This document shows positions 1-64,000 of a DNA stretch of 64,000 nt, in pieces. The position numbers and the translations under genes were made by a program. Position 1 is the first letter of the stretch. Each line of letters opens with the position of its first letter. The notes under the pieces are model-generated. The model was not told the DNA's origin, did no database searches, and worked only from the letters and a program-made list of their open reading frames with translations. This DNA is from Conchocele bisecta (lineage: Eukaryota > Mollusca > Bivalvia > Lucinida > Thyasiridae), in the NCBI GenBank assembly GCA_029237695.1, contig CM055274.1:65407484-65471483 (forward strand), in the 5' to 3' direction.

Positions 1-180
1 TAACAATTTTGTAATCCCCCTACCTAAGGACCATGACCATGAAGTTTGGTGACAATAGACCCAATGGTTACCGAGGAGAAGACGGACGACGACGGACGAC
101 GACCGGACAATGACGGACGACGACGGACGACGGACACATTGCGGTAACAATAGCTTACATGAGCTTCGCTCAGGTGAGCT
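1..180 (+). mobile_element. 3' end of a helentron-like repeat (family 4)
   Basis: This is the right end of a repeat whose fuller copies are at 1205-2921, 3960-6107 and 50914-53429. It holds the conserved segment beginning TAACAATTTTGTAATCCCCC, a GACGGACGAC microsatellite, then GCGGTAACAATAGC and a terminal hairpin in which GAGC TTCG CTCAGGTGAGCT folds on the preceding AGCT(C/T)ACAT. It stops in an A-rich junction against LINE sequence. The left part lies outside the window. Confidence 0.6.
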
Positions 181-355
181 AAAAATAATAGACGACTGGA
201 TCACAGCCATTGACCAAGGAAATATTGTGGGCACTGTTTTTCTAGAATTATCAAAGGCATTTGATCTTGTAAATCATTCAATCCTTGTTGAGAAAATTTC
301 TCGCTACAAATTTGGTACCAATGAGCTAACATGGATTAGTTCATACTTCAACTAG
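181..355 (+). pseudogene. LINE reverse transcriptase fragment (motif A region)
   Basis: The reading frame through this stretch contains FLELSKAFDLVNHSIL, which matches the palm motif A region of non-LTR retrotransposon reverse transcriptases (family pattern [FL]LDLSKAFDxVxH). The D of AFD would be a catalytic aspartate. The frame opens inside the upstream repeat and ends at a stop after SSYFN, so neither a true start nor a complete domain is present. The C-terminal part of a similar RT lies at 2926-3260, beyond two inserted repeat blocks. The two may be halves of one copy, although the sequence between motif A and the thumb is missing. A Jockey/CR1-like clade fits, but the fragment is too short to assign. 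Confidence 0.7.
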
Positions 356-419
356 ATTGGTCAGTACGGAATACCCACCGTGTGGGCCCAGGTACCCCTA
401 AATATGTAAAAAAAAATCC

Positions 420-1200
420 AAGTGTGTGGGCTTGTGACCTTGACTCTGGGCACGAACGTGAATTTGTCACACGGTGGTAGAGGTCCATTGGAGCAATGCG
501 TGTGTGAAATGTGAAGCAGATCCGAGCAAGGAAATAGAAGTTATAACCAATTTCTCTCATGTTAAGTTTTGTAAAGAGACTAAGTATGTGACCTTGACCT
601 CGAGATCAGTGGGAATTTGTCACAGCATGATAGTAGAGCCTTAGAGGAATGCATGCATGAAATATTAAGAATATTCGATGAAAGAAATAGAAGTTATAAC
701 ATATTTCTTTGATGTTAAGTTTTGTAAAGAGACTAAGTATGTCACCTTGACCTTGGGGTCAGCGGGGGTTGGACGGTTGTAGGTTTGTCACAGCATGATA
801 ATACAACCTTAAAGGAATGCACAAATGAAATATTAAGAATTTTCAATGAAGGAAATAGCAGTTATAACTGATTTCTATGATGTTAAGTTTTGTGAAGAGA
901 CCAAGTATTTGACCTTGACCTTGGGATCAGTGGGGGTTGGATGGTTGTGGATTTGGCACAGCATGGTAGTAGAACCTTACAGGAATGCATGTGTGAAATA
1001 TTAAGCATTTTAGATGAAGGAAACAGAAGTTATAACAATATTTCTCTGATGTAAAGTTTTGCAAAGAGAATAAGTATTTGACCTTGACCTTGGGATCAGC
1101 GGGGGTTGGACGGTCGTGGATTTGGCTCAGCATGGTAGTAGAGCCTTACAGGAATGAATGTGCATGCATTATCACGGCAACCCCAGGTAGAAAACATCAT
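420..1200. repeat. BIV160/pearl-like tandem repeat, subfamily A
   Basis: About four diverged units of roughly 170 bp. Recognisable blocks repeat in order: TGTGACCTTGACCT, TTTGTCACAGCATGATAGTA, GGAATGCATG, GAAATATTAAGAAT, AGAAGTTATAAC and TTTCTNTGATGTTAAGTTTTG. The blocks correspond to those in the other ~155-167 bp arrays of this window, so all appear to be subfamilies of one ancient satellite. Naming BIV160/pearl rests on length and general structure, not an alignment. Confidence 0.6.
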
Positions 1201-1204
1201 CAAA

Positions 1205-2921
1205 CAAGAGGACCATGATGGCCCTAATTCGCTCACCCGACTCCATGAACACCAGAGGAGAATGTGACATTGACATTAATTGTGCTATTTTTAGATGGCG
1301 GTCATCTTGGATTAAGCGATGATTCATTTTACCAAATCTGAAAATGCTTCACCCAAGGATCTTAACTTCATATAAAGTTTGGCCAGCATCGGCCATGTGG
1401 TTCCTGAGAAAAAGACATTAAAAATCTTGAATAAATGAACTTTTTGGTGGCCATCATGGATGTTATAATCATCCGATTCCGACAAATTTTGCACCCCAAT
1501 TTGACCCCACGGGCCACACCCATTTTTGACCCCGGGGTCACCATTTTCACAACTTTGAAAGAGCATTGTAAATCGATCATTTCTACCAAGTCTTAGTCGA
1601 ATTGCACCACAGCAATCGCCTCATCGATACATTCAATTTTATATATGACATGAGCATATTCGGTCAAAAATAAAATTTGACCCCACGGGCCACGCCCATT
1701 TTTGACCCCAGGGTCACCATTTTCAGAACTTTGAAAGAGCATTCTACATCGATCATTCCTACCAAGTTTCGTCGAAATCTGGCTAGCGGTTCATGAGAAG
1801 AAGATTTTTTAAGAATTTATGCTATTTTAAGACGGCGGCCATCTTGGATTAGCGATGACCTCCATTTTAACAAATCTGAAAAGGCTTCACCCATGGACCA
1901 TAACTTTTCAGTTTGGCAACCATGGGCCAAGCAGTTCATGTGAAAAAGAATTTTGAAATCTCTAATAAAAGAACGACCTTTTGACATTTCGGCGGCCATC
2001 TTGGATGACATAACAATCCGATTTCGACAAAAAAATGTACCAGAGTGATCGCCTCATTGATACCTTCGATTTGATATATAACATGACCATATTCGGTCAA
2101 AAATGAAATTTGACCCCAATTTGACCCCACGGGCCACGCCCATTTTTGACCCCAGGGTCACTATTTTCACAACTTTGAAAGAACATTGTACATCGATCAT
2201 TCCTACCAAGTTTCGTCGAAATCCAGCTAGCGGTTCATGAGAAGAAGATTTTTTAAGAATTTATGCTATTTTTATACGGCGGCCAACTTGGATTTGCGAT
2301 GACCTCCATTTTAACAAATCTGAAAAGGCTTCACCCATAGACCATAACTTTTAAGTTTGACTACCATGGGCCAAGCGGTTCATGTGAAGAAGAATTTTGA
2401 AATCTCTAATAAAAGAACGACCTTTTGACCTTTCGGCGGCCATCTTGGATGACATAACCATTTGATTTAGACAAAAAATGCAACAGAGTGATCGCCTCAT
2501 TGATACCTTCAATTTGATATATGACATGACTATATTCGGTCAAAAATAAGATTTGACCCCAATTTGACCCCACAGGCTATGCCCATTTTTGACCCCAGGG
2601 TCACCATTTTAACAACTTTGAAAGAGCATTGTACATCAATCATTCCTACCAAGTTTTGTCGAAATCCGAATGGCGGTTCTTGAGAAGAAGATTTTTGAAG
2701 AATTTGTGCTATTTTTAGACGGCTTGGATTACGTAATGACGTCATTTTAACAATTTTGTAATCCCCCTACCTAAGGACCATGACCATGAAGTTTGGTGAC
2801 TATAGACCCAATGGTTACCGAGTAGGAGACGTTTGAAAATGTTCACGGACGACGACGGACGACGGACGACGGGACACATTGCGGTAACAATAGCTCACAT
2901 GAGCTTCGCTCAGGTGAGCTA
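1205..2921 (+). mobile_element. Helentron-like non-autonomous element, family 4 (GGCCATCTTGG core)
   Basis: The left end begins CAAGAGGACCATGATGGCCC and carries GCTCACC(T/C)GA. The right end is an ACGG-type microsatellite, GGTAACAATAGC and a hairpin containing TCAGGTGAGC. In intact copies the left GCTCACCTGA and right TCAGGTGAGC are exact inverted complements, a subterminal inverted repeat. The interior is a tandem core of about 400-470 bp per unit with the landmarks GGCGGCCATCTTGGATTAGC, GGCTTCACCCATGGACCATA and TTTGACCCCACGGGCCACGC. There is no coding capacity. The element separates two LINE RT fragments. Calling it helentron-like is an inference from architecture (no terminal repeats, no clear TSD, 3' hairpin). 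Confidence 0.6.
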
Positions 2922-2925
2922 AAAA

Positions 2926-3260
2926 TGCAATTCCTTATTATATCTTTTGTGCAGAATAAAAAAGTACCTAACGAAACCTAGCAGAATACTATTCTTTAAT
3001 TCATACATATTACCACATATCGACTACTGTGCATCTGTTTGGGGAAGTTGCGGCATCGAGTCATTCTCTAAACTTCTTAAAGTACAGAAGAAAGCAGCAA
3101 GAATTATTTTGGATAACCCTATAGACTACCCCTCCGACAAACCTTTTGAGGAACTTAATTGGATGAAAATAGAAGACCGAATGAAATATCAACAAGTGTG
3201 CCGTAAGTCACAAAATACGCCCATCGAAGATGGGTCAGACAGCGAAGATGCAGAAATGTG
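2926..3260 (+). pseudogene. LINE reverse transcriptase C-terminal fragment
   Basis: The translation includes RILFFNSYILPHIDYCASVW and LLKVQKKAARIIL. This is the arrangement seen after the RT palm in Jockey/CR1-type LINEs, where an LPHIDYC-x-VW block is followed by a basic LxxLQKKAxRxI segment. Only about 90 codons are recognisable. The frame has no upstream RT core and ends in a tail rich in acidic residues that may already be unrelated DNA. Together with the motif A fragment at 181-355 it suggests a LINE copy broken up by later insertions. It cannot be functional. Confidence 0.7.
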
Positions 3261-3670
3261 AAGCTGTCACCAAGGCAAGAAACATTAATGAGAATTTGAA
3301 AATCTATAACATTATTTCTTCCTCTTGTTGTGATAAACAGGTATACTAATTTAGGTAGAGATGTGTATAGTAGAACTTATATAGAATTGAATAGAAAAAA
3401 TTAGTTAAAAAGGTGGTATTTTTGTTAAAAAAAACCATTTTGGCATAAATACACCAATGTGCCCATCTACAATATGTGTGGAAGACGTGTGTATAGTTTC
3501 AGATCGAATGATGGAACTGTTTCAGAGGAGTTGTGTACACAAACTATGTACCCTATATAGAAGTAAGTGTATACAACAAGAGTTGTCAGAAGACAACAAA
3601 GCTCGCCTGTTGGCAGCCTTCACTCAAACTTGGCATAGTTGTATAAAAAGCATGAATATTATATAACTTG
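3261..3670. other. Unassigned stretch with a 69-codon ORF
   Basis: AT-rich sequence between the LINE fragment and the next satellite block. An ATG-initiated frame at 3457-3666 (+) encodes 69 residues with five cysteines (it begins MCPSTICVEDVCIVSDRMME). I do not recognise it and see no signal peptide or splice context. It is probably a remnant of a mobile element or a chance frame. Confidence 0.25.
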
Positions 3671-3957
3671 ACCTTGGGTTAAGGGATGTGAGGTGGACCT
3701 TGACATTGGGGTCAGTGGTGGAAGGTGGGTCGTGGATATGCTATATAGCATGACATAGCATATTAAGATGAATACATGTATGAAATATCAATGCGCTCCC
3801 TGAAAACAGAAGTTATACAACATTTAAGCCAACGTTAAGTTTATGAACGTACTAAGTTGGTGATTTTCTATGTAGCATGATAGCTATTCACATGAGGAAT
3901 GCATGTATGAATGTGCTAAGTTTATCAAGTGTTCCCTGTAAAGAAACAGAAGTTATA
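3671..3957. repeat. BIV160-like tandem repeat, subfamily B (partial)
   Basis: About two truncated units with the subfamily B landmarks GACCTTGACNTTGGGGT, GGTGGGTCGTGGATNTGCTA, ATGAATACATGTATGAAATATC and AACGTTAAGTTTATGAACG. The family 4 element that follows interrupts a unit at AGAAGTTATAAC. The array resumes at 6108 with GACATTTACCCC. Confidence 0.6.
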
Positions 3958-4395
3958 ACCAGAGGGTCATGATGGCCCTAATTCGCTCACCTGACTCCAT
4001 GAACACCAGAGGAGAATGTGACATTGAGTTCATATGTGTTTTAAATAAATTGTGCTATTTTTAGATGGCGGTCATCTTGGATTAAGCGATGACTCATTTT
4101 ACCAAATCTGAAAATGCTTCACCCAAGGATCTTAACTTCCTATAAAGTTTGGCCAGCATCGGCCATGTGGTTCCTGAGAAAAAGACGTTCAAAATCTTGA
4201 ATAAATGGACCTTTTGGCAGCCATCATGGATGACATAATCATCCGATTCCGACAAATATTCCACCATAGCAATCGCCTCATCGATACCTTCAATTTGATA
4301 TATGACATGAGCATATTCGGTCAAAAATAAAAGTTGACCCCAATTTGACCCCACGGGCCACACCCATTTTTGATTAGCGATGACCTCCATTTTAA

Positions 4396-5102
4396 AGGTA
4401 CATGCCCACGCAGTAGGAACAAAATGTTCTTTATAGGAATTAAATAAGTGTATAATTATGTCACTATTCCACTAGTTCTAAAAATTACGAGTGCCCGCTA
4501 TACAAATATAATCATTTATTAATTATCAATTTACTGTTAGCGACGCGCGGCGGTAACAGTCTATTTTGATAATGTGCGGGGACGACGACTTTCACATCAC
4601 GGCTTGCGGTGCGCATGCGCAGTATACTACGCGCGCCAGTAGGCTTCCCAATATGTAAACAAGAATATCAACATGTCGAAACGTCCAGGACGGAAATTGT
4701 ATGAAACAGCGTCGGCCAAAAGAAAGGCGAAAAGTCTGAGGGACAGGCAGTACAGAGAGAGAGAGTGGTTACTATTGGCGACCAGATCACCAAATGGAAA
4801 GAGTTACGTGGAGATTTAGATTTGGACTCGAATAGAGATTTTTCTTCTCAACTTCCGATACTTCACTGCGCATGTCAAAGATGTGATATGATTGACCGTG
4901 TCACGTGACGCGTATTGGTAAAAATAGCACGAGATCGGAAAATACCCTTTCTGGTCGCGGCATATAAAATGTGATTTAACACCAATTAACACGCGCCGTA
5001 ATTAAAAATAACTTGTTAGTGGGTAGACATATGGCTCATATAAGGCATGACAGAAAATGAAAAGTTGTAGTACAGTGTAACCTGCTGCATGGGCATGTAC
5101 CT
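4396..5102. mobile_element. MITE with 22-bp TIRs and TTAA target duplication
   Basis: The ends are imperfect 22-bp inverted repeats. The left begins AGGTACATGCCCACGCAGTA and the reverse complement of the right begins AGGTACATGCCCATGCAGCA. TTAA lies immediately outside both ends (4392-4395 and 5103-5106). Other copies of the host repeat read CCATTTTAACAAATCTG without interruption, so the empty site is known. TTAA duplication is the hallmark of the piggyBac superfamily, but the TIR does not match the usual CCC... start, so the superfamily stays tentative. A diverged relative of its left end is at 53512. Confidence 0.75.
4673..4819 (+). CDS. 48-codon basic ORF inside the MITE
   Basis: The ATG-initiated frame starts MSKRPGRKLYETASAKRKAK and continues SLRDRQYREREWL before stopping at TAG. 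The stretch is rich in Lys and Arg and could be the N-terminus of a DNA-binding or transposon protein captured in a non-autonomous element. No partner domain follows. It is most likely a remnant rather than an expressed gene, and I do not recognise the family. Confidence 0.3.
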   Translation: MSKRPGRKLYETASAKRKAKSLRDRQYREREWLLLATRSPNGKSYVEI

Positions 5103-6107
5103 TTAACAAATCTGAAAAGGCTTCACCCATGGACCATAACTTTTAAGTTTGGCTACCATGGGCCAAGCGGTTTATGTGAAGAAGAATTTTGAAATCTCTA
5201 ATAAAAGAACAACCTTTTGACCTTTCGGCAGTCATCTTGGATGACATAACCATCTGATTTCGACAGAAAAGTCACCAGAGTGATCGCCTCATTGATACCT
5301 TCGATTTGATATATAACATGACCATATTCGGTCAAAAATTAAATTTGACCCAATGGGCCAGGCCCATTTTTGAACCTGGGGTCACCATTTTAACAACTAT
5401 GAAAGAGCATTGTACATCGATCATTCCTACCAAGTTTCGTCTAAATCCAGCAAGGGGTTCATGAGAAGAAGATTTTTTAAGAATTTATGCTATTTTTAGA
5501 CGGCGGCCATCTTGGATTAGCGATGACCTCCATTTTAACAAATCTGAAAAGGCTTCACCCATGGACCATAACTTTTAAGTTTGGCTACCATGGGCCAAAC
5601 GGTTCATGTGAAGAAGAATTTTGAAATCTCTAATAAAAGAACGACCTTTTGACCTTTGGCGGCCATCTTGGATGACATAACCATCCGATTTCGACAAAAA
5701 AATCACCAGAGTGATCGCCTCATTGATACCTTCGATTTGATATATAACATGACTATATTCGGCCCACTTTTGACCCTGGGGTCACCATTTTAACAACTTT
5801 GAAAGAGCATTGTACATCGATCATTCTTACCAAGTTTTGTTGAAATTCGGTTGGCGGTTCTTGAGAAGAAGATTTTTGAAGAATTTGTGCTATTTTTAGA
5901 CAGTGGCCATCTTGGATTACATAATGACATCATTTTAACAATTTTGTAATCGCCCTACCTAAGGACCATGACCATGAAGTTTGGTGACTATAGACCCAAT
6001 GGTTACCAAGGAGAAGACGTTTGAAAATGTTCACGGACGACGGCGACGGACGACGACGGACACATTGCGGTAACAATAGCTCACATGAGCTTCGCTCAAG
6101 TGAGCTA

Positions 6108-6894
6108 TAAAGACATTTACCCCAACGTTAAGTTTATGATGTTGATCTTGGGAAAAGGGGAGGGGGTCATGGATTTGCTGTAGCACAATAGAGGATCATC
6201 AGATGAATGCATGTATGAAATATCAAAGCGTTTCCTGCAAATGAACAGAAGTTATACAACATTTACCCCAACGTTAAGTTTATGAACATGCTAAGTTTGT
6301 GACCTTGACCTTGGGGTAAGGGTTGCAGGCCCGTAGCCAGGGGGGGGGTCGGAGCGGTCGTCGACCCCCCGCCCAGCCTCGAGGTACACTTTTTTAGCAT
6401 CGAGGTCCACTTTTTTAGACCCCCCTATATACCTCAGGCCCATTGGGCCTTCGAAACGACCCCCCTTCAAACAGGTCTGGCTACGGGCCTGGGTTGGGTG
6501 GTGGGTCGTGGATTTGCTACAGCATGATAGAGGGTCATCTGAGGAATGCATGTATGAAATATCAAGGTGTTCCATGAAAGGAAACAGATGTTATAAGACA
6601 TTTACCCCAACGTTAAGTTTATGAATGTGCTAAGTTTGTGACCGTGACCTTGGGGGTAAGGGGTCGGTGGTGGGTCATGGATTTGCTACAGCATGATAGA
6701 GGGTCATCTGAGGAATGCATGTATGAAATATCAAGGCGTTCCATGAAAGGAAACAGATGTTATAAGACATTTACCCCAACGTTAAATTTATGAACATGCT
6801 AAGTTGTGACCTTGACCTTGGGGTAAGGGGTGGGCGGTGGGTCATGGATTTGCTATAGCACGATAGAGTATCATCAGATGAATGCATGTATGAA
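6108..6894. repeat. BIV160-like tandem repeat, subfamily B
   Basis: Four to five units of about 155-165 bp with landmarks GACATTTACCCCAACGTTAA, GTGACCTTGACCTTGGGGTA, GGTGGGTCATGGATTTGCTA and GAGGAATGCATGTATGAAAT. One unit carries an insertion at about 6325-6495 whose ends AGGCCCGTAGCCAG and CTGGCTACGGGCCT are inverted repeats, a small unrelated MITE-like insertion. Confidence 0.6.
6325..6495. mobile_element. Small MITE-like insertion in a satellite unit
   Basis: Inverted ends GCAGGCCCGTAGCCAG (left) and CTGGCTACGGGCCTG (right) bound about 165 bp that interrupts a subfamily B unit between GGGTAAGGGTTG and GGGTTGGGTGG. GGTTG at both junctions could be a target duplication. The interior is GC-rich (GGGGGTCGGAGCGGTCGTCG) and has no ORF of note. 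Confidence 0.5.
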
Positions 6895-7226
6895 CTAGAA
6901 ATGTGGCCTGTCGGCACACGAATGCCCCCGCTGGCAGCCAAAGAAAACGAGGCACATTTGAAAACACAGAGGGCCAGAGAAGCATGGATTTGTCACAGCA
7001 TGAAAGCAGACCATCAGAACAATGGGTGTGTGAAATATCAAGCAGATCCATGCAAGGAAACAGACATTATAAGACACTTACACAAGTTTGGAATGCACCA
7101 AATATGTGACATTGACCCTGGGCTTAGCGGGGGCAGGACGATCGTGCATTTTTCACAGAGCGATAGAGGAACATTAGAGCAATGATTGTGTGAAGTATCA
7201 AGCAGATCCATGCAAGGAAACAGAAA
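6895..7226 (+). mobile_element. Family 1 helentron-like left end with two core units
   Basis: CTAGAAATGTGGCCTGTCGG marks the left end of a family 1 element, also present at 12344, 49767 and, inverted, at 45435. It includes CGAATGCCCCCGCTGGCAGC, then two ~165-bp core units (TGACATTGACCCTGGGCTTA; GGAAACAGA). The right end is missing because another left end, of a different family, begins at 7227. Confidence 0.55.
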
Positions 7227-7596
7227 CTAGAAATGGACGCTTGTCGACAAGCGCATGTGTATCCCCCTCCCCAGATACACAAGTAGTTTGAAAAAAGGGT
7301 GTTCGAGTTATGCTCCGGAGACAAAATCAGTGACGGGAAAAACAAAGGGAGATAACTAAAAAATTAGTGATGCAAGAGTTGTCATTCTTGCGTGACACAC
7401 CTTTAGGGTTGTGGTCTATGCATGTGTGAAGTTTCATGAAAATATTCCAAAGGGTGTTCGAATTATGCTCCAGACACGAAATCAGTGCACGAAACAACAA
7501 AGGGAGATAACTAAGAAATTAACGACGCAAGAGTTGTCATTCTTACGTGCGACACACCTTTGGGTCGTCTTCTATGCATGTGTGAAGTTTAATAAA
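7227..7596 (+). mobile_element. Family 2 helentron-like element, left end and 138-bp core
   Basis: The left end starts CTAGAAATGGACGCTTGTCG and contains GTGTATCCCCCTCCCC. Core units of about 138 bp follow, marked by GGGAGATAACTAA, GCAAGAGTTGTCATTCTT, GTCTATGCATGTGTGAAG and ATTCCAAAGGGTG. The core is interrupted at 7597 by a family 3 element and resumes at 9969 in the same unit. The 138-bp units are not related to the 167-bp satellite. Confidence 0.6.
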
Positions 7597-7679
7597 CTAG
7601 AAAATGTGTTCATAGAACACGGATGTCCCACATATCGCTTTGATAATAAATGAGGCCAAATTGCAAGTCAAAATTTTCT

Positions 7680-9048
7680 TTTACCTGAGCGTTAAAGTTT
7701 TTGAAGCACCAAGTATGTGACCTTGACCCTGGGCTTGGCGGGGGCAGGACAAACGTGGATTTGGCACAGGGCGGTAGAGGACCATTAGAGCAATGCATAT
7801 ATGAAATATGAAGCTGATCCGTGAAATAAAACAGAAATTATAAGATATTTACCTGAGCGTTAAAAGTTATTGAAGCACTAAGTATGTGATGTTAACCCTG
7901 GGCTTGGCGTGGGCGGGACGAACGTGGATTTGGCACAGGGCGGTAGAGGACCATTAGAGCAACACATCTATGAAATATGAAGTCGATCCGTGAATGGAAA
8001 GAAAAATTATAAGATATTTACCTGAGCATTAAAGTTTTTGAAGCACCAAGTATGTGACCTTGACCCTGGGATTGGCAGGGGCAGGACGAACGTGGATTTG
8101 GCACAGGGCGGTAGAGGACCATTAGAGCAATGCGTATATGAAATATGAAGATGATCCATGAAAGAAAACAGAAATTATAAGATATTTACCTGAGCGTTAA
8201 AGTTTTTGAAGCACAAAATATGTGACCTTGACCCTGGGCTTGGCGGGGGCAGGACGAACGTGGATTTGGCACAGGGCGGTAGAGGACCATTAGTGCAACG
8301 CGTATATGAAATATGAAGTTGATCCGTGAATGGAAATAAAAATTATAAGATATTTACCTGAGCGTTAAAAGTTTTTGAAGCACCAAGTATGTGACCTTGA
8401 CCCTGGGATTGGCGGGGCAGGACGAACGTGGATTTGGCACAGGGCGGTAGAGGACCATTAGAGCAATGCGTATATGAAATATGAAGATGATCCATGAAAG
8501 AAAACAGAAAGTATAAGATATTTACCCGAGCGTTAAAGTTTTTGAAGCACTAAGTATATGACCTTGACCCTGGGCTTGGCGGGGGCAGAACAAACGTGGA
8601 TTTGGCACAGGGCAGTAGAGGACCATTAGAGCAATGCGTATATGAAATATGAAGCTGATCGGTGAAAGAAAACAGAAATTATAAGATATTTACCCGAGCG
8701 TTAAAGTTTTTGAAGCACCAAGTATGTAATCTTGACCCTGGGCTTGGCGGGGGCAGGACGAACGTGGATTTGGCACAGGGCGGTAGAGGACCATTAGAGC
8801 AATGTGTATATGAAATATGAAGCTGATCCGTGAAAGAAAATAGAAATTATAAGATATTAACACGACCGTTAAAGTTTTTGAAGCACCAAGTATGTGACCT
8901 TGACCCTGGGCTTGGCGGGGGCAGGACAAACGTGGATTTGGCACAGGGCGGTAGTGAACCATCAGAGCAATGTGTATATGAAATATGAAGCAGATCGGTG
9001 GAAGGATGAAAAAATTATGAGACATTTACCCGAGTGTTAAAGTTTTGT
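7680..9048. repeat. 167-bp core array, subfamily C
   Basis: Eight units. Landmarks are GCGTTAAAGTTTTTGAAGCA, GTGACCTTGACCCTGGGCTT, GGATTTGGCACAGGGCGGTA, GAGGACCATTAGAGCAATGC and AAACAGAAATTATAAGATAT. Units differ by scattered substitutions and small indels. There are no real ORFs. The same subfamily occurs at 39297-39898. Confidence 0.7.
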
Positions 9049-9094
9049 GACGGACGGACGGACGGGAGGACGGGAGGACGGGAGGACGGGACGC
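9049..9094. repeat. ACGG/GGAGG microsatellite
   Basis: Short tetranucleotide tract GGACGGACGG changing to GGGAGGACGG repeats. It separates the 167-bp core from the first foldback cassette. Confidence 0.85.
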
Positions 9095-9222
9095 ACGTTC
9101 CTACGAATGAATACTTGTTGGGTTTTTACTGTATAAAAATACCCAACAAGAGTACCCAACACTATCCTAAACCTACCCAATAAGATCCCCGTACGCTTAC
9201 AACAAGTACCCATTCGTGTGTG
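9095..9222. repeat. Foldback cassette type 1
   Basis: Bounded by ACGTTCCTAC on the left and GTGTGTGCGGACGG on the right. Arms of 18 bp, ACGAATGAATACTTGTTG and the complement of CAACAAGTACCCATTCGT, match at 16 positions. A second hairpin inside uses TTGTTGGGT and ACCCAACAA. A near-identical cassette lies at 39937-40066 in the duplicated locus. Confidence 0.7.
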
Positions 9223-9237
9223 CGGACGGACGGACGG

Positions 9238-9796
9238 ACGTTCTTACATAAGGGTACTTATGTGGCTTATCACATGTTAAATATTAGCCACATAAAACGA
9301 TTTTTAGCCACATAAAACAATTTTTTAGGTGGCTAATTGTAACCAACCCTATCCTTTAACAAGTCCATAACCCTGTGGGGCTAGCCACATAAGTACCCTA
9401 ATGTGTGCCCGGACGGACGGACGGACGGACGTTCTTACAAATGGATACTTATGTGGCTAATCACATGTTAAATATTAGCCACATAAAACGATTTTTAGCC
9501 ACATAAAACGATTTTTTAGGTGGCTAATTGTAACCAACCCTATCCTTTAACAAGTCCATAACCCTGTGGGGCTAGCCACATAAGTACCGTAATGTGTGCC
9601 CGGACGGACGGACAGACGGACGGACGGACGGACAGACGTTCTTACATTAGGGTACTTATGTGGCTTATCACATGTTAAATATTAGCCACATAAAACGATT
9701 TTTAGCCACATAAAACAATTTTTTAGGTGGCTAATTGTAACCAACCCTATCCTTTAACAAGTCCACCCTGTGGGGCTGCCACATAATACCCTGTGC
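9238..9796. repeat. Three tandem foldback cassettes, type 2
   Basis: Three copies at about 9238-9410, 9430-9600 and 9637-9796, each preceded by an ACGG tract and by ACGTTCTTAC. The arms are about 22 bp (GGGTACTTATGTGGCT against AGCCACATAAGTACCC). Between the arms are repeated AGCCACATAAAACGATTTTT blocks. The third copy has several 2-5 base deletions towards its right end. The type is absent from the duplicated locus at 39.3-42.4 kb. Confidence 0.7.
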
Positions 9797-9968
9797 CGGA
9801 CGGCAGACGGACGGACTAGGTCGGACGGAGGAGGCGCGGACGGACAGGACGGACGGACGGAGGACGGACGGACTGACGGACGACGACGGACGGACGGCTG
9901 GCGGACGGACGGACGGCACGCGGACGAGAGTAACACTAAATGCCCCCTCCACTATCGTGGTGGGGTAT
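9797..9968 (+). repeat. Degenerate ACGG tract and terminal hairpin of the family 3 element
   Basis: About 125 bp of irregular GGACGGACGG, interrupted by CTAGG, GAGGAGGCGC and CTGGCGG, then GTAACACTAAATGCCCCCTC and a hairpin (CCCCTCCAC / GTGGTGGGG). The matching tract at 40390-40475 is a clean repeat, so this one has decayed or is misassembled. Confidence 0.6.
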
Positions 9969-10135
9969 AAAAATGTTCCAAAGGGTGTTCGAGTTATGCT
10001 CTGGATACAAAATCAGAACACGAAACAACAAAGGGAGATAAGTAAACAAGAATTCCGCGGAATCAGATGCCTCGTCTTGTCCCGCCTTGACCTCGAGCCT
10101 GGGCCCGAAAGCAATTTTCACTGGCCCGAACATAT
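9969..10135 (+). repeat. Right part of the interrupted 138-bp unit
   Basis: Resumes at AATGTTCCAAAGGGTGTTCG, which completes the unit cut at 7596, then GGGAGATAAGTAAACAAGAA and the segment TTGACCTCGAGCCTGGGCCC. The block recurs at 40520-40685 with the same junction. Confidence 0.6.
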
Positions 10136-10139
10136 TATA

Positions 10140-10203
10140 CAATTATTGACTAGTGAGCCATAGAATATCAGATTATATTCTATGGCTCACTAGTCAATAA
10201 TTG
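10140..10203. repeat. Perfect 29-bp-arm palindrome
   Basis: Arms 10140-10168 and 10175-10203 are perfectly complementary with a 6-nt loop (CAGATT). The left arm begins CAATTATTGACTAGTGAGCC. The homologous palindrome at 40690-40753 carries arm mismatches, so the present copy is intact while its duplicate has begun to decay. Confidence 0.85.
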
Positions 10204-11175
10204 TTTTATTATATGATAATAGTCTGTATATAGCACTTACGACCTTATGCTACTAGACAAAAATTGAAAAAGAATTTGAAAAAAAAAATGAAAAAAGAAA
10301 ATGGAAAAAAAAAGTTTAATAATTAAAAATAATAATGTTGCTACTGGAGCCCAGAATTTTTTTTTAATAGTCCTATATTTATCTACATATATCTGCACAG
10401 GTCCACATAATGCCACAATATTTTCAACACAGTTTACGGAAATGTAATAAAAAAAATAATAAAATAATAATAATGCTCGCTACTGGAGCCCAGAATTTTT
10501 GTTAATAGTCCTATATTTATCTACATATATCTGCACAGGTCCACATACTGCCACAATATTGTCAACACAGTTTACGGAAATGTAATAATGTACCTGTATA
10601 AATTACCTGTAATAAGTTAGTGGTCAGTTAAAAAATTGAAAAAGAATGTAAAAAAAAAATGGAAAAATAAAAATTAAATTAAAAAAAAATAAAAGAATAA
10701 TGCTCCCTACTGGAGCCCAGAAGGTTTTTTAATAGTCCTATATTTATCTACATATCATATATACACAGGTCCACATATTGCCACAATATTTTCAACACAG
10801 TTTACGGAAATGTAATATAATCATTTACCTGTATAAATTACCTGTAAGTTGTCAGTGGTCAGTTGCACATGCTAGCACATGCACAGGTGAATAGTCTGTA
10901 TATAGCACTTACGACCTTATGCTATAGACAAAAATTGAAAAATAATTTGAAAAAAAAAATGAAAAAAAAAAAATGAAAAAAAAAAATGGAAAAAAAAAGT
11001 TTAAAAATAATAATGCTTGCTACTGGAGCCCAAAATTTTTTTTTAATAGTCCTATATTTATCTACATATATCTGCACAGGTCCACATAATGCCACAATAT
11101 TTTCAATGTAATATCCAATGTAGTAATTTACCCTGTTATAAAATTACTGTGGTAAACAGAGGTCAAGCACTGGAC
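10204..11175. repeat. A-rich dispersed repeat with four TACTGGAGCCCAGAA blocks
   Basis: Poly-A-rich segments (GAAAAAGAATTTGAAAAAAA) alternate with a conserved block: CTACTGGAGCCCAGAATTTT, TAATAGTCCTATATTTATCT, CTGCACAGGTCCACATAATG and CACAGTTTACGGAAATGTAA. Four copies are present; further copies are at 40.75-41.38 kb, 42.40 kb and 45.44 kb. There is no coding capacity. Confidence 0.6.
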
Positions 11176-12003
11176 ATTTGCACATGCTAGCCCATGCTAG
11201 CACATTGTTCTCCCAGTCTCTATTGTTCTCTCTACAGGTAAGGTGTACAGAGCACACGAGAAAAGGTGTACAGAGCAGACGAGAAAACAGGTCTTCATGC
11301 ATTATTGTCCAGTTTGTAGAGTGCGCAAAACAAAAAAGGGAGATAACTAAAAAATTAGCTATGCAAGAGTTGTCATTCTTGTGCGTGACACACCTCCGGG
11401 TCGTGGTCTATGTATGTGTGAAGTTTCATGAAAATATTCCAAAGGGTGGTCGAGTTATGCTCCGGACAGGAAATCAGTGAGCGAAAACAAAAAAGGGAGA
11501 TAGCTAAAAAATTGGCTATGCAAGAGTTGTCATTCTTGTGCACGACACACCTTCGGTTCGTGGTCTAATTGAATGTGTTAAGTTTCATAAAAATATTCTA
11601 AAGGGTGGTCGAGTTATGGTCAATCAGTGCGCGAAACAAAAAAGGGAGATAACTAAAAAATTAGCTATGCAAGAGTTGTCATTCTTGTGCGCGACACACC
11701 TTCGGGTCGTGGTCTATGCATGTGTGAAGTTTCATGAAAATATTCCAAAGGGTGGTGGAGTTATGCTCCGGACACGAAATCAGTGCGAGAAACAAAAAAG
11801 TGAGATAACTAAAAAATTAGCTATGCAAGAGTTGTCATTCTTGTGCGCGACACACCTTCGGGTCGTGGTCTATGCATGTGTGAAGTTTCATGAAAATATT
11901 CCAAAGGGTGTTCGAGTTATGCTCCGGACAAGAAGTGTCTGCGGCGGACGCGGCGTGCTGTCAAATCCATAGTATCCCCCGACGGAGTCCAGGGGATACA
12001 ATT
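11176..12003 (+). mobile_element. Family 2 helentron-like element: 138-bp core and terminal hairpin
   Basis: A leader with the duplicated AAGGTGTACAGAGCA(C/G)ACGAGAA is followed by four 138-bp units and a right end: GGCGGACGCGGCGTGCTG, TCAAATCCATAGTATCCCCC, then a hairpin whose GTATCCCCC pairs with GGGGATAC. Because the unit is a multiple of three it keeps frames open (for example 11538-11972), but these are repeat artefacts and not genes. Confidence 0.6.
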
Positions 12004-12540
12004 ATAATACATTCACCCAAGATTTAAGGATTCAAACACACCAAGATTGTGACCTTGACCCTGTGCTTAGCGGAGGCGGGACGATTGTGGATTTTTCACA
12101 GGGCGGTACAGGATCATTAGAGTAATGTGTGTGTGAAATATCAAGCAGATCTGTGCAAGAAAACAGAAATTATAAGCCATTTACCCGAGCGTTAAAGTTT
12201 CAAACGCACCAAGTCTGTGACCTTGACCCTGGGCTTAGCGGGGGCGGGACGAATGTGGATTTGTCGCAGGGAGTCAAAGAACCATTGGAGCAATGTGTGT
12301 GTGAAATGTGAAGCAGATCCGAGCAAGGAAACAGAAATTACTAGAAATGTGGCCTGTCAGCACACGAATGCCCCCGCTGGCAGCCAAAGAAAACAAAGCA
12401 TATTTGATTACAAGCCATTTACCCGAGCGTTAACGTTTTGAACGCACCAAGTCTGTGACCTTGACCCTGGGCTTAGCGGGGGTGGGACGAATGTGGATTT
12501 GTCACAGGGCGGTAGAGGACTGCACTTTGTGCAGGCGAGC
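12004..12540. repeat. BIV160-like tandem repeat, subfamily D, with a family 1 left end
   Basis: Three to four 167-bp units (TGTGACCTTGACCCTG, GTGTGTGAAATGTGAAGCAG). A family 1 left end, CTAGAAATGTGGCCTGTCAG, is embedded at 12344. The units match the inverted array at 42.55-45.36 kb. A short hairpin end, TGCACTTTGTGCAGGCGAGC, closes the block. Confidence 0.6.
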
Positions 12541-12930
12541 TAAAAATGAAACGGAGTTAACTATCAATCATTCATACCAAGTTTCGTCGAAATCGGTCTG
12601 GCGGTTCATGAGAAGAAGATTTTTTAAGAGTTTTACCTACTTTTCAATGGCGGCCATCTTGGATCAGGCGATGACCTCCATTTTAACAAATATGAAAAGG
12701 CTACACCAACAGAGCATAACTGTGATTCAACTTTATGAAAATCTGTAACAGCACACGATTCTCACAAAATGTTGCAAAACAGCCTATTTTGGCAGCCATT
12801 TTGAAATATATTGCCATTTTCTCATTTGATTAAATGTAAGATGTATTCTAAATCATTTTACATTCAAACCGTGACTGAATTATAGCAATTTACCCAGTTA
12901 ATATTGATAAGACTGAAAGTTAACGGTCTT
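12541..12930. repeat. Family 4 core fragment, then unassigned AT-rich DNA
   Basis: 12541-12710 is a diverged family 4 core fragment (ACCAAGTTTCGTCGAAATCG, GGCGGCCATCTTGGATCAGG, TTTTAACAAATATGAAAAGG). From about 12711 to 12930 I see no recognisable feature. Confidence 0.5.
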
Positions 12931-13600
12931 TACATGGGGGGGAGGGGGGGGGGGGGGGGGAGGAGGATCTGGGCTGGGTTGTGGGTTGTGGTGGGTCGTG
13001 GATTTGCTACAGCATAATAGAGGTCATCAAATGAATGCATTTATAAAATAGCAAGGTGTACCATGAAAAGAAACATAAATTATACAAAATTTAACCCAAC
13101 GCTAAGTATATGAACGCACTAAGTTGGTGATTTTCTACAGCATGATAGCTATTCACATGAGGAATGCATGTATGAATGTGCTAAGTTTCGACCTTGACCT
13201 TGGGGAAAGGGGTGGGGTGGGGGGGGGGGGGGGGGGGTGGGTAGAAACAGAAGTTACAAAATGACATTTACTCCAACATTAAGTTTATGATGTTGATCTT
13301 GGGGAAAGGGGTGGGGGGGTGGGGGGTGGGGGGAGGGCTCATGGATTTGCTGTAGCACAATAGAGGATCATCAGATGAATGCATGTATGATATATCAAAG
13401 TGTTCCCGGTAAATAAACAGAAGTTACACAACATTTACCCCAACGTTAAGTTTATGAACATGTTAAGTTTGTGACCTTGACCTTGGGGTAAGGGTTGGGT
13501 GGTGGGTCGTGGAATTTCTACAGCATGATAGAGGATCACTGTAAATAAACAGAAGTTACACATTTACTGCAACGTTAAGCTCAAAAACATCACAAATTGA
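12931..13600. repeat. BIV160-like subfamily B with G-runs
   Basis: Four diverged units with CCCCAACGTTAAGTTTATGA and GTGACCTTGACCTTGGGG. Three carry long G tracts (about 20 G around 12940-12960, further runs at 13205-13235 and 13305-13335). Such runs are prone to slippage and to consensus error. Confidence 0.6.
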
Positions 13601-13865
13601 ATATCTGAGACATAGCACTTTTAAATTGCTGTTATCAAGTTATATTTAATTCTGTAAACATGTACACATGTGTGAACTTTATTCTCGACAGTAATGTCTA
13701 CAGTGTAGGGCTTTTAGATATTACTGTCTAGAATAAAATTCACAATTCTACAGTGTAGGGCTTTCAGATATTACTGTCGAAAATAAAGACGCTTCTACCT
13801 GTCGAGAATAAAGTCCACAAATGCGTACATGTTTCCAAAATGAAGTCAGGAATGGAGAGCCATAC
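13601..13865. other. Probable ILK intron with a short duplicated hairpin block
   Basis: In gene sense (minus strand) this lies just downstream of the ILK exon donor. It contains two copies of a ~55-bp block with CTACAGTGTAGGGCTTTTAG, each flanked by GACAGTAAT and ATTACTGTC, so each copy can fold back. I see nothing coding. Confidence 0.4.
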
Positions 13866-13965
13866 CTTCTGGTGCCATATAGGCCGGCGAGTAAAGTTTG
13901 CCCCGCTCGTGGAAGGAGAATGTGTAGTCGGCCATGTTGATCCTGGCCGTGAGATCCTCGTCAAT
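13866..13965 (-). CDS. ilk: Integrin-linked kinase exon (pseudokinase APE region)
   Basis: Read on the minus strand, 33 codons plus one base encode IDEDLTARINMADYTFSF followed by HERGKLYSPAYMAPE. This corresponds to the segment of integrin-linked kinase after the degenerate catalytic loop: an IDED-L/M-TARI-M-D block, a short variable stretch and an APE motif in kinase subdomain VIII. ILK is a focal-adhesion pseudokinase that binds PINCH and parvin and links integrins to actin. The acceptor is TTGCAG/ATTGAC and the donor is GAAG/GTATGG, giving a phase 0 entry and phase 1 exit. Upstream in gene sense, a 33-bp minisatellite stops three bases from the acceptor. No neighbouring ILK exon was recognised to the left, so the following intron is longer than about 13.8 kb. 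The assignment rests on one exon read by eye. Confidence 0.8.
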
Positions 13966-13968
13966 CTG

Positions 13969-14167
13969 CAACACACGGCCACTAATCAGTCACATTACAG
14001 TTGATACACAGCAACTAGTCATTAAAATTACAGTTAACACACGGCGACTAATCACTGACATTACAGTCGACAAAAAGCGACTAATCACTGACATTACAGT
14101 CAACACACGGTGACTAATCACTGACATTACAGTCAACACACAGTGACTAATCACTGACATTCCAGGT
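13969..14167. repeat. 33-bp minisatellite, block 1
   Basis: About six units of ACTAATCACTGACATTACAG plus TCAACACACGGCG. The block abuts the acceptor of the ILK exon and is cut on the right by the LTR retrotransposon at CCAGGT. The same unit in the same orientation continues at 24700, 32388, 46035 and 47058. Confidence 0.85.
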
Positions 14168-16675
14168 TGTCAAGGTCATTACCAAGGTCAGGAATGATCG
14201 AGACAAATTGTCTCCCCTATTATCATATGAACCAAGTATACTTCAATTGTTATGACGTTATGCCCAATATAGCTTGATCTGACGAACGAAAAGTGGTAAC
14301 AATGAAGTTGAAGTGTAAGGGATAAGCTAGAGTAGATAAGTACACGTAGTCACTTAATCACTTATAATGTACACTATATTACATGGGGAACACACAGGAA
14401 TACATGATACATTGATATGCGAACATCACTGTACTGTGCATGGTACTAGCCAATCGACTTTTATACTTTAACGCAACTTAAAAGCTATAGACAAATAAAC
14501 TCAGTATGTGGTATCTCAATGGTCCAGTAGTGGACAATAGTATGAATGCACAAGTACTTTGATGATCGCTAATCAAAGTGAAATAACATACAAGTATAAC
14601 ATGGCAGAACGAACATTGGAGGACAAATGACAATCATCTGAGCTACCCCCAGTGCTGGCGTATCTCAATAGATAGTGGTAACCTCTGAGTATCAAGGTCC
14701 CAAGGTCTGCCTCACCCGCAGTATGAGGTCTAGTCACCAATATGGCTATTATCCAACTCCAAGTGGATTAATCCATAAACAATATATGTAGTCTTACTAC
14801 AATCCCTTAGCCATGATATGCCATGATAGGAGTATTACCATACACTATCAAAGTATACATATGTATTGCCTATGCAATGTATTTCCAAAGTCTGAATGTC
14901 ATAAGTCAAAGCCGGATGTGGTTACAACACATGATAGTCAATAACGATAATGTTCCGGAAGCTGGTACCGGAAGTAAAGTTCCAAAGGTAGTATTATTTC
15001 CGGAAATGATGGACCAGATGTAAAGTTCCTATGGTATCACTCGATTGTAGCAACCCGGATGTGGTGGACCGGATGTAAAGTATCCATGGTGAATCAATGG
15101 GTTGTAATACCGGAAGTGGTAGACCAGATGTAAAGTTCCGATATAATACAAATGGCGATTATCACGTTGGCTAAGACGCCGGGAAAAGTTTCACTTAGGT
15201 GACATTCAACTCGGTGGTAGTATAATGATATGATATGTGTGTATGGCGTTTCACTTCACTAATCTATGGCTGTGACTGTCTGCTGAACGCGATGTAGCAA
15301 TCACACACTGCTCTATACAGGCCTGTACCCGGAGCTGCTACACACACTGCGCCAGACAGACGTACGGACACTCGGACGACCCGGTACTCTGCACTGACTG
15401 GGGTCTGCCCTCAACGAGTGGACCAAAACGTCCAATGTGGCTCGCTGGAGCGATCTCAAGAGGCTACAAAATGAAATGAGCCTCCAATTACTGGACGAAT
15501 ACGCACAGACAGACAGACAGGATGTACAACGGACTAAAACGGGAATCGAACAACGGCAAATCACAGCTGAAATAAAATGTTGTAGGTACATACCAAAATC
15601 CTCCGTGTCACTGGTGAATACAGTACTATTCTTCTGTTACCAGAAAATATGTGTCCCACCAACACATAGCGAGACATCGCTTATATACGCACCAGTGAAA
15701 TCACGCACGGAATAATGGATATGCCTACCCCTCGTTCGACATTTCACATAAATATTACAAAACCATGGCTTTTGCCATTTCACCCGTGGGTTATATTTGG
15801 CATAAATATATGTTCCCACGCCATAAATTCAACCAAACTAGTGTACAGCCCTCGCGGAATAAATACCATCCAACATGGTATATCCCACACTACCATAAAT
15901 CTGTACACTATAGACCCAGATCTCATAATCCGAAATCTACTCGACTGGTCTCGACATGCGAAGGTCGCTTTTTGGCCCCGCCAAACCCCTCCATATCGGT
16001 CCTACAGGCTGTACACTCAAATGAGAGTGTAGCACATACTAAACTCAAATATCGTGGTCATTTACGGAAATATCACGACACAAAGCATCACCCGTATGGG
16101 ATCTGATATATCCGTGTTGGCCAGTACCAGGCTATGCTGAAACACTAACCCGTAGCATACATAACAGGGCAGACCATGGTATGGTCTGCGCTATATACTG
16201 GCTTCACCTACAGAAGGTCCCTTATCTGGTGAACAACTGACACGCGGACAAACTCGGCCGGCACGGATAGTGGACATCCATAATACTAAAAGGGGTGTTT
16301 TCCCTAGCGAAACCAGCACACGCAGTCAACGAGTTCTCTACTACACACATGCATAGTCTGTGGCAAATATGGCGTGACATCAGTAAAACATTGCTCATAA
16401 AATGGACGTGTATTTAAATCCGCAAAAATGACACGCATAAACGTATTTCCACCAATACAACATAAGCCCCGTTATTACACGCACATTGTACATGGCAAAT
16501 GTACATGCTAAATCACAGGTATGTAAAAATCACAGGTGTGTGAAATCACAGGTATGTGGAATCACAGGTATGTGAAATCAATAGTACGCACAACAATACA
16601 ACACAGTACCACACATCACAAATATCCAATTATACGGAAATCCGGAATGTACAAGAATGCACGTGTCACGCGACA
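14168..16675 (-). repeat. 3' LTR of the retrotransposon
   Basis: 2,508 bp. In element sense it begins TGTCGCGTGACACG and ends CCTTGACA, so the termini are TG...CA. It is about 1.4% different from the 5' LTR at 22175-24699 and lacks an 18-bp segment found there near 22450. ORFs of 60-120 codons occur in both LTRs, but nothing recognisable is encoded. A cluster of degenerate repeats around ACCGGATGTAAAGT lies at 14950-15145. Confidence 0.92.
14950..15145. promoter_or_regulatory. Repeated CCGGAAGT/CCGGATGT motifs in the LTR
   Basis: Four imperfect repeats of about 55 bp carry (A)CCGGAAGT or CCGGATGTAAAGT. CCGGAAGT is the consensus of ETS-family sites. The same cluster is in the other LTR near 22975-23165. 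Whether it is the LTR enhancer is inference; no TATA box was assigned. Confidence 0.35.
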
Positions 16676-16687
16676 TATCTCCCCCCT
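16676..16687 (-). other. Polypurine tract
   Basis: On the minus strand AGGGGGGAGATA lies directly against the first bases (TGTCGC) of the 3' LTR, the position of the plus-strand priming site. It is about 60 bp after the end of the RNase H frame. Confidence 0.85.
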
Positions 16688-16745
16688 AAACAAAAAGTGT
16701 TTACACTTTCGTGCATAATCGCGAGACACATTGGCACAGCTGAAT

Positions 16746-18134
16746 CTACCCCGATATCCTGCTCAGGTAGTCTGCCCCCAGATTGTCGGCCCCTTTTATC
16801 GCAACAATACGCATTCGGTAAGGTTGCAGTATCAAGGCCCACCTCATTAGTCGGGAATTTGCAACCTTGGCTTTGTTTAGGTAAACCAACGGTTGGTGGT
16901 CCGTTTCTAGGATAAATTCCCCCCCAAACAAATAACGGTGGAACTTCTCGACCCCCCACACGACTGCCAGACACTCCTTCTCAACTACCGAATAATTGCG
17001 TTCCCTTGGCAACATCTTTTTGCTGGCATACGCTATCGGAAGTGGGATACCATCCTGCTCTTGCAACAGTATTGCCCCTAACCCAATGTCGGAAGCATCC
17101 GTCCTGAGCACGAAAGGTTTGTCTAGTTCGGGCAGTTTCAGAACTGGGTCCCTGGTCAATAATCCCTTGAGGGTAACAAAAGCTTTCTGTTGGGGTGCCC
17201 CCCAGTTGACCTTGTTTGGTTGACCTCTCTTATTAAGGTCAGTTAGCGGGCTCGCTATCTCTGCGAAGTTGGGCATGAACTTCCTATAGAACACGGCTAA
17301 CCCCAGGAAAGCCCTGACCTCCCTCTTTGTCTCAGGGACATTAGCTTCATGAACTGCCTTGACCTTTTCGGGATGGGCCCTTAGTTCTTTCTTACTGCTG
17401 ATAGTATGTCCCAGGCACTCAAGTTGCCTGTACCCAATGCTGCACTTGGAGGGTTTTGCCGTTAGATTTGCATCGGACAATCGGGAGAGGACTTCACTCA
17501 GAGCTCCCAGGTGTTGTTGCCACGTATGGGAGAATATCAAGATGTCATCGACAAAACTGTCTGCATTGTGGACCCCCTTTAATACTTTCCTCATGAGTCT
17601 ACAGAAAGTGGCCTGTGCCGTGACCATTCCAAAGGGCATGACCTTGAACTGGAATAGACCCTGGGGTGCCTCGAAAGCGGAATATTCCCTGGAATTCTCA
17701 TCCAATGGGACCTGCCAGTAGCCCTTACTCAGGTCCAGCTTTGAAAAGTAGCTATGTCCGGCCAACTTAGAGAACATCTCTTCAATATTTGGCATTGGTT
17801 CCGCATCAAACACAGTGACTTTGTTAAGTTGACCGGAAATCAATGCAGAATCGGAGCCCCCCGTCCTTTTCCTAACCAGAATTACTGGGGACGAGTAGGG
17901 TGATTTTGAAGGTTCTATGACACCTAGCTTCAGCATCTCCTCTACTTCCTGGCTGACTGTTTCCCTGACCTTAAATGGGATAGGGTACCCCTTAATTCTT
18001 AATGGGTCTTGCGTTGACAACTTTATCTCATGTTTCTCTATATGGGTGTGTCCTGGTGCGTCCCTCAGGACATGGGTGAATTCCTGTAAGATCTCTTTGA
18101 CTTGGGTCTTTTGTTTCTTGCCTAAATCAGGCCG
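16746..18134 (-). pseudogene. pol: Reverse transcriptase-RNase H of the retrotransposon (frame 2)
   Basis: The frame is open from about 18134; the first in-frame ATG gives 424 residues from 18020. Counted from that ATG, the RT shows FSKLDLSKGYWQVPL near residue 90 and the catalytic FVDD box near 160. RNase H follows with LRTDASDIGLGAILLQ near 305 and FILETDHQPL near 375. It copies the element RNA into DNA and degrades the template in the cytoplasmic particle. It is unusual that RT-RNase H is the last pol module, after integrase. Two close indels appear to have scrambled about seven codons just before QLNKVTVFDAEPMPN, where the family has a conserved Asp-containing block. An upstream shift near 18135 separates it from the integrase spacer. 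Domain identity is certain; activity is unlikely. Confidence 0.9.
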
Positions 18135-18310
18135 ACAGGGTCAACTTTGCTCTCCGTATCGGACTCTAATCCCCTGGGACATAACATGTTCTTCGGCACT
18201 ACACCCACTTGGACTAGGATCCCCTCTACTGTGTCTTCTATCACGGCCGCATTTATTACAGTGAGTATTCCCTTCCCCGGGTGCTCAGGCCTAGTCTCGT
18301 ACTCTTTAAC
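18135..18310 (-). other. Pol spacer read in a third frame (two frameshifts)
   Basis: Between the integrase C-terminus and RT a third minus-strand frame is open (it includes LTVINAAVIEDTVEGILVQV) and ends at a TAG near 18125. Its position and composition suggest it belongs to the polyprotein. The integrase frame leaves it near 18300 and the RT frame picks up near 18135. They could be two mutations or one mutation and one programmed shift; no classic slippery site is obvious. Confidence 0.55.
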
Positions 18311-20601
18311 ATGTTTGCATGAAAGGTTTTCAACTTCCCTCCCATGTCAACCCTATAGTCCCACTCATTAACTACCTCTGTTACGGGGTATGGTCCCTTC
18401 CACCTAAGAAGCAATTTGTTGTTGTCTGTCGGTAGTAGTAGAAGTACCTGATCTGCCACTGCATACTGCCTACTACGGGTCTTACGGTTGTAGTACTTTG
18501 CATACTTTTTGGACGCACTCTTCAAGTTCTCATGCGCGATTTCGCTCGTTTTTTCGAGCCGTTCGCGCAAGTCGAGGACGTACTGATACGTCGTTTTGAC
18601 GTTGTCCTCTATGTCCTTCTCGGACCACAGATCTCTTAGTATACTCTTCGGACCCCGAACGGTCCTTCCGTACAATAGTTCAAACGGTGAGAAAGCCAAA
18701 CTTTCTTGAGGGACTTCGCGATACACGAATAGGAGCGCGTTAATGTATTTGTCCCAATCTTTGGGACGTTCGCTTGCCATTCTACGAAGCATTTGCTTTA
18801 ATGTACCATTGAACCGTTCCACGAGACCGTTACACTGTGGGTGGTACGGTGTCGTGGTTAATTGTCTCAGCGATAACAATCTACTAATTTCCTCCATGAC
18901 TGCCGACGTAAATTGACTACCCTGATCGGTGAGCATCTCCTCGGGGATACCCAGTCTACTGAACATATCCACGAGAGCTTCCGCGACTCGTTCGGCCTCG
19001 ATGCCTGGTAATGGTACCGCTTCTGGGTACCTAGTTGCATAATCAACTAACGTTAGTATGTAACGATTCTTCCGATCAGTAGCTGGAAAAATTGGCCCTA
19101 CAATGTCAACTGCGACTCGTTTGAACAGAGTGTCTATCAACGGCATAGTTCCTAACGGAACCTTGGTGATGTGTCCCTTTGACACAGTCTTTTGACATAT
19201 GTCACAAGACCTACAAAACCGTGTAATGTCACTGCCCACGCCTGGCCAATAAAATTCTGATAACACTCGATCAGTTGTCTTCTTAACCCCTAAATGGCCC
19301 GCCATGATTGATTGATGTGCCACTTTCATCACGGTAGTCCTTAGTGTTTTTGGGACTACCAGCTGATGGTACATCCTACCTGACCCTATCGATTCGAAAT
19401 TACGATACAACAAGTCTTTTCGGTATGCGAATTTCGATTTGTTTCCGTTCTTACTTGACCGTACCGTTCCGTCTTTTGCGTTATTTCGAACCGACATCAA
19501 TGTGACGTCATGTGCCTGCGCCTCTTTGAATTCATCGCGTGATACGCTCGCGATTGCGGTAGGGACTTTGAGGGTCTTATATGATTCGTCTCGGGCTGTC
19601 GTTTGTGACCTAGTTTCAACTGCGCACGATTTTGCGCCTCTAAAATCGGATATCACTGGTAATTCTGACCCGTCTACATTACCTATGGTAACATCATACA
19701 TTGTATCTGTCATGCAAAGGGCTTCTACATGACCTTTAAAAAAAGGTGTATCTAGATCTACCCGGGCGGTAGGAATTCCACTCATTTTGTTCCTATTTAC
19801 CAGCATGCATGTTGAAACCTTGCTTAAAAACTGATCTGGTTGTACTAAACCTTCCCTGACGACCACCCCGGTACACCCAGTATCTCGCATTACTGTGACC
19901 TTTTTCCCATTTAATGTGCCCTCTGCTACGGGTAGCCTATCCATACCAAATGTACATCCGTTAATCAACTCCGGCTGTATCTCGCTACCAGAACATACAA
20001 TAGTGGTGTCGGTATCAACCATACAGAAATGTCCTTGGTTTTCCGCTGGTTGTTCCGTGTTTTGCCATCTACATCTACCTCTGCCTCTAGTGTGCCTTCC
20101 ACTTCTACCTCTATTTCTACCTCTGTACCGACCTCTCTGTTCTTTATCTGCAAAACTTACATGTTTCTCTTCCTCGACTGCTGCTGCTTTGTAAGCTGAG
20201 GACCGGTCACGTTTAGGACAATCGTAGGACATGTGACCTTCTTTGCCACAATGGTAACATGTCCCGCGATGCCTATCATAGCCGTTCCTGCTGGTACTTC
20301 TGTCATAACTGCCTCTACTCGGGCTTCTATCATAACTACCCCTACTTGGGCTTCTATTTTGGTCTCTATTCTGATATCTGTCTCGACTCCTATCTCGACT
20401 CCTATCTCTGGATCGATTATCTGCACTACTTACCTTGCGCCTCTGGTTATCTACTGACCTGTACTCATTTCTGTTGCTAGTACTGTTCCTCTGAACTACA
20501 TACTTGCTACCTCCTCTAGCTTCTGCAAAGTAATCTGCCTGAACCGCCATCTGATCTATCGAGTCAAATGTTTTCTCTTTGAGAAAATAAGTAGAGCTCA
20601 C
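18256..20601 (-). CDS. pol: Gag C-terminus, protease and integrase polyprotein
   Basis: 781 codons from the first ATG. Near residue 115 is a CCHC zinc knuckle, CYHCGKEGHMSYDC, preceded by an Arg/Ser-rich repeat region (RDRSRDRSRDR, SPSRGSYDRS). Near 238 is the aspartic protease signature DTGCTGVVV. Near 425 the integrase zinc-binding HHCC domain begins at HQSIMAGHLG and ends CRSCDICQK. The catalytic core has D in VAVDIVGP (~494), D in LTDQGSQF (~554) and E in NGLVERFNG (~591), with 35 residues between the last two. The polyprotein would be cleaved to give nucleocapsid, protease and the enzyme that inserts the cDNA. It continues Gag after an apparent frameshift near 20590 and ends at a stop before the RT frame. 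Confidence 0.92.
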   Translation of the reverse strand: MSSTYFLKEKTFDSIDQMAVQADYFAEARGGSKYVVQRNSTSNRNEYRSVDNQRRKVSSADNRSRDRSRDRSRDRYQNRDQNRSPSRGSYDRSPSRGSYDRSTSRNGYDRHRGTCYHCGKEGHMSYDCPKRDRSSAYKAAAVEEEKHVSFADKEQRGRYRGRNRGRSGRHTRGRGRCRWQNTEQPAENQGHFCMVDTDTTIVCSGSEIQPELINGCTFGMDRLPVAEGTLNGKKVTVMRDTGCTGVVVREGLVQPDQFLSKVSTCMLVNRNKMSGIPTARVDLDTPFFKGHVEALCMTDTMYDVTIGNVDGSELPVISDFRGAKSCAVETRSQTTARDESYKTLKVPTAIASVSRDEFKEAQAHDVTLMSVRNNAKDGTVRSSKNGNKSKFAYRKDLLYRNFESIGSGRMYHQLVVPKTLRTTVMKVAHQSIMAGHLGVKKTTDRVLSEFYWPGVGSDITRFCRSCDICQKTVSKGHITKVPLGTMPLIDTLFKRVAVDIVGPIFPATDRKNRYILTLVDYATRYPEAVPLPGIEAERVAEALVDMFSRLGIPEEMLTDQGSQFTSAVMEEISRLLSLRQLTTTPYHPQCNGLVERFNGTLKQMLRRMASERPKDWDKYINALLFVYREVPQESLAFSPFELLYGRTVRGPKSILRDLWSEKDIEDNVKTTYQYVLDLRERLEKTSEIAHENLKSASKKYAKYYNRKTRSRQYAVADQVLLLLPTDNNKLLLRWKGPYPVTEVVNEWDYRVDMGGKLKTFHANMLKSTRLGLSTRGREYSL

Positions 20602-21484
20602 GACTGCATATACTTAACATCTGATCTCTGATCATGTAGTCTAGTACTCCTTCATATGTTCTATTCACCTTACCTAACTCAAACCATCTATCTAAATAGT
20701 TCTTTGACCGACTGACATATTGCACAAATGATTCACTGTGATCAGGTTTGGTGTTTTTGAACATGCGTCTGAACCCATCTTCCGTTAGATCAAAACATTT
20801 CAACAATGCGGATTTCAACTTATCATAGTCAAGAGCATCATCAATAGGTAGTCTAGAATATACATCTAATGCCTTGCCCTTCAATAAAGCACTCAAGTGT
20901 AGTGACCACTTTTCTTTCCCCCACCTTTGAATGGCTGCGTACCTCTCAAATCTAGCTAAGTAGCTATCCATGTTGTCATTATTCTGATCAAAATGTGGCA
21001 GCTTCGGACCGAATGCTCTGCCATAGTCCCTATCATGTCTATCTTCATCTACTACTCCACCCCTTTCTACTTTTGCCATTTCTACCTGGTGCTTAGTGTC
21101 TAGTTCTCGCAATTTGAATTCTAGAGCTAACTGTGCTTCATTGGCTAAACGATGTGATTCCTTATCTAACCGCGCAGCATCTAATCTATCTTTCTCCATC
21201 TGTCGCTCAACTTCCTTAGCTAACTGCTCAGCATCTAACCTATCTTTCTCAGCCTGTCGCTCAACCTCTTTAGCCAACTGCTCAGTATCTAACCTATCTT
21301 TCTCCATCTGTCACTCAACCTCTTTAGCCAACCGCTCAGCCTCTTTAGCCAACCACTCAGCATCTAACCTATCTTTCTCAGCCTGCCTAGCCTCTAGTCT
21401 TTCCTGTCTTTCTCTCTCTTGCTCTTCTTTTACAAAGGCCCTTAACTCTGAATCTGCTAGCCCCAAGCTTTTGCCTATCTCCAT
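20564..21484 (-). pseudogene. gag: Gag N-terminal and capsid-like region
   Basis: The ATG at 21484 starts MEIGKSLGLADSELRAF. A coiled-coil region follows with repeats of EKDRLDAEQLAKEVERQ (four to five copies of about 17-19 codons). Codon 58 is TGA at 21313-21311; the equivalent codon in sister repeats is CGA, so this looks like a CpG-to-TpG decay. The frame then runs from 21307 through a retrotransposon-gag domain (LPHFDQNNDNMDSYLARFER near 21000; FDLTEDGFRRMFKN) and ends at 20564. It overlaps the next frame by 38 bp, and the homology continues there, so a one-base shift near 20590 breaks Gag upstream of the zinc knuckle. Gag forms the particle shell. Confidence 0.85.
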
Positions 21485-22156
21485 TAGCTCCTAAATGGAC
21501 GACAATCTCACTCTCAACTCAACTCCGGATTATCGATTTACACGCTTTACCCGACGGTACACAAGGTCTCTAGCACTCAAATCACTTGGTGATTTGTGCG
21601 AGTCTCTTGCTTCACGTCTATAAGGTTAAGGTAAATCAATCCGGTCTCTACTCCTAACGACGGTATAAGTTTCTCAATCGGGTAAGTCAATCCGGTATAT
21701 GTATGGTCTAATGTAATGGTATATTTACAATTCCCACTCTATGGTACTGGACACAAATATTGGGGACTGGTTATAGACACCTGGCAGGACATAGTATTGT
21801 TCATACACAATATAATAGTGATAGTAATCTCGCCTCAGATGTAGAAGTGTCTAGTGATAACCTAGAACACCCGCTGTGCCATCATCACAGGGAGGTACTG
21901 TTCAACAAATCAAAAGTTACAATGACCCTTGCATCAACTATCTCACAAAATCGTCTCAACTCTATACACTTCTGTACCTAGGTAGTCAAATAATGTATGT
22001 GGTGATGTATTAGTGCCTAAGTGTTGGAGGGCATCTTACCTTAACTCCCAATGCAAACAAATACAAGATTGAATTTTGACGACACTAGGGGTACAGCTAT
22101 TCTAGCCGCCTTACTTCAACTGCTTTGAAGAAACTGATTATAAAAGAGGAAACAAA
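21485..22156 (-). other. 5' leader of the retrotransposon
   Basis: About 670 bp between the primer-binding site and the Gag start. Only short frames are present, and I found no recognisable domain. Leader RNA usually carries packaging signals, but none can be assigned by eye. Confidence 0.5.
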
Positions 22157-22173
22157 CCCCATTTCTGACACCA
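22157..22173 (-). other. Primer-binding site, probably tRNA-Leu
   Basis: On the minus strand TGGTGTCAGAAATGGGG begins one base after the 5' LTR. It is complementary to a tRNA 3' end of the form ...TTCTGACACCA, as in animal tRNA-Leu. The tRNA assignment is from general knowledge and needs a tRNA comparison. Confidence 0.65.
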
Positions 22174-22174
22174 T

Positions 22175-24699
22175 TGTCAAGGTCATTACCAAGGTCAGGA
22201 ATGATCGAGACAAATTGTCTCCCCTATTATCATATGAACCAAGTATACTTCAATTGTTATGACGTTATGCCCAATATAGCTTGATCTGACGAACGAAAAG
22301 TGGTAACAATGCAGTTGAAGTGTAATGGATAGGCTAGAGTAGATAAGTACACGTAGTCACTTAATCACTTATAATGTACACTATATTACATGGGGAACAC
22401 ACAGGAATACATGATACATTGATATGCGAACATCACTGTACTGTGCATGATACTATTCAATTACAAGGTTGTAAGCCAATCGACTTTTATACTTTAACGC
22501 AACTTAAAAGCTATAGACGAATAAACTCAGTATGTGGTATCTCAATGGTCCAGTAGTGGACAATAGTATGAATGCACAAGTACTTTGATGGTCGCTAATC
22601 AAAGTGAAATAACATACAAGTATAACATGGCAGAACGAACATTGGAGGACAAATGACAATCATCTGAGCTACCCCAGTGCTGGCGTATCTCAATAGATAG
22701 TGGTAACCTCTGAGTATCAAGGTCCCAAGGTCTGCCTCACCCGCAGTATGAGGTCTAGTCACCAATATGGCTATTATCCAACTTCAAGTGGATTAATCCA
22801 TAAACAATATATGTAGTCTTACTACAATCCCTTAGCCATGATATGCCATGATAGGAGTATTACCATACACTATCAAAGTATACATATGTATTGCCTATGC
22901 AATGTATTTCCAAAGTCTGAATGTCATAAGTCAAAGCCGGATGTGGTTACATCACATGATAGTCAATAACGATAATGTTCAGGAAGCTTGTACCGGAAGT
23001 AAAGTTCCAAAAGTAGTATTATTTCCGGAAATGGTGGACCAGATGTAAAGTTCCTATGGTATCACTCGACTGTAGCAACCCGGATGTGGTGGACCGGATG
23101 TAAAGTATCCATGGTGAATCAATGGGTTGTAATACCGGAAGTGGTAGACCGGATGTAAAGTTCCGATATAATACAAATGGCGATTATCACGTTGGCTAAG
23201 ACGCCGGGAAAAGTTTCACTTAGGTGACATTCAACTCGGTGGTAGTATAATGATATGATATGTGTGTATGGCGTTTCACTTCACTAATCTATGGCTGTGA
23301 CTGTCTGCTGAACGCGATGTAGCAATCACACACTGCTCTATACAGGCCTGTACCCGGAGCTGCTACACACACTGTGCCAGACAGACGTACGGACACTCGG
23401 ACGACCCGGTACTCTTCACTGACTGGGGTCTGCCCTCAACGAGTGGACCAAAAGTCCAATGTGGCTCGCTGAAGCGATCTCAAGAGGCTACAAAATGAAA
23501 TGAGCCTCCAATTACTGGACGAATACGCACAGACAGACAAACAGGATGCACAACAGACTAAAACGGGAATCGAACAACGGCAGTTCACAGCTGAAATAAA
23601 ATGTTGTAGGTACATACCAAAATCCTCCGTGTCACTGGTGAATACAGTACTATTCTTCTGTTACCAGAAAATATGTGTCCCACCAACACATAGCGAGACA
23701 TCGTTTATATACGCACCAGTGAAATCACGCACGGAATAATGGATATGCCTACCCCTCGTTCGACATCTCACATAAATATTACAAAACCATGGCTTTTGCC
23801 ATTTCACCCGTGGGTTATATTTGGCATAAATATATGTTCCCACGCCATAAATTCAACCAAACTAGTGTACAGCCCTCGCGGAATAAATACCATCCAACAT
23901 GGTACATCCCACACTACCATAAATCTGTACACTATAGACCCAGATCTCATAATCCGAAATCTACTCGACTGGTCTCGACATGCGAAGGTCGCTTTTTGGC
24001 CCCGCCAAATCCCTCCATATCGGTCCTATGGGCTGTACACTCAAATGAGAGTGTAGCACATAATAAACTCAAATATCGTGGTCATTTACGGAAATATCAC
24101 GACACAAAGCATCACCCGTATGGGATCTGATATATCCGTGTTGGCCAGTACCAGGCTATGCTGAAACACTAACCCGTAGCATACATAACAGGGCAGACCA
24201 TGGTATGGTCTGCGCTATATACTGGCTTCACCTACAGAAGGTCCCTTATCTGGTGAACAACTGACACGCGGACAAACTCGGCCGGCACGGATAGTGGACA
24301 TCCGTAATACTAAAAGGGGTCTTTTCCCTAGCGAAACCAGCACACGCAGTCAACGAGTTCTCTACCACACACATGCATAGTCTGTGGCAAATATGGCGTG
24401 ACATCAGTAAAACATTGCTCATAAAATGGACATGTATTTAAATCCGCAAAAAGGACACGCATAAACGTATTTCCACCAATACAACATAAGCCCCGTTATT
24501 ACACGCACATTGTACATGGCAAATGTACATGCTAAATCACAGGTATGTAAAAATCACAGGTGTGTGAAATCACAGGTATGTGGAATCACAGGTATGTGAA
24601 ATCAATAGTACGCACAACAATACAACACAGTACCACACATCACAAATATCCAATTATACGGAAATCCGGAATGTACAAGAATGCACGTGTCACGCGACA
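22175..24699 (-). repeat. 5' LTR of the retrotransposon
   Basis: 2,525 bp with the same TG...CA termini as the 3' LTR. It contains the extra 18 bp around TTCAATTACAAGGTTGTA near 22450. Its outer edge is followed by CAGGT, the target duplication. Confidence 0.92.
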
Positions 24700-25512
24700 C
24701 AGGTAACATACGGCCACTAATCACTGACATTCCAGTCAACACACGGCGACTAGTCAGTAAAATTACAGTCAACACACGGCGATTAATCACCTACATTACA
24801 GTCAACACACGACAATTAGACACTAAAATTACAGTCAACACAGTGACTAACCTGACATTACTGTCAACACACGATGACTAATCACTAACATTCCAGTCAA
24901 CACACGGCGACTAATAACTGAAATTACAGTCAACACACGGCGACTAATCACTGACATTTACAGTAGACACACAGTGACTATCCACTGACATTACCGTCAA
25001 CCACGGTGACTAATCACTAACAACTAATCACTGAAATTACAGTCAACACACGGTGAACAATCACTGACATTCCAGTCAACACACGGCCACTAATCTTTAA
25101 CATTACAGTCAACACATAGTGACTAAACTCTGACATTCCAGTCAACATACGGCGCCTAATCACTGACATTACAGTTGACACACAGTGACTAACCACTGAC
25201 ATTACAGTCAACCGCGGCGACTAATCACTAACATTCCAGTTCACACATGGCGACTAATCACTGAAATTACAGTCAACGCACGGTTAACAATCACTAACAT
25301 TCCAGTCAACACACGGCCACTAGTCTTTAACATTACAGTCAACACATAGTGACTAAACTATGACATTCCAGTCAATATACGGCGTCTAATCACTGACATT
25401 ACAGTTGACACACAGTGACTAACCACTGACATTACAGTCAACACACGGCGACTAATCACTAACATTCCAGTTCACACACGGTGACTAATCACTGAAATTA
25501 TTCATCACACGG
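24700..25512. repeat. 33-bp minisatellite, block 2
   Basis: About 24 units with variants in the final CGGCG/CGGTG/CAGTG positions and GACATTCCAG or GACATTACAG. A higher-order duplication is visible: the run at about 25040-25200 is repeated at about 25255-25450. It ends at the left terminus of Polinton 1 after CACGG. Confidence 0.85.
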
Positions 25513-25577
25513 AGTAGTATATGGGAGTCAAAATGATACGAGTTTGAAAAAAATGTATATATTTTATAGTAAAAAAA
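25513..25577 (+). repeat. Left terminal inverted repeat of Polinton 1
   Basis: AGTAGTATATGGGAGTCAAA and the following ~45 bp match the reverse complement of 32323-32387 with only a few mismatches. The AG start is the known Polinton terminus. Confidence 0.9.
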
Positions 25578-25766
25578 ACAAAAATTTGAGCCTACCCCCC
25601 CTTGCTTAACTTTTATCTCCAAAAGATGAGAATGTGGTGTTTGCGACATGAGGACGGGGAGATAGATGGCCGTATAATGGAAAAAATTCCTCCAGCGATG
25701 ACCATGGCATTTTATCTCAGGTATTAGTGCTCGTACCGTCTTAGGAACATCGAGACTGACGATACG

Positions 25767-27796
25767 ATGATCTTTCACAAGAACTCTCCGGGCAGTCCGT
25801 GGCTGAACGAGATCGTTAAAGCCGAGAGGTGGATAGCCGATAGGGAGAGAGGTCGAATGGAGATTGATAAAGTCGATAGGCCGAACATGAAATGGAGCTT
25901 CGTTAGGTGGATATCGGTCGCGATGAAGATGATCATCGGCGGGCAACAACTCCTCATGGGGGCGGGGAAACTCTCCGATTGGTTAAGACAGAAGAAGGGA
26001 ATGTATTCGGCAGACACGTACGACGACTACCTGTGTCTGTTTAGGTGCATAGCCATACATTGTGGCACGAAACCCGACTGCTGTTGCAAGGAGGCACGGG
26101 CTCTGGCTCGCGCATATCTAGGTCACGATTTTGGGCTGGGCAGTGGGGGAATCCCCCTGGACGATATTAAGAAGGTAGAAGAGAAGTTCAAGATGGGCAT
26201 TAGGGTATACAAACCCACCGATGACAGAGTGTGGTATCTCGTGAAGGTGCCTGCCAACTACGACTCGGTAGGTGCTAAGACCATGACGATAGGAATGTTT
26301 GGGGGCCACTCGTTCCTAGTCAAGAACCTTCGTAAGATGACTAACGAGTACAGGTGCACCGGGTGCCAACAACGATTCACAAAGGCATGTAACATGCAGA
26401 GGCACGCGATCACCTGCATGGGTGGGAAGACCGATGTGATATGTCCCAGCAAGAGGATAGAGACCTCAGTCGGGAACAAGAAGGCATTCTACCCCAAGGG
26501 GTACGCGAGCGCCATGTCGATTCAATTATTGGGTAGAGAGGAGAAGAGTGAGGGAAGGCACATACACCACGCGAGATGCGGGCACGGAGGCGAGAGGTGG
26601 GTGGCCGTCGAACCGGTAGACGGCTACTGCCACGAGACCAAGACCGCATTCTAGTTCCACGGGTGCTACTGGCACGGATGCCCGAGGCATTGTAGGAGAG
26701 GAAACCCGTCAGCGCTGTACAGGAGGATGCTCATCCGAGACGACGAGATAATGGAGGCGGGTTACGAGCTGGTGGTGATGTGGGAGTGCGAGTAATTGAG
26801 AGAGCGGATTCCCTGTGTTCCATCGCCCGCGGAGGCGGAGACGACTGAGTATCCTCACCAGATAGTCTATGACTTTGAGGCGTATCTCGACAAGTCGAAG
26901 GCCTCGAGATCCACCAAAGACCTGACGTACAAGGTAGAGCACGTGCCTCTATCGGTGTCGTTGGGGGATACGATGCATGAGGAGATTACCCACATATGCG
27001 AACGAGACCCCGCCGAGTTGGTAGAGAAGTTTGTGAACGAGTTGCAGAGGAGAGGTAAGGTCATCAGGGATGGAGTGAGAGAGAGGTATCTGCCGGAAGA
27101 TATGGAGATGCTGTCGAAGCCTCAGAAGGCAAAGATCGACTCGTGGATAGATAAAGTCCCGGTGGTGGGGTTCAACTGCAGCAGGTACGATCTGAACCTC
27201 ATCAAACAGTACCTCGTAGATAAGCTGGCGGCCACAGTGTCCAAGGTGATGGTCGGGAAGAGGACCAACACATGTTCCTGTTTACATCAGAGAGAGTTTA
27301 GATTCATCGACAACATACATCTGGGTCCGGGCACCACCTACGACAAGTGGGTCAAGGCGTACGACTGTAAGAAGACAAAGTCCCACTTCCCATACGAGTG
27401 GTTCGATAGCGTGGACAAGCTAGACCACCCAGGGCTGCCGGACAATCCCGAGTGGTACTCAAAGTTGAAGGGCGCGTACCTACTGTCGATATCGGAGTGG
27501 AAAGAGTGCCAGAGGGTCTTCCGAGAAAGGGGGATGAAGACGTTCCAGGAATGGTTGAGACGCTATAACGACTTGGACGTCGGACCGTTCTTGGAGGCCC
27601 TGACTAAAATGACAGGAGTTCTACAGAGGTAGGGGTGTGGACATACTCAAGGGAGGACTAGGGTCGAGGGTCAGAGAAAGCTAGTGGGGGCGCTGTCTGC
27701 CGAGAAGATGATCATATACTCCCCGCTGCTAAAGTGGTATCTGGAGCACGGTCTGGTCGTCAAGGCTGTTCATAGGGTGATAGACTAAACGCCCGG
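25767..27796 (+). pseudogene. polB: Protein-primed family B DNA polymerase (Polinton PolB), broken
   Basis: One frame from 25767 to 27632 is interrupted by TAG at 26652 and TAA at 26793. The N-terminal region has IDKVDRPNMKWSFVRW, a C2H2-like finger (CTGCQQRFTKACNMQRHAITC) and FHGCYWHGC just after the first stop. The 3'-5' exonuclease motifs follow: YDFEA, FNCSRYDLN and RRYNDLDV. A frameshift near 27610 and a deletion of roughly 200 codons compared with the PolB at 33631 remove palm motif A. A last piece, LVGALSAEKM...HRVID, runs to about 27796, where it meets the integrase remnant head to head. Motifs B and C are lost. This enzyme would replicate the element. It is clearly inactive. Confidence 0.88.
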
Positions 27797-28251
27797 AAGC
27801 GGCCGCGCCTGACAGAAACGTCGTGTTTCGCCAACAGCTGAGAGACCGCGTCCATAAACTCGTGGCCAGGATCGACCTGGAGAAGATTTGGCCATTTGAG
27901 AGGACTCCTCTTGTATATGCGGGAAAGAGCTTCGGCCACCTCCTTGGCCTCCTTTGTGGTCAGTAGCTCAGCTTCCTTATAGCGACTCGCTACGTCAACG
28001 ACTGTCAGAGCGTATTTGTACGTCTTGCGACCGACGCGATCGTGAGGGAGAAACAGGAGGTTGGCTTGGTGGACTTCGTTCGGTACCAGCACGTCGAATT
28101 TCGGACGTGGAATACTACGCGGTGCAGGCAAATAGATCTGCCAGATGGCCTGCTTCTTAAGCCATTCCTTGGCACCATTTTCAGAAACCTTGGCCGCGAG
28201 TCCCTTCCACTAGCCGCGGGGGCTGTAGTATATGTTCGTTAGACGAACGTT
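27797..28251 (-). pseudogene. Polinton retroviral-type integrase, truncated
   Basis: Minus-strand reading from about 28251 gives IYYSPRG, a TAG stop near 28213, WKGLAAKVSENGAKEWLKKQ, then PAPRSIPRPKFDVLVPNEVH. The catalytic core has D in TVVDVASRYKEAE and D in LLQVDPGHEF. The frame ends just after VSVRRGR at the junction with the PolB remnant, so the third acidic residue and the C-terminal domain are missing. Polinton integrases insert the element and make short target duplications. The deletion junction lies at or near GCGGCCGC. The TAG alone would stop translation. Confidence 0.88.
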
Positions 28252-28783
28252 AAACTTTTCTTTTTTTTTTTTTTTTTTTTTTTTTCAACCTTAAAGTTCT
28301 TTTCCATCCCGTGAAGGAACGTGAATTTATTCCTCTAAATATTCGTTTCTTGACATGTCCACGCAATAAGACGAAAACGTTAATTTACATAAAAAATAAA
28401 TCAATAACCATCGATTGCAAAACGTGATTATAATACCGTATTTTATTACCCACAAATACATTTGTGGGGTTACAAAGAGTAACGAAGTGTCACGTGACAA
28501 CAACAGCAGAACGAGGTTTCACGGCCATTACGTAACAATAAAACAGCCACTTTTAAGAGACGATTTTGGAATTTGCGAAGAAATCGACATCTCCGAGAGC
28601 CGACAGTGAGCGACAATGGAGCCATAAATTCGCTATTTCTCTGGAGAGAATTTACTGTTTGCTTACCCAGGGTGGAGGCCAAACTTAGCGAAGGCACCGG
28701 TTGTAAACTTGTTCGCCGTGTCATTGGCGTGACATTATCAATCTGTCGTCACGCCCCGGTACGACGCAAGTTCGTTTCGCAAC
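28252..28783. other. Poly-T tract and AT-rich region inside Polinton 1
   Basis: A run of about 25 T at 28260-28285 is followed by 500 bp with no recognised gene. It could hold the promoter of the downstream ORF. The T tract might mark a retrotransposed insertion, but no target duplication was found. Confidence 0.35.
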
Positions 28784-29287
28784 ATGAACAACAGTTTGGG
28801 GTTGCTTAGTGAAATAAGGAAGCGTGTAAGTGAAAGAAAACGGCTTTCTGCTGAACAAGATCGTCAGCAGACCATTTCGGAACCTATTAATCCCGTACGC
28901 AGTGACGGCGTGTGGGTAACGGAACAGCCGCTGTCTCCGACCAAATTAGCACTTTACACGGGGGCGTGGGAGTGGGCAACGTTACGTTACGCGAACGTTA
29001 AACTTTGCGCGCTAGGCGAACTGATAGTTTGCTATCAAGCTTGTGCATGTCCATCGTCTGCAAGATATTCAAACAGATCGAACAGTCTTCAACATGCTTT
29101 TGTCAGATCGTCCGGTAACTGCGTCATCAATACTAAACCTGCATGTGCTCCCCTTCCTGTTGTTCCAACACCAGATCTTCCTTTTGTTGGAACAGCAATC
29201 GGAAGTGGGGAAAGTTTCTGGTTAAATTCTGAAGGAAATTTTCTGGATCTACCAACCGCTTTGCTAATTGCAAGGGAAATGATTTAA
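28784..29287 (+). CDS. Unrecognised 167-residue protein in Polinton 1
   Basis: An intact ATG-to-TAA frame starting MNNSLGLLSEIRKRVSERKR, with a charged N-terminal helix and a Cys/Pro-containing C-terminal half (CYQACACPSSARYSN; CAPLPVVPTPDLPF). No transmembrane segment or known motif was seen. It is the only uninterrupted frame of this size in an otherwise broken element, so it may be a recent cargo gene, an unrelated insertion or a chance frame. Overlapping frames of 60-80 codons weaken the case. Codon use has not been measured. Confidence 0.35.
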   Translation: MNNSLGLLSEIRKRVSERKRLSAEQDRQQTISEPINPVRSDGVWVTEQPLSPTKLALYTGAWEWATLRYANVKLCALGELIVCYQACACPSSARYSNRSNSLQHAFVRSSGNCVINTKPACAPLPVVPTPDLPFVGTAIGSGESFWLNSEGNFLDLPTALLIAREMI

Positions 29288-29309
29288 TGCTTAATGTTTA
29301 CAATAATAA

Positions 29310-29707
29310 TTAGTATCTGACGATCTCGCGGTCTTTTTGGACATCTTTTTGGGCATCTGACGGCACATAGAAGTTTGAAAGCTGGGGCTCGGGATCCAGC
29401 GGCGGGAGATTTTGGTTTTTCTGCGGATATGCCCGCGCGTACTCGCGGATGGCGACGTAAACGTTCCGGGAAGTTTGCACGGCGTGATTCTCGCGGCGAA
29501 GATCTTTGTTGATCCAGTCCAGACGGGCGGTTCGTTTTCGGGACCATGCTGTGTGTGCGCTCTGGAGTTGTTCTACAGCTAAATCATGGTGCTTGCACTC
29601 CTCGTCTACGTCCGAGCTTCGCATAGATTCGAGAATAAAAAGGTGCTACCGCTGAATGCCAATGCATTCACCACAGCACCACCTACGAGCATTGCAATCG
29701 AAGCCAT
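29310..29707 (-). pseudogene. Polinton accessory membrane/coiled-coil protein (frameshifted)
   Basis: The frame begins at 29707 as MASIAMLVGGAVVNALAFSG, a hydrophobic Gly/Ala-rich segment, and breaks near 29620. The second part continues in another frame from KHHDLAVEQLQSAHTAWSRK, through RLDWINKDLRRENHAVQT and EPQLSNFYVPSD, to a stop at 29310. The juxtaposition of a single membrane segment and a basic amphipathic helix domain resembles a conserved unassigned small protein I associate with animal Polintons. This recollection was not checked. A frameshift inactivates it. Its neighbours on the same strand are 29758-29952 and 29956-30477. Confidence 0.6.
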
Positions 29708-29757
29708 TATAAAACTTTGTTACATCCATATATTAGCCGGTAGAATTCCAGCTTTAA

Positions 29758-29952
29758 CTAGATAATCTTGGTCCCAACTGCAGCCGCTACATCTAAGGTC
29801 ACAAGACCTACATTTCTCGCCGTCATGTCCAACTTGGGGGCGGGCCCCCCGAAGGCCATCTTTGATAGTTGAGCAAACCCGATACTGAGGCTCGATATCA
29901 CCACGGCGTGATAAACCGCATTCACTATCATTATACCACCGTATTCAGCCAT
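29758..29952 (-). CDS. Small hydrophobic Polinton protein, 64 residues
   Basis: Starts MAEYGGIMIVNAVYHAVVIS and continues SLSIGFAQLSKMAFGG, giving one long hydrophobic stretch, then KLDMTARNVGLVTLDVAAAVG. It resembles the N-terminal part of the 29310-29707 protein (M-A-x-x-G-I/A-x-V-N-A-V/L), so the two may be paralogues. It is apparently intact. It might be a virion membrane or structural component, but that is inference. Confidence 0.5.
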   Translation of the reverse strand: MAEYGGIMIVNAVYHAVVISSLSIGFAQLSKMAFGGPAPKLDMTARNVGLVTLDVAAAVGTKII

Positions 29953-29955
29953 TGC

Positions 29956-30477
29956 TTATAGTGATAACAATAAAGTTACTGCATATGAAAGGGGTCGAGA
30001 GCAGTGTTTAAATGGGGTGCAATCGGTTTCGGAACCACAGCTGGTTGTCACGAAAGGTAGTTCCAGCAGCTGTCGCTGTGGAACACCCAGAGCGCCTACA
30101 ACTACCAGACGACCAACAACCCATGGGATGATCCAGGTTGGCACCTGTTCCGCAGCGGCAGCTGCTGGAACTGCCTTCGGATGTTCCGACGGAACTGCCT
30201 TCGGACGTTCTTCCTCTACTGGAACAACTAATGACTGTTTGGCCTCTCGAAGCTCGGTGAGTATTTTATCTTGTTTAGCTTTCCGGGCAGCGGCCCCTGC
30301 CCTCCCCGCTGCCTGTCTTTTTGGGTCTTTATGTCGTTGCGGTGCAATCGAAGATTGCTGCTGCTGGAGCTGCTGCTGCTGCTGCTCTTCCATTAGCTGA
30401 TCGAGATGTTCGTTGCAGTTCATTGTACGCTTGATCTTAAGCAGTGCAATTCTGACTCGCCTCATAAGTCTTAACAT
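29956..30477 (-). pseudogene. Polinton accessory protein with DPKRQAAGRAGAAARKAKQ motif
   Basis: 173 codons. The N-terminus is basic (MLRLMRRVRIALLKIKR), then a polyglutamine run, then a highly basic Ala-rich helix KDPKRQAAGRAGAAARKAKQ, then a Pro/Ala linker and a hydrophobic segment WIIPWVVGRLVVVGALG. This combination of a KDPKR...AARKAKQ helix with a C-terminal membrane anchor recurs in animal Polintons to my knowledge. The last 25-30 residues are unlike the rest and probably out of frame. Alternative frames on the + strand here are shadows of the CAG repeat. Confidence 0.6.
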
Positions 30478-30587
30478 ATTGCCAAGCGCACCACCAGAAA
30501 ATTATGATCACCGTTATGCTCAGTTATGCATTTGTTCAGCAGTTGTTAACAAGTGTTAGGCAGTTGCTAACGATCGTTAAGCATTGT

Positions 30588-30984
30588 CTAAGCTGCGCTT
30601 AACACTTTGTAAGCAATTGGTTGATCAGTCTTTAACAGAAGCTTGGCGTACTTAGTTTCTGAAAGCATCTGTCAAACCTCCAGCCACTCCTCACGCGTTG
30701 GGATAAGGTCGTTCGAATGAGTCTCGGTCCTTGCAGTGAAAGAGGGCGACCCATTTCGTTTGCTCGCGCAGATCCTTGAGGACGGCGTTGTACTTCTGAG
30801 TGGAGATCCATACGCTTTGCTCCGCATGCCGGCCCGAAAATGCGAGCTCAGAGAGCATGTCCTTCTTTTTGGTCATCGCCGCCTTGTCTGAGCAGTCGTC
30901 AATCATGTACAGGGTGGGCTCGTCCTGAAACAGGTAGAAGGTGGCTACGGCGGTTGCACACGTGCAGCGATTAAAGCCCGTCAT
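30588..30984 (-). pseudogene. Polinton packaging ATPase (FtsK/HerA type), C-terminal part
   Basis: The frame at 30984-30691 shows the Walker B-like LYMIDDCSD, then KKKDMLSELAFSGRHAEQSV, WISTQKYNAVLKDLREQT and WVALFHCKDRDSFE. A frameshift near 30712 moves the sequence to a frame that continues DLIPTREEWLEV, a TGA, and KLLLKTDQPIAYKVL to a TAG at 30588. These are the central and C-terminal parts of the genome-packaging ATPase shared by Polintons and related viruses. The Walker A half is missing, replaced at about 30985 by minor capsid sequence on the other strand. Inactive. Confidence 0.82.
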
Positions 30985-31014
30985 AACAGTTTGGGCTGAG
31001 GAGCGGGTGCACTG

Positions 31015-31318
31015 GGCGCGGGTACCTACGAATATTCATTTGGCTCCAACGCGAGGAACAGACATACGGGATACACCATGGCAGCGTCCGGGACAGTTCT
31101 GCGAATGTCGGTCTGCTCGGTCAACTTCAAGGGACACGCTGCTACCGAGTCTGAGTGAAGTCTGGTGTCACCAAGCACTCAGGGCAGAGGTCAGGGTTTA
31201 CGATATTCGATGACACTCCAAAAGTTCCCGCGGTAGTGTTATTAACTTTGTTACAAAAATCGCTGACCAATCGAGTTCAACTACTGTAGTGACACTGTTA
31301 ATAGAACTTGATTTATGA
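31015..31318 (+). pseudogene. Probable Polinton minor capsid (penton-like) protein remnant
   Basis: A plus-strand segment reads GTYEYSFGSNARNRHTGYTM, ASGTVLRMSVCSVNFKGH, then stops at 31148-31150. After a break another frame gives VINFVTKIADQSSSTTVVTL and LIELDL before TGA at 31316. An N-R-x-T-G-Y-T...SSG-x-[IV]-LR block early, and a short C-terminus ending LLIEL-[DE]-L, fit the single jelly-roll penton-like protein of Polintons as I remember it. The middle is missing. The stop overlaps the start of the next gene (TTATGATGG). The call depends on short motifs. Confidence 0.5.
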
Positions 31319-31891
31319 TGGAAAAACTATATCCCGAGCTGACGGCTGACCCGGTATCTTTTAGGATGACCAAGATTGTCGAGATACAACAGATTCTCCA
31401 GCATGAGGGTCATGCAAAAAAATATAGGCGGGCAGGGCAGTCAATGTAGTTGAGGGGTGACCACCACGCTAGCCTCAACTTCCGTTGTGAGCGGGATGGG
31501 GAGTGTGTCTTTATTGTCAACAATCGTCGCCGCGCCGATCGTGGTGGCCTTGAGTGCGGTCGGGCAGGGGCAGGCCTGCTTTGCATGATGAGCAGACTCG
31601 TGGCTCGCAAGCTCGAGGCCAAGAGTCGAAAGCACGACCGAATAGCAGTTTTGTTCTCGCAAGGTCTAAGAAAAAAAGTATCGACGTTATCGTGTCGAAA
31701 GCGATAGCCGACAACGGCATATCAGATAGTGAGTTCAAACTGGTCGTCGAAGAGATGGTCAGGTACCAGGAGAGGGCGCGATCCAGTCCAAGGCCCGACC
31801 ACAAATTCTTGCAGACGAAGACGTAAACAAACTCGTCATGGAGGGGAGGGCCGACGAGAGAAGGAATCTCCTCGCCCGCCTCGGGACGTGA
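31315..31891 (+). pseudogene. Polinton accessory protein following the minor capsid gene
   Basis: Starts at ATGATGGAAAAACTATATCC (MMEKLYPELTADPVSFR), overlapping the upstream stop. A TAG at about 31447 interrupts the frame, which then continues through a Gly/Ala-rich hydrophobic region (GGLECGRAGAGLLCMMSRLV) and KLEAKSRKHDRIAV. A shift near 31665 leads to KKSIDVIVSKAIADNGISDS and EFKLVVEEMVRYQERA. Another near 31778 leads to ILADEDVNKLVMEGRADERR and a TGA at 31889. Helix-rich with an EF-hand-like ISDSEF turn. I recall similar proteins in mollusc and cnidarian Polintons, function unknown. The minus-strand frame at 31517-32041 is a shadow. Confidence 0.55.
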
Positions 31892-32322
31892 TATGCTTAT
31901 TCTTGTGTCTGCAGCAGGAGATCCCTCCACCATACAGTCCAGCTGTGACAGCTGTTCCGTCGGCGCCACCTTAAGAAGCATAAAACTTTCGGGTAAGTTT
32001 CCCCATTCCAAGTACACCACCACTGTGATTATGTTACCCACCCGACACCATACTTATCGTTAGCATACACACACCTCTAAAGATTTGCGTGCACCAGGAA
32101 GTTAATCTCTTATCATGTGTTCGCTATGCGGAGAGGAACATTGTCGTCTGCTGATAGAGACAAATATAAAAAGTGGCCCAGTTAGATATGACAAGCTTAT
32201 TTTTTTTTTCTTGGGTGCCTCGATATAGGCAAGCGAACATTCCGTCACTGAGAATTACGCCGTAATCGTATAGTCCAAGATTACGGTGCAATCATACTCT
32301 GTACAAACTTTATTTACCCAAT
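31892..32322. other. Non-coding right arm of Polinton 1
   Basis: No recognised gene. Contains AT-rich sequence and a short imperfect palindromic pair (GATTACGGTGCAATCAT / GAATTACGCCGTAATC) at 32250-32295. Confidence 0.4.
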
Positions 32323-32387
32323 TTTTTTTACTATATAATATATACATTTTTTTCAGACTCGTATCATTTTGACTCCCATATACTACT
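32323..32387 (-). repeat. Right terminal inverted repeat of Polinton 1
   Basis: Ends ...CATATACTACT and mirrors 25513-25577. The sequence outside resumes the minisatellite at CACGGTGACC. Confidence 0.9.
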
Positions 32388-32712
32388 CACGGTGACCAAT
32401 CACTGACATTCCAGTCATCACACGGCCACTAATTTGTAATATTACAGTCAACACATAGTGACAAAACTCTGACATTCCAGTCAACATATGGCACCTAATC
32501 ACTGACATAACAGTCAACACACGGCGACTAGTACCTACCATTACAGTTAACACACGGTGACTAATCACTGACATTTCAGTCAACACACGGCAACTAATCA
32601 CTGACTTCCAGTCAACACACGGTGACAAATCACTGACTTTCCAGTCAACACACGGTAACTAGTAACTACCATTACAGTTAACACACAGTGACTAATCACT
32701 GACATTCCAATC
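32388..32712. repeat. 33-bp minisatellite, block 3
   Basis: About ten units in the same orientation as the other blocks. It is interrupted at GACATTCCAATC by the left end of Polinton 2. Confidence 0.85.
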
Positions 32713-33022
32713 AGTAGTATACAGGGTATTAGTACGTTACAGATTTTATATAACAAGACAATAGAAAGAACGGAGTACACCACCCCTATAATAGACTATA
32801 AAAACAGTGTAAAAACCTCTTCATAAGAAGCGGGAGATACAGGGTTTAACCTCATATATCATAAAAGGTAAATGAAGTAGAAAGTTTGTTGATAGTTGTG
32901 TTATATTTATAAGACTACTGAAACAAAAATTGAAAAACACTATAATTCTTATACAGATAATTTACAATTGAACAATAAATATTTATAATCATAAACAACA
33001 ATAATAATATAAATATACAAAT

Positions 33023-33676
33023 ATGAACTTGAACAATATAAAACAACAAAGTCCTGCAGTATATCAACAACTTGTTGACGGTATAGAAGGACTCCCCAAC
33101 ATTGACACATTGAGGAGCGATCTAACCAAAATGGGTATACCTTTTACCATGAGGATGAAAGAGAAAAAACTTCAAAGGTTGATAAATGAGGGAAAGATAA
33201 AGATAATATGGAATAGAATGCGGAGAGCCGCAGCTAAGGGGGTTTTTAAAAATATTGAGAAGAAAGATATAAATAAAATATCAGATACAATAGCCTCAGA
33301 AGCACAAAGTGTACTGTTATCTAAAGGTGTTGGCCTTAATAAAAAACCAAAGCGTAAGATTAACACCTCACTAGTAAGTAAGATAGTGAAAGAAGGTCCG
33401 GAAATACTTGAAGATATAGATGGGTTTGGGGTTAATATAGTGAAAGGACGACGAGTTATATCAATCACATTAAAGAGAAATCTTGACCGTAATTCCTCAA
33501 GAAGACTCATGAAACAGCTTGATAATAAGGTGACAGGTAGTTTTTATTTAAGATATTCATATGCGTATAAGTTGCAACACATTGATGAGCTTGATGAATG
33601 GGGAAAACCTAATATAATAACATTTGGTAGAAACAATTTCCAGGAAGTCCCACATTTGACGGATCTGTTGGGGTAA
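33023..33676 (+). CDS. 217-residue protein preceding PolB
   Basis: Intact from MNLNNIKQQSPAVYQQLVDG to a TAA. Basic, lysine-rich middle (IKIIWNRMRRAAAKGVF, KKPKRKINTSLVSKIV) and a C-terminal part with VIKGRR-like basic residues and SFYLRYSYAYKLQHID. No recognised domain. It overlaps the first codons of the PolB frame (open from 33631), an arrangement suggesting translational linkage. In protein-primed systems a terminal protein can be encoded next to the polymerase. That role is conceivable here but unsupported by any motif. No homologue survives upstream of PolB in Polinton 1. Confidence 0.6.
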   Translation: MNLNNIKQQSPAVYQQLVDGIEGLPNIDTLRSDLTKMGIPFTMRMKEKKLQRLINEGKIKIIWNRMRRAAAKGVFKNIEKKDINKISDTIASEAQSVLLSKGVGLNKKPKRKINTSLVSKIVKEGPEILEDIDGFGVNIVKGRRVISITLKRNLDRNSSRRLMKQLDNKVTGSFYLRYSYAYKLQHIDELDEWGKPNIITFGRNNFQEVPHLTDLLG

Positions 33677-36600
33677 GACAATGGGTTAAAATGCAGGAAG
33701 AAAATAGATTGGACGTTGATAGAATAGATAGACCAAACACAAAATGGTTGTTTGTAAGATGGTCAAGCACAACAATTAAGATTATTTATACCAGTCAGGT
33801 TTCACCCCGAGATACACAAGTAACTGCACTAGGTGGTGGAAAACTCCCAAACTGGTTGAGAAATAAGAAAGGGATAAAACCTCTCGACACTTTCAACGAT
33901 AATTTATGTATATTCAGATGTCTAGCTTTATATAAAGACACATCATTGAGAGCTGATGGATCAATAAAAGTGGTAAAATCTTTAAACAAAAAGTATCAAG
34001 ATTTCCTTGTGGGAAAGCGTAAAAAAGACGGCCCTATAGGTTTTGGGGATCTTAAGACTGTTGAAGAATGTTTCAAAGTTGGGATTGAAGCGTACGAGCC
34101 GGAAGAAACTGGAACTTGGTATATCAGACACACAGCTGCCCACTATGAAGAAATTGGTGTTATGAAAATGAAGATAGGTATTTACAACAATCACGCGTTT
34201 CTTATAACAGACATGAAGAAGGCCACGCAAAACTATGCCTGCCCTAATTGTCAACAACGATTTACTCAATCCCACTGTATCGCGAGACACGCGCAAACTT
34301 GCAAATGCGGTCAAACTAAAGTATCTTGTAAGGGACTGGAAATAGACAGACCCCAATCTGCATTTGAGAAAGCTTTTTACCCTAAATCTCATTGTAGTAA
34401 GAAATCTATAGAGTGGATGAATACGCTTTCCAAAAACCATCATATTCACACAGCCTTTTGTGGCCACGGTGGAGAAAGATTAATAAAGAAAGCACCGGTT
34501 AATGGATATTGTTCCGAAACCAACACAGTTTATCAATTTCACGGATGTTATTGGCACGGTTGTCCACACCATAGTAAGAATAGACAAGATAAGTATGCAA
34601 ATACAATTACACGAGATATAATAATTAGGGATTCATATAATTTAGTTACAATTTGGGAATGTGAGTATGATCGACAGAGAAAGAAAGCCATAACACAACC
34701 CCTTCCAACACCCCCAACAGTAATTTATCCATATAAAATAGTGTATGATTTTGAATCTTTACTGGTTAAGAGTGATCCAGATAGACCTATAAAAGATCTA
34801 GATGTGATTGATACCCACGTTCCAATCAGTGTGAGTATTGGTGATACATTAACTAGAGAAGTTGTGCACATTTGTGATACAGACCCAGAGAACCTAGTTA
34901 AACGATTTATGAACGAAGTATCTAACCGCGGAAATAAGATAAGAGAAAAAGTTGGTAAAAATCCAATATATGGTTTTCCAACCGATTTCGGTATCCTTCC
35001 ACCTGTACAGCAGAAAGAAATTACAAGATGGATTTCACAGGTTCCTACATTAGGTTTTAACTGCGGATCGTACGATTTGAATGTTATTAAGAAATATTTA
35101 GTAGGAATTATAGCGGATACTACAGATAAAGTAATGGTTGGTAAGAAAGCAAATACGACCGTTTATTTGATGACTCCAGAATTAAAATTTCTAGATGTGA
35201 GAATGTATCTATCTCCAGGTGTGAGTTATGATAAATGGGTACGCGCATACGGTTGTGAATGTAATAAATCTTTCTTTCCATACGAGTGGTTTGATAATTA
35301 TGACAAGTTAACATACCAAGGGTTACCACCTATCGAATGTTGGACTAACAGATTAGCACCTAGTAATAAAATTAAACCTGAGGAGTTAGCCGCGTGTGTT
35401 GAAATTTATAAAGCAAGAGGTATGAAAAGTTTTAAAGATTGGTTAGAATATTACAACGATCTAGATGTTTCTCCGTTTTTAGAAGCTCTAGAGAAGATGT
35501 CTAACTTTTATTCACTCAAAGGAATAGATATGTTTAAAGATGCCGTTACCCTTCCAGGGGTCGCATTGCAATATATTTTGAGAGAAACAATTAAAGAATA
35601 TGTTAAAACTTATAAGACTAAAGAAAGCGCAGAAGTTCGCAAGAAATATCCACCACTGTTTGCACCTGAAGAGGAAGAGTATGAAATGTTGAAAGGTGCA
35701 CTAGTTGGAGGGCCTTCTATAGTATTTACAAGACATGCAGAGATTGGTGTTACAAGATTAAGATCCACCCCAGATGGTAATGGAAAAAAATGTAAGTCTG
35801 TATTAGGATTGGACGCTAACGCTCTTTATCTCTCAACACTCGCCAGGGACATGCCTTGTGGCAAGGGTGTTTTAACAAAAACTTCAACCCCATTTAATAA
35901 GAATACGATAGATGATTTCACCAACAGAGTTAAGAGTGATACTTGGTTTGGGTTTGCGGAGGTTGACATCCGTGTTCCAGATAGTTTATACGCAACATTT
36001 TCAGAAATGTCACCTATCTTTATAAATCGTGTAGTTGAGGAAGATGAAGTTCCAGACCATATGTTGAAATATCTTCATGATACAAACCGTAATCGAGGAG
36101 ATGGTAAAAAGTTGGTTGGAGCTATGAGTGCAGAGAAAGTTTTACTATTTGCACCACTATTGAAATGGTATCTAAAACACGGTTTAATCATCACAGGAGT
36201 GCATAGGGTTATAACTTATAAACCCGGGAAACCGTTTGAATGGTTTGTGAAAGAAGTTACTGCAGCGCGTAGAGAAGGTGATGTAAACGCTGAAGCCGCA
36301 CCGATTGCAGATATTATGAAATTATTAGGAAATTCGTGTTGTGGAAAAATGATAGAATCACCCGAAAAACACCTATGTACCACTTATACTAAAGATGAGA
36401 CGTGTGTTGATAGATCATTAAGATCTGCGTATTTTGAGGATATTGAAGAAATTGGAGATGCGTACGAAATATCCAGTAGGAAGTCTTCAGCCAAAATGAC
36501 AAGACCCTTTCACTGTGGTATAGCTGTATATCAATACGCCAAGTTGAGAATGTTAGAATTTTATTATGACTTTCTCGATAAATATGTTGATAGAGCCGAC

Positions 36601-37063
36601 TTTGAGTTAGTACAGATGGATACAGATAGTATGTATATGGGTATCAGCGGCATGAATTCGTTGGAAGATGTGATAAAACCGGAAATACGCGAAGGTTTTA
36701 ATAATTGTAAAAACGAATGGCTCGCTTGGGATAAATGGAGCAATAGAGAGCCAGGACTTTTCAAAACCGAATTCAGAGGGGATCGTGCAATCGCATTAAG
36801 CAGCAAGTGTTACTTACGTAGTTGAGAAAATAGGTGGAGATATCAAGCATTCTGCTAAAGGACTTAACGCCCGGCAGAACACCCTTAACTGGAACAGATA
36901 TAAGGCAGCGCTCGATCTCACCAATAAAGATGTAGGGATGAATAGAGGTTTCCGCATGTTAAACGGTTCTATGAGAACTTACACTCAGAAGAAGCTAGGA
37001 TTATCCGCCTACTATGAGAAGAGAAGATTGAATGTAGATGGTGTTCACACCACTCCTTTATAA
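33631..37063 (+). pseudogene. polB: Protein-primed family B DNA polymerase of Polinton 2
   Basis: Main frame from the first ATG at 33691 to 36825 (1,044 codons); the open frame reaches back to 33631, where FPGSP matches SPGSP of the Polinton 1 copy. Motifs by residue from 33691: C2H2-like finger CPNCQQRFTQSHCIARHAQTC (~187; quoted span partly variable), FHGCYWHGCPHH (~283), exonuclease YDFES (~352), FNCGSYDLN (~455), YYNDLDVSPF (~588), palm motif A LDANALYLST (~708), motif B KLLGNSCCGKM (~877), motif C MDTDSMYM (~977). After SSKCYLRS a single shift near 36812 moves the remaining ~80 codons (GLNARQNTLNW, KKLGLSAYYEKRRLN) to another frame ending at 37063. Replication enzyme of the element, nearly complete, and the break could be a recent mutation or a consensus error. 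Confidence 0.92.
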
Positions 37064-37285
37064 ATTAAGTGTAATACACTTAGGAGGACGTCCACGCGTT
37101 TCCTTTTTAATTTCTATTGGAATAGAATCCCAATCAATAGTTTTAAACATTTCAACTAATCTCCATATGGAGTTAACCCGGTTTGCCCCAACTCCATATT
37201 TTTCCATAATTTTATTAGCAGAGATTACACCCTTAGCTTTCATTATTTCTATAAGTTCACCATCATTTATAAACTTCTTCACCAT
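37058..37285 (-). CDS. Small HTH-like DNA-binding protein, paralogue 1
   Basis: 75 residues: MVKKFINDGELIEIMKAKGV, then ISANKIMEKYGVGANRVNSI, and a C-terminal RGRPPK that looks like an AT-hook. The pattern 'ELIEIMKAKGVISANKIMEKYGVGANRVN' has the spacing of a helix-turn-helix. It aligns with 38056-38322 (IVLSRGKVTVDHLKKKYKIG) and 37342-37620. It lies tail to tail with the PolB end, overlapping by a few bases. A transcription regulator of the element is plausible but inferred. Confidence 0.65.
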   Translation of the reverse strand: MVKKFINDGELIEIMKAKGVISANKIMEKYGVGANRVNSIWRLVEMFKTIDWDSIPIEIKKETRGRPPKCITLNL

Positions 37286-37341
37286 GGTTATAATAGATTA
37301 TTATAATTATGTTCAATATTAAAACCAATTTAAGATTTATA

Positions 37342-37620
37342 TTAACAAGTTGCAGCTATTAATTCCCTCTTTCTCGGTCTTCCAACTGGGTTTTTAACCG
37401 GGTTTTTTAGATTATTATTTTTCAAGTTTTCATCTTTTTTCAAAGACTCCAAACTTTCAACTCTATTAATAAAAATTTTCATGTTTGTTACTGAATCCCA
37501 TATTTCCTTTTGACGCTTTACACAAATGTGATATTTTTTTCTAGTTTGTTGTGCACTAACATCATATCGCGCTAGAATAATATTTCCTAAATCTTCATCT
37601 CAAAGTTTAGTCTTTGTCAT
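37342..37620 (-). pseudogene. Small HTH-like protein, paralogue 2 (in-frame stop)
   Basis: 93 codons from an ATG at 37620 to TAA at 37342, with one in-frame TGA at codon 7 (MTKTKL-stop). The remainder reads DEDLGNIILARYDVSAQQTR, KKYHICVKRQKEIWDSV, and ends GRPRKRELIAATC, again an AT-hook-like GRPRKR. It matches the neighbours in the order acidic N-terminus, IxxARxxVSxxxxRKKYxIxxxRxxxIW and basic tail. Not visible as a long ORF because of the stop. Confidence 0.6.
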
Positions 37621-37734
37621 AATAATAATTCGAAAGAATTAAACTAAATATCAATTTATTTTGAAATTAGTTATATATGTACGCGTAGTTTTTGTTTAAC
37701 AGAAAATAAAATAAAAAATATTTTTTAAAATCAG

Positions 37735-37978
37735 TTAGCTTTTAGTTAGATTCAGTTAGAATCAGTTAGGTTTAGTTAGAATCAGTTAGCTTTTAGTTAG
37801 ATTCAGTTAGAATCAGTTAGGTTTAGTTAGAATCAGTTAGCTTTTAGTTAGATTCAGTTAGAATCAGTTAGGTTTATTTAGATTCAGTTAGGTTTTAGTT
37901 AGATTCAGTTAGAATCAGTTAGGTTTATTTAGATTCAGTTAGGTTTTAGTTAGATTCAGTTAGAATCAGTTAGCAATT
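37735..37978. repeat. CAGTTAG/TTTAGTTAGA variable repeat in Polinton 2
   Basis: About 240 bp built from AATCAGTTAG, (C/G)TTTTAGTTAGATTCAGTTAG and GTTTA(G/T)TTAGA, with higher-order units of about 58 bp. It sits in the intergenic space between paralogues 2 and 3 and contains no ORF on the minus strand. Might be a replication or regulatory region. Confidence 0.75.
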
Positions 37979-38055
37979 TTTTAATTATAAAAATAGATAT
38001 GTACGAAAATAATAATAATATTTTGTAACAAAACAAAAATTTAACAAAATAAAAT

Positions 38056-38322
38056 TTACACAATAATATCTTTTAATTCTTTTAAATTATTATATATTTT
38101 TTTCTTTTTTATTTTTAACTTTTTACGTTTTTTAACTCCACCACCTGACAGCTGTTTTGCATTCGTTATCCACGAAACCGTTTCCAACTCACCGGATTCC
38201 CACAACTTATTAAGACGTGCGCTACCTATTTTATACTTCTTTTTAAGATGATCTACAGTTACCTTTCCACGAGATAAAACGATGTCCTCAACATTTTTAT
38301 TTGATAAGTATGACTTCGGCAT
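38056..38322 (-). CDS. Small HTH-like DNA-binding protein, paralogue 3
   Basis: 88 residues: MPKSYLSNKNVEDIVLSRGK, VTVDHLKKKYKIGSARLNKL, WESGELETVSW, then a very basic tail (GGGVKKRKKLKIKKKKIY). It aligns with the paralogues at 37058 and 37342 over the VxVxxLKKKYxIGxxRLNxLW part. The tail replaces the AT-hook. Intact. Expressed leftwards with the other two, probably as separate units because the repeat at 37735-37978 lies between them. Confidence 0.65.
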   Translation of the reverse strand: MPKSYLSNKNVEDIVLSRGKVTVDHLKKKYKIGSARLNKLWESGELETVSWITNAKQLSGGGVKKRKKLKIKKKKIYNNLKELKDIIV

Positions 38323-38384
38323 TTGTAAAATGAATTAATACTATAATAAGGCATTATATTAAATGCTCAAAATGCTCAAAATGT

Positions 38385-38648
38385 TTAAAAATCAAAATCA
38401 GCCCAACCTAAATCTATACGCTCTTGGGCGTACGCTTCATTAAACCCCGAATCAATATATTGTTGAACCAATGTTTCATAATTTCCCTGAATTGACCAAC
38501 CACGTTCTTGTTCTTGTTCTTGTTTTTGTTCTTTTAAAGCCTTTTTTGGATTATATTTTACCCCAATAATGATTTCATCTTTAAATTTACCAACTCGTTT
38601 TTGTTGTTCTGGATTTATCTTTTCACCAGTTAAACACAACTTCGACAT
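38385..38648 (-). CDS. Unrecognised 87-residue acidic protein
   Basis: MSKLCLTGEKINPEQQKRVG, a Lys/Gln/Glu-rich middle (KKALKEQKQEQEQERGW) and an aromatic-acidic C-terminus (YAQERIDLGWADFDF). No known domain. Intact, divergently arranged to 38715-39089 with 66 bp between the starts, which would be a shared promoter region. Confidence 0.5.
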   Translation of the reverse strand: MSKLCLTGEKINPEQQKRVGKFKDEIIIGVKYNPKKALKEQKQEQEQERGWSIQGNYETLVQQYIDSGFNEAYAQERIDLGWADFDF

Positions 38649-38714
38649 AGTTTATAATAGACACATAAAACACGTTCAAAACGATAATTATTTGATAGAC
38701 CATATTATAATAAA

Positions 38715-39089
38715 ATGGAACAAATAATTTTATGGGAAATGGAGTTTTATAAGGGTTTTGTTGGTGAATATTTTCCTTATTTTAAAATGAAAGCATTATG
38801 TAAAATAGAGTACATGAAATATCAGCGCAACCTATTACGCACCGATAAAAGAGTTGCATTTTCAATATTATATAGAAAATTATCTAGTTGTTTTAAGAAA
38901 CAAATTAGAGAAATGAAGGGTTTAATCAGGATTGACAGAATATTAGTTGAAGATAATGCAGCTAATTTTATAAACATATTTCAAATCAAAGACTCATTTA
39001 CGGATATGGCTTTCTACGAAGAAACGGAAGAAATGAGTTCTTTATTTGAACCAGTTATAACTAACGGTTATTGGACAAGTGAGGACTAA
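38715..39089 (+). CDS. Unrecognised 124-residue protein
   Basis: MEQIILWEMEFYKGFVGEYF, followed by basic helices (KIEYMKYQRNLLRTDKRVAF, YRKLSSCFKKQIREMKG) and an acidic C-terminus (FYEETEEMSSLFEPV). No signal peptide or membrane segment. Intact and AT-rich like its neighbours. It probably belongs to Polinton 2, function unknown. Confidence 0.5.
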   Translation: MEQIILWEMEFYKGFVGEYFPYFKMKALCKIEYMKYQRNLLRTDKRVAFSILYRKLSSCFKKQIREMKGLIRIDRILVEDNAANFINIFQIKDSFTDMAFYEETEEMSSLFEPVITNGYWTSED

Positions 39090-39296
39090 TGGTGAGTAAT
39101 TGTTGAAGAATGCTGAGCAATTGTTAACTAATGCTGGGCAAACTACGAGTAAATAATGTCCAAAATGCCCAAAATGCCCAGAATTATTTACAAAAATTAA
39201 AATGACTTAAAAATTAGTGAAAAAAATTCCCTTTTTTCCAAGTGACTATAGTTTATTAAAATGTACCAAAAGAGTATTACTGCTGTTGTACAAGGA
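39090..39296 (+). other. Intergenic DNA and truncated ORF at the Polinton 2 breakpoint
   Basis: Contains repeated GAGTAATTGTTGAAGAATGC / GAGCAATTGTTAACTAATGC and AAAATGCCCAAAATGCCCAG. An ATG at 39261 begins MYQKSITAVVQGI and runs into satellite sequence, marking the break at roughly TTATAGAGGACC. Confidence 0.5.
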
Positions 39297-40066
39297 ATTA
39301 TAGAGGACCATTAGAGCAATGCGTATATGAAATATGAAGATGATCCATGAAAGAAAACAGAAATTATAAGATATTTACCCGAGCGTTAAAGTTTTTGAAG
39401 CACTAAGTATGTGACCTTGACCCTGGGCTTGGCGGGGCAGGACGAACGTGGATTTGGCACAGGGCAGTAGACGACCATTAGAGCAACGCGTATATGAAAT
39501 ATGAAGTTGATCCGTGAATGGAAATAAAAATTATAAGATATTTACCCGAGCGTTAAATTAAAGTTTTTGAAGCACCAAGTATGTGACCTTGACCCTGGGA
39601 TTGGTGGGGCAGGACGAACGTGGATTTGGCACAGGGCGGTAGAGGACCATTAGAGCAATGCGTATATGAAATATGAAGATGATCCATGAAAGAAAACAGA
39701 AAGTATAAGATATTTACCCAAGCGTTAATGTTTTTGAAGCACTAAGTATGTGACCTTGACCCTGGGCTTGGGGGCAGGAACCGTGGATTTGGCACATGGC
39801 GGTAGAGGACCATTAGAGCAATGCGTATATGAAATATGAAGCAGATCGGTCGAAGGATGAAGAAATTATGAGACATTTACCCGAGTGTTAAAGTTTTGTG
39901 ACGGACGGACGGACGGACGGACGGGACGGACGGACGCACGTTCCTACGAATGAATACTTGTTGGGTTTTTACTGTATAAAAATACCCAACAAGAGTACCC
40001 AACACTATCCTAACCCTACCCAATAAGATCCCCGTACGCTTACAACAAGTACCCATTCGTGTGTGC

Positions 40067-40140
40067 GGACGTGGACGGACGGACGGACGGACGGACGGAC
40101 GGACGGACGGACGGACGGACGGACGGACGGACGGACGGAC
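40067..40140. repeat. Pure ACGG microsatellite
   Basis: About 18 copies of GGAC/ACGG, interrupted once (GGACGTGGAC) at the left edge. Likely length-unstable. Confidence 0.95.
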
Positions 40141-40389
40141 GTTCTTACGAGAGCTACATTGTGAGGTTATTTCCTTTGATGTTTACACTGTGGGGTTAAC
40201 CTCACAATGTAGCAACTTATTCCGTTATTTTCTTCCTTAACGATTCTCTTACGGAATAAATCGCATAATATGCAAATGAGCTAGCCATTAGTTAATTATA
40301 TTTGAAAAACACTTATCCAAGTGTCTTAAATAGGGCGGTGGGTGGGTTTCAGCACAACACAGCAACCTCACAATGTAGCTCTCGTAAGT
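40141..40389. repeat. Foldback cassette, distinct type (type 5)
   Basis: Preceded by GGACG and beginning GTTCTTACGAG. A 23-bp perfect inverted repeat joins 40146-40168 (TACGAGAGCTACATTGTGAG...) with 40364-40386. A third copy of AACCTCACAATGTAGC lies inside near 40198. The interior (ATATGCAAATGAGCTAGCC) is unrelated to types 1 and 2. Found only here. Confidence 0.75.
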
Positions 40390-40475
40390 ACGGACGGACG
40401 GACGGACGGACGGACGGACGGACGGACGGACGGACGGACGGACGGACGGACGGACGGACGGACGGACGGACGGAC
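40390..40475. repeat. Pure ACGG microsatellite
   Basis: About 21 copies of ACGG leading into GGTAACACTAAATGCCCCCT. It keeps long frames open by chance. Confidence 0.95.
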
Positions 40476-40519
40476 AAGGGTAACACTAAATGCCCCCTCC
40501 ACTATCGTGGTGGGGCATA

Positions 40520-40753
40520 AAAATATTCCAAAGGGTGTTCGAGTTATGCTCTGGATACAAAATCAGAGCATGAAACAACAAAGGGAGATAAGTAAACAAG
40601 AATTCCGTGGAATCAGATGCCTCGCCTTGTCCCGCCTTGACCTCGAGCCTGGGCCCGAAAGCAATTTTCACTGGCCCGAACATATTATACAATTATTGAC
40701 TAGTGAACCATAGAATATCAGATTGTATTCTATGGCTCACTAGTCAATAATTG
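40520..40753 (+). repeat. 138-bp unit remainder and palindrome (duplicate of 9969-10203)
   Basis: AATATTCCAAAGGGTGTTCG, TTGACCTCGAGCCTGGGCCC, then the palindrome at 40690-40753, whose arms now carry mismatches (TAGTGAACCA against TGGCTCACTA). Confidence 0.7.
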
Positions 40754-41380
40754 TTTTATTATATGATAATAGTCTGTATATAGCACTTACGACCTTATGC
40801 TACTAGACAAAAATTGAAAAAGAATTTGAAAAAAAAAAATTAAAAAAAAAAATGGAAAAAAAGTTTAAAAATTAAAAATAATAATGCTTGCTACAGGAGC
40901 CCAGAATTTTTTTTAATAGTCCTATATTTATCTACATATATCTGCACAGGTCCACATAATGCCACAATATTTTCAACACAGTTTACGGAAATGTAATATA
41001 ATCATTTACCTGTATAAATTACCTGTAAGTGGTCAGTGGTCAGTTGCACATGCTAGCACATGCACATGTGAATAGTCTGTATATAGCACTTACGACCTTA
41101 TGCTATAGACAAAAATTGAAAAATAAGACAATGAAAAATAAAAATGAAAAAAAAAGAAAAAATAATAAAAAAAAAAAAAAAATAAAAATGAAAAAAAAAA
41201 AGTTTAAAATAATAATGCTTGCTATTGGAGACCAGATTTTTTTTTAATATAGTCCTATATTTATCTACATATATCTGCACAGGTCCACATAATGCCACAA
41301 TATTTTCAACACAGTACCCAATGTAGTAATTTACCTGTATAAATTACCTGGTCAGCAGTGGTCAAGCACTGGACATCTGC
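40754..41380. repeat. A-rich dispersed repeat (duplicate)
   Basis: Same CTACAGGAGCCCAGAATTTT, TAATAGTCCTATATTTATCT and CTGCACAGGTCCACATAATG blocks as 10204-11175, two copies, separated by A-rich runs. Confidence 0.6.
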
Positions 41381-42480
41381 ACATGCTAGCCCATGCTAGC
41401 ACATGGTTCTCCCAGTTTCTATTGTTCTCTCTACAGGTAAGGTGTACAGAGCACACGAGAAAAGGTGTACAGAGCAGACGAGAAAACAGGTCTTCATGCA
41501 TTATTGTCCAGTTTGTAGAGTGCGCAAAACAAAAAAGGGAGATAACTGAAAAATTAGCTACGCAAGAGTTGTCATTCTTGTGCGCGACACACCTCCGGGT
41601 CGTGGTCTATGCATGTGTGAAGTTTCATGAAAATATTCCAAAGGGTGGTCGAGTTATGCTCCGGACAGGAAATCAGTGAGCGAAAACAAAAAAGGGAGAT
41701 AACTCAAAAATTAGCTATGCAAGAGTTGTCATTCTTGTGCACGACACACCTTCGGTTCGTGGTCTAATTCAATGTGTTAGTTTCATATAAATATTCCAAA
41801 GGGTGGTCGAGTTATGGTCAATCAGTGCGCGAAACAAAAAAGGGAGATAACTAAAAAATTAGCTATGCAAGAGTTGTCATTCTTGTGCGCGACACACCTT
41901 CGGGTCGCGGTCTATGCATGTGTGAAGTTTCATGAAAATATTCCAAAGGGTGTTCGAGTTATGCTCCGGACAAGAAGTGTCTGCGGCGGACGCGGACGCG
42001 GCGCGCTGTCAAATCCATAGTATCCCCCGACGGAGTCCGGGGGATACAATTAGCTATGCAAGAGTTGTCATTCTTGTGCGCGACACACCTTTGGGTCGTG
42101 GTCTATGCATGTGTGAAGTTTCATGAAAATATTCCAAAGGGTGGTCGAGTTATGATCCGGACACGAAATCAGTGCGAGAAACAAAAAAGTGAGATAACTA
42201 AAAAATTAGCTATGCAAGAGTTGTTATTTTTGTGCGCGACACACCTTCGGGTCGTGGTCTATGCATGTGTGAAGTTTCATGAAAATATTCCAAAGGGTGT
42301 TCGAGTTATGCTCCGGACAAGAAGTGTCTGCGGCGGACGCGGACGCGGCCCGCTGTCAAATCCATAGTATCCACCGACGGAGTCCGGGGGATACAATAAT
42401 GCTCGCTACTGGAGCCCAGAATTTTTTTTAATAGTCCTATATTTATCTACATATCATATCTGCACAGGTCCACATATTTA
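41381..42480 (+). mobile_element. Family 2 element: 138-bp units with two terminal hairpins
   Basis: Five to six 138-bp units with the duplicated AAGGTGTACAGAGCA leader. Right-end hairpins TAGTATCCCCCGACGGAGTC...GGGGGATACAAT occur at about 42015-42052 and 42365-42397, so the right end itself is tandemly duplicated here, unlike the single copy at 11950-12003. A short A-rich block follows. Confidence 0.6.
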
Positions 42481-45435
42481 TGCCCCCGCCACCGAATGGT
42501 GAGGGGGGCATATAGTGTTACCGGCGTCCGTACGTACGTACGTACGTACGTCCGAAACCTTAACGCTGGGTAAATGGCTTATAATTTCTGTTTCCTTGCT
42601 CGGATCTGCTTCACATTTCACACACCGCATTGCTCCCAATGTCCTCTACCGCCCTGTGACAAATCCACATTCCCGTCCCGCCCACCCCCCCCAGCTAAAA
42701 CCCAGGGTCAAGGTCAGACTTGGTGCGTTCGAAAAAAAAAAAACCTTAACGCTGGGTAAATGGCTTATAATTTCTGTTTCCTTGCTCGGATACTGCTTCA
42801 CATTTCACACACCATTGCTCCAATCGTCCTCTCCACCCCGCCCTGTGACAAATCCACCTTCGTCCTGGCCCCCGCTAAGCCCAGGTCAAGGTCACAGACT
42901 TGGTGCTTCGAAACCTTAACGCTGGTAAATGGCTTATAATTTCTGTTTCCTTGCTCGCATCTGCTTCACATTTCACACAGCATTGCTCCAATCGTCCTCA
43001 TAACCGCCTGTCACAATCCACATTCGTCCTGCCACCCCCGCTAAGCCCAGGTCAAGGTCACAGACTTGGTGCGTTCGAAACCTTAACGCTGGGTAAATGG
43101 CTTATAATTTCTGTTTTCCTTCCTCGGATCTGCTTCACATTTCACACACGCATGGCTTTCGGAATGTTCCTCTACCTACCTCTAAACCCTTAAACGCCCT
43201 GTAACAAATCCACATTCGGTTGTCCCGCCCCCGCTAACAAGTCCCAGGGTCAAGTCACAGACTTGGTGCTTACGAAACTTAACCAACGCTGGAAATGGCT
43301 TATAATTTCTGTTTCCCTTGCTCGCATCTGCTTCACATTTCACACACGCAATGCTCCAATGGTCCTCTACCAGCCCTGTGACAAATCCACATTCGTCCCC
43401 CCCCGCCCCCACTAAGCCCAGGGTCAGGTCACAGACTTGGTGCGTTCGAAACCTTAACGCTGGGTAAATGGCTTATAATTTCTGTTTTTCCTTGCTCGGA
43501 TCTGCTTCACATTTCACACACTCATTGCTCCAATCGTCCTCACCGCCCTGTGACAAATCCACATTCGTCCCCTGCCCCCCTAAGCCCAGGGTCAAGGTCA
43601 CAGACTTGGTGCTCGAAACCCTTAAACTTCTGGGAAATGGCTTATAATTTCTGTTTTCCCTTGGGCCTCGGATCTGCTTCACATTTCACACATCAACTAA
43701 ACCGCATTGCTCCATTCGTCCCGCTAACCCGCGGTCAACAAAGACATCGTCCGCCTTAACCGCTAGGCATGGTTTCAGGTCACACACGCATTGGCTCCCA
43801 ATCGTCCTTCTAACCTAACGCTGTAAATCCATAATTCGTCCTGCCCCCGCTAAGCCTCAAATCAGCTGGTCGTTCACCTAACGCTGGATCCTGCTTCACA
43901 GGTTTCACAACACGCATTGCTCTCAATGGTCCTCTACCGCTGTGACAAATCCACATTCGTCCCGCCCCCGCTAAGCCCAGGGTCAAGGTCACAGACTTGG
44001 TCTTTCGAAACCTTAACGCTGGGTAAATGCTTATAATTTCTGTTTCCTTGCTCGGATCTGCTTCACATTTCACACACGCATTGCTCCAATCGTCCCTCTA
44101 CCGCCCTGTGACAAATCCACATTCGTCCTGCCCCCGCTAAGCCCAGGGTCAAGGTCACAGACTTGGTGCTTCGAAACCTTAACGCTGGTAAATGGCTTAT
44201 AATTTCTGTTTCCTTGCTCGATCTGCTTCACATTTACACACGCATTGTCCAATCGTCCTCTACCGCCCTGTCACAAATCATTCTCCTGCCCCCGCTAAGC
44301 CCAGGGTCAAGGTCACAGACATTGGTGCGTTCGAAACTTAACGCTGGGTAAATGCTTATATTTCTGTTTCCTTCCTCGGATCTGCTTCACATTTCACACA
44401 CGCATTGCTCTAATGGTCTACCGCCCTGTGACAAATCCACATTCTCCCGCCCTCCCGCCCCCGCTAAGCCCAGGGTCAAGGTCACAGACTTGGTGCGTTC
44501 GAAACCTTAACGCTGGGTAAATGGCTTATAATTTCTGTTTCCTTGCTCGCATCTGCTTCACATTTCACACACACATTGCTCCAATGGTCCTCTACCGCCC
44601 TGTGACAAATCCATATTTGTCCCGCCCCCGCTAAGCCCAGGGTCAAGGTCGCAGACTTGGTGCATTCGAAACCTTAACGCTGGGTAAATGGCTTATAATT
44701 TCTGTTTCCTTGCTCGGATCTGCTTCACATTTCACACACACATTGCTCCAATGGTCCTCTACCGCCCTGTGACAAATCCACATTCGTCCCGCCCCCGCTA
44801 AGCCCAGGGTCAAGGTCACAGACTTGGTGCGTTCGAAACCTTAACGCTGGGTAAATGGCTTATAATTTCTGTTTCCTTGCTCGGATCTGCTTCACATTTC
44901 ACACACGCATTGCTCCAATGGTCCTCTACCGCCCTGTGACAAATCCACATTCGTCCCACCCCCGCTATGCCCAGGGTCAAGGTCACAGACTTGGTGCGTT
45001 CGAAATCTTAACGCTGGGTAAATGGCTTATAATTTCTGTTTCCTTCCTCGGATCTGCTTCACATTTCACACACGCATTGCTCCAATGGTCCTCTACCGCC
45101 CTGTGACAAATCCACATTCGTCCCGCCCCCGCTAAGCCCAGGGTCAAGGTCACAGACTTGGTGCGTTCGAAACCTTAACGCTCGGGTAAATGGCTTGTAA
45201 TTTCTGTGTCCTTATTCGGATCTGCGTCACATTTCTCACACACATTGCTCCAATGCTCCTCTACCGCCCTGTGACAAATCCACATTCGTCCCGCCCCCGC
45301 TAAACCCAGGGTCAAGGTCACAGACTTGGTGCGTTCGAAACCTTAACGCTCGGGTAAATGACTTATAATCAAATATGCCTCGTTTTCTTTGGCTGCCAGC
45401 GGGGGCATTCGTGTGCCGACAGGCCACATTTCTAG
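42481..45435 (-). mobile_element. Complete family 1 helentron/pearl-like element, inverted
   Basis: Read on the minus strand: left end CTAGAAATGTGGCCTGTCGG (45435), CGAATGCCCCCGCTGGCAGC, about 17 core units of 167 bp, ACGTACGT microsatellite, CCGGTAACACTATATGCCCC and a terminal hairpin (GCCCCCCTCACC / GGTGGCGGGGGC), ending CATAAA at 42481. It splits an A-rich block at CAGGTCCACATA / TGCCACAATATT, giving exact boundaries. No coding capacity. Confidence 0.75.
42550..45360 (-). repeat. 167-bp tandem core, subfamily D
   Basis: About 17 units. Spacing of ACCTTAAC is 167 bp in the clean half (44504, 44671, 44838). The half at 42.55-44.4 kb has many single-base indels relative to the clean half. 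Each unit carries GGGTCAAGGTCACAGACTTG, ACAAATCCACATTCGTCCCG and TCTGCTTCACATTTCACACA. Confidence 0.85.
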
Positions 45436-46034
45436 TGCCACAATATTGTCAACACAGTTTACGGAAATGTAATGTACCTGTATAAATTACCTGTAATAAG
45501 TTAGTTAGTCTGGACATTTGCACATGCTAGCACATGCACAGGTGAATGGTTCTCCCAGTCACTATTGTTCAACTGGAGAAGGCTATTGTTCTCTCTACAG
45601 GTAAGGTGTTAAGAGCACACGAGAAAACGGGTCTTCATGCATTATTGTCCAGTTTGCAGAGTGCACAAAACAAAAAAGGGAGATAACTAAAAAATTAGCT
45701 ACGCAAGAGTTGTCATTCTTGTGCGCGACACACCTTCAGGTCGTGGTCTATGCATGTGTGAAGTTTCATGAAAATATTCCAAAGGGTGGTCGAGTCATGC
45801 TCCGGACAGGATATCAGTGTACGAAACAAAAAAGGGAGATAACTAAAAAATATGCTATGCAAGAGTTGTCATTCTTGTGCGCGACACACCTTCGGGTCGT
45901 GGTCTATGCATGTGTGAAGTTTCATGAAAATATTCCAAAGGGTGTTCGAGTTATGCTCCGGACAAGAAGTGTCTGCGGCGGACGCGGCACGGTGTCAAAT
46001 CCATAGTATCCCCCCACTTTCGTCCAGGGGATAC
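45436..46034 (+). repeat. A-rich block end and family 2 138-bp units
   Basis: Resumes at TGCCACAATATTGTCAACAC, then the AGGTAAGGTGTTAAGAGCAC leader, two to three 138-bp units and a right-end hairpin (AGTATCCCCCCAC / GGGGATACAATT) whose end meets the minisatellite. Confidence 0.6.
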
Positions 46035-46358
46035 AATTACAGTCAACACATGGTGACCAATCACTGACATTCCAGTCAAACCACGGCCATTAATCTTTAA
46101 CATTACAGTCAACTCATAGTGACTAGTCTCTGACATTCCAGTCAACATATGGCGCCTAATCACTGGCATTCCAGTCAAGACTTGGTGACTAGTAACTACC
46201 GTTACAGTTAACACACGGCCACTAATCATTGACATTGCAGTCAACACAGGGTGACTAGTAACTACCATTACAGTCAACACACGGCCACTAATCACTAAAA
46301 TTCCAGTCAACTCACGGCGACTAATCACTGACTTCCAGTCAACACACGATGACTAGTT
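46035..46358. repeat. 33-bp minisatellite, block 4
   Basis: About ten units (TTACAGTCAACACATGGTGA). Same orientation as blocks 1-3. Interrupted at ACGATGACTAG. Confidence 0.85.
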
Positions 46359-47057
46359 TGTTTGTTTGTTGGGGTTTAACGGCCTATCAACAGATAAGGT
46401 CAGTTAAGGCCGGGTCAATGGGTTTAGTACTAAATCCCATATATTACCTGTACAAGTACATGTACGTGTTCAAGTACATGTACAAATGGGGGGAAAATCC
46501 TAAAATCAGAACTGAAAATTTACAATAACAGAAGAATTGCGCGGAATCAAATGTCTCGCCTTGTTCAGCCTTGACCTTGACCCTGGGACCTTGACCTTGA
46601 CCCTGGAGCCCCGAGAATAGTAGTCCTATATTCATCTACATAACATAGTAAAGGTATGTATAAAGTTTGATGACTGTAGCTGATAAGGTGTTGAAGTAAT
46701 GACCATAACACAAAAACTTAACATGGAATGATGACACCGCCGCCGCCAACGACTCCGGAAAAGCAAAACCTATGTCTCACAAAAACAAAAACTATATATT
46801 CAGCCGGGAAATCAGAATAATCCTGATCTGATGCCAGGTCCTTGACCCACCAGAATCACTTGCCCCCCTCCCAAAAGCAGTAGGATCAGTAATAATCTTA
46901 ATACTTTTATAATGGGCAATAACCAAATTCAACTCCCAGGTAACAAAAAGAGCCAAAGATAAAAACGTACCTGAGGGCCAAACCAGGCAAATCGTGATTC
47001 CTATAAGGAGGAACCCAACCGTTAATTTACACCATTGCGTTTGCTCGACCAACCACC
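46359..47057 (+). mobile_element. Diverged SINE-like element (GGGGTTTAACGGCC)
   Basis: Starts with TTTGTTTGTTTGTTGGGGTT and TAACGGCCTATC. Its second half (ATATATTCAGCCGGGAAATC, GATGCCAGGTCCTTGACCC, TGAGGGCCAAACCAGGCAAA) aligns with the SINE-like insertion at 52441-52908. An extra segment at about 46450-46790, with TGACCTTGACCCTGGGACCT, looks like a further insertion. No clear target duplication. Confidence 0.5.
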
Positions 47058-47600
47058 CATTACACGGTGACTAACATTACAGTTAACACACGGCGACTAA
47101 TCACTGACATTATATCAACAAACAGTGACTAGTAACTAACATTACAGTTAGCACATGGCGACTAATCACTGACATTACAGTTAACAAACGGCGACTAGTC
47201 ACTAACATTTCAGTCAACACATAGCATATAGTCACTAAAATTACAATCAACACACGGTGAATAGTAACTAACATTACAGTTAACACACGGTGACTAATCA
47301 TTGACATTCCAGTCAACACATGGCGACTAATCACTGACATTCCAGTCAACACATGACGAATAGTCACTAAAATTACAGTCAACACACAGCACGCTGGAAT
47401 GTCAATGATCACACGATGACTAATCACTGACATTCCGGTCATCACACGACGACTAATCAATGACATTCCAGTCATCACTCGACGACTAATCACTGACATT
47501 CCAGTCATCACTCGACGACTAATCACTGACATTCCAGTCATCACACGATGACTAATCACTGACATTCCAGTCAACACACAGTGACTAATCACTGACAGCA
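47058..47600. repeat. 33-bp minisatellite, block 5
   Basis: About 16 units, some with TCATCACACGACGACTAATC variants that form a local 33-bp subfamily at 47410-47560. This is the far end of the array. Confidence 0.85.
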
Positions 47601-48224
47601 TAACTTCAGAGAGTAAAATACAAACACATACTCCAGAAACAAATGCGTTAATTTTTCCCCCATTTTCATTAAATTTGCTTTTTTAGTACGGCTCCAAACA
47701 GAACAGAACTGCTAATCTACACAAATTATAAAAATGCAAAGTAAACAAAGAATGCAGGCACAAATCATTCTCTTTGGACAGTGTTAGTAGTACTTGCTAC
47801 AACAAATGGCTATGAGCATGGCTGATGATGATAAGGTTATTACCAATACAAAATGCATTTCTAGGGCACTGGGTCTCATGCATACGTTACAAGAGTGCCG
47901 GAGGTCAAATATATGCCCATCGAGGCATGGTCATAAGCAAAAAAAGTAGGTCAAGGTTACATTAAGGTAAAACTAATGGTGTATGCATGTCGCTTACTGA
48001 TGTACACAATTAGCTGATTGTTAATTGCATGTACATGTATACCGAGTATTATGTAAATCGACTGAAAACTAGAAATAGTAGTAGACAAACATAAAGTTGC
48101 ATTTTCTGAGTCGCAAAAGGGGCATAACTCCATAGGATTTGAGGTGGAGTGACAACGTTTGTGCTACTCACTGCGGCACTTGATGGAAGTCGGGTATGCA
48201 AATTATGAATTGGATCATAAGGAT
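47601..48224. other. Unassigned sequence
   Basis: AT-rich, no convincing ORF or repeat recognised. Probably intron. The short GTAGTAGACAAACATAAAGT... GAGGTGGAGTGACAACGTTT segment has a distant echo at 49320-49380 (GAGGTGGAGCGAAATTGTTT). Confidence 0.3.
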
Positions 48225-48440
48225 TTAAGGTGGAAAAGTGTAAGGGTTTAACATCCCAGCAACTGCTAAGGTCATATAGAGACGGGACCACAGTTTAAGT
48301 CTCATCTGATAGACCCATTGAGATAGACCCAGTGGGATTGAAATGCTATGAAAGTATTTGTGATGCCCTAGGCGAGGTTTGAACCCATAACCTCCAGATT
48401 GGAAGTCAGGACCCGCTTGCTCAAAACCTGTTGGCTTAAC
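48225..48440 (-). mobile_element. tRNA-derived SINE fragment
   Basis: On the minus strand a B-box-like GGGTTCAAACC (48374-48384) is followed by GACTTAAACTGTGGTCCCGT, ATATGACCTTAGCAGTTGCT and GGGATGTTAAACCC, the order found in mollusc SINEs. The A box is not clear. Boundaries are approximate. Confidence 0.5.
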
Positions 48441-48610
48441 GGACTGTTAAATCCTTAACTGAACGGTTAAAATCTGTTACATTTTAACCGATTAGTTAAC
48501 TGTTGTTCAAAAATATTGCTTGGTTAACTGATTGCTAACGGATCGAGAAATGTAACAGTAGTCCGGACCTGTGTTAACCGGTTAACTGATCAGTTAACAG
48601 ACAATTAGCA
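48425..48610. repeat. Cluster of GTTAAC/GTTAACTG motifs
   Basis: About ten imperfect GTTAA(C/A) words in 180 bp (CGGTTAAAATCTGTTACATT, TTAACCGATTAGTTAACTGT, TTAACCGGTTAACTGATCAG), many self-complementary. No coding frame. Confidence 0.5.
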
Positions 48611-48727
48611 GGCAACAACTACAACATCTGATTGCAATGTGCTTCAAATGTCACATATCAATCTCAAGTGTTTTCATCAAAGAGAATGCGTTTCACATTT
48701 TGTGATGAAGGCTAGATTTAATTTTAG

Positions 48728-48973
48728 AAAAATTAAACTTTATTTATTTTACAACGATTACAAACAAGCGCGAGAGCACTTATACAAATGCTTTCGTTGG
48801 AATGCGTAAGGGCGGTCATTAATGTGGGAGGAAACCGGAGAACCCGGAGGAAACCCACTTGTCCGATCTGGCGACCACCATACCATCTCACATACTGCCC
48901 CGGCCGAGGATCGAACCCGGGGCCGCATTGGTGAGAAGCGCGCTCGTTACCGATTGTGCTAACCAGACAACCT
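48728..48973 (-). mobile_element. tRNA-derived SINE
   Basis: On the minus strand: GGTTGTCTGGTTAGCACAAT with the A box TTAGCACAATCGGT, then B box GGTTCGATCC (48908-48917), then a CGGTTTCCTCCCACATTAAT tail region. Both Pol III promoter boxes are at tRNA spacing, so this is a SINE head of tRNA origin. No target duplication was identified. Confidence 0.7.
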
Positions 48974-49454
48974 GTAGAAAAATTGAAAATTAGAAGATAA
49001 AACTTTACTATTAGTTCTATATGATAGTAAAAAGAATATAATAAAATTAAATAGGGCATCCTAAATATATTGGTATAGGGGTACTAGTGCTGCGAATATC
49101 AATTACATATGAAATAAAACATAAATCCTGAAAATTAGTCTTTAGTTTCTTACTTCCACATGTGATTCAGATATTTTAATAAAAAAAAAAAGCTGAATGC
49201 ACAGCACAAAACTGGCTGGAATCTTCCTAGAGGAAGTGACGTGCATGCATCGTCATCTTGCATATGTTCCCATATAGGCGAGGCAATTTCATAGAAGAGT
49301 TCTTGTTCTAACCAAAATCCATCCCTTAGAATTTGAGGTGGAGCGAAATTGTTTGCGTTTCGTACTGGTGGACTTGATAGTAGTCATGTATTGGATATAT
49401 GAACTTGTCGAATGAGAATTCCACGACGGAAGTGGTGTCATGCCTGCCAAAGCA
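48974..49454. other. Unassigned sequence
   Basis: AT-rich, with no supported gene. A minus-strand frame at 49289-49480 is short and unrecognised. Confidence 0.3.
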
Positions 49455-49766
49455 TTTGACCATAACATGATCATGGGCATGTGCTAAAGTGAGCATCACG
49501 ACAACTGTCAGAGAAGTGCATGCTTAAAACATGAAAAAGGTGAAGGTTGAACAAGCTTTTTAGCCCCAAAAAAAATGTCTAAGTGTTTTCACAACCATGT
49601 GAAGGTCAAAAAGGTCATAGTCATGTTCATGACGGCACGAGTGTATTCCAAATGCTTACATGCATCAAGTGTCCAAACATTGAAGCAATCCATCAAGTAT
49701 TATTAATGTTATACGATGATGAAACTTACAGACGCAAAAAATGGCGACCTCAAAAATGTGAAGGTA
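49455..49766. repeat. ~170-bp tandem repeat (AAGGTCAAGGTCATG family), block 1
   Basis: Landmarks GTGAAGGTAAAAAAGGTCAA, GTGTGTTCCAAATGCTTACA, TCAAGTGTCCAAATATTGAA, AAACTTTTTGACGCAAAAAA. Leading segment TTTGACCATAACATGATCAT is repeated at 55335. Interrupted at GTGAAGGTAAA by the next element. Confidence 0.65.
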
Positions 49767-50733
49767 AACTAGAAATGTGGCCTATCGGCACACGAATGCC
49801 CCCGCTGGCAGCCAAAGAAAACGAGGCATATTTGAGGTTTTGAACGCACCTTGACCCTGGGTTTAGTGGGGGCGGGACGAATGTGGATTTGTCACAGGGC
49901 GGTAGAGGACCATTGTAGCAATGCGTGTGTGAAATGTGAAGCAGATCCGAGCAAGGAAACACAAATTATAAGCCATTTAACTGAATGTTAAGGTTTCAAA
50001 CGCACCAAGTCTGTGACCTTGACACTGTGCTTAGCGGGGGCAGAACAAATGTGGATTTGTCACAGGGCGGTAGAGGACCATTGGAGCAATGCGTGTGTGA
50101 AAGTTAGTGTAGGATTGAGAAACGCGCAAGTAGATTTGTCCCAAAGTGGCAAGTAAACAATTAAAGTGGAAAAGGTGAAGGTCAAAGGTGAAGGTCGAAG
50201 TAATGGGTGGTTGAGTGTGTAAGGCATGTTCATATGTATCATGTGTATAAATATTTAAGCGATTGGCAAAAGTATTGAGAAGTTATTGTAGGATTGAGAA
50301 ACGTGCACATAGATTTGTCCCAAAGTGCTAAGTAAACATTTAAAGTAGAAAAGGTGAAGGTCAAAGGTCAAGGTCGAAGTACTGGGTGGTGGAGTGTGTA
50401 GGGCATGTTCATATGTATCATGTGTATAAATATTTAAGCGATTGGCAAAAGTTTTGAGAAGTTAGTGTAGGATTGAGAAACGTGCACGTAGATTTGTCCC
50501 AAAGTGCCAAGCAAACATTTAAAGTGGAAAAGGTCAAGGCCAAAGGTGAAGGTCGAAGTACTGGGGGGTGGAGTGTGTAAGGCATGTTCATATGTATGAC
50601 GTGTATAAATATCGACATAATATGTGAAGCCATGTAGAAGTTACTAAAGAATATGGTAATATCGGGACGTACGGACGGACGTACGGACGGACGCCGGTAA
50701 CACTATATGCCCCCGTACATTTCGGTAGCAGGG
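49767..50733 (+). mobile_element. Complete short family 1 helentron/pearl-like element
   Basis: Left end CTAGAAATGTGGCCTATCGG, CGAATGCCCCCGCTGGCAGC, two 167-bp subfamily D units, then three ~180-bp units of a different core (TTGAGAAACGTGCACATAGA, AAGTAGAAAAGGTGAAGGTC), a GACGTACGGACGG tract, CCGGTAACACTATATGCCCC and a hairpin ending GGGGCATAAAAA. The host array resumes at AGGTCAAGATCATG. Empty site readable: GGTAAAAAAGGTCAAGG. Confidence 0.75.
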
Positions 50734-50913
50734 GCATAAAAAGGTCAAGATCATGTTAATGGGGACATAAGTGAGTTCCAAATGCTCACATGTATAAAGT
50801 GTCCAAATATGGAAGAAATCTGTTAAGTAATTGTTATATCATGATGAAGAAACTTGTACAAACTTTTTGATGCAAAAAAGTGGCAAAGTGTTCCGCAACA
50901 ATGTGAAAGTAAA
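50734..50913. repeat. ~170-bp tandem repeat, block 2
   Basis: One unit, continuing from block 1 and interrupted again at GTGAAAGTAAA by a family 4 element, the same position in the unit as the previous insertion. Confidence 0.65.
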
Positions 50914-53429
50914 CAAGAGGGCCATGATGGCCCTAATTCGCTCACCTGACTTCATGAACACCAGAGGAGAATGCGACATTGAGTTCATGTGTTTTAAAAA
51001 AATTGTGCTATTTTTAGATGGCGGTCATCTTGGATTAAGCGATAACTGTCATTTTACCAAATCTGAAAATGCTTCACCCAAAGATCTTAACTTCCCATGA
51101 AGTTTGGCCAGCATCGGCCATGTGGTTCCTGAGAAAAAGACGTTCAAAATCTTGAATAAATGGACCTTTTGGTGGCCATCATAATCATAATCATCCGATT
51201 CCGACAAATATTGCACCAGAGCAATCGCCTCATCGATACCTTCAATTTGATATATGGCATGAGCATATTCGGTCAAAAATAAAATTTGACCCCAATTTGA
51301 CCCCACGGGCCATGCCCATTTTTGACCCCAGGGTCACCATTTTCACAAGTTTCAAAGAGCATTGTAAATCGATCATTCCTACCAAGTTTAGTCGAAATCC
51401 GGCTAGCGGTTCATGAGAAGAAGATTTTTTAATAATTTATGCTATTTTTAGACGGCGGCCATCTTGGATTAGTGATGACCTCCATTTTAACAAATCTGAA
51501 AAGGCTTCACCCATGGACCATAACTTTTAAGTTTGGCTACCATGGGCCAAGCGGTTCATGTGAAGAAGAATTTTGAAATCTCTAATAAAAGAACAACCTT
51601 TTGACATTTCGGCGGCCATTTTGGATGACATGACAATCCGATTTCGACAAAAAATTTACCAGAGTGATCGCCTCATTGATACCTTCGATTTGATATATAA
51701 CATGACCATATTCGGTCAAAAATAAAATTTGACCCCACGGGCCACGCCCATTTTTAACCCCGGGGTCACCATTTTAACAACTTTGTAAGAGCATTGTACA
51801 TCGATCATTCCTACCAAGTTTCGTCGAAATCCGGCTAGCGGTTCATGAGAAGAAGATTTTTTAAGAATTTATGCTATTTTTAGACGGCGGCCATCTTGGA
51901 TTAGCGATGACCTCCATTTTAACAAATCTGAAAAGGCTTCACCCATGGACAATAACTTTTAAGTTTGGCTACCATGGGCCAAGCGTTTCATGTGAAGAAG
52001 AATTTTGAAATCTCTAATAAAAGAACGACCATTTGACATTTCGGCGGCCATCTTTGATGACATAACAATCCGATTTCGACAAAAAATGTACCAGAGTGAT
52101 CGCCTCATTGATACCTTCGATTTGGTATATAACATGACCATATTCGGTCAAAAATAAAATTTGACCCCAATTTGACCTCACGGGCCATGCCCATTTTTGA
52201 CCCCGGGGTCACCATTTTAACAACTTTGAAAGAGCAATGTACATCGATCATTCCTACCAAGTTTCGTCGAAATCCGGCTAGCGGTTCATGAGAAGAAGAT
52301 TTTTTAAGAATTTATGCTATTTTTAGACGGCGGCCATCTTGGATTAGCGATGACCTCCATTTTAACAAATCTGAAAAGGCTTCACCCATGGACCATAACT
52401 TTTAAGTTTGGCTACCATGGGCCAAGCGGTTCATGTGAAGAGTGAGTGAGTGAATAGGGTTTAACGTCCGCTTTTCTGACATAGAGGTTCAAGCCTCAGG
52501 GAGTCTACACGCAGACGGGTCAACGGGGTCGAGTCCCATATCCACCTGTCCAAGGGGGGTAAATCCCAACTTCAGAACTCAATATTTACAATCAAAATAT
52601 ATATTCAGTCCTGAAATTAGAACAACCTGATCTGGTGCCAGGCCCTCGCCACACCAGCATCATTTATCCCATCCCTAAAAGTAATAGGATTAGCGCTAAT
52701 CTTACTTTTATATATGGGGCATAGCCCGACTCAACTCTCACATACAAGAAAGCCAAAAATGTACATGAGGGCCAAATCCGGTATAGTGGGTTCCGGAAAG
52801 TATGAACCCAATCGTTAAGCCAGTTTAGTCGCCTTTTACGACAAGCAATGGCTACTGCAGCACTATTCTCAGGATCAGTTGATCCCGCCCCGGTGCCTGC
52901 ACGGGGCTGGTTCATGTGAAGAAGAATTTTGAAATCTCTAATAAAAGAACGACCTTTTGACCTTTCGGCGGCCATCTTGGATGACATAACAATCCGATTT
53001 CGACAAAAAATGTACCAGAGTGATCGCCTCATTGATACCTTCAATTTGATATATAACATGACCATATTCGGTCAAAAAGTAAAATTTGACCCCATTTTTG
53101 ACCCCGGGGTCACCATTTTAACAACTTTGAAAGAGCAATGTACATCGATCATTCCTACCTAGTTTTGTCGAAATCTGGTTGGCGGTTCTTGAGAAGAATA
53201 TTTTTGAAGAATTTGTGCTATTTTTAGACGGCGGCCATCTTGGATTACGTGATGACGTCATTTTAACAATTTTGTAATCCCCCTACCTAAGGACCATGAA
53301 CATGAAGTTTGGTGACTATAGGCCCAATGGTTACCGAGGAGAAGACATTTGAAAATGTTCACGGACGACGACGGACGACGGACACATTGCGGTAACAATA
53401 GCTCACATGAGCTTCGCTCAGGTGAGCTA
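50914..53429 (+). mobile_element. Helentron-like element, family 4 (longest copy)
   Basis: Left end CAAGAGGGCCATGATGGCCC with GCTCACCTGA. Four to five core units. GACGACGACGGACG microsatellite, GCGGTAACAATAGC and hairpin ending CAGGTGAGCTAA. The left GAGGGCC ATGAT GGCCCT is itself a hairpin. A 468-bp SINE-like insertion splits one unit at 52441. Confidence 0.65.
52441..52908 (+). mobile_element. SINE-like insertion with 13-bp target duplication
   Basis: Flanked by GGTTCATGTGAAG on both sides (52428-52440 and 52909-52921). Begins AGTGAGTGAGTGAATAGGGT and TTAACGTCCGC; contains GTCGCCTTTTACGACAAGCA, a segment like the conserved core of mollusc SINEs, and ends CCCGGTGCCTGCACGGGGCT, a hairpin. 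No poly-A tail. Related to 46359-47057. Confidence 0.7.
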
Positions 53430-53511
53430 AAAAGGTCAAGGTCATGTTAATGGCGGCACGAGTGTGTTCCAAATGCTTACAAGTATCAAGTGTCCAAACA
53501 TTGAAGCAATT
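53430..53511. repeat. ~170-bp tandem repeat, block 3
   Basis: AGGTCAAGGTCATGTTAATG to ATTGAAGCAATT, interrupted by a MITE-like sequence. Confidence 0.6.
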
Positions 53512-54413
53512 AAAGGTGCATTCCCACTCAGTAGGCACAAAATGGTCTTTATATCAAAATAAAAATTAATTCCCCATTACCCCACGTACTGATTGGCATT
53601 ATTATACATTTTATATCGGACGTAAATTTCCACACTGATATCAGGGGTGATAACTGTGTTTCCTTAAAATGCTAACAGACATTACTATTTATTCTTTGTA
53701 TTTATTTTTGATGTGCAATGATCATACTTTATAATGTCGAAAATATTATTTGTTCATATGACACATTTTATTAGTATAAATAATTTGAAAAGATCATGCC
53801 TCATTTGCATATGAAAATAGCCTGATACCACCGCGAGTCACTATCAGTAAAATAAATATTACTGAATGATTTTATCTGTATAGCGGGCACTCGTAATTAT
53901 GTATTTAGAACTGTTTAGTTTAGTGACACAATTACACATAGTGGAGGAGCCAAAATGGCCTATCTTGTCAAAATATGACTACCCTACCCCTGGGCCTTTC
54001 CCTCTTTTGACAAGTTTTTTCGAAAGATCAAACACTGTAGTTTAATGAATCACTAATAGGACTTGCATAGAAGGTAAAATTAACATCCTTTGTAATTAAT
54101 GGACACTCAAAAATTGTGTAATTTTCATAAAATAAAACACTATAATGTAAAAGTACATTGCGATTTACTTGATAACAACTTCATCTAACTCTTGTCAAAC
54201 TAAAAACGCGACAATGTCAGAAGTACCCACATCTACAACAATTAACTGCAGTGACATTGAAATATATCACACACATGCCCCAATGACAATCATACACTTG
54301 ACCTCCATTAGTTTTGTGCATGTTTTTGAATAATTATCATGTTTTTTGTACAATCTCGCCCGTTTTTAATATGCCGGAATTAGGATACACACGCATATTG
54401 GTTTGTTTTTACA
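53512..54413. mobile_element. MITE-like region related to 4396-5102
   Basis: Starts AAAGGTGCATTCCCACTCAG, clearly related to the MITE end AAAGGTACATGCCCACGCAG. Further in, TATAGCGGGCACTCGTAATT is the inverse of AATTACGAGTGCCCGCTATA in that MITE, so the two share ends in rearranged order. No right end was found. The rest (about 53960-54413) is unassigned. Confidence 0.5.
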
Positions 54414-54419
54414 TTACAC

Positions 54420-55294
54420 CAGTGCTCGATATGGGCGCTCGCCAAGTCGCCAATGCGAGTGAATTTAATCTTGGGTGAACAGATTTTACCGCCGCGTACT
54501 TGACCAAATATTTTCTTTTGGGCGATCACACATATTTTGGAAGATGTTCGTCTTTCTTACCAAACTCAAAACATTTGCTGTTTCTGACGTTATTTTTAAT
54601 AAAAACAATCCTTGACCTTTGTCAAACACGCGTGTTTACGTTGCTGATTGGGTAGGCATTCTAGAATTATTTAGCACGAAAATACTATAATGTGTTTGTT
54701 GGGTAATTCACTAATTGTGGGTAGTGTCTTGTGGGGCTTTTGTTGTATTTTTACTTTTCTTGTAGTGTTTATTGCGTTCTCTTGGGGATCGTACACCGCT
54801 GGTCGGGGAGTGCGTGTTTTCACGCTTTTAAAGGCTCTGAGACCACCGCTGTACGTGTGCCATGTATTTGATGCAAAGTGTTCGGTTTCTGGTTTTCCCT
54901 GGCTCTCTGATCTCATTTGGGTATATACCACTTTCTATCTTAAGTATTCAGTCTATTCTTTTAGGTATGAGGAGAACAGGGGTAACATGGGAGTAATGGT
55001 GAATTGGAAGAGGGACCAGTCCTGGCTGGAGCTCACAACAGAGGATCACATCACCTCACATCACCGTGGTCCGTGGACTATTATAAATATAAACATATTA
55101 AATTGTACATTTAATTTTGTGTCACTCGTCCATCTCTGCCAGTGTAGATACGCCCCTAATCGCATATTTCACTAAATTGAGTCATACCTTTTTTGGGCTA
55201 CCAACTTTTCATTTGGGCTAGTGAAATATGGGATTCCAAAATGTTTACTAGCCCAAATATTTTTATTTGGGCTACCATGCCGTATCAAGCACTG
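54420..55294. mobile_element. Non-autonomous DNA transposon with TTACAC duplication
   Basis: Left end CAGTGCTCGATATGGGC; reverse complement of the right end CAGTGCTTGATACGGCA, so the TIR is about 16 bp with a few mismatches. TTACAC lies directly outside both ends (54414-54419, 55295-55300). The right half has repeated TTTGGGCTA/TAGCCCAAA motifs. A 161-codon frame (54690-55175, +) is unrecognised and likely fortuitous. A CAG start fits hAT, but the duplication is 6 and not 8 bp. Confidence 0.65.
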
Positions 55295-55300
55295 TTACAC

Positions 55301-56085
55301 TGTAGCTTTCGGTTTCACTTTAAATTGTCATTTGACCGTAACATGAGCATAGGCATGTGCTAAAGTAAGCATCACAACAAATGTCAGAGAAGTGCATGCT
55401 TATAACATGAAAAGGTCAAGGTTGAAGAAACTTTTTGACATAAAAAATGGCTAAGTGATTCTGCAAAAATGTGAAGGTAAAAAAGGTCAAGGTCATGTTT
55501 TCTCCGTTAATTGTGGTATGAGTGTGTTCCAAATGCTTACATGTAACAAGTGTCCAAATATTGAAGCAACCCATCAAGTAATATTAATGTTATACGATGA
55601 TGACAAAACTTGTACAAACTTATTGACGCAAAAAAATGGCTAAGTGTTTCCGCAAAAATGTGAAGGTAAACAAAGATGAAGGTCATGTTAATGGTGGCAT
55701 GAGTGTGTTCCAAATGCTCACATATATCAAGTGTCCAAATATTGAACCAATCAAGTAATATTAAAGTTATACCATGATAAAGAAGCTTGTACACATTTTT
55801 TACAAAAAAAAAATGTTTTCGCAAAAATGTGAAGGTAAAAAAGGTCAAAATCATGTTAATGTTCCAAATGCTCACATATATCAAGTGTCCAAATATTGAA
55901 ACAATCCGTCAAGTAATATTAAAGTTATACCATGATGAAGAAGCTTGTACAAACTTTTTGATGCAACAAAATGGCCAAGTGTTTCTGCAAAAATGTGAAG
56001 GTAAAAAAGGTCAAGGTCATGTTAATGGTGGGGTGGCATGAGTATGTTCCAAATGCTCTCCTGTATCAAGTGTCCAAATATTGCG
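55301..56085. repeat. ~170-bp tandem repeat, block 4
   Basis: Five units; GTGAAGG occurs at 55471, 55660, 55829 and 55995 (spacing 189, 169 and 166). Landmarks as in block 1. Frames of up to 115 codons are due to the repeat. Confidence 0.7.
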
Positions 56086-56377
56086 ATGGTGACGCGTACA
56101 ACAACGACAATGACGACAATGGAAAAAGTGGAGACTATTGTCGCGCCTTTTGCTAAAGCAGGTAAAACAAACGTTACACCTGAGCCATTTCTAGGACCTA
56201 TTGAAAATTAAATTTCTTGTTTAGCAGTAGAAGTAGACTTTGTGTCTCCTAAGAATGACAAATGGACAGTCTGACTCAAGAATACCCTATTGCAGAGGTA
56301 AAGGATAAATCGCTAGTATAATGGATGAGCAGATGAGATGACAATGAAGACTACGTGGCATACAGGTAAGGTCACAC
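56086..56377. other. Probable intron
   Basis: No feature recognised. A donor-like GTATGC at 56363-56358 (minus) would extend the next exon by 14 bp. Confidence 0.3.
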
Positions 56378-56462
56378 CATTCCAGTTTACCCCAGCTATG
56401 TTGCCATCCGCATTCTGATATTTTGGATCATCGATGTTTATTTTGGCAAGATCCTCATCAAT
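56378..56462 (-). CDS. Candidate second ILK-like exon (diverged duplicate)
   Basis: On the minus strand, after acceptor ATATAG, 28 codons plus one base read IDEDLAKINIDDPKYQNADG then NIAGVNWN, ending at the donor ATG/GTGTGA. The first 14 bases (ATTGA-Y-GAGGATCT) match the ILK exon at 13866-13965, the entry phase is the same, and the exit phase (1) is also the same. An alternative donor, CCT/GTATGC, gives 33 codons, the length of the ILK exon, but changes the phase. The APE motif is missing, so it does not look like a normal kinase exon. It may be a diverged alternative exon, an exon of a second ilk copy, a dead exon, or an unrelated chance match. Confidence 0.35.
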
Positions 56463-56865
56463 CTATATGACAGAGCAAACATGGCTGAAAACTAAATCTA
56501 CATGTATATTCATAAATAATGGTTATAACATTTCACCAGAATGAAAAACAATACGTCAAACTTATGCACTTTTGGGAAATATCCTTCCACTATGACCAAG
56601 AAGTATACACATGTAATACATATTTTATGTTTAATCCCTAAACATACAAAAAAAATATAAAATTACAAATGCCAATGTCTTCAATACACCCTTCAATATC
56701 TTCTATATGCTACCCTCTAATACAACCAATAAACGCAAATATTGATACATCACAATACACATGAATCGATGACGTATCGAGGAGTACCCCTTGGTCACGT
56801 GACTACAAATTTGAAAGACAATAACAGCCATACTGGTTTTTTGGTCCAAGAATAATAGTCTATCA
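56463..56865. other. AT-rich single-copy sequence
   Basis: No recognised gene or repeat. In gene sense it lies between the 51-bp array and the candidate exon. Confidence 0.3.
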
Positions 56866-59800
56866 CCGTGACAATGACATAATAAAGGAGTGTGGGAGAG
56901 CAGGTAGTGTGACTCACCATAACAATGACAAGATAAAGGATGGCGGCAGTGTATGTAGTGTGACTCACTGTGACAGTGACAACATAAAGGAGGGCGGGAG
57001 TGTAGGTAGCGTGACTCACAGTGATAATGACAAGATAAATGAGTGTGGGAGTGTAGGTAGTGTGACTCACCATAACAGTGGGAGTGTAGGTAGTGTGACT
57101 CACCGTGACAATGACAAGATAAAGGAGGGTGGGAGTGTAGGTAGTGCGACTCACCGTGACAATGACAAGATAAAGGAGGGTGGGAGTGTAGGTAGTGTGA
57201 CTCACCGTGACAATGACAAGATAAAGGAGGGTGGGAGTTTAGTTAGTGTGACTCACCGTGACAATGACAAGATAAAGGAGGGTGGGAGTGTAAGTAGCGT
57301 GACTCAGCGTGCCAATGACAAGATAAAGGAGGGTGGGAGTGTAGGTAGTGTGACTCACCGTGACAATGACAAGATAAAGGAGGGTGGGAGTGTAGGTAGT
57401 GTGACTCACCGTGACAATGACAAGATAAAGGAGGGTGGGAGTTTAGTTAGTGTGACTCACCGTGACAATGACAAGATAAAGGAGGGTGGGAGTGTAAGTA
57501 GCGTGACTCAGCGTGCCAATGACAAGATAAAGGAGTGTGGGAGTGTAGGTAGTGTGACTCACCGTGACAATGACAAGATAAAGGAGGGTGGGAGTGTAGG
57601 TAGTGTAACACACCATGACAATGACAAGATAAAGGAGGGTGGGAGTGTAGGTAGTGTAACGCACCATGACAATGACAAGATAAATTAGGTTGGGAGTGTA
57701 ATGTAGTGTGAACTAACCATACAATGGCAAGACAAAGAGGGCGGGAGTGAAGGTATGTACTCACCATGCAAAATGACAAATAAAGGAGGGTGGGATGTAG
57801 GTAGGTGTGACTCACCGTGACAATGACATAATAAAGGAGTGTGGGAGTGTAGGTAGTGTGACTCACCGTGACAATGACAAGATAAAGGATGGCGGCAGTG
57901 TATGTAGTGTGACTCACTGTGACAGTGACAACATAAAGGAGGCGGAGTGTAAGGTAGCGTGACTCACAGATGATAATGACAAGATAAATGAGTGTGGGAG
58001 TGTAGGTAGTGTGACTCACCATAACAATGACAAGATAAAGGAGTGTGGGAGTGTAGGTAGTGTGACTCACCGTGACAATACAAGAAAAAGGTGGTGGGAG
58101 GTGTAGGTAGAGCGACTCACCCGTGACAATGACAAGATAAATGGAGGGTGGGAGTGAGTAGTGTGATCACCGTGGACAATGGACAAGATAAAGGAGGGTG
58201 GGGTTTAGTTAGTGTGATCACCGTGACAATGCAAGATAAAAGGAGGGTGGGAGTGTAGTAGCGTGACTCCCAGCTGCCAATGGACAAGAAAAGGAGGGTG
58301 GGGAGTGTAGGTAGTGTGACTCACCGGTGACAATGGACAAAGATCAAAAGGAGGGCGGGAGTGTAGGTAGTGTGACTCACCGTGACCATGCCAAAGATAA
58401 AGGAGGGGGGAGTTTAGTTTAGTGTGATCACCTGGACAAATGACAAAGGAAAGGAGGGTGGGAGTGTAAGAGCGTGACTCAGTGCAAGACAAGTAAAGGA
58501 GTGTTGGGAGTTGTAAGGTAGTGTGACCGCACCGTGACAATGACAAGATAAAGGGAGGGTGGGAGGGTAGGTAGTGTAACAACACCAATGACAATGACAA
58601 GTAAAGGGAGGGTGGGATTGTAGGTAGTGTAAGCCCCAAATGACAATGACAAGATATAGGCCGGGTGGGAGTGTAGGTAGTGCTAACCAAGACAATGGCA
58701 AGACAAAGGAAGGGCGGGAGTGTAGGTAGGGTGAGGCTCACCAGCAAAATTGGAGTAAAGTGGGAGTGTAGGTGTGACTCCCGTGACAATACAAAATAAA
58801 AAAAGGTTGGGGTAGTGGTAGTGTGGACTCACCTAACAATACAATGAAAAAGGCATTGGCCGGCAGTGTTATGTAGGGGACTCAAACTGTGGCAGTGGGA
58901 CAACTAAAGGAGGGAGTGTAGGTAGCGTGAATCACACAGTGATATCCAAAAGATAAATGAGTGTGGGAGTGTAGGTATGTGACTCACCGTGAACAATGAC
59001 AAGATTAAAGGAGGGTGGGAGTGTAGGTAGTGCGACTCACCCCGTGACAATGACTAAGATAAAGGAGGTGGGGTGGGGAGTGTAGGTACTGTGGAACTCA
59101 CCGTGTACATAATGACAAGATTAAAAGGAGGGTGGGAGTGTAGGTAGTGCGGGATCTCACCGTGACAATGACAAGATAAAGGAGGGGTCAGGAGTAGGTA
59201 CTTGTGTACTCCAACGGTGGACAATGGACAAGAACAAAGGAGGGTGGGTAGTGTAGGTTAGTGTGACTCACCGTTGACAAATGACTAAGAAATAAAGGAG
59301 TCTGGGAGTGTAGGTAGTGTGACTCACCATAACCAATGACAAGTTAAAGGTTGGCGGCAAGCTTGGACAGTGTAAAGGTAGTGGGTGGGATCACCGTGAC
59401 AAGGACAACATAAAGCGAGGGCGGGAGTGGTAGGTAGCGTGGACTCACGTGACAATTGGACATTGATAATATGGAGTTGTGGGAGTGTAGGTAGTGTGGA
59501 CTCACCATAACAATGGACAGATAAAGGGTGTGGGAGAGTAGGTAAGTGTGATCACAAGTGGCAATGGACAAGGAATAAAGGAGGGTGGCAGTGTAGGATA
59601 GTTGTGACTCACCCGTGACAAGTGGACAACATAAAAGAGGGAGGGAGGGAGTAGGTAGTGGGTGAATCACCGTGACAATGTCAAGATAAAGGAGGGTTCA
59701 GTGTTATGTAAGTGGAAACACAACCATGTCAAATGACAAGATAAACGGAGGGTGGGGAGTGTAGGTAGTGGGTGACTAACATGGTAAATGCAAGACCACT

Positions 59801-62800
59801 GGGAAGGGGCGGGGGAAGTGGTAGGCAGTGTGGACTCTCCGTGCCAATGGCAAGATAAGAGAGGGTGGGAGTGTAGGTTAGTGTGACTCCCCAAAAACAC
59901 CGTGGACAATTGGACAAGATAAAGGAGGGTGGGCAGTGGGTAGGTAGTGTGACGCACCGTGACAATGACAAGAATAAAAGGAAGGGTTGGGAGTGTGTAG
60001 GTTAGTGTGACTCACCGTGACAATTGACAAGATAAATGGAGTGGGTGGGGAGTGTATGGTTAGTTGTTGACACACCATGACATTGAAACAAGAAAAGGAA
60101 AGGAAGGGTGGGTAGTGTAGGTTAGTGTGACTAACCACGTGACAAAATGGCCAAGACAAAGGGAGGGCGGGAGTTTTGTAGGTAGTGTGACTCCACCGTG
60201 ACCAACTGAACAAGATAAAAGGAGGAGTGGGGAGTGTAGGTTTTTAGTGTGACCACACGTGACAATGCAGCAGTAAGGAAGGGTTGGGAGTGTAAAAGGT
60301 TAGTTGTGGGATATCATGGGCCAATTGACTCAAGATACAGGAGGGGGTGGGAGTGAAGTTACTGTGACTCACCGTGGACAAATGACAAAGATAAAGGAGT
60401 GCAAGGTAGTGGGGTGATCACCGGTGACACATTGGCAAGACAAAGGAGGGTTGGGAGTGAGGTAGTGTGACTTCCACCGTGACAATGACAAGATAAAGGA
60501 AGTGTAGGTAGTGTGGGACTCACCGGTGACCATGGCAAGACAAAGGAGGGGGGAGTGGTAGGTAGCGGTGACTCACCGTTGACCAATGAAAGATAAAAGG
60601 AGTCTGGGGTAGGAGTGTAGGTAAGTGTGGACTCACCGGACAACTGGAGACCAAAGGAGGGTGGGAGTGTAGGTTAGTGTGAATCACCGTGACGAATGAC
60701 ATGATTAAAGGGGAGGGTGGGAAGTTGTAGGTAGTGTGATCTCACCATGAACAATGACAAGATAATGGCTGGCAGGCCGGTGTAGGTTGGGTGACTCATG
60801 TGACAGCGGACATATAAAGGAGGGCGGGAGTGTAAGGTAGCGTCACTCACAGTGACAATGACAAGATAAATGGAGTGGGTGGGGAGTGTAGGTTAGTGTG
60901 ACTCATCATAACCAATGACAAGATACAGGAGTGGGTGGGAGTGTGTAGGTTAGTGTGACTCAACCGTTGACCAATGACAAGATAAAGGAAAGGGTGGGAG
61001 TGTAGGTGAGTGTGAGCTCACCGTGACAATGCCCAAGACAAAGGGTAAAGGGAGGGAGGGAGTGTTAGGTAGTGTTGAACTCCACCCGTGACAATGACAA
61101 AGATAAAGGAAAGGGTGGAGTGGTAGGTAGTGTGACTCACCGTGACAATGGACAAAGACAAAGGAGGGTGGGTGGGTAGTGTAGGTAGTGTGGGACTCAC
61201 CCGTGACAATGACAAGATAAAGTGGTGCGTTTGTTGTGTGTTTTGCTGGTTTTACTTTAAAGGTGATATAAAGGGATTTCGTGTGGCTTAGGAGGTTGTG
61301 GGTGTTGGGTGTTGGGGGGAGGGAGTGGGATAGGTAGCCATGAACTCCACCGTTGACAATGGAAACTAAAAGGGAAAAAGGACTGGGAGTGTAGGTAGTG
61401 TGAACTCACCGTGACAATGGCAAGACCAAAGGAGGGTGGGAAGTGTAGGCAGTGTGGACTCAAAACCTTGGACAATGACATAATAAAGGAGTTGGGAGTG
61501 TAGGTTAGTGTGACTCACCATGGACAATGACAAAGATAAACGGATGGCGGCAGTGTATGGTAGTGTGAACTCACTGTGACAGTGTACAAACATAAAGGGA
61601 GGGCAGGTGAGTGTAGGTAGCGTGCACACAGTGATAAATGGGATCAAGGGATAAACGGGATGTGTGGGGTGTTAGGTAGCGTGATCACCATAAAATGACA
61701 AGATAAGGAGTGTTGGGGAGTGTAGGTAAGTGCGATCTCAATCCGTGAACTAATGACAAGATTAAAGGAGGGTTGGGGAGTGTAGGGTAGTGTGACTCAC
61801 CATGGAACAATGGACAAGGATAAAGGGGGTCGGAGAAAGGTAGGTGTGTGGGACTCACCGTGACAATGACAAGGTAAAGGAGGGTGGGTGTGTAGGTAAG
61901 TGTGATCACCGTGGACCAATGACAATATAAAGGGAGGGTGGGGAGGTGTAGGTAGTGTGACTCCACCGTGGACAACTTGACAAGGATAAAGGAGGGTGGG
62001 AGTGTAGGTAGTGTGACTCACCGTGACCAATGACACGATAAAGGAGTCTGGGGAGTGTAGGTAGTGTGACTCACCGGTGAACAAATGGCAAGGACAAAGG
62101 AAAGGGGGGTATGGGAGTGATAGGTAGTGTGACTCCACCGTGACAATGACATTAATAAAGGAGTGTGGGAGTGTAGGTAGTGTGACTCACCGTGGACAAT
62201 GAACAAGATAAAGGGATGGCGGCAGTGTATTGTAGTGTGAATCACTGTGACAGTGACAACAAATAAAGTGGAGGGCGGGGGGGAGTGTAGGTAGCGTGGA
62301 CTCACAGTGGATAAATGACAAGATAAAATGAGTGTGGGGGAGTTGTAGGTAGTGTGACTTCACCAGTAACAAAATGACAAGATAAAGGAGTGGGTTGGGG
62401 AGTGTAGGTATTGCGAATTCACCGTGACAATGACAAGATTAAAGGTGGGTGGGAGTGTAGGTAGCGGACTTCACCGAGACAATGACAAGATAAGAAAGGA
62501 GGGGTGGGGAGTTGGGGGGTAGGTAGTGTGACTCACCGTGACAATGAAACAAGGTAAAGCGGAGGGTCGGGTTAGTGTAGGTAGAGTGACTCACCGTGGA
62601 CAAATGACTAAAGGTAAAGGAGGGTGGTGGGAGTTTGTAGGTTAGTGTGACTCACCGTGACAATGGACAAGGATAAACGGAGGGTGGGCGGGAGTGTTAG
62701 GTAGTGGTGAACTCACCGTGACAATGGAACAAGATAAAGGATGGGTTGGGAGTGTAGGTAGAGTGACTTCACCGTGACAATGGCAAGACAAAGGGAAAGG

Positions 62801-64000
62801 GTGGGGAGTGTAGGTAGGCGCGGACTCACCGGGGTGGGGATAATACAAGATAAAGGAGGGTTGGAGTGGTACGGGTAGCGGACTTCACCGTGACAATGGC
62901 AAGATAAAAAGCGGAGGGTGGGAGGTGTAGGTAGGCGTTAACTCACCTGTGACAATGACAATGATAAAGGTGGTTGGGGGTGGTAGGGGTGGGAGTGTAG
63001 GTAGCGTGACTCACCGTGACCAATGGACAAGATAAAGGAGGTGGGGGGGTGGGAGTGTAGGTAGCGTGAACTCACCTGGTGGACAAATGACAAGATAAAA
63101 GGAGGGTGGGGTGTAGGTAGGGGGGGGGGGGGGCATGACTCACCGTGACCAATGACAAGACAGGAGTGGGTGGGAGGCGTAGGTAGCCTGGACTAACGTT
63201 TGACAATGACCAAGATAAAGGAGGGTGGGGAGTGTAGGTAGTGTGGACTCACCGTGAAAAGAGAACAAGCATTAAAGGACGCGGGTGAGGGAGTGATAGG
63301 TAGCATGACTCACCGTCGACATTAAAAAGATAAAGGAGGGTGGGAGTGGTATGGAAGTGTAACACCACCAATGACAATGGACAGATAAAGGAGGGTGGGA
63401 GTGTAGGTAGTCCTGACTTCACCGTGACAATGGACAGATAAAGGAGGGTGGGTAAAAGTGGTAGGTTGTGGGTGGACTCACTGTGACAATGACAAGATTA
63501 AGGAGGGTGGGATAGGTGTTGTACTGTAACAACACATGGACAATGACAAGATAAACGGAGGGTGGGGGATTAGTGTAGGTAGTGTACTAACCATGACAAT
63601 TGGCAGACAAGGGAGGGCGGGAGTGTAGGTAGTGGACTCAAAAAACCGAATTGCCAATGACAAAGGATAAAGGGGGGAGGGTGTGAGTGTAGGTTAGTGT
63701 GAAAACTCACCGATGACAATGGACAAGATAAAGTGGAGGGTGAGGGTGTGTAGGTATGTTTGTGTACTCACCGTGACAATGACAAAGATAAGGGATGGAG
63801 TGTGGGCGGGTAGTAGTGTGAACACACCATGACAATGGACAAGATAAAGGAGGGTTGGGAGTGTAGGTTTGTTTGGTCCACCTCACCGTGACAATGGCAA
63901 GATAAAGGAGGGTGGGAGTGTAGGTAAGTGTGATCACCGTGACAATGCAGATAAAGGAGTGTGGAAGGGAAGTGTAGGTTTTTAGTGTGACTCACCGTGC
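56866..64000. repeat. 51-bp minisatellite, runs off the window
   Basis: About 140 units of GTGACTCACCGTGACAATGA / CAAGATAAAGGAGGGTGGGA / GTGTAGGTAGT. Because 51 is a multiple of three, long frames stay open on both strands (for example 56909-57688); they have no start context or protein features and are not treated as genes. From about 57.69 kb most units carry one to four single-base indels, whereas the units at 57.06-57.69 kb are nearly identical. An insertion of unique sequence is at about 61220-61320. On the minus strand each unit has GGTGAGTCAC, a strong 5' splice-site match. Confidence 0.92.

Follow-up and report, generated by a model that had tools for sequence, protein, structure and literature searches.

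Foldback cassettes in the ACGG microsatellites of HINE-like elements of Conchocele bisecta are most likely site- and orientation-specific mobile elements

The ACGG microsatellites carried by HINE-like elements in the bivalve Conchocele bisecta are interrupted by short foldback cassettes. These are most likely non-autonomous elements that insert with site and orientation specificity, with slippage not their main source. We consider site-specific insertion of some kind very likely. The whole reading, in which a Crypton-kind tyrosine recombinase acting in trans inserts the cassettes in one orientation at CGGA sites of ACGG-type tracts, we hold to be probable; the tyrosine recombinase, judged by itself as the enzyme, has slightly less than an even chance of being correct. 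The cassettes came to light in one stretch of 64,000 nucleotides (the window).

Results

Both cassette-bearing loci in the window are copies of one HINE-like element with 168-bp tandem repeats, an (ACGG)n tract, and a left-flank hairpin, and in both copies the tract is broken up by foldback cassettes (Table 1). Direct reading and an arm search bore out the original prediction that such cassettes fill equivalent slots between ACGG tracts, with type 1 (here R1) and three copies of type 2 (t0) at 9.1–9.8 kb and type 1 followed by type 5 (t5) at 39.9–40.4 kb. The motif ACGTTC(C/T)TAC marks the cassette starts at 9095, 9238, 9429, and 9636 in the first locus and at 39938 and 40139 in the second. 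CGGACG directly follows five of the six cassettes, the third t0 copy being one base short there, and a common left-flank hairpin, CACTAAATGCCCCCTCCACTATCGTGGTGGGG, closes both loci (at 9934 and 40484). Many small deletions were found in the third t0 copy and the tract behind it (about 9740–9930), and they look like uncorrected read errors.

Table 1. Cassettes and parts of the host element in the two loci of the window
Feature	Positions	Strand	Basis or remark
168-bp tandem repeats, HINE copy 1 (family F1)	7680..9046	+	repeat scan; ends ...GTTAAAGTTTTGTG ahead of tract
Irregular ACGG tract (GGGAGGACGGGACGCA), adjoins type 1 cassette	9050..9095	+	direct reading
Cassette R1 (type 1)	9096..9222	+	arms 9103-9120 / 9200-9217, 89% complementary
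Cassette t0 (type 2), copy 1	9239..9409	+	ends and arms; cluster 0
Cassette t0, copy 2, mosaic: left arm AAATGGAT, right arm ACCGTAAT	9430..9600	+	
Cassette t0, copy 3, small deletions degrade right half	9637..9797	+	
Irregular ACGG tract	9798..9926	+	
HINE left-flank hairpin F1 (CCCCCTCCAC TATC GTGGTGGGG)	9934..9965	+	
168-bp tandem repeats, HINE copy 2 (F1)	39301..39891	+	
ACGG tract, HINE copy 2	39901..39938	+	
Cassette R1, HINE copy 2	39939..40065	+	arms and ends
ACGG tract between R1 and t5, HINE copy 2	40066..40139	+	
Cassette t5 (type 5), 251 nt including 5' CG	40140..40390	+	arms 40140-40168 / 40364-40392, 97% complementary
ACGG tract after t5, HINE copy 2	40391..40474	+	
HINE left-flank hairpin F1, copy 2	40484..40515	+	

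The host, predicted to be pearl/helentron-like, proved to be a pearl/HINE-like element. In the sections of PMC7492417 that describe them, non-autonomous Helentrons of C. gigas have a subTIR and an IR, a tetranucleotide microsatellite (GTCC), and tandem repeats; a left-flank subTIR+IR hairpin, a tetranucleotide microsatellite, and tandem repeats are all present here. On the minus strand the window element has the published C. gigas HINE layout, GTCC being the complement of ACGG. The same sections place a "highly variable" segment of 10–500 bp between the microsatellite and the tandem repeats of C. gigas HINEs. The cassettes occupy the equivalent region, and they may hint at the nature of this segment in bivalve HINEs and pearl elements. 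A mitochondrial COX1 contig of the assembly, read with the invertebrate code, likewise marks the genome as that of an animal.

The cassettes are real and far above chance. Their signature, ACGGACGTTCYTAC, occurs at 7,256 places (3,669 + 3,587) in the 1.89-Gb assembly, and the reversed pattern, used as a control, at 72. We sampled 58 stretches, 55 of which surround listed signature places within the initial 13.5 Mb of contig C1, so the sample is biased by the signature and the survey covers mostly one contig; the other three, from contigs C5 and C10, were chosen without the pattern, and one of these overlaps the window. In the 58 stretches, six further loci (L001–L003, L005–L007), and the window, we collected every piece of 60 bp or more that is bounded by tracts of 12 bp or more. 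The 151 pieces fell into 21 clusters; by inspection, nine clusters (136 pieces) have cassette ends, and the remaining twelve, with 15 pieces, consist of HINE flanks or of other tract-bounded sequence. The t0 cluster (cluster 0) has 102 copies at 53 loci, the window counted as one locus, and the longest run is 19 cassettes in a row (locus L046). In a viral_contigs scan, ten stretches had isolated sites, none with an ACGG tract.

Type 5 has spread very recently. Its exact left end occurs 267 times genome-wide (control, 0), and the best-scored 40 of 577 first-look candidates, a best-of list in which only those 40 were scored, are identical over 231 bp. We fetched 60 copies regardless of their flanks: 20 of the best-scored (L067–L086) and 40 others (L097–L136) drawn from the 100 t5 left ends listed. 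In the second set, 33 copies agree with the window copy at no fewer than 247 of 249 positions, and five have small gains or losses; the exact right end is absent in L101 (an extra base) and in L103 (an internal deletion plus one change). The identical copies suggest recent or ongoing insertion, in which case it should be possible to find the enzyme, along with a circular intermediate if there is one.

Tract specificity, one orientation, and consistent CGGA junctions characterise the t5 copies. Read from the flanks, all 60 fetched t5 copies lie in an ACGG-type tract in a single orientation. A script counted 58 in the same orientation, none reversed, one undecided (L119, with a tract of 6 bp), and one inexact (L085, at its left end), and the last two we read as having the same orientation. 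The left flank of t5 ends in CGGACG in 62 of 63 cases and the right flank begins with CGGA in 56 of 58; variation increases with distance from the element, right positions 5–6 being variable.

In design, the cassettes are built around inverted arms of 18 nt (type 1, 89% complementary), 22 nt (type 2, 95%), or 29 nt (type 5, 97%). The types compared have a common end pattern, CGnnCnnAC ... GTnnGnn before CGGA, although it is not kept by every old copy. In three additional types that we found (t1, t4, and t21), one 10-nt arm is present four times in alternating orientation, with an arm sequence that differs by type, and the loop motifs TATATAAAAGATCAAAGGA and ACGGAATAA, with variants, recur in all three. 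The cassettes had been described as unrelated in sequence, which does not hold for these three types, given their loop motifs, or for the common end pattern. Matching between left and right arms is type-specific (mean score 28.7 for a sequence's own arm, 14.6 for foreign arms), with the own arm topping its row in six of nine sequences and the three failures being three close variants of t4; as judged from sequence, its cause could be base pairing, or the arms could be copies of a motif to which a protein binds. The cassettes are MITEs in the wide sense, being short and non-coding with inverted ends and a target duplication, the duplication being known from one locus. Rfam scans of one window stretch and four loci gave only sub-threshold matches. 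The body of type 5 (40140–40390) holds ATATGCAAAT, which we take to resemble an octamer motif.

At that one locus (L001), a (ACGGAAAC)n tract holds two adjacent sibling HINE ends, one filled and one empty. Removing one CGGA and assigning CG to the element restores the sibling. Of four readings, only a CGGA duplication joins the siblings without gap or mismatch, and it scores 91 against 86, 86, and 87 for the other three; the 4-bp duplication comes from this single locus, where the surrounding repeat is itself subject to variation. Elsewhere the length of the duplication is hidden by the tract repeats. A 2-bp CG duplication fits the pure ACGG tracts, but the empty site at L001 needs an extra 4 bp. 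Among 57 paired t5 copies, 14 have mismatched 6-bp flanks and 3 have mismatched 4-bp flanks; for t0 the counts are 22 and 12 of 72, mismatches that show that older copies have drifted. Such 6-bp mismatches led us to reject a six-bp, Dada-like duplication. Between neighbouring cassettes, 65 of 81 spacers are 2 modulo 4 in length, as CGGA units plus CG predict, and 16 are out of phase; the shortest is 6 bp.

Insertion just as specific for site and orientation could also be the work of a DDE transposase with an asymmetric target, as in Dada or Ginger2-like elements, which we think unlikely. Cut-and-paste MITEs often have inverted arms and a 4-bp duplication, a combination that the cassettes display, and an oriented DDE transposase making a 4-bp duplication would give nearly identical junctions. 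There is precedent as well: Dada elements, in the relevant sections of PMC3706591 and PMC8869645, are DNA transposons that always enter multicopy RNA genes, a repetitive target, at set sites and in a set orientation, with internally deleted derivatives known (PMC3706591), and PMC10871703 links a Ginger2-like DDE enzyme to insertion into (AT/TA)n. However, as described in those Dada sections, the duplications are 6–7 bp long, a length at odds with the 6-bp flank mismatches above, terminal inverted repeats are absent, and the target is RNA genes rather than an ACGG microsatellite. The cassette ends (CGTTCTTAC...GTAAGTA) are also offset by 2 nt instead of forming a flush TIR.

Cassette content and order differ between copies, as the prediction had it, and a fixed order, which would have spoken against it, was not observed: the window has TR-R1-t0-t0-t0 and TR-R1-t5, and other copies have TR-t0-R1-t0 (L002), TR-t5-R1 (L118), and TR-t5 with no R1 (L083). 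The orders in copies marked as family F1 are R1-t0-t0-t0, R1-t5, t0-R1-t0, t5-R1, t5 alone, R1 alone, R1-t0, and R1-t0-t4-t4-t0. In the sampled loci t5 was found in eight HINE left-flank families and t0 in five, with 25 of 63 t5 copies and 46 of 114 t0 copies having no family assignment. R1 was assigned to F1 only (six copies assigned, two unassigned), and ACGGGACGCACG stands directly ahead of it in seven of eight copies; we therefore take R1 as inherited within F1. Judging from these sequences, R1 was probably passed on with its HINE family and not exchanged, contrary to the role first given to it, and types 2 and 5 look to have been inserted later.

Exchange adds to cassette variation, as mosaic arms and an excess of same-locus best matches make plain. 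Across the 102 copies of t0, one core and right arm is found with several different left arms, and 35 copies combine the AGTACTAT left arm with a CCCTAA right arm that does not match it (parsing failed for 14 left and 20 right arms); the non-matching pairs imply that arms recombine. The best match of a t0 copy lies in its own locus in 15 of 72 cases, against 3.0 expected. At L081 and L137, an array of one t5, two t4a, three t4c, and a t4c fragment lies in an (ACGG)n(ACAG)n(AC)n microsatellite, and none of 13 patterns representing HINE flanks or repeat ends matched there.

These data bear on a further alternative, ectopic recombination, gene conversion, or template switching via the ACGG tracts, possibly in Helentron rolling-circle replication, which we consider improbable. 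It would yield fixed orientation and tract confinement automatically, and the mosaic t0 arms, the same-locus best matches, and the adjoining, closely similar t4c copies with a partial copy at L137 all speak for it. Against it, some insertions have just 6–7 bp of tract on one side (L119, with 6 bp, and L105 and L130, in AC-rich tracts), which makes homologous exchange hard to invoke. The filled and empty pair, at one locus, has its 4-bp duplication outside a pure ACGG tract; identical or near-identical t5 copies occur across several HINE left-flank families; and t0 copies are on average as similar between loci (identity 0.942, 4,999 pairs) as within them (0.946, 152 pairs). The short flanks, the CGGA duplication, and the equal identities argue against the original proposal that capture or exchange by recombination or slippage at ACGG tracts was the main mechanism. 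Tandem duplication, present locally, was rejected as the main source of arrays, there being no mean excess of within-locus identity. An assembly artefact, in which collapsed repeat-rich reads misplaced the cassettes, is hardly credible given the excess of signature places over the control and the different flanks around near-identical t5 copies, even though error-like small indels occur in the third t0 copy and some tracts (L074, L075, L097, L101).

Genes with PF00589 are present in the genome (150 of 874 candidates were scored), and within this search no autonomous copy with cassette ends was found. A tyrosine-recombinase exon (L137:42–494, + strand; PF00589, E 2.7e-12) lies 2.8 kb from a t5 copy and about 1.7 kb past the end of the array's tract. 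No cassette end facing this exon was found between it and the array, and it was rejected as the cassettes' partner, being outside the tract and the array; with 150 hits and 267 copies, we estimate about 0.13 PF00589 hits so near t5 by chance, so the proximity is not very unlikely. The lone listed hit on C1 below 13.5 Mb (at 2,787,437) has no listed signature place within 100 kb of it. Many related PF00589 hits occur genome-wide, with open frames of about 186 aa, and suggest a multicopy recombinase family. The top hits, on contigs C895 and C1178, are nearly full-length with no stops; these are possibly bacterial contigs within the assembly.

Discussion

We propose that the cassettes would be mobile elements of ~100–250 bp, with a 5'-CGnnCnnAC end, a foldback body, and a GTnnGnn-3' end. 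They would insert in a single orientation at CGGA within ACGG-type microsatellites, leaving CGGA on both sides, and the HINE-borne microsatellite would be their main landing pad. Because each insertion would leave a landing site on either side, elements could accumulate into arrays, in which later ectopic exchange would produce the mosaic arms and some local duplications. A Crypton-kind tyrosine recombinase would act in trans via a circular intermediate, with a predicted circle junction, ...GTAAGTA-CGGA-CGTTCTTAC..., in which inverted arms surround the core. We prefer this enzyme because of the constant 4-bp core, the fixed orientation, and those inverted arms. Of 19 positions in the predicted junction arms, 18 match in t5 and 15–16 in t0 and t3; the match is weaker in t2 (13 of 19), t4c and t1 (11 each), and t21 (8). 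All eight end pairs compared match at position 3 (C) and at positions 6 and 7 (AC).

Microsatellite-targeting elements are known. Some CryptonV families insert specifically into microsatellites, as a section of PMC8869645 reports citing Repbase Reports 2012, and endogenous nimaviruses with tyrosine recombinases insert into telomere repeats, according to part of PMC10871703. Cryptons have direct repeats of 4–6 bp and a proposed circular intermediate in the relevant portion of PMC3212892, which describes the published Cryptons as having no terminal inverted repeats and those of animals as having no terminal repeats. The cassettes resemble these Crypton and CryptonV descriptions in the CGGA direct repeat at both ends, which matches the target core, and in their fixed orientation in a specific repeated target (60 of 60 t5 copies). 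They differ from them in carrying inverted arms of 18–29 nt, in their foldback arms and arrays of up to 19 (CryptonV), and in their length of 100–250 bp. We do not file them as Cryptons, since they have no room for a recombinase gene and our search found no autonomous copy.

HINE, pearl, and Cg_HINE elements are the hosts of most assigned cassettes, whereas the cassettes are separate elements that cross between HINE families, with one array having no recognised HINE flank. Here, then, the microsatellite carried by one family of mobile elements serves a second family as a landing pad scattered over the genome. The literature searched, which took in few subscription journals and did not extend to Repbase Reports, held no description of oriented foldback cassettes or arrays in HINE microsatellites. 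Such tight, orientation-locked targeting of a microsatellite would be useful for studies of site-specific integration in animals.

The elements may work in the manner of integron gene cassettes, short foldback units that join arrays at a shared core, always facing the same way. Here, by contrast, there is no platform integrase and there are no long cassette ORFs, the host is a eukaryote, and a dispersed microsatellite serves as the core. An integron-like system in an animal, with a trans-acting tyrosine recombinase, foldback cassettes bearing an arm "barcode" for each type, a CGGA core, and microsatellite pads replenished by Helentrons, is a speculative and rather doubtful extension.

Other features of the window

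Pieces of a Ty3-type retrotransposon lie on the minus strand at 16746–21310. Two frames scanned there (16746–20613) contain RT, RNase H, integrase, and zinc-knuckle domains, and an additional open frame lies at 20564–21310 (minus strand). Two blocks of similar large open frames on the plus strand (25728–27632 and 33008–36825) look to us like genes for protein-primed DNA polymerases, from a Polinton or an element akin to a virus; the two frames scanned from these blocks had no match in Pfam. A 33-bp minisatellite (ACTAATCACTGACATTACAGTCAACACACGG-like) occurs in five places (13971–14165, 24705–25500, 32388–32713, 46036–46355, and 47070–47597). A 51-bp minisatellite extends over 7 kb (56863–63964) with about 17% indels between copies, which may be raw-read noise.
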